Virus record (IMG/VR): IMGVR_UViG_3300009285_006550
Location: 1-20,585 of that record
Length of the DNA: 20,585 nt
Reading direction: 5' to 3' (one strand)
Source of the DNA: a virus
Numbering within the stretch: position 1 is the first letter of the stretch; every line of letters begins with the position of its first letter. Positions 1 to 20,585 of this stretch are shown piece after piece. A program made the translations under genes and the position numbers. Under the pieces are notes generated by a model. It searched no databases. It had not been told where the DNA came from and worked only from the letters and a program-made list of their open reading frames with translations.

Positions 1-201
1 GCTGGCTTCGACGCCGGCGGCAGCCGCCGCGGCTGTGTCCGCCGTGACCTCAAGGTCCGCATCCAGCGCGGCGGTCGCTTCAACACCCGCCGCTGCTGCC
101 GAGGCCGTCTCCGCCGTTGCTTCCAGGTCGGCTTCGAGGGAGGCCGAGGCCTCGACGCCTGCGGCGGCGGCGGCGGCGGTGGTCGCCGTGATCTCCAGAT
201 C
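1..201 (-). repeat. Tandem 69-bp (23-residue) in-frame repeats
   Basis: Two complete units (201-133 and 132-64) and most of a third (63-1) lie in frame in the LamG protein. Each begins Asp-Leu-Glu, followed by a Thr/Ala run, then AAAGVEA and a short Ser/Ala-Leu-Glu/Asp-Ala tail. The units differ at several residues and synonymous sites, so the array is not a recent exact duplication. It continues past the window edge, so the copy number is unknown. Confidence 0.85.
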
Positions 202-996
202 GCCCCCCGCCGCCGTGAACCACCAGGTGCTGCGCGTCCCCGGCGTCCAGATCATCGCGTAGGGCTGCTCGTACATGCCCCGGATGTACTCGGCGGGGAG
301 GGCGTAGTTGTACAACGCCACCTTAGCGACCGACCCTGCGAACCATGCGCTGTTGTCGGAGCCGATGGAGTTGCGGTCTATGCTGGCCCCGAATGTTAAT
401 GACGCTGCCACTGAGACTTCTACACCGTCAACGAAGGCCGTGTATGACCCTGCTGTTGTCGGATCGGAGCCTTTATACGTGACGCACACATGACGCCATG
501 TGTCCTTGTAGAACGCGACGGGCGTGGCTCGATTCTCGTGAAACCTACCCCAGCTTGTGCTTGTCGATCCCCAGATCAAACCGCTGTACGAGGGGTGTCC
601 GTTGAAGCCGAAGCCGATTGTCCATTGTCTGCCTGCTGTCGTGCAGCGTAATAACACAATAGACGAGTAGCCCGCTGTCTCCTTCGAGTACACCCACGCC
701 TCCACGGTGTGCGGTGCAGTCAGGCTGATGGGCTGCCACGTCGTGCCGATGTCCACATAGTCGTTCTCCCCGTCAAAGTCCAGCGCCCACCCATCGCGTC
801 CCGCTACCCAATCCGTCGCCGGGTCCATTAGGGTCAGCGTGCCGTCATTGCGCTGCCCGCTGATGTCCTGCCAATACCCGCCATGCTCCGTGGCCCCGGC
901 GATCCAGCACCCCACGCACCCCTGCCCCCACGGGTGCTGCAGGTCCACGAGGCTGCCCGGACCCGGCTGCCAGATTTTCGCCCGTTCGATGGGCAT
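1..996 (-). CDS. LamG/concanavalin-like virion protein, C-terminal end beyond window
   Basis: An open frame of 332 codons starts at ATG 996 and has no stop before the left edge, so the C-terminus is missing. Residues about 25-245 read as a laminin-G/concanavalin A-like jelly roll: a cysteine/tryptophan start (GCVGCWIAG), DISGQRNDGTL, the central ALDFDGENDYVDIG strand, TVEAWVYSKE, then WRHVCVTYKG, AFVDGVEV and VAKVALYNYALPAEYI. This strand order is typical of LamG_3 domains, which bind glycans. From residue 266 the protein becomes Ala-rich tandem repeats. Its ATG follows the upstream stop by one base (TAACATG), so it is in the same operon. As the last gene in a set of small tail-fibre-like genes, a role in host-surface binding as a tail fibre or spike is the likeliest reading. 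That role is inferred from domain and position. The fold call is strong. Confidence 0.85.
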   Translation of the reverse strand, partial: MPIERAKIWQPGPGSLVDLQHPWGQGCVGCWIAGATEHGGYWQDISGQRNDGTLTLMDPATDWVAGRDGWALDFDGENDYVDIGTTWQPISLTAPHTVEAWVYSKETAGYSSIVLLRCTTAGRQWTIGFGFNGHPSYSGLIWGSTSTSWGRFHENRATPVAFYKDTWRHVCVTYKGSDPTTAGSYTAFVDGVEVSVAASLTFGASIDRNSIGSDNSAWFAGSVAKVALYNYALPAEYIRGMYEQPYAMIWTPGTRSTWWFTAAGGDLEITATTAAAAAAGVEASASLEADLEATAETASAAAAGVEATAALDADLEVTADTAAAAAAGVEAS

Positions 997-997
997 G

Positions 998-1393
998 TTA
1001 CGCCGTCACCGCCACGTAGCTGATCCACGCCTGCAGGCTGTTCGCGCTCACGGCCTGGTTGGTGTTGTTCTTCACCAGCACCTTGAAGAAGCGCGGCAGG
1101 CTGGCAACCGGAAAGGCGAAGTCGTACTGCGTTGCGTCGGTCGTCACGGTCGCGATGGCATAGGCCACGCTGTCATCGAAGAGGGTGCCGCCCGTGCTGT
1201 GCAGCGGCGCGATGCCGATCTGCATGTTGCCCACCGGCGTCCCCGCGAAGTCCGCGATGGTCATGTGCAGCCAGATTTGCTCTGCAATGGTGTCGTCGCC
1301 GAGGTCCTGTTCGGCGCTGGCTTCGATTGCCGCCGCCGCCGGTTCGGCATCCGTGATGACCTGTGTCAGTACCCGGTTGAATGTCAGAGCCAT
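998..1393 (-). CDS. Small putative virion protein (131 aa), unknown family
   Basis: This gene encodes 131 residues, starting at ATG 1393 three bases after the upstream TAG and ending one base before the LamG gene. I do not recognise a named family. The N-terminus (MALTFNRVLTQVITD) is followed by an Ala/Glu-rich stretch. The rest looks like a beta-sandwich with alternating hydrophobic strands (EQIWLHMTIAD, GNMQIGIAPL, YDFAFPVA, FKVLVKNNT, LQAWISYVAV). There is no signal peptide, membrane segment or catalytic motif. Tight placement between tail-fibre-like genes suggests a virion or tail accessory protein. That is inference from context and general appearance. Confidence 0.7.
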   Translation of the reverse strand: MALTFNRVLTQVITDAEPAAAAIEASAEQDLGDDTIAEQIWLHMTIADFAGTPVGNMQIGIAPLHSTGGTLFDDSVAYAIATVTTDATQYDFAFPVASLPRFFKVLVKNNTNQAVSANSLQAWISYVAVTA

Positions 1394-1396
1394 GAT

Positions 1397-1714
1397 CTAC
1401 ACCGCCTTCGTGGCCGCGTAGGCCAGCGCGAGCTTCGTCCAAATGGCGCCGATGACCGCCAGCACCGTCGCATCGGTAGGCGTCGCTGCTGGGAAGCTAT
1501 CCGCCGCTCCCACGCAAGCCGTCGCCAACCTCTGACACCAATCGAGCGGGTTGCTGATGACCGCATAGGCCATCGCCAGGCGCTCGGTGTGATTGGTGAC
1601 GCTGGTGGCTTCATCAAGAACTTCAAACGCGATCTTCAGACCAGCGGCACCGCACTGCTTGCGGAAAGGCCACTGTTCGCTGTACGCCAGAGCGGCCTCA
1701 AATGAGATAGCCAT
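1397..1714 (-). CDS. Small putative virion protein (105 aa), mostly helical
   Basis: The 105-residue product starts at ATG 1714, seven bases after an AGGAGGAG ribosome-binding site at 1722-1729, one of the strongest in the window. The sequence looks helical (ALAYSEQWPFRKQCGAAGLKIAFEVLDEA; ERLAMAYAVISNPLDWCQRLATACVG; TVLAVIGAIWTKLALAYAATKAV) and has three cysteines. No membrane signal is convincing, although the C-terminal 25 residues are hydrophobic. I do not recognise the family. The pattern of periodic Tyr/Ala helices with an NP..W motif is seen in small phage proteins near tail fibres, but no function can be claimed. The strong ribosome-binding site suggests high expression, fitting a structural or assembly component. 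Confidence 0.7.
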   Translation of the reverse strand: MAISFEAALAYSEQWPFRKQCGAAGLKIAFEVLDEATSVTNHTERLAMAYAVISNPLDWCQRLATACVGAADSFPAATPTDATVLAVIGAIWTKLALAYAATKAV

Positions 1715-1751
1715 GATGGGTCTCCTCCTGCTTCTAAAATGCCGGAACGCC

Positions 1752-2168
1752 TTATGTGGTGATCTTCGCGATCCCGTCCGCGCCCCACGTCCCGTTGATG
1801 TTGTTCCCGTCCGGCGTCACCGGCGCTGCCAGCTCGTCGCAGCACAGTAGGTAGCGCGTCCCCGCCACGCCCGACTCCCAGTACGTGATGATCTTGTTGC
1901 ACGCCGCACCCGCAGGCACGCTCTCCCACGTCACCCCATCGGCTGTCAACTTGAGCACCCCGGCCACGTTGTCCAGGGAGACGGTCGTGAGCGCAACCCC
2001 GGCCGCCGCGATGGGGCTCACGTCGCCGATGATCTCGTCAGTGGCGTCGTAGGCGTAGGTGGACTCAACCAGGGCGGCCTTCAGGCCGCCGGTCGGATTG
2101 TCCAGGCCCCCCGTGATCTCGTTCTTCATCGCGTGCAGCAGTCCCAACGGATACCATTGACTCGCCAT
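1752..2168 (-). CDS. Small putative virion/tail accessory protein (138 aa)
   Basis: The gene encodes 138 residues from ATG 2168. AAGGAG at 2179-2184 overlaps the upstream gene's stop and sits 10 bases before the start. The N-terminus (ASQWYPLGLLHAMKNEITGG) and the segment GGLKAALVESTYAYDATDEIIGDVS resemble a recurring type of small phage structural protein whose members begin with a Tyr-rich helix and then carry a short repeated strand pattern. I cannot name the family. The remainder alternates predicted strands (VALTTVSLDN, VLKLTADGVTWESV, KIITYWESG, TRYLLCCDEL). A minor virion or decoration protein is plausible from position, but cannot be shown from sequence alone. Confidence 0.72.
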   Translation of the reverse strand: MASQWYPLGLLHAMKNEITGGLDNPTGGLKAALVESTYAYDATDEIIGDVSPIAAAGVALTTVSLDNVAGVLKLTADGVTWESVPAGAACNKIITYWESGVAGTRYLLCCDELAAPVTPDGNNINGTWGADGIAKITT

Positions 2169-2182
2169 GTCCGGTCAGCTCC

Positions 2183-2647
2183 TTAAGGGCTCTCGTACAG
2201 CAGGTAGATCGTCACGCCGATGGCCGCCCCCGTGTAGCCCTCCGGCACGCCAAACGCCCACTGCGCCTCGTTGTCCACGCCATGATCAAAGGACAGGTCA
2301 TCGTGGATCGTGTTGACGTCTTCCTCGTTCTGCTCAAGCGTCGCCCCACCGGCCGCCGGCAGGTGCGCCGCCCGTGGCGACAGCCAGACCGTCGCCAACC
2401 CAGAAGTAGCTCCCCCACCCCCGCCCGTCGTCGCGCTCAGCCCCGCCAGGGCCTCGGCCAGCTCCTCCTCGGTCACGTAGTCCGTAGCCGCCGCGGGGGC
2501 TGCCGCCGCGGCCGCCAGAGCGTCCAGCATCGCCTTGTCGGCCGGACTCATGTAGCCCGCCTGCGTGACTGTCGCCACGGGCAGGCCCAGGTGGTCGTTA
2601 TCTCGGTGCGCCCTCTCCGTCAGCGCGCTATCCATCCTGCCCACCAT
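2183..2647 (-). CDS. Tail-fibre-like small protein (154 aa)
   Basis: The reading frame begins at ATG 2647, overlapping the acyltransferase gene by 20 bases. A second ATG at 2635 is also possible, and no well-spaced ribosome-binding site decides between them. Residues 24-42 (ATVTQAGYMSPADKAMLDA) match a phrase common in phage tail fibres, where a short beta strand leads into SAADKAKLD-type helices, often just before a receptor-binding or trimerisation region. An Ala/Gly-rich linker follows at about 43-85, then a small beta-rich domain containing HLPAAGGATLEQNEEDVN and ending in GAAIGVTIYLLYESP. The product is probably a tail-fibre tip or fibre-associated subunit. The motif is visible, while the assignment to a fibre is family knowledge plus context. 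Confidence 0.7.
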   Translation of the reverse strand: MVGRMDSALTERAHRDNDHLGLPVATVTQAGYMSPADKAMLDALAAAAAAPAAATDYVTEEELAEALAGLSATTGGGGGATSGLATVWLSPRAAHLPAAGGATLEQNEEDVNTIHDDLSFDHGVDNEAQWAFGVPEGYTGAAIGVTIYLLYESP

Positions 2648-3332
2648 GCTCCAAAACCCGCTTGTTCATCCACTCAGCGTACTGCTCGAGGCCCGACGCC
2701 TTACACATTTTGCAGGCCTGCTCGTCGCACAGGGGGCCCCAGTGCTCAAGGGCCGTTCCGGGCCAGTGTTTGCCCCGCGTGCCGTAGGGGCGCGCCGGTC
2801 GTCCACGCACCATAGATCCGGGGGCCACGTCGTGCATGACCAGTGAACCCATGCCCACGAAGGCACCCTCGCCGATGGTTACGCCACCCATGATCTGCGC
2901 CCCGGCCCCGATGATGGCATGGTCCTCGATGACGACCCCCTGGGGCACAAACTCCACCTCCAGCGACGGGTACTTGTCGTTGCTCAGGAAGACCATCGGC
3001 GCGATGAAGACGTGTTGGCCGATCTTCGCCGGGTGGTGGATCTGACTGGCGGCCCCGATGTGGGTGTCATCGCCGATGACGACGCCGGGCCCGATCTCCA
3101 CACGGCACCCAATCACGCAGTTCTTCCCGATCACCACATCCACGCCCGCCGGGCGGTCCAGCCCGATCTTCACCCAATGCCAAATGCGAGTCCCCTCGCC
3201 GATCTGCACCTCTGGGGAGATGACACAGTACTCCCCCACGTGCCCGCAGCACGGCCGATGCCCACCGCACATAGGACACGGGTCCGCGTTGATCGCCAGA
3301 CCGCACTGTTCACACGTCAGAATGGCATTCAT
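2628..3332 (-). CDS. Left-handed beta-helix acyltransferase with terminal Cys clusters
   Basis: The 234-residue protein carries a hexapeptide-repeat domain at about 37-175: VIGKNCVIGCRVEIGPGVVIGDDTHIG and later VVIEDHAIIGAGAQIMGGVTIGEGAFVG, ending in the usual SMVRGRPAR turn. The pattern resembles sugar N/O-acetyltransferases of the WbpD/VioB-like group, which transfer an acetyl group from acetyl-CoA to an amino sugar nucleotide. His99/His100 are candidate catalytic residues. An N-terminal Cys cluster (C7, C10, C19, C22, C28, C29) resembles a zinc ribbon, and a C-terminal cluster (C202, C207, C210) is also present. Neither is usual in WbpD-type enzymes. The start overlaps the radical SAM gene by 23 bases, with a weak GAGG site four bases upstream. 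It is the fourth enzyme of a coupled cassette. The fold is certain, while the substrate is unknown. Confidence 0.88.
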   Translation of the reverse strand: MNAILTCEQCGLAINADPCPMCGGHRPCCGHVGEYCVISPEVQIGEGTRIWHWVKIGLDRPAGVDVVIGKNCVIGCRVEIGPGVVIGDDTHIGAASQIHHPAKIGQHVFIAPMVFLSNDKYPSLEVEFVPQGVVIEDHAIIGAGAQIMGGVTIGEGAFVGMGSLVMHDVAPGSMVRGRPARPYGTRGKHWPGTALEHWGPLCDEQACKMCKASGLEQYAEWMNKRVLEHGGQDG

Positions 3333-4095
3333 GGTGCCTCGCAGGGTCCTGCCCAGGCGGATCGCAGGCTGTACATAGCAACGTATCGCATGCCGCCGGC
3401 TCGTCGTGCAACACCTTCCAACCCTCGCTCACTTTGCCCATCGCCCCCACCATGAAGTAGGCATGGCCCAGACAGCGAAAGAACGTACTGTCGGGCATCA
3501 ACACGCCGAAGTTGTAGCCTGCCTCACAGGAGTCGAACCGCCCTGGTTTCACCGGAACCTTGTCCCGGTAGAGGAATGTGTGGTCAAACGTCAAGGGCCG
3601 ATACTCACATCCGAGGGCTTCGGTTCTCTCTTTGGCGATCTCGCGGGCGTCCTCTGGGTCGCGCCATAAGACAACCTGACAACAGGCGACCTGCGCGTGC
3701 GGGAGGGCATCCCGGAAAAATGCCAAGCGCTCCCAATAGGACTTAGCCTCGGGATGATCGGGGTGGAACTGCAAGCCGCAGTTGAGCGCCTGTATCTGGC
3801 CGGCAAGCGCTGGCAACCACCAGTCCTCGATGGGGACGTGCAGGTTCGTGTCCAGGCAGACTGTCGCCTCTGTAGCCAACAGCACGTCAGCCAGGCCCCG
3901 ATAGAGCGTCGGTTCGCCGCCCGTCACCGCTATCTGCTGCAGATTATGAGGGCACGAGAAGAATATCTGCTGCCAAGCCTCCGGCGTGAGTTCCTTGCCG
4001 TGGGTGGCGACCGGCATCGCCCGACTGGCGCAGTAGGCGCAGATCAGGTTGCAGCGAAACGTGGGATACCAGACTACTGCCAGATCACGGCCCAT
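3310..4095 (-). CDS. Radical SAM enzyme
   Basis: I chose the ATG at 4095 because it forms a TAATG overlap with the upstream stop and has GGAGAGG five bases before it. An in-frame start at 4137 would add 14 residues inside the upstream gene. The 261-residue protein has the radical SAM cluster CX3CX2C (C15, C19, C22, in CNLICAYC) that ligates a 4Fe-4S cluster, and the SAM-contact motif TGGEP at 58-62. A long Cys-bearing C-terminus (C190, C208, C236, C241, C244, C257) resembles a SPASM/Twitch-like region that could hold an auxiliary iron-sulphur cluster. The family generates a 5'-deoxyadenosyl radical. The reaction here cannot be told from sequence. Genomic context with a glycosyltransferase, methyltransferase and acyltransferase suggests modification of a sugar or other small molecule. 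Confidence 0.9.
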   Translation of the reverse strand: MGRDLAVVWYPTFRCNLICAYCASRAMPVATHGKELTPEAWQQIFFSCPHNLQQIAVTGGEPTLYRGLADVLLATEATVCLDTNLHVPIEDWWLPALAGQIQALNCGLQFHPDHPEAKSYWERLAFFRDALPHAQVACCQVVLWRDPEDAREIAKERTEALGCEYRPLTFDHTFLYRDKVPVKPGRFDSCEAGYNFGVLMPDSTFFRCLGHAYFMVGAMGKVSEGWKVLHDEPAACDTLLCTACDPPGQDPARHHECHSDV

Positions 4096-5276
4096 TATGT
4101 CCTCTCCAGCCGGTAGATGAGCCGCTGCCCTGGACACATCTCCGAAACCTCAATGGCCGCCAACACAAAGCCATGCTCCTTCCCGACCGCTTGCACCCAA
4201 GCGGGGGGTAGGTGCATCGCGTTTGGGTAGGGCGGCAGGCCCGGCTTGTACGGCACTTCGCCGATCCCGAAGGGCGTCTCGATGATCGCGCTGTTGCAGG
4301 CCTCCAGTACCTTAGCGAAGACCGCCTCCGGGTCTTTGCAGTGGTGTAGAAGGTTGAGCATCAGTCCCACATCGTACCGCAGCAACTGCTCGTGAGCGTT
4401 GAGGCGCGGCAGGCTATCGCTTACAATGTCCATCCGGCAAGTCGTGATGGGCAGGTGCTCGCAGTTGCGAATGTGCTGCGCCAGGGCGACCTGCAACTCA
4501 CGCACTTCGACAGAGGTAGCGTAAATGGCGCCCCGGTGGATTGCCTCATAGCACATGCCCCCTTCGGAGGCCCCGATGTCCAGCAGCGTCTTGCCGGTTA
4601 GGTCGGCGGGCAGGATGCTCTCCAGGCGGGCGTGCTCCCATCTTTGACGGACCTTGTCCGTGGTTCCGTACTGCTTGCCGCCGAGCCAGACGGCCTGCTG
4701 GTACATCTGGGCCACGGGCAGAGGGTCCGGCTCCCGTACTGTCCCGGTTACCATCTCTCGGACCTCGCCTACCGTGGTCTCACGCATCGGGAAGTCGCAG
4801 GCGTCCACCAGCACGGTTTCGACATCGGCCCAATCGGTAAAGGATGCGATCACATCGTCGAGCTGTTTTTCGTCGGGCAACACGCCTTCCAGTTGCGCCT
4901 GCGTCGGATCGTCCTTGTGGTGGGCATAACGCACCTTGCGCCGGGCCGCCACGAGGAAGCCGGGCGCAAACAGCCAGAGAATGATGATGGTGTATTCCCC
5001 CGCACACTCCTCCACCACGCGGTTGACGTTGACGCAGGTGTCGCTGAGCAGGTAGGGTTTGTCGCCCATGAGTTTTCGGATCGTCGGCAGAAACGGTTGT
5101 TTCTGGTCCAACAGGGAGTTGATGCTGGCAAGGTCGAAGACCCCGAAGCCGCGCTCGATGGCGTCCTGCAGGATCGGCACGCCGACGAGGTGCTTCTGGC
5201 CCGCCACCATCGCGCGCATCAGCGCCGTCTTGCCGGTGCCAGCCGAACCCCTGAGGACGATGATGATCTGCTTCAT
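4095..5276 (-). CDS. P-loop NTPase/kinase-like domain fused to class I SAM methyltransferase
   Basis: The 393-residue protein has two domains. Residues 1-175 form a P-loop NTPase: strand IIIVLRG, Walker A GSAGTGKT (10-17), a later hydrophobic strand YTIIILWLFAPG (95-106) and an AARRKVRYAHHKDD segment that could be a kinase lid. Residues about 195-393 form a class I methyltransferase: motif I LLDIGASEGG (231-240), an acidic post-I strand near VEVRE (256-260), CRMDIVSD and motif IV YDVGLMLNLLHHCKDPEAVF (301-320), as in Methyltransf_11/23-type enzymes. The start overlaps the glycosyltransferase stop as ATGA, with no obvious ribosome-binding site, so translation is probably coupled. The domains could act on the same acceptor, one phosphorylating and one methylating, but the substrate is unknown. 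The fusion is in frame with no sign of a sequencing error. Confidence 0.85.
   Translation of the reverse strand: MKQIIIVLRGSAGTGKTALMRAMVAGQKHLVGVPILQDAIERGFGVFDLASINSLLDQKQPFLPTIRKLMGDKPYLLSDTCVNVNRVVEECAGEYTIIILWLFAPGFLVAARRKVRYAHHKDDPTQAQLEGVLPDEKQLDDVIASFTDWADVETVLVDACDFPMRETTVGEVREMVTGTVREPDPLPVAQMYQQAVWLGGKQYGTTDKVRQRWEHARLESILPADLTGKTLLDIGASEGGMCYEAIHRGAIYATSVEVRELQVALAQHIRNCEHLPITTCRMDIVSDSLPRLNAHEQLLRYDVGLMLNLLHHCKDPEAVFAKVLEACNSAIIETPFGIGEVPYKPGLPPYPNAMHLPPAWVQAVGKEHGFVLAAIEVSEMCPGQRLIYRLERT
4101..4107 (-). promoter_or_regulatory. Ribosome-binding site of radical SAM gene
   Basis: GGAGAGG on the minus strand lies five bases before ATG 4095, inside the last codons of the P-loop/methyltransferase gene. 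It decides for the internal ATG over the earlier in-frame start at 4137. Confidence 0.7.
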
Positions 5277-6346
5277 GGTTGCACCACAGCGCTGCAGCCC
5301 TGCGCTTGGCCATAGAGCGTCTTCAGCCGCGCCACCACCTGCGGCACGTCGTGCAGCCGCCGCACCGCCCGCCGCCCCTTCTCGCCCCAGGCCTGCCGCA
5401 GCGGCTCGTCGGGGATCAGACTTTGTAGCTTCTTCGCCAGGGTGTCATACGTCACGTAGACGAAGGGCAGGTCCGCGCCGTAGCACTCCTTCTGCGCGAC
5501 CAGTTCGTCAGCCGTGCAGCCCAACACCACGGGGATACCCATGGCCATTGCCTCAAGTGACGCCATCCCTGGACCGTACAGCATCGTGGCCACGTAGATG
5601 TCGCACTGCCGGATGTGCCACAGACTTTCCCGGCGCTGTAGCCCATGGATCAGGTGTAGATCCGGCGCCGACCTCATGCCGCGCACCGTCTCCACGATGA
5701 AGTCGCTGCCCTTGTTGGAGGCCACTGTGTACCCGTGGCCCACGACGATCCGACCGTTGGGACGCCCCAGCGCCCGCGGGTAGTTGCGCTCAATCTCGTT
5801 GACGTTGATGGGCGACGGCAGCCACCGCAGGGTCTTCCGGCCCGCCGCGCTCCCGTGGATCAGCAGGTCAGGCGTTGAGACCAGCCGCAGGTAGCCCGCG
5901 TCAACCTCGGCGCGCTCGAACTGTTCCGGGTTGTCGCGGTAGGCGCACCCGTGGTGGTGCATGACCATCCGCTTCCCTGGCTTGACCTGGTTCAACTGCT
6001 TGTAGTTGTGGTACTCGCACAGATGCAGGACGTCCGCCGCCTTGATGATCTCCTCCACGAAGGGGCCGTCTGAACCAGACCACTGATAGAACGGCCGTTC
6101 ATGGAGCCACGATTGGCTGTTGCTCAGACACCAGTAGCCCCAGCCGGGGGCATACTGCAGGAACCCGCGGGCAATCTCGTGGCCGATCTCGCACAGGTCG
6201 GTGTACGCGAGGTAGACCGCACGGGAGATGTCACCATCCCGATAGGCTCGGGGGAAAGGTGGCCGCTCCTTCGGTTCCTCAACGGGGACGGCCGCGTTGC
6301 CGCCGCCGCGCACACCGATCACCTGCACTTCGGCTGCCGCGCCCAT
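5273..6346 (-). CDS. GT-B fold glycosyltransferase (GT4-like)
   Basis: I start it at ATG 6346, which forms TGATG with the upstream stop. GGAGGGGG lies about 11 bases upstream. A TTG one codon earlier is possible but less likely. The 357-residue protein has a GT-B layout. The N-terminal half includes ADVLHLCEYHN and KRMVMHHHG strands, the domain linker is LPSPINVNEIE (177-187), and the second Rossmann half begins IVVGHGYTVASNKGSDFIVET. The C-terminal nucleotide-sugar motif is YGPGMASLEAMAMGIPVV (257-273), with Glu266 in the position of the conserved GT4 glutamate. Such enzymes move a sugar from a nucleotide donor. The acceptor (virion protein, host surface glycan or modified base) cannot be read from sequence. 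It is the first enzyme of the four-gene cassette. Confidence 0.85.
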   Translation of the reverse strand: MGAAAEVQVIGVRGGGNAAVPVEEPKERPPFPRAYRDGDISRAVYLAYTDLCEIGHEIARGFLQYAPGWGYWCLSNSQSWLHERPFYQWSGSDGPFVEEIIKAADVLHLCEYHNYKQLNQVKPGKRMVMHHHGCAYRDNPEQFERAEVDAGYLRLVSTPDLLIHGSAAGRKTLRWLPSPINVNEIERNYPRALGRPNGRIVVGHGYTVASNKGSDFIVETVRGMRSAPDLHLIHGLQRRESLWHIRQCDIYVATMLYGPGMASLEAMAMGIPVVLGCTADELVAQKECYGADLPFVYVTYDTLAKKLQSLIPDEPLRQAWGEKGRRAVRRLHDVPQVVARLKTLYGQAQGCSAVVQP

Positions 6347-6696
6347 CAATGCGTCTGCCCCCTCCGGGTCCAGGTCAGGGCCAGGGCGCCACTCAGCGGC
6401 TCAGACGGCCCGCCGCTGATCCGCTCCACGATGACCACGAAGCTGTTGGGATCGTGCTTCACCAGGTGAAACAGCGCGCCCGGGATCTCGGAGCCGTCCG
6501 AGGTCTTCGTGAACTCTGGCGGTGAGGCCATCGTCCAGTTGTTTGTCCCTTGCGTCGCCGCAGGGACTGACAGGCGCGTCAGCGTCCCATTGGCGCCATC
6601 ATAGAAGCCAGCGATGGAGACTGTCCCCGTCGCCGTCTGCGTGCCGAACATGCCGACCAGTGCCTTCATCTTCTGGGTGTTGAACAACTGCAACAT
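6346..6696 (-). CDS. Small putative virion protein (116 aa)
   Basis: Two in-frame ATGs, 6702 and 6696, are available. A perfect AAGGAG at 6705-6710 is only two bases from the first but eight from the second, so I start at 6696. The 116 residues include a beta-rich middle with GTVSIAGFYDGANGTLTRLSV and FHLVKHDPNSFVVIVERISGG, and end in Trp-Thr-Arg-Arg. No named family, membrane span or catalytic motif is seen. It lies between the large tail protein and the glycosyltransferase and shares one base with the latter. A tail or virion accessory role is guessed from position. It could instead belong functionally to the enzyme cassette. Confidence 0.68.
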   Translation of the reverse strand: MLQLFNTQKMKALVGMFGTQTATGTVSIAGFYDGANGTLTRLSVPAATQGTNNWTMASPPEFTKTSDGSEIPGALFHLVKHDPNSFVVIVERISGGPSEPLSGALALTWTRRGQTH

Positions 6697-6704
6697 GCTC
6701 ATGT

Positions 6705-6710
6705 CTCCTT
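6705..6710 (-). promoter_or_regulatory. Ribosome-binding site deciding start at 6696
   Basis: AAGGAG on the minus strand is eight bases before ATG 6696 and only two before ATG 6702, which favours the internal start of the 116-residue protein. Confidence 0.65.
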
Positions 6711-6715
6711 CGCGG

Positions 6716-9661
6716 CTACGCTCCGCGCGCAGTCCGCCGTTGGTACTCGACCGTCACTGCCTGCAGCACGAAGTACTGCACGTTCGCGCCTTCCAACTTC
6801 AGGCGCAACCGGGGGCAAGCGTAGCCCGCGGGAATGCCCATCCGCTTGTTCTGCGTCACCACCCCGAGATCCGTCCACGCCACATTCTTCCCGACCGAGA
6901 CGTACAGGTGCAGATCGTCGGCCGAGGCCTCGGGAACCGTCCACTGGCCGGAGACCCAGACGTCCAGCGGGTTCACCATCTCCCCGGGCTCCGCCACCAG
7001 CGGCGGCAGCTCGATCCGCACCTCGCCATAGTAGGCGCTGGCGGACGACCCGGCGGCGTCCCCGTAGTTGCCCGCCGGCGCGTTGTCGGGGAAGTACGAG
7101 CTGTCCAGCATGGTCACATATTGGCTGTACAAGCCGGTGCCCGTGGGCACGTGCCACTTCAGCATCGTCAGGATGTGGGAGTGCTCCGGGCCGAAGTTCC
7201 AACTCCGCAGGCCGATCCGGCCGATGCCCAGGCGCCTGATCTCCCAGGTGTCCGTCTCTGGCTGCCAGCAGGTGCAGTAGCCGCGCGCGCCATCCATGAT
7301 GTAGAAGCGCCCGTCGTGCCAGCAGACCATCGGGTACGGGATGTTGCTCGGGGTCAGCGTCGCATCCACCGGAGGCGGCATGTCCTCGTTCTCGTACGTC
7401 CACGCCGCGAACTCCCGATAGCTGACCACCTGGCGCACCGTCGAGCCGTCGAACAGTTCCCAGCCGCTGCGCCCGGCCCACATGACGCCGTGGGGGCTGG
7501 TGGCGACGTGCATGCCCACCACCCCGGCAGCGCCCGGAATGGGCGTCACTCGCCAGTCCGCCTCGCCGTACCCCGTCACCAGGAAGGCGCTGTCCTCCTT
7601 GAGCACGATGAGCTGGTCGTGCCAGGACACGAGCGCCATGATCGGCGCCGACGATCCCACCGAGATCCTGTTCTCGGTCGGCCAGTACCAGGGCGACCCC
7701 AACTCCGAGTAGAAAAGCACGTTCTCAAGGTTGGATAGCTCGATGCCGTAGTACAGGAAGCCGCCCCCGGAGCCTTCGCCCGCGCCGGTCTGCGCGTAGG
7801 TGAACTTTGTGGTGCTCGGGACCGAGGCCACGCGAAAAGCACCGTTGAAGGTGCTCGGCACCGGCAGGTGGATGATGACCCAATCGCCCACAGCCAACTC
7901 GTGGGCCACGGTCGTTGTGATGGTGACGACGTTCGCCGCGCGCACGGCGCCGGTCGGCGAGGCAGCGATCGTGCGGTTCTGCCGGTAGCTCTCGCTGGTC
8001 TCAGAGATCCCGGCCATCCAGAGCCGGTCACGGTGCTGGAGCATGATGTTGCCGCGAGGCGGCAGGGCATGGTCGAAGGCGGCAGGCTCCCCCAACTCCT
8101 CCTGCGGGGTGTTGTCAATGTACGTCGTGGTGGTGTTGTCCGGGATGGTGCAGAGCAGTTGGTAGTCGGTGCCGCGGACGCCGGGCTCCAGGGAAGCGAT
8201 GAAGGCGCGGTAGAGGCGGCGATGGTTGACGCGGGGGACGAGATCGGCGGCGATGGTGGCGAGGTCAATGTGGCACTCGCTGATGCCGCCGGCGAGGGCG
8301 GCGGCGGAGATGTGGATGCGGGCGTCGGCGGTGCTCTCAACCAGGGTGATGCTGTTGCCGCCGGTGCCGGTCGCGCGCGCTGTCAAGGTGACACGCGAAC
8401 CAACGCTGGCCCACGCTGCGCTCACAGTCGGGTGGGCTGGTGTGAAGACCGAGACGCCACTGGTCCCTTCGGTTTGACCCGTATTGATGGCCGACCTCAG
8501 GACCCGGTACGTGACCTTCGCGTCGAGCGCCGCGTCCACAGACCAGCCACAGATGACATCGTACGGCAGCACCGTGAAACCACCAGCTTGCACGATGGTC
8601 AGGTCCACAAAGCGATACACAATCCCATCTATCGTCAGCGTGTCAAGGTGGGTCGGGGGCGTCGTGCTGGTCTTCGGCTCGACGTACGCCGTCGCCGCCG
8701 CGTACTCCACATCCACGTCCAGCACCGGCCCCGGCATGCTGTCCGCCCGGTCATCGCCCACGACGCCCCTGAACGAGTATCGCCCCTGCACCAGCCTGTT
8801 CCCCGCACCGGTCGCGTCCGCCGCCCCTGTCGGAGCCGCCTGCGGCGTCTGGAACCCCACCGCCAGCATCTTCGTCCCGTCCCAATAGCTCGTCGGCATC
8901 CCGTACGTCCACACCGGATCAACGCCCGAGCACATGAACAGCACGTTCGCCATCTCGGCGAACCCACCAATGCCAGTCAGCGGTGCCCACACATCTTCCT
9001 CGGCCTCGGCCGCGGTGTCGGTGTCCCACCAGCCCAGCTTCAACACTCCCGCGCTCGCCCAGCTCGCGGCGCTGAACAGCCCATAGCCGTACGCCCACTG
9101 CGCCGGCGTCTCCGACCAGTCCACATTCGCGTAATACACGTTGCCGAGTTCGGTGAGGACGAGGAGTTGGTCGTAGTCAGCGGACACGAACGGCAGGACC
9201 AGCGTGGGGCGATCCGGCCGGCACCAGCAGGTCGTCATTGGCCCGCTGGAGTCATCCGCGCCTGTCTGGGCGAACGTGAATGTGTTAGCCGCCGGGGTGC
9301 CCGTGATCGCAAAGACCCCGTCAATCCCGAAGGCCCCGCTGCCATAGACGGTAATGATGTTGCCGGTGAGGAGGGCGTGATTGTACTCCGTGGTGCAGGT
9401 GACGACGTTGGTGGCGCGGACGGCAGAGGTGATGTCCACCTGCGTCGTCGCCGTGCCCACCTGCACGGGCATCTGCAGCCGCAGTTGGTTGCGGTGCCAG
9501 TAGGCTCGGCCGCGGCTGAACCGGCAGTTGCGGGCATCCAGCAGCAGGCCGCGCTCGACAAGCTCCTGCGGAACGAACGACTCGGGGTAGAGCCCCGACC
9601 GCTGGGGGTCCACACCCGAGAAGTTCTTGAAGACCAGTTTGTCGCGGTCTCCGTACGACAT
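6716..9661 (-). CDS. Large mosaic tail-tubular/DNA-stabilisation-like protein (981 aa)
   Basis: This is the longest gene here. The N-terminus (KNFSGVDPQRSGLYPESFVPQELV, then LLDARNCRFSRGRAYWHRN) and the repeated statements of a propeller-like body (DQLLVLTELGNVYYANVDW, RDRLWMAGISE, YSELGSPWYWPTENRISVGSSAP, DQLIVLKEDSAFLVTG, DGRFYIMDGARGYCTCWQPETDTWEIRRL) resemble tail-tubular protein B / P22 gp10-type stabilisation proteins, which close the portal and form the tail nozzle. It is longer than T7 gp12 (about 790) because of insertions: a beta module at 81-139 and again at 573-634, and a VTLTARATGTGGNSI-type phage module around 335-462. The gene follows the adaptors by three bases, as expected for that function. 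Start ATG 9661 is clear. The assignment is by architecture and position, and sequence similarity must be tested. Confidence 0.75.
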   Translation of the reverse strand: MSYGDRDKLVFKNFSGVDPQRSGLYPESFVPQELVERGLLLDARNCRFSRGRAYWHRNQLRLQMPVQVGTATTQVDITSAVRATNVVTCTTEYNHALLTGNIITVYGSGAFGIDGVFAITGTPAANTFTFAQTGADDSSGPMTTCWCRPDRPTLVLPFVSADYDQLLVLTELGNVYYANVDWSETPAQWAYGYGLFSAASWASAGVLKLGWWDTDTAAEAEEDVWAPLTGIGGFAEMANVLFMCSGVDPVWTYGMPTSYWDGTKMLAVGFQTPQAAPTGAADATGAGNRLVQGRYSFRGVVGDDRADSMPGPVLDVDVEYAAATAYVEPKTSTTPPTHLDTLTIDGIVYRFVDLTIVQAGGFTVLPYDVICGWSVDAALDAKVTYRVLRSAINTGQTEGTSGVSVFTPAHPTVSAAWASVGSRVTLTARATGTGGNSITLVESTADARIHISAAALAGGISECHIDLATIAADLVPRVNHRRLYRAFIASLEPGVRGTDYQLLCTIPDNTTTTYIDNTPQEELGEPAAFDHALPPRGNIMLQHRDRLWMAGISETSESYRQNRTIAASPTGAVRAANVVTITTTVAHELAVGDWVIIHLPVPSTFNGAFRVASVPSTTKFTYAQTGAGEGSGGGFLYYGIELSNLENVLFYSELGSPWYWPTENRISVGSSAPIMALVSWHDQLIVLKEDSAFLVTGYGEADWRVTPIPGAAGVVGMHVATSPHGVMWAGRSGWELFDGSTVRQVVSYREFAAWTYENEDMPPPVDATLTPSNIPYPMVCWHDGRFYIMDGARGYCTCWQPETDTWEIRRLGIGRIGLRSWNFGPEHSHILTMLKWHVPTGTGLYSQYVTMLDSSYFPDNAPAGNYGDAAGSSASAYYGEVRIELPPLVAEPGEMVNPLDVWVSGQWTVPEASADDLHLYVSVGKNVAWTDLGVVTQNKRMGIPAGYACPRLRLKLEGANVQYFVLQAVTVEYQRRTARGA
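7760..7945 (-). repeat. Beta module copy 2 in the large tail protein
   Basis: This encodes residues about 573-634: VRAANVVTITTTVAHELAVG, then FNGAFRVASVPSTTKFTYAQTGA. It matches the copy at 9245-9421 in the order Arg-x-x-Asn-Val-Val-Thr, Thr-Thr, His-x-Leu, Gly, Asn/Asp-Gly-x-Phe, Phe-Thr-Phe/Tyr-Ala-Gln-Thr-Gly-Ala. Divergence at many residues shows it is an old duplication or a separately acquired module. Confidence 0.8.
8276..8659 (-). other. Inserted phage tail module (VTLTARATGTGGNSI type) in the large tail protein
   Basis: This encodes residues about 335-462. It opens with THLDTLTIDGIVYRFVD, continues through VTYRVLRSAINTG and VFTPAHPTVSAAW, then SRVTLTARATGTGGNSITLVE and ends ISAAALAGGI. 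I recognise this order (a 'titidG' strand, AIN..., HP.V.A, TLTAR..G..GNSI, LAGG) as a module that recurs in unrelated phage tail and fibre proteins. It sits between sections that look like the propeller body, consistent with insertion. Confidence 0.55.
9245..9421 (-). repeat. Beta module copy 1 in the large tail protein
   Basis: This encodes residues about 81-139: VRATNVVTCTTEYNHALLTG, then IDGVFAITGTPAANTFTFAQ and TGADDSSG. It is the counterpart of the module at 7760-7945. The pattern (TT..H.L..G..I.V.G, NG.F.I, T.FTF) is one that profile searches of phage proteins sometimes label as E1 FCCH-like. Confidence 0.8.
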
Positions 9662-9664
9662 GGT

Positions 9665-10561
9665 TTACCCCGCTGCCTGGCGCCGGCCCGGGTCGCCCAC
9701 AATGCCATCGGCAGGCCGCCCGGTGCCGTACCGCGACTTCAGGACCTCCATCCGCTGCCGGAAGTGAGCCATCTGACGGTCAGCCTCCCCGCGCTCCAGA
9801 GCCTGCTCCCGGCACCTCGCGACCGCCCAATCCATCAGGAAGCCGTAAAAGACGGGCCCCAGCAGCGGGTCCTCGTCGCCAGCGATCTGCCCCTTGAACA
9901 GGTGAACCATGCGGCCGCCGGTTCCGGCCGCGGTCCCCGAGTTGATCGTCAGGGTGTCGGCCGTCGGCGCCGTCGCCATCGTCCAGGTCCCGTTCGGGGT
10001 GCCCGCGCTGCCCGTCATGCCCTCGATGGCGATGGGGTCGCTGGCGTTGTCCACGGTCGTCAGGCCGTGTGTCGGCACGGTCAGGATGGTCCCCGCCGCC
10101 ACCAGCGACGTGATCGCCCGTACCCGCATCGGCTTGCGGACATAGTAGATCTGGTAGACCAGTGAGTCGGGGTCCACACCACCCGTCATGAACACGATCT
10201 GGTCGCCGACGATGCTGTAGAACGGCTTCGTCTTCGCCGGCGTGAAGTAGATGTTGCTGAGCGTGGCTTGCAGGTTCAGGGTCTCCAGCCGCCGACAGAT
10301 GATCCCGCCGAGTGTCACATACCGCTCGCGCAGGAAGTCCGCCGGCAGGCCGTAGGAGAACACGGCTGTCGTGACCACGCCGTTGCAGATCTCCGTGAGG
10401 GGGAACATGGCGGCGTCCAGCCCCTCCTCGTTGGCCACGACCATCTGCGCCTCGTTCAGCCAGCCGTAGATTTCGCTGTCCTGCCAGCGGTCAGCGGCCG
10501 GCTCCCCAAGGCGGAACCGGCAGGTAGCCAGTAGGGTCTTGCTGATGTCTCCAGCGGCCAT
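9665..10561 (-). CDS. Head-tail adaptor-like protein C with inserted beta module (298 aa)
   Basis: The gene encodes 298 residues and starts at ATG 10561, overlapping the previous stop as TAATG. It matches the upstream 216-residue protein at the same places: DSEIYGWLNEAQM (28-40), GLPADFLRERYVTLGG (71-86), TKPFYSIVGDQIVFM (111-125), YQIYYVRKPM, DWAVARCREQALERGEA (244-260) and the ending RYGTGRPADGIVGD. This is the layout of portal-binding adaptors such as P22 gp4 and T7 gp11: helices, a small beta core, then C-terminal helices. Between the YYVRKP strand and the C-terminal helices sits an extra beta module (about 146-220) absent from the paralogue. It is likely a connector or nozzle ring subunit. 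Paralogy is visible in the sequence, while the exact ring position is unknown. Confidence 0.75.
   Translation of the reverse strand: MAAGDISKTLLATCRFRLGEPAADRWQDSEIYGWLNEAQMVVANEEGLDAAMFPLTEICNGVVTTAVFSYGLPADFLRERYVTLGGIICRRLETLNLQATLSNIYFTPAKTKPFYSIVGDQIVFMTGGVDPDSLVYQIYYVRKPMRVRAITSLVAAGTILTVPTHGLTTVDNASDPIAIEGMTGSAGTPNGTWTMATAPTADTLTINSGTAAGTGGRMVHLFKGQIAGDEDPLLGPVFYGFLMDWAVARCREQALERGEADRQMAHFRQRMEVLKSRYGTGRPADGIVGDPGRRQAAG
9902..10126 (-). repeat. Beta module inserted in adaptor C (third copy)
   Basis: This encodes residues about 146-220: RVRAITS..GTILTVPTHGLTTVD, IAIEGMTGSA, PNGTWTMATAPTADTLTI. The pattern THGL, I.I.GM.G, NGTW and T.T.T is the same as the two modules in the neighbouring 981-residue protein, with more divergence. 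It lies exactly in a loop where the 216-residue paralogue has only a short connection. Confidence 0.65.
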
Positions 10562-11211
10562 TATGAAGCCCTCCGATCACCAGCGATGCCCTCGAACGGC
10601 AGGCCGCTGGAGTGACGACTGTTGATGACTTCGCAGCGCCCGAGATACTCGCGGAAGAGCACCTCGGCCTCTTCCACCTCAGCCCGGGCCTCCCAGCACC
10701 GCATGACCGCGAAGGTCTCCAGGAGGCCGTCGTACTCCTGGGGCAACTCCGGGTCAGTGGCGGTCGTCAGGTCGGCCGGCGTCCTGAAGTAGTACAGACA
10801 ATAGTTCCCTGCCGTCTTCGTCCCCGCACTGATGTACAGGGCGTTGTCCCAGATGTAGTAAAAGGGCTTGCCCTCAGTGGGGTTGAGGTTCGGGTTTCCT
10901 ACCAGGTCGTAGAGCCGATGCACCTGCCAGCGGATCGCCTGGACCTCCGTGGCGATGCCGACATGGTAGGTCAGGGCGCGCTCGCGCAGGAAGCGCGTCG
11001 GAAGCACGTACGGATTTGCGTCGAGCGTCAGCGCCGCCGTCTCGGTGTGCATCATGGAGCCCAGGGCAGCGTCGTTGAGCTGGATGCACAGGTCGCGCTG
11101 GGCCTCGTCCAGGAGGTCGAGGATGACGTCGTCCGCGACGGCCTGGGATGATAGCGAGTTCACCCGCGCTCTCACGCGGGCGATGATCTGCAGGGTCCTG
11201 GCGTTTGCCAT
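10561..11211 (-). CDS. Head-tail adaptor-like protein B (216 aa)
   Basis: The gene encodes 216 residues and starts at ATG 11211, two bases after the previous stop. Its length is closest to T7 gp11 (about 196) among the three adaptor-like genes, so it is the best candidate for the ring that docks directly on the portal. Visible parts are an N-terminal helix pair (ARTLQIIARVRARVNSL; DDVILDLLDEAQRDLCIQL, 27-45), YVLPTRFLRERALTYH (68-83), KPFYYIWDNALYIS (115-128), YCLYYFRTP and C-terminal helices DGLLETFAVMRCWEARAEVEEAEVLFREYLGRCEV (161-195). The ending SSGLPFEGIAGDRR parallels the end of protein C. The order of these elements is shared with its neighbours, which supports tandem duplication. The adaptor call rests on fold-level resemblance plus position between capsid and tail genes. 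Confidence 0.75.
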   Translation of the reverse strand: MANARTLQIIARVRARVNSLSSQAVADDVILDLLDEAQRDLCIQLNDAALGSMMHTETAALTLDANPYVLPTRFLRERALTYHVGIATEVQAIRWQVHRLYDLVGNPNLNPTEGKPFYYIWDNALYISAGTKTAGNYCLYYFRTPADLTTATDPELPQEYDGLLETFAVMRCWEARAEVEEAEVLFREYLGRCEVINSRHSSGLPFEGIAGDRRAS

Positions 11212-11213
11212 CG

Positions 11214-12512
11214 TTATGTCACCCTTCCGTCGCGGCGAACGGCTGTCACGCCGCGGGAGTTCAAGTAGTTCTGACGGTCGCGCTCCATGGCCTCAAGGTA
11301 GATGGCCAGGCAGGCCTGCGCGCGCTCGATGTCGCCGACGTGCCGGAAGGCCTGGTACATCGCGTAATCCACGAGCAGGGCGCTCAGATGGCAGGGCAGC
11401 GTCGGCACGTCGGAGTCGCCCACCATGGCCAGCGGCGTCTGCAGTGCCCAGACCTCGATCTCGTCATCGGCAACGGCAGGGGTGGGGTACAGGGCCAGCT
11501 CCTGGCCGTACCAGGCGTAATAGCGCGGGGTGCTGGCGGTGGTGTCCAGTTCGGCCCGTGCGATCTCCTCGGCGGTCGTCAGGGCGGTCAGCTCGGCCCC
11601 GGCGTACGTGACGTACTGGATGCGGAGGATGCCAGGGTCGAGGGTGTACCGGCGCTGGGAGATCACGCTGTCGAGTTGGATGCGCAGTTGCGTCCAGAGG
11701 AGATCGGCGTCGAGGCGGTAGATGGCCTGCTGCACCCACTCCTGGACGTTCTCCTTGAAGACCGTGTGGAGCGACTCCTTGCTGAGGAGCCATTCGGCCA
11801 TCGCGGTCTGCACCTGCCCGCAGAGCTGGCCGAAGTTCATGCAGACGCCCGAGGTGGACGAGACGACCGCCACGACGATGACGCCGCCAGCGGGAGCCGT
11901 GACGACCCCTGTAGCGTCCACGGTAAGCGAGTAGGGGTTGGCCGCCACGTAGCGCGATGAGACCTGCACAGAGACGGTGTAGGTGCCGGCGTCGAGGGCC
12001 CACTGCGCGGGGAAGAGGCCGTTGGCGTTGGAGGTCTGCGGGGCGAGGCCGGCGACGGTGACGCGGGCGCCGGCGACGGGATCGCCGTTGTCGTCCTTGA
12101 CGAGCAGGGTGACGTTGAAGGTGCCTGTGCCGAAGGCGCCGGACTCCCAGGAGCCGAGGCCGTGGATGGCGGAGAGTTCCACGTCCACATCCTCAGGGAT
12201 GGTGTTCAGCAGCTCGGCCCGGGCCGCGGTCCAGTCGGCCTCCGTCAGGACCGTCATGGCCGCGTCGTCGCAGTCGGCGTCCGTGGCCTTGATGGCGATG
12301 CTGTTGGCGTTCATGTCGGCGGCGGAGAGGGTGACCAGGACGCCGAAGTCCGCGATGAGCGCAACCGCGAAGGCACTCTCGGGAGGGGCGAGCGCCCCGC
12401 CGTCTTTGGAGATGGTGACGGTGGGGCTGGTCGGGGCGAGTAGGGTGACGTGATCGAGGGCGTCGTACATCGGGATGGGGATGGCCTGGGCGACGCCCTT
12501 CTGGAGTGCCAT
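11214..12512 (-). CDS. Adaptor-like protein A with N-terminal beta/Ig-like extension (432 aa)
   Basis: The ATG at 12512 follows the upstream TAG directly, with AAAGGGG nine bases before it. The N-terminal 220 residues are not adaptor. Residues 1-95 read TVTISKDGGALAPPESA...VLVTLSAADMNANSIAIKATD, a beta sandwich pattern found in many phage baseplate and virion proteins. Residues about 131-203 (FNVTLLVKDDNGDPVAGARVTVAGL, TSNANGLFPAQWALDAGTYTVSVQ) look like a carboxypeptidase-regulatory/Ig-like domain. Residues about 225-432 carry the adaptor layout: VQEWVQQAIYRLDADLLW (256-273), YTLDPGILRIQYVTYAG (289-305), TPRYYAWYGQELALYP (328-343), EVWALQTP, then helices HLSALLVDYAMYQAFRHVGDIERAQACLAIYLEAMERDRQNYLN. 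It is the first and largest of three tandem adaptor-like genes. The extension could face outward as a decoration or collar. Confidence 0.72.
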   Translation of the reverse strand: MALQKGVAQAIPIPMYDALDHVTLLAPTSPTVTISKDGGALAPPESAFAVALIADFGVLVTLSAADMNANSIAIKATDADCDDAAMTVLTEADWTAARAELLNTIPEDVDVELSAIHGLGSWESGAFGTGTFNVTLLVKDDNGDPVAGARVTVAGLAPQTSNANGLFPAQWALDAGTYTVSVQVSSRYVAANPYSLTVDATGVVTAPAGGVIVVAVVSSTSGVCMNFGQLCGQVQTAMAEWLLSKESLHTVFKENVQEWVQQAIYRLDADLLWTQLRIQLDSVISQRRYTLDPGILRIQYVTYAGAELTALTTAEEIARAELDTTASTPRYYAWYGQELALYPTPAVADDEIEVWALQTPLAMVGDSDVPTLPCHLSALLVDYAMYQAFRHVGDIERAQACLAIYLEAMERDRQNYLNSRGVTAVRRDGRVT

Positions 12513-13076
12513 CTACGTGACCCCTTTCAGGTGGGGACCGCTGCGGTAGAGGAGGCCGTGCTTCGGGCGGACAACCGGTAGCACCGGGGCCAGCGTCGGC
12601 TCTGGTTGCATCTCCGGTCCTCCTGCGACGAGCCACGGATTTCCAGGGAGATCAACTTCAGTTCCTATATAGGCCACAATTCCGGTGTCATCCCATTCAT
12701 ACGAGATGGTCCAGCGCCCTGCCGGGTCATTCCACCACAGCCATCGCTCATTTGCGGTCCCCTTGTGGAGCACGAAGCACTTCTTGCCGTAGTGCGTGCC
12801 GTCCTCAACGAACGTACCCCGGCAGGTCGGATCGCCCGGCTGAGTTCCGATGGTCCGCCATGCTTCCGGCATCTTCTTCCCCTTGACCGTCTTCGCTGGA
12901 ACCTTCTGCAGCGTCGGCGCCGGACCAATGCTCCTCTCCGCCACCACCGGCTCCAACACGGGAGCCTTCGGCCAGTACGGCTGCGACAGATACGCCACTC
13001 CCACCACCGCCACCAACAACACCAGCACCGCCAGCAGCCAGTCCGTCTTTCTCTTCCCGTCACCTCGCGTACTCAT
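12513..13076 (-). CDS. Small membrane-anchored protein of unknown function (187 aa)
   Basis: I start at ATG 13076. A GTG one codon earlier is equally readable, and GGAAGG lies upstream. The N-terminus is strongly basic (STRGDGKRKTD), followed by one hydrophobic span WLLAVLVLLVAVVGVAYL (about 13-30), giving an N-in/C-out single-pass topology or an uncleaved signal anchor. The outer part has a Pro/Val-rich spacer (PKAPVLEPVV...GPAPTLQKVPAK), a pair of cysteines (CRGTF and KKCFVLHKG) framing a small Trp-rich domain (ERWLWWNDPAGRWTISYEWDD), and a Pro-rich tail. I do not recognise it. It sits between capsid and adaptor genes but does not look like a virion core component. A hairpin and a 133-base gap precede it. 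Internal virion, host-modifying or superinfection-related roles remain open. Confidence 0.7.
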   Translation of the reverse strand: MSTRGDGKRKTDWLLAVLVLLVAVVGVAYLSQPYWPKAPVLEPVVAERSIGPAPTLQKVPAKTVKGKKMPEAWRTIGTQPGDPTCRGTFVEDGTHYGKKCFVLHKGTANERWLWWNDPAGRWTISYEWDDTGIVAYIGTEVDLPGNPWLVAGGPEMQPEPTLAPVLPVVRPKHGLLYRSGPHLKGVT

Positions 13077-13096
13077 CACGTCAACCGCCTTCCTCG

Positions 13097-13114
13097 TATA
13101 GTGACGCGAGTATA
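13097..13114. promoter_or_regulatory. Quasi-palindrome between capsid and membrane-protein genes
   Basis: TATA, then a 10-base core (GTGACGCGAG on plus), then TATA. The ends are symmetrical and the centre only partly so. On the minus strand it includes TATACT and TATACG, but no good -35 box is correctly spaced. It could be an operator or part of a weak promoter for the membrane protein, or chance. Confidence 0.25.
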
Positions 13115-13124
13115 CCCCTTCTCA

Positions 13125-13167
13125 GAGAGGCCGGGGAGGGGAGGTGAGACCCTCCCCGGCTCCTCTC
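13125..13167 (-). terminator. Stable hairpin after the major capsid gene (no U tract)
   Basis: An 11-bp perfect inverted repeat (GCCGGGGAGGG at 13130-13140 and its complement at 13150-13160) surrounds a 9-base loop. Five further pairs (13125-13129 with 13163-13167) follow after a small bulge. It lies 46 bases beyond the capsid stop. No T run follows in either direction, so it may act as a partial terminator or an mRNA-stabilising 3' hairpin for the abundant capsid transcript. Confidence 0.5.
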
Positions 13168-13212
13168 CACTTGCAGGCGCTCCGGCCACGGACGCCTACA
13201 CCACCACATACC

Positions 13213-14289
13213 CTACGACAGGAACGGGCTCAGGTCAGGCGACTTCGCCACCCAATCATCGCTCGTCACTTCCATGTCCGGGTCAATCCCGAAGATGCGC
13301 CCCTGGTTGCGCCGGTTCGTGCAGCCCACAGCGCCCCAGAAGTACAGCTTGTTGATGTAGTTCTCGTAGTCCAGCGACGAGCGCCAGCCCTCAGCGTCCC
13401 AGGACATGTTGCGCCCCGGCTGGTACATGAGCTGCAGGTTCTTCGGCTGCAGGAAGAACATCTGGTGTCCCTTGCAGCCGTCCCGGTCGCCGCCGTCCTC
13501 ATCGAAGGCGTCGCACAGCGCGGCCTCCATGTACAGGTCGTCCGTCACCGGCACGCTCAGGACGTGGATGGCATCGAAGCCCCAATTCACCACCTGGTTC
13601 GTGCGGACAGCGCTGACCTGATCGTTCGCCTCGAGCTGCTCGGCGAGCCGGTCATAGACCGCCGTGCTCGTCACGATGTAATCGGGCTTGCTGCCGGAGA
13701 TGTTCTGAATCGCCCGGATCATGCGCTTCACGTTGTCCAGCGAGGGAGCGATTGGGGCCGTCACCGTGTCGTAGTCGGGCTCGGTGATGATCGAGCGCCA
13801 CTGCGGGACATCCGCGATGCCGATGTTCGCGTAGGGCGTCGAGTCATTGACGGCGTCCGCAATGCTCCACATCGCCTTGCCCGTCTTGGGCGTCCACAGC
13901 GCGGGCGCCAGGATCTTCTCCTTCATCGTGGCCATGGCACTCCGAACGTACATGTCGAAGTAGCTGGCGATCTTGCGGGGGTCGTTCTGGTTGGCCTCGA
14001 TGTCGGCCTTCCACAGAGACACCGGCACGTAGGTCTTCATCCAGGACAGCTTCGCCTTGGTGGCGATCTCGCCACTCTCCGTCAGGTCCAGTTGGTCCTT
14101 CGTCTCGTACCACGCGCCGGTCAGGCGCGCATACTCGATGTCGAAGACGATGTCCACGCCACCGATTGCGCGCTGGTACTTCTTCATGTACTTCAGGGTC
14201 GGGGTGTCGCGGTACACGATGTCCTGGACTGCCTTCTCCAGCCAGAACTCCTGCGTCAGGGCGTCGAAAGTGCTGTATGGGACGGCCAT
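13213..14289 (-). CDS. Major capsid protein (HK97-fold candidate)
   Basis: The gene encodes 358 residues from ATG 14289. It follows the scaffold gene by 41 bases and precedes a strong hairpin, the usual place of a major capsid gene. The sequence begins AVPYSTFDALTQEFWLEKAVQDIVYRDTPTLKYM and has an early beta region (GVDIVFDIEYARLTGAWYETKDQLDL), a likely spine/E-loop stretch (MKTYVPVSLWKADIEAN), an A-domain-like segment (PDYIVTSTAVYDRLAEQLEA; NWGFDAIHVLSVP) and a C-terminal strand set (LYFWGAVGCTNRRNQGRIFGID). These elements resemble capsid proteins of short-tailed and related phages in which a replaceable beta-tongue and a VTST/ADP strand are seen. No protease gene lies nearby, so capsid maturation probably relies on the separate scaffold. 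Family-level placement needs a profile search. Confidence 0.85.
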   Translation of the reverse strand: MAVPYSTFDALTQEFWLEKAVQDIVYRDTPTLKYMKKYQRAIGGVDIVFDIEYARLTGAWYETKDQLDLTESGEIATKAKLSWMKTYVPVSLWKADIEANQNDPRKIASYFDMYVRSAMATMKEKILAPALWTPKTGKAMWSIADAVNDSTPYANIGIADVPQWRSIITEPDYDTVTAPIAPSLDNVKRMIRAIQNISGSKPDYIVTSTAVYDRLAEQLEANDQVSAVRTNQVVNWGFDAIHVLSVPVTDDLYMEAALCDAFDEDGGDRDGCKGHQMFFLQPKNLQLMYQPGRNMSWDAEGWRSSLDYENYINKLYFWGAVGCTNRRNQGRIFGIDPDMEVTSDDWVAKSPDLSPFLS

Positions 14290-14330
14290 CTGATCTCACC
14301 TGTCCTTGATGGGGCAGGACGCGCTGGCGA

Positions 14331-15311
14331 CTACTGCTCATCCCGGAGAGGGACGCCACTGAGCTGCGAGGCCCTGCGGGCCATGGCATCCAAGCGGGCG
14401 TCCTCGTCGTCGGGGCCGGGCAGAACCTGGTTGGTCTTGGCCTGCCGGCCGGGCGGTGTCGCTGGCGGGCCCTGCCCGCCTGATTGTTTCTTCCGTGCGA
14501 CGGCTTGCTGGTACGCGGTCACGGCCGCCGCGAATTGCGCCGGGTAGAGATCGGCGTACGCCGCGCGGAACGACCGGATGCGGTTCTCGGCCATGTGCTG
14601 CAGGACGGCCCGCTGGACGTCCTCGCTGTCGGCGAAGTGCGGGAAGGCCTTCGTGGCCGTCTCGAACTCGCCACGCAGGCGCTTCTCCTCGGCCACCATC
14701 GTCTGATCGGCCTCGGCCTGCTCACGGGCAGTCAACTTGTCCGTGACCGGCTTGATGTACGTGCCGGTGATGCGGGCCTCCAGGGCGGCGTCGCGCTGGG
14801 CCTCGTACTGCTTGAACTTGGCCACGTCCAGGGAGCCGTCTTCATCCATGCAGTCCTCGATGGTCATGGGCTTGCCAACAGCCGGGGCCGGAGCCGCCGG
14901 TTCCTGCTGGGCACGGACCGCCTGGGCTGCCCTCTGGGCCTCGAACTCGCGCCGCTCCTGCTCGAACTGCCGCCGCTGCTCGGCCAGCGACTGCGACTTC
15001 TGCGTGTAGTCGCGGTCAGCGGCCTTGAGCTTCTTGTCCAGAGCGGCCTGCTGAGCCGGCGTCAGCGGCTCTTCACCTGGGGCACCGTCAGCGCCAGGCG
15101 TCACGTCATCGGCCGCGGTCGCGGCGTCGTGGCCCGCCTCGTCCTCGAACACGCCGAGAAAGGCGGCCATTGCCTCTTCGTCCGGGCCATCGGTGGAAAC
15201 GTCAGCGGCCCCGTTGGTGTCGGGGGCCTCGGGTGCGCCTGCTACGGTCGTCTCGGGGGCGTCGTCCAGTGCCGGGGGGGCGTCCTGGACTGCCGTGTCG
15301 AGTAGTGCCAT
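14331..15311 (-). CDS. Capsid scaffolding protein
   Basis: The gene encodes 326 residues from ATG 15311 with AGAGGA about ten bases upstream. The first 80 residues are acidic and low complexity (Ala/Pro/Asp/Glu). Residues about 84-136 form a charged coiled coil (TPAQQAALDKKLKAADRDY; SLAEQRRQFEQERREFEAQR). A Pro/Ala hinge is followed by a second helical region (DVAKFKQYEAQRDAALEARI; LTAREQAEADQTMVAEEKRLRGEFE) and a helical tail that contains RIRSFRAAYADLYPAQFAAAVTAYQQAVARKK. This low-complexity acidic/coiled-coil pattern directly upstream of the capsid gene is the signature of scaffold proteins, which guide procapsid assembly and leave before DNA packaging. There is no fused protease domain, since no serine or cysteine protease motif is seen. 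Confidence comes mainly from composition plus position. Confidence 0.8.
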   Translation of the reverse strand: MALLDTAVQDAPPALDDAPETTVAGAPEAPDTNGAADVSTDGPDEEAMAAFLGVFEDEAGHDAATAADDVTPGADGAPGEEPLTPAQQAALDKKLKAADRDYTQKSQSLAEQRRQFEQERREFEAQRAAQAVRAQQEPAAPAPAVGKPMTIEDCMDEDGSLDVAKFKQYEAQRDAALEARITGTYIKPVTDKLTAREQAEADQTMVAEEKRLRGEFETATKAFPHFADSEDVQRAVLQHMAENRIRSFRAAYADLYPAQFAAAVTAYQQAVARKKQSGGQGPPATPPGRQAKTNQVLPGPDDEDARLDAMARRASQLSGVPLRDEQ

Positions 15312-15400
15312 GGGTGCGTCGTCCTCTCGTGGGCTATGTGATCGCGCAGTCCGGCGCGTTGCCGGGGTGCTGCGCTGCTTGCTCCCCAGGAGAACGGAAA

Positions 15401-15447
15401 ACAGGGACGCCTCAGGCCCCGCTTACGCGAGGCTGAAGCATCCCTGT
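15401..15447 (-). terminator. Rho-independent terminator-like hairpin upstream of scaffold gene
   Basis: In a minus-strand transcript, the arm at 15447-15430 pairs with 15418-15401 over 15 consecutive positions including two G-U pairs, starting ACAGGGAUGC. The loop is about 12 bases and the hairpin is followed by four U (15401-15398). On the plus strand the same arms have two A-C mismatches, so the structure fits minus-strand RNA. It would end or attenuate transcription from the terminase-portal block before the scaffold-capsid block. Confidence 0.6.
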
Positions 15448-15496
15448 CAATGCTCTCCTGTCGTTGGTTAGGCCAGGCCACAGGTCGCCTGTTATC

Positions 15497-15517
15497 GGCG
15501 GGGAGCTTACTCCCGCC
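15497..15517 (-). other. Compact hairpin with UAAG tetraloop
   Basis: In the minus transcript GGCGGGAG pairs with CUCCCCGCC through eight pairs with one bulged C and a four-base UAAG loop. It lies between the long-range stem at 15546-15713 and the terminator-like hairpin, and may belong to the same structured RNA. Confidence 0.45.
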
Positions 15518-15545
15518 TTAGCCGTCCGTCAGTTGTCGAGTACAG

Positions 15546-15713
15546 CCAACGAGAAACACCGCGCATCTTTCATCCAGCACAAAGTGCTCGATGTGGCTTC
15601 TTCTCCCAACCCTTCCGTCGTGGTGCTCTACGCAGGCCTCTGCAGTGACCAGGCGCTTTGCATTGTCTTCCGGGATGAGAGCCGTCCCCAGGGAGGACGG
15701 TGTCTCTCGTTGG
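15546..15713 (-). ncRNA. Candidate structured RNA / leader closed by 16-bp stem
   Basis: CCAACGAGAGACACCG (minus strand, 15713-15698) pairs with CGGUGUUUCUCGUUGG (15561-15546) over 16 positions including one G-U pair. The plus strand would have an A-C mismatch there. Three more pairs (ACA with UGU) extend it after a one-base internal loop. Inside the 136-base interval are two smaller inverted repeats: CCGUCC/GGACGG at 15700-15682, which competes with the base of the long stem, and AGCAC/GUGCU around 15576-15588. No RNA family is recognised. It could be a non-coding RNA, a leader of the scaffold-capsid transcript, or an attenuator. Confidence 0.35.
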
Positions 15714-15720
15714 TTGTCAA

Positions 15721-15921
15721 TCAGGCGTTGCCCGTCTGTGGGCTACTCCCTCCTCGCGCCCGCCTATCGCTTCGGTTGGGTGCTTTGGACATCATCGGCG
15801 CCTGTATTGTCGCCTTCAAATCGGCCATTTCACTGCTGGTGACAATCAGGAGAGTCGGTACAACCATCCCGCGATCCGCGATGTCCTTGATGATTGCTCT
15901 GAACGGCATGGCTGACACCAT
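15721..15921 (-). CDS. Doubtful small ORF (66 aa)
   Basis: This is a 66-codon frame from ATG 15921 (or 62 codons from ATG 15909) in the only large gap of the late operon. The translation starts MVSAMPFRAIIKDIADRGMV and continues with VPTLLIVTSSEMADLKATIQAP, then a basic, Gly/Ser-rich tail. The middle could fold as strand and helix, but no family is recognised. No good ribosome-binding site precedes either start, and third-position G+C is lower than in neighbouring genes. The stop lies directly before the candidate structured RNA. It is either a small orphan gene or an accidental frame, and I lean slightly towards the latter. Confidence 0.35.
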   Translation of the reverse strand: MVSAMPFRAIIKDIADRGMVVPTLLIVTSSEMADLKATIQAPMMSKAPNRSDRRARGGSSPQTGNA

Positions 15922-15947
15922 TCTCAACTCTGGCACTCTGGTATCTC

Positions 15948-16115
15948 CTATCGCGCCCGGATGCGGCGCTTCTTCCGCGGCTTCCCCTTCACCCGCGCCG
16001 GCAGGTGGCTCATGTTCGTCTCGCGCGCCCACTTGTCGAACGTCTCCTGGCTGATCTCGCCGGTGCGCAGCATGGCCCCGAACTTCCGCATCTGAGCCTT
16101 CGAGCGGAAGGGCAT
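15948..16115 (-). CDS. Small basic phage protein (55 aa)
   Basis: The open frame extends further upstream, but I start at ATG 16115, two bases after the portal stop, giving 55 residues. The sequence MPFRSKAQMRKFGAMLRTGE, then QETFDKWARETNMSHLPARVK and a very basic end, is a layout I recognise from many small phage proteins beginning MPF(K/R)SKAQ and ending ...W.RET....LP.RV. They are usually unnamed and encoded near structural genes. The basic C-terminus (KGKPRKKRRIRAR) suggests nucleic-acid or portal/DNA contact, which is inference. The upstream in-frame extension is low-complexity Gly/Ala/Ser antiparallel to nothing conserved and overlaps the portal end, so it is unlikely to be translated. 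Confidence 0.7.
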   Translation of the reverse strand: MPFRSKAQMRKFGAMLRTGEISQETFDKWARETNMSHLPARVKGKPRKKRRIRAR

Positions 16116-16117
16116 GA

Positions 16118-18367
16118 CTACACCAGCCCCATCTGCGGGACTGCTCCCGCCACCGGCGCCTGCGCCCCGCCCAGATCCATCCCCAGCGCCTGCAACACCT
16201 CCAGAATCGCCTGCTGCACCTCCGCCGGCAGACTCTCCAGCCACGCCTCCTGCTCCGGCGTCAGCGGCTGCCCGCCCAGCAACTGCTCAATCACCGCCAG
16301 CAGCAACGCCTGGTCCTGCTCATCGAGCATCGCCATGATCGGCGCCAGCAGCGACTGTACGATCGTGTCGAGGTCCTGTTGGGGCGGTGGGCCAGCGCCC
16401 TCCGGCGCCTGCTCCGGTGCCCCGCCCGGCCCGGCCCCGCGGGCCATCGTCTGCTGAGCTATCTGAAGCAACAACATGAGTGCCTGTGGGTTGTTGGCCG
16501 CATCAGGATCATTCAGCAGTGGTAGCAACTGCTGTGTCAATGCCTCGGTCTCACCGGCCCCCTGCCCCGCTGCCCCGCCCATCATCGCCGCCTGCTGCGC
16601 CATCTGCATCTGCTGCTCCTGCGCCGCCATCTGACCCTGCGCCACCTCCGCCTGCCGCGCCGCCATCCGCTGCACGATCTCCTGCCGGTGCGGGAACTTC
16701 AACGCCTCCAAAAACGCCTCCCGGTCAATTCCAGGCCCGTCCGGGAACATGGTCTGCGCGGCCTTGAAGGCCACCTCCGCCTGCGCCATGGCGTTCAGCG
16801 GCAGGTTGCCGCCGGGCTCCACGACGACCCGGTACGGGATCGGCACCTGCACGCTCTCCAACCCGGCCGGCCCCATCATCCCACCCATCATGTCAGCCTC
16901 AGGCCCCGCCAACTCGCTCATCGGGGCTTCCGGCGACAGCCGCTCCTGCTTCAGCATGTCCGGCGTCACCGTCTGGCGCACGAACTTCGTCCCGTTGTGA
17001 TAGGCGAATGAGCGCTCCTCGTCGTACTTCTCCTGCATCATGTCGAGCACGATCTGGCCGAGGCGCTCAAGCTGCAGGGCGTTGTCCCGAGCGGTCTCGC
17101 GAACCCGCGTCATGGCGCTTTCCTGCAGACTCTGGATGCCGATGCCGGACTGCACCGAGCCGGGCCGCAGCCCCCGCATGACGTCCTGCACGCCCGAGAC
17201 CGTCTTCACATCCTCGTACATCTCACGCCCATAGGCGAACATCCAGGAGGGCAAGGGCGGCCCGTCCATGATCTTCGCGAAGCCATCTGCCCCCCGAACC
17301 TGGACGACCAGCCCCACGCGGCCATCATTCTGAGTGATCTGTTGGGCCGCCCCTTGGTCATTCGTCACTACCGGCATCCGACCAAGGATCCGCAGGTGCT
17401 GCTGGATCATCAAGTGCCACTTGTTGATCTTCGTCTGGAGCCCGATGATCTGCGACGTAATCGGCATGCCCCAGAACGACTCGCCGCGCTCACACATCGG
17501 CAAGCACACCACCGGGAACTGCTCGCCCGGGGTGGGGTTGTCGCCATCCCAGAGCAACTGCTGCCCCGAGAAGATCGTCAGCCGCCGGCCCCCCTCGTGA
17601 TAGACCTCCCAGATCCGGTAGGTCTGGCGATTTCCTGGGGGAACGCTCACCAGGCGCCCCACCACCCAGGCGATCGCCCGCGAAAGCAACGACTGAGGCC
17701 GCTGGGTGTCATCCTCGACGAGCTGCCCCTTCTTCTCATCGAACTTCGTCCCGCCGTCAGACCCGTCATAGATGCGCGCCGCCCGCTCCGGCGCCATGTC
17801 GCTCGCCAGCGCCAGCCACTCGCATTCCTCCAACGACCGCGCCGCCGGGTCCGGGTACACGCTGTACGGGTCCAGCCACGACACGTCAACATCGCCCTTG
17901 TGGCTGCGCTTGATCCGCCCGCGGCCGTCTACATCCACCTGCTCGGGCCCGATGTTCGGGTTCCACCAGACCTTCAGGAACCCCGTGCCCCGAAGCGCCT
18001 GGTCCACCAGCGACATGCCGTACTCGCGCGAGACCCGACGCATGTACCAGATGGCCTGCAGCGCGTCCGTCAGTTGGTCCTCAAGGCCCTCCGGCAGGCC
18101 CTCGTGCAGCGCCTTGACATACCACAACGGCACCGAGTCCTTGATGACGGGCACAATGGACGAGACCGTGGAGTAGACGAGGTTGACCGGCGCCCAATCC
18201 AACGAGGCGTCCTTGCTCAGGTCCACCCCCTCGTCCTGGACCCCCTGGTAGAAGTCGCCGTACTTGTCCCACTTGGTATGCAGGTCGCGGACGGTCTGCG
18301 TGGCGTCCTCGACCCAGCCCTGCAGCTTGGAGATCAGATCCCGATCCCGCTCAGAAGAGGCCGGCAT
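16118..18367 (-). CDS. Portal protein (P22-like size and layout)
   Basis: I start at ATG 18367 (MPASSERDRDLISKLQ), which overlaps the terminase end by 17 bases with GGAAGG and GGUGGG upstream. An in-frame start at 18406 would add 13 Arg/Trp-rich residues. The 749-residue product is near the length of the P22 portal (725). The N-terminal half has the wing/stem order seen in portals: helix with tryptophans (DKYGDFYQG), DWAPVNLVYSTVSSIVPVIKDSVP, WWNPNIGPEQVDVDG, DPYSVYPDPAARSLEECEWLA, then GEQFPVVCLPMCERGESFWGMPITSQIIGLQ and KINKWHLMIQQHLRILGRMPVV, and SVQSGIGIQSLQESAMTRVRETARDNALQLERLGQIVLDM as clip and stem helices. The last 200 residues are Gln/Ala/Met-rich and helical, comparable to the P22 barrel. 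Twelve copies form the DNA channel at one capsid vertex. Confidence 0.88.
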   Translation of the reverse strand: MPASSERDRDLISKLQGWVEDATQTVRDLHTKWDKYGDFYQGVQDEGVDLSKDASLDWAPVNLVYSTVSSIVPVIKDSVPLWYVKALHEGLPEGLEDQLTDALQAIWYMRRVSREYGMSLVDQALRGTGFLKVWWNPNIGPEQVDVDGRGRIKRSHKGDVDVSWLDPYSVYPDPAARSLEECEWLALASDMAPERAARIYDGSDGGTKFDEKKGQLVEDDTQRPQSLLSRAIAWVVGRLVSVPPGNRQTYRIWEVYHEGGRRLTIFSGQQLLWDGDNPTPGEQFPVVCLPMCERGESFWGMPITSQIIGLQTKINKWHLMIQQHLRILGRMPVVTNDQGAAQQITQNDGRVGLVVQVRGADGFAKIMDGPPLPSWMFAYGREMYEDVKTVSGVQDVMRGLRPGSVQSGIGIQSLQESAMTRVRETARDNALQLERLGQIVLDMMQEKYDEERSFAYHNGTKFVRQTVTPDMLKQERLSPEAPMSELAGPEADMMGGMMGPAGLESVQVPIPYRVVVEPGGNLPLNAMAQAEVAFKAAQTMFPDGPGIDREAFLEALKFPHRQEIVQRMAARQAEVAQGQMAAQEQQMQMAQQAAMMGGAAGQGAGETEALTQQLLPLLNDPDAANNPQALMLLLQIAQQTMARGAGPGGAPEQAPEGAGPPPQQDLDTIVQSLLAPIMAMLDEQDQALLLAVIEQLLGGQPLTPEQEAWLESLPAEVQQAILEVLQALGMDLGGAQAPVAGAVPQMGLV

Positions 18368-20054
18368 GTCCCACCGCCTTCCGCAGCCCCGCCAGCTTCT
18401 CGTCAATGGTCCCGTCGCCCATCTGCGCCAGCGTCAGACCCACCCGCTCGTACAGCCCGAACGACCCCAGGCTCTGCACCCGGGCCTTCTCCTCCGGCAC
18501 CGACCCATACGCCCCGTGCTGCTGCGCCAAGTCCACCGCATGGCTGATCGCATCAATGCAGTCATCCATCGAACCCGGGAACTCGATCAACTGCTCATTC
18601 ACCGGCCCCCCGTACAGCAGGTGGTGATGGTACACCCGGCAGTTCTGGTACTTCGGCCCCAGCACCATCCGCACCCGCGCCGTCTTATTCTGGTTGTGGA
18701 GTTGGGCCTTCTCGATCCACGGCCACACCTCGGGGCGCCCGGCCTTCCGGGCCTCCAGGGCGCGCAACTCCATCTCCGACCTCAAGCTCGCTTCCATGCT
18801 CGCGAACGGGCCCGCCATCTCCACCGCCGTCATCGAAATCCCCTCGGGGTGGCACTTGGCGTAATAGTCGTGCAGCATGAAGAACAGGTCCATCTGCTCG
18901 CTCATCGAGTACAGCCCATGCACCACGTCCACCACGTAGAAGTTCCCAAACTTGTCGATCCCCACCACCGCAAACGCCGACTCGTCCCCCCCCTCCACCC
19001 CCGTACTCGGGTCCCAGCCCATGTACAGCGTCATGTCCCGCAGAGCCATCGCCACCGGCCGCTGCGTCTCGGGCGCCTCCTGCCACGACGGGTCCTCGTA
19101 CTCCTCCGGCCGCCGCCAATACCGAATCTGCTCCGCCTTGAACACCCGCATCCCCACCGGCTTCGCGTCCAGCAGGTACTGGCTGTGAAACATCTTCAGA
19201 TCCAACTCCCGAAGCTCCGTCACCCGCGCCGCCGGGTACTCCTCCGGCCACGCCAGCACACCCGCCGCGTCCACCACCGGGATGCTCAGCCGCTCAAACC
19301 ACCCCCGCCGCGCCCGCCGAAGCCAACCGTACAGGTCGTAGCTCTCGTACACCGTGTTCACGATCAACTCCGGCGTCCCCCACGTGTCCAGCAGCGGGCG
19401 CAGCTCCTTGAACCGCTTCGTCACCTTCTCCGCCATCTCGCGCGTCTCGACGTTCTCGGGAACCACCAGGTCGTCGTACGTGATCGCCGTCCAGTGCGTC
19501 CCCGTCAACGCCACGTCTATCGCCCCGGTCCCCCACGTCGGCTCCCGGCTCTCCCGCGCCTGCCCCCGCACCGACACCGCCGCCTCCGCCTGGTTCCACT
19601 GGTCCTTCACCGGCCGCAACGTCGGGTACACCCTCCGAAACGTCTTGCTCAGCACCACACGCTTGATGTCCCGCAGGAAGCTCTTCGCCAGCGGGTGCGT
19701 CGCCGACATGATCAGACGGTGCTCGTTCGGGTCCCGGGCCACCGCCTGCACATTCCACATCACCGTCCCCAGCGTTGACTTCAGCCCCCCGCGGAACATC
19801 TCCAACTGCTTCCGCGCCGGGTCCGGCGTCTCCAGAAACGAACAAACCCGCCCATGAAGTCCATGAGACGGGCTCATTACCGTACAGCCACCGATCACCA
19901 CTGCAAAGAAGTGCAGGTCGTGCCGCCCGCGCTCCGCGATCTCCTCCAAAAGCACCGCCCGGTCCCCCGCGTCCAGGCTACTTGAGATGCGAGAGAAAAT
20001 CGGCCGGTACTCCGCTATCGTCTTCGGGTTCGTCCTCGGCACTGCCGGAACCAC
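18351..20054 (-). CDS. Terminase large subunit
   Basis: The motor ATPase and nuclease of DNA packaging, 567 residues if started at GTG 20054. A later GTG (20042) is possible, and the start overlaps the upstream gene by about 77 bases. ATPase part: Walker A-like FRGGLKST (87-94), followed by helix and HRLIMSATH strand. Walker B is TAITYDDLVVPEN with Asp194/Asp195. Coupling motif candidates are IVNTVYES. Nuclease part: YMGWDPSTGVEGGDESAFAVVGID, with Asp348 and Asp357 as metal ligands in an RNase H-like fold, then TAVEMAG and the final acid pair in SMDDCIDAISHAVDLA (497-501). The protein is normal in length for a terminase. Its neighbour to the right is a probable small subunit and to the left the portal, the classic order. 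Confidence 0.93.
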   Translation of the reverse strand: MVPAVPRTNPKTIAEYRPIFSRISSSLDAGDRAVLLEEIAERGRHDLHFFAVVIGGCTVMSPSHGLHGRVCSFLETPDPARKQLEMFRGGLKSTLGTVMWNVQAVARDPNEHRLIMSATHPLAKSFLRDIKRVVLSKTFRRVYPTLRPVKDQWNQAEAAVSVRGQARESREPTWGTGAIDVALTGTHWTAITYDDLVVPENVETREMAEKVTKRFKELRPLLDTWGTPELIVNTVYESYDLYGWLRRARRGWFERLSIPVVDAAGVLAWPEEYPAARVTELRELDLKMFHSQYLLDAKPVGMRVFKAEQIRYWRRPEEYEDPSWQEAPETQRPVAMALRDMTLYMGWDPSTGVEGGDESAFAVVGIDKFGNFYVVDVVHGLYSMSEQMDLFFMLHDYYAKCHPEGISMTAVEMAGPFASMEASLRSEMELRALEARKAGRPEVWPWIEKAQLHNQNKTARVRMVLGPKYQNCRVYHHHLLYGGPVNEQLIEFPGSMDDCIDAISHAVDLAQQHGAYGSVPEEKARVQSLGSFGLYERVGLTLAQMGDGTIDEKLAGLRKAVGHAGLF

Positions 20055-20319
20055 CCTTCGCCGCGGCCGTTCGGACCGCCGATACCCTCCCCTTCGCCAC
20101 CTTCAGCACCTGCACAGCCCAACGCGCCCTCTTCTCCAACGCCCTGCCACGGGCCCCTGTCATCTCCTCGTCGCTCAACCCACCCTTCCCAGCCGGACGC
20201 AGCAACTCGTCCAACACCTGGCTCGCCTCACCAACCAACCACTTCAACTTCCAGTCCAACAACTCCGCCGCCGTCTGACTTGATGCGGGAGCCCTTCGCC
20301 GACTCGGCCGACCTGCCAT
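19978..20319 (-). CDS. Probable terminase small subunit (113 aa)
   Basis: A short gene directly before the large terminase, as small subunits usually are, with ATG 20319 and GGAG about 13 bases upstream. The sequence starts with a basic, proline-containing tail (AGRPSRRRAPASSQ), then a helical middle AAELLDWKLKWLVGEASQVLDELLR and DEEMTGARGRALEKRARWAVQVLKVAKGRVSAV, and a short acidic end (AEDEPEDDSG). Small terminases are DNA-binding, mainly helical oligomers that recognise the packaging site. No helix-turn-helix can be drawn with certainty. Its size, helical nature, basic start and position support the call. No specific similarity is claimed. Confidence 0.65.
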   Translation of the reverse strand: MAGRPSRRRAPASSQTAAELLDWKLKWLVGEASQVLDELLRPAGKGGLSDEEMTGARGRALEKRARWAVQVLKVAKGRVSAVRTAAAKGGSGSAEDEPEDDSGVPADFLSHLK

Positions 20320-20585
20320 GATCCCAAACTCTACTCCTACTCACACCACCTGTCAACCACCTTGTGACCAATCTGTGTCTCTTGTGGTTTTTTTCTGCTT
20401 GGATGAGAGAAGAAGATGGGGTGGACTTGGGTACTATATGTGGGGAATTGTGAACTCCCCCCCTCCCGATCCACCTCCCTCCACCCCACACCCCCACCTC
20501 CTGCCTCACCACCTCCGCACCCACCCCCCCACGGCCACGACCCCCCCCCCGCACCCCCCTCCCCACCCCCCACCCCCCGGGCTCA
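20320..20585. other. Non-coding right end with strongly G-rich minus strand
   Basis: No gene is supported here. From about 20456 to the edge the plus strand is dominated by C runs (up to ten in a row at 20541-20550) broken by A or T, so the minus strand is G-rich with many runs of at least three G, capable in principle of G-quadruplex formation. From 20380 to 20455 the composition is much lower in G+C and contains a seven-T run at 20388-20394. The window ends within this sequence, so its full extent is unknown. Confidence 0.6.
20328..20356 (-). promoter_or_regulatory. Candidate sigma70-type promoter before small terminase
   Basis: The minus strand has a perfect TTGACA at 20356-20351, a 17-base spacer, then TAGAGT at 20333-20328 (four of six consensus positions). 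The expected transcript start is only about two bases before ATG 20319, and the GGAG site would lie partly inside the promoter, so a functional promoter here would give a leaderless or nearly leaderless message. A second AT-rich spot at 20433-20438 (TATAGT on minus) lacks a correctly spaced -35 box. Confidence 0.35.

Follow-up and report, generated by a model that had tools for sequence, protein, structure and literature searches.

A coupled cassette of a glycosyltransferase, a radical SAM enzyme and two further enzymes among the virion genes of a phage contig

Organization of the contig

The window, by which we mean the whole stretch of viral DNA that was analysed, is 20,585 bases long, and its main genes are all on the minus strand. 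Along that strand they are ordered terminase, portal, capsid, three adaptors, a 981-residue virion protein, g118 and four enzyme genes; 3′ of the enzymes are gp154, small genes, and a gene for a lectin-domain protein that is cut by the contig end. The features discussed here are the following.

16118..18406, minus strand: portal protein, P22-like (PF16510, 1.9e-27)
13213..14289, minus strand: major capsid protein (phrog_9953, 1e-21)
9665..12512, minus strand: three SU10-type adaptor proteins (PF24175; 2e-17, 3.8e-17 and 6.9e-9)
6716..9661, minus strand: 981-residue virion structural protein, upstream of the cassette (phrog_511 internal virion protein, 2.2e-12; phrog_5838, 2.3e-7)
6346..6702, minus strand: g118, small family-less protein coupled to the cassette
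5273..6346, minus strand: GT4-type glycosyltransferase, 357 residues, its start overlapping the g118 stop
4095..5276, minus strand: P-loop NTPase (perhaps kinase-like) fused to a class I methyltransferase, 393 residues, with Walker A and motif I
3310..4095, minus strand: short radical SAM enzyme, 261 residues, with CX3CX2C, GGEP and Twitch/SPASM-like C-terminal cysteines
2628..3332, minus strand: left-handed beta-helix (hexapeptide) acyltransferase, 234 residues, with a Cys-rich N-terminus (PF00132, 3e-27)
2183..2647, minus strand: gp154, possible tail-fibre-like protein (weak PHROG matches only)
1..996, minus strand: lectin-like (Laminin_G_3/ConA) adhesin candidate (PF13385, 6.9e-16), running off the contig end

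The window is the head-tail region of a phage whose early genes lie outside the contig, and because the portal is P22-like and the adaptors are of the SU10 type, the phage is most likely short-tailed. The first of the three adaptors (11214-12512) carries at its N-terminus an additional part that gives Ig-like or carboxypeptidase-regulatory-like matches. At the other end of the window (1-260) the lectin-domain protein passes into Ala/Thr-rich repeats (about AAAAAGVEA...) at the contig edge, possibly a stalk. The sole close relative of the phage recovered by pattern scans is a contig of 7.6 kb (L002), whose head proteins are 70–84% identical and which stops at the capsid gene, short of the cassette.

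The four cassette ORFs are intact and overlap one another between virion genes, and re-reading of the junctions in the sequence agrees with the coordinates, strand and four overlaps given in an earlier note on this DNA. The g118 and glycosyltransferase genes are joined by TGATG (6348-6344), the glycosyltransferase and fusion genes by ATGA (5276-5273), the fusion and radical SAM genes by TAATG (4097-4093), and the radical SAM and acyltransferase genes by a 23-base overlap (3332-3310). A further overlap of 20 bases, absent from that note, joins the acyltransferase gene to gp154 if the latter starts at 2647, so that the gaps along the run from g118 to gp154 are −1, −4, −1, −23 and −20. The placement in a late operon and the translational coupling proposed in the note hold. 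The flanking genes, described there as a tail protein and tail-fibre-like genes, fit that description in part. Upstream, g118 has no PHROG or Pfam match, and the 981-residue protein matches internal virion and virion structural families and not a named tail protein; downstream, a fibre role for gp154 is suggested by weak matches only, and the protein with a ConA/laminin-G lectin domain lies further on.

The cassette genes have GC3 values of 0.75–0.85 in the claimed frames (overall GC is 0.61–0.66), which supports these frames being truly coding. In the first 10 kb, sites resembling promoters or terminators are no more numerous than in shuffled sequence. Codon fit is 0.315 for the glycosyltransferase gene, close to the main structural genes (0.27–0.43), 0.227 for the acyltransferase, 0.198 for the fusion and 0.035 for the radical SAM gene; this gradation, with the radical SAM gene lowest, speaks against the recent acquisition of the four genes in one event, or may reflect lower expression. 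By hydropathy none of the four products is a clear membrane protein: the glycosyltransferase, radical SAM enzyme and acyltransferase have no membrane-like segment, and the fusion protein has one borderline window. No sugar-nucleotide synthesis gene is recognised in the window, where the epimerase family was searched for.

The four enzymes

The enzyme types are as named in the earlier note, with three of the proteins matching their Pfam families above cut-off. The glycosyltransferase matches Glycos_transf_1 (PF00534) at 2.8e-7, with 30.7 bits against a cut-off of 26.4. Its EX7E motif reads YGPGMASLE, such that the second Glu is kept and the first is replaced by Tyr, and the pair of glutamates is incomplete. 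A relative in phage contig L029, with 24% identity over 235 residues (E 2e-9, pairwise), also lacks the first Glu. We refer to the enzyme as GT4-type only, its activity being predicted from the family.

The naming of the fusion protein is upheld by its motifs, a textbook Walker A (GSAGTGKT) in the N-terminal half and an intact motif I (LDIGASEGG) in the methyltransferase half, but not by profiles, which for both halves fall below cut-off. The N-terminal half has no profile above cut-off and when searched alone gives AAA_33 at 0.012 over nearly the whole domain; the C-terminal half gives Methyltransf_25 at 5.4e-5. An AlphaFold model made without an alignment has a pLDDT of 35.8.

The radical SAM protein belongs to its superfamily (PF04055, 1.2e-8; 35.7 bits against a cut-off of 29.5). 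When it is aligned with 13 other sequences, most of which come from viral contigs, C15, C19, C22 and the GGEP motif at 59–62 are invariant, and C190 and C236 are conserved in at least 90% of the sequences. The window protein additionally has C206, C241 and C244, and its C-terminal cysteines (190, 206, 236, 241 and 244) resemble the auxiliary-cluster region of Twitch/SPASM enzymes, with a spacing that we take to be like that of BtrN; the modelled C-terminus has a pLDDT below 50. Foldseek places the model closest to SPASM/Twitch radical SAM enzymes, a hint from a weak model (57.1). A profile built from the protein and the 13 others finds SuiB, SkfB, PqqE, BlsE and MoaA, and lower down DesII, SpeY and BtrN, a range such that sequence cannot separate sugar from peptide substrates. 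A match to PADLOC pVip (9.1e-7) covers residues 8–101 only, and an assignment as a viperin was rejected at 27.7 bits against the NF038283 cut-off of 180.

The acyltransferase matches Hexapep above cut-off, and its nearest solved proteins are the sugar N-acetyltransferases 7s43/7s3u (3.6e-17 to 7s43), 3mqg (7.7e-16), the WxcM-like 4mzu and QdtC (3fs8). These matches and its hexapeptide repeats place it with the NDP-aminosugar N-acetyltransferases; against the NeuD_NnaD subfamily it scores 91.7 bits, below the cut-off of 160.8. The NDP-3-amino-sugar N-acetyltransferases WlbB, QdtC and WxcM-like share its hexapeptide fold, and the NDKYP segment of 7s43 is matched in the window enzyme. It differs from these proteins in its extra Cys-rich N-terminus and in having no recognised aminotransferase or dehydratase partner in the window. 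With no sugar-nucleotide synthesis gene recognised there, an acetyltransferase of this kind would need an amino sugar made by the host.

Searches for the same gene set

The order of four genes described in the earlier note was sought elsewhere and not found. The glycosyltransferase, fusion and radical SAM proteins have no tblastn match in 50,697 phage records. Among plasmids tblastn gives no match for the fusion and one weak match for the radical SAM enzyme, to a general radical SAM protein. Pattern scans of IMG/VR for the same three proteins, which reach close relatives only, found none, and no hexapeptide enzyme is present in 27 other records searched, all of which carry radical SAM genes. 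One genome scan and 296 genomes of one phylum, chosen from a stray match, gave no relative showing the unit. Within what was searched by tblastn, pattern scans and the 27 records, the four-gene set is therefore unique. A Nitrospiraceae contig (L004) was set aside as not this system, having an ordinary 343-residue radical SAM protein beside rubrerythrin-like genes. The opposite case, in which the cassette genes would have unrelated relatives that do not occur together, is not what is seen: in L029 about 4 kb, which includes a methyltransferase, separates the glycosyltransferase relative from a radical SAM gene, and relatives of both window enzymes are found within 5 kb of one another.

Radical SAM and glycosyltransferase genes in other viral contigs

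Scanning IMG/VR for the motif YPTxxCNxxCx[YF]C, regardless of neighbouring genes, yielded 25 loci, from which four near-duplicate contigs with the same matches and spacing were set aside to leave 21 records. A GT2 or GT4 match lies within 6 kb of the motif gene in 13 of the 21. In the eight records of at least 30 kb, 20 of 29 glycosyltransferase matches are within 6 kb of the radical SAM gene, whereas random displacement of the radical SAM position within the same records gives an expectation of 3.3, and none of 20,000 trials reached the observed number; the glycosyltransferase positions in this count were merged by hand from separate searches. Methyltransferase matches (Methyltransf_23 only) near the radical SAM gene number 4 against 1.4 expected, which is not significant (p about 0.1).

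Family searches place clusters of this kind in the structural operons of several viral contigs, at varying joints. In L027, whose capsid is of the same family as that of the window, the segment between capsid and adaptor (2629-11033) holds glycosyltransferases, three radical SAM genes and a methyltransferase. L034 carries a radical SAM gene and several glycosyltransferase-like genes, one of them GT11, between terminase and portal; L028 has GT4, GT4, GT2 and radical SAM genes after the head genes; and L009 has GT2, methyltransferase and radical SAM genes inside the head operon. In L008, a contig with a terminase gene, both activities are predicted in a single 996-residue protein (2328-5318; GT2, 4e-39; radical SAM, 4e-9). 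In L014 a radical SAM gene stands alone, flanked by genes for a virion protein and a beta-helix spike.

Several other arrangements were seen. One of the L027 radical SAM proteins has a B12-binding match and another a SPASM domain. A 544-residue protein of L015 (386-2020) has a glycosyltransferase-like N-terminal half followed by a radical SAM half, of which Pfam names only the latter, and it is preceded on its strand by two GT4 genes. L006, L007, L011 and L018 each have between three and eight radical SAM genes close together, without GT2 or GT4 matches. L037 is not counted as support, since its cluster is QueE-like and no GT2 or GT4 match lies within 11 kb.

Proposed role of the cassette

The earlier note took the enzymes to build and decorate unusual sugars or surface glycans, a reading strengthened by the recurrence of radical SAM and glycosyltransferase neighbourhoods, some with methyltransferases, in structural modules. 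We tentatively favour a specific form of it, which we put at slightly less than an even chance: that the cassette of this probably short-tailed phage makes a tailored sugar and transfers it to a tail or fibre protein. The cassette genes would be expressed late, together with the virion proteins. A sugar might be altered by the radical SAM enzyme and the P-loop/methyltransferase protein (e.g. oxidised, epimerised or O-methylated) and N- or O-acetylated by the hexapeptide enzyme, and the GT4 enzyme would pass it, within the cytoplasm, to a virion protein that most likely belongs to the neighbouring tail or fibre set. That the four enzymes form one pathway, the order of its steps, the sugar as substrate and the virion protein as acceptor are what we infer; because the cassette encodes no clear membrane protein, and from its position, we lean towards an acceptor in the cytoplasm, a virion protein for example. 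In favour of virion glycosylation are the coupled overlaps inside a virion operon, the enzyme families, the lack of clear membrane segments, the association of glycosyltransferase and radical SAM genes, and the lectin-domain protein downstream; against it are the failure to recognise a sugar-nucleotide synthesis gene in the window, the lack of a hexapeptide enzyme in the other radical SAM clusters examined, the weak assignment of both fusion halves and the missing first Glu of the glycosyltransferase. Position near tail genes also counts against a virion target, being a trait of proposed host-surface cassettes as well.

The main rival, which we regard as somewhat unlikely, is that the cassette alters a host surface glycan late in infection, through receptor masking, exclusion of competitor phages or a change of serotype. 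Enzymes resembling sugar N-acetyltransferases usually act on sugars of O-antigens or S-layers, which suits such a role. The cassette nevertheless has no membrane flippase, polymerase or integral-membrane transferase, and synthesis alongside the virion proteins would come late for protecting the cell. A host-surface role is the interpretation given, in passages on pelagimyophages, to glycosyltransferases near tail-fibre genes (PMC7029224). It is improbable that there is no single pathway and that the genes are separate morons, a few of them possibly inactive, gathered where the late operon tolerates insertions. The uneven codon fit of the four genes would be expected in that case, as would the presence of the four genes together in no other contig examined, whereas the tight overlaps throughout the cassette would not, nor would glycosyltransferase and radical SAM genes that associate far above chance in other contigs and can be fused.

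The two remaining readings change the substrate. We think it very unlikely that the radical SAM enzyme modifies a peptide, epimerising or cross-linking a tail protein to which the other enzymes add groups: its best fold and profile matches do include the peptide-modifying SuiB, SkfB and EpeE, but the same lists hold SpeY, BtrN, DesII and BlsE, which are enzymes of sugars, nucleosides and aminocyclitols, no gene for a precursor peptide was noticed, and the confidence of the model is low. Least probable of all is DNA hypermodification, in which a P-loop base kinase, the radical SAM enzyme and the transferase would place methyl or acyl groups on phage DNA. Known pathways of base hypermodification do use P-loop kinases, radical SAM enzymes and glycosyltransferases, and the early region of the genome is outside the contig. 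However, Pfam searches gave no base-modification family for the four proteins at E values up to 1, or for the P-loop half at up to 5, and sugar pathways are where GT4 enzymes and acyltransferases with a left-handed beta-helix typically occur.

More broadly, we speculate, with considerable doubt, that pairs of a short radical SAM enzyme and a glycosyltransferase, sometimes fused, are a widespread undescribed phage system, integrated into virion operons, that puts sugars made by radical chemistry on virion proteins, the window cassette being a version with an added acetyltransferase and P-loop/methyltransferase fusion. The strong association of radical SAM and glycosyltransferase genes within records, and their fusion, give a concrete, testable idea of what some phage radical SAM enzymes do. 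If virion proteins carry such sugars, this would bear on adsorption, virion stability and recognition.

Comparison with known phage systems

Radical SAM genes that lack an explanation have been known from phages since at least 2010, when they were described in an interchangeable module of Campylobacter phages CP220 and CPt10 (PMC2853527), and fifteen radical SAM enzymes are encoded by one huge virus (PMC9723712). The CP220 radical SAM protein gp163 is 32% identical to that of the L028 cluster, and a sugar epimerase and a polysaccharide deacetylase are encoded about 6–7 kb away from it. Unlike the window gene, it is outside a tail operon, and the 17 kb examined around it has no annotated glycosyltransferase. 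Seroconverting gtr operons include a membrane flippase and an integral-membrane transferase, neither of which is clear from hydropathy in the window cassette. We know of no radical SAM enzyme or acyltransferase in the system that glycosylates mycobacteriophage virions. That system has in common with the window a phage-encoded glycosyltransferase, which glycosylates the virion with modification of capsid and tail-tube proteins, and differs from it in phages and hosts (Freeman 2023, as cited in PMC12363180).

A phage system pairing a radical SAM enzyme with a glycosyltransferase was not found described in the open-licence literature searched. Among the closest parallels are the pelagimyophages, where glycosyltransferase genes and radical SAM cassettes accompany tail-fibre genes in a hypervariable host-recognition region. 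Those are large T4-like phages of SAR11 with regions of tens of kb and a proposed function, and the passages that treat these regions describe no coupled four-gene unit with a hexapeptide acyltransferase (PMC7029224). The window cassette is a variant of a partly known and unexplained kind, as glycosyltransferase and radical SAM genes near phage tail fibres have already been reported.
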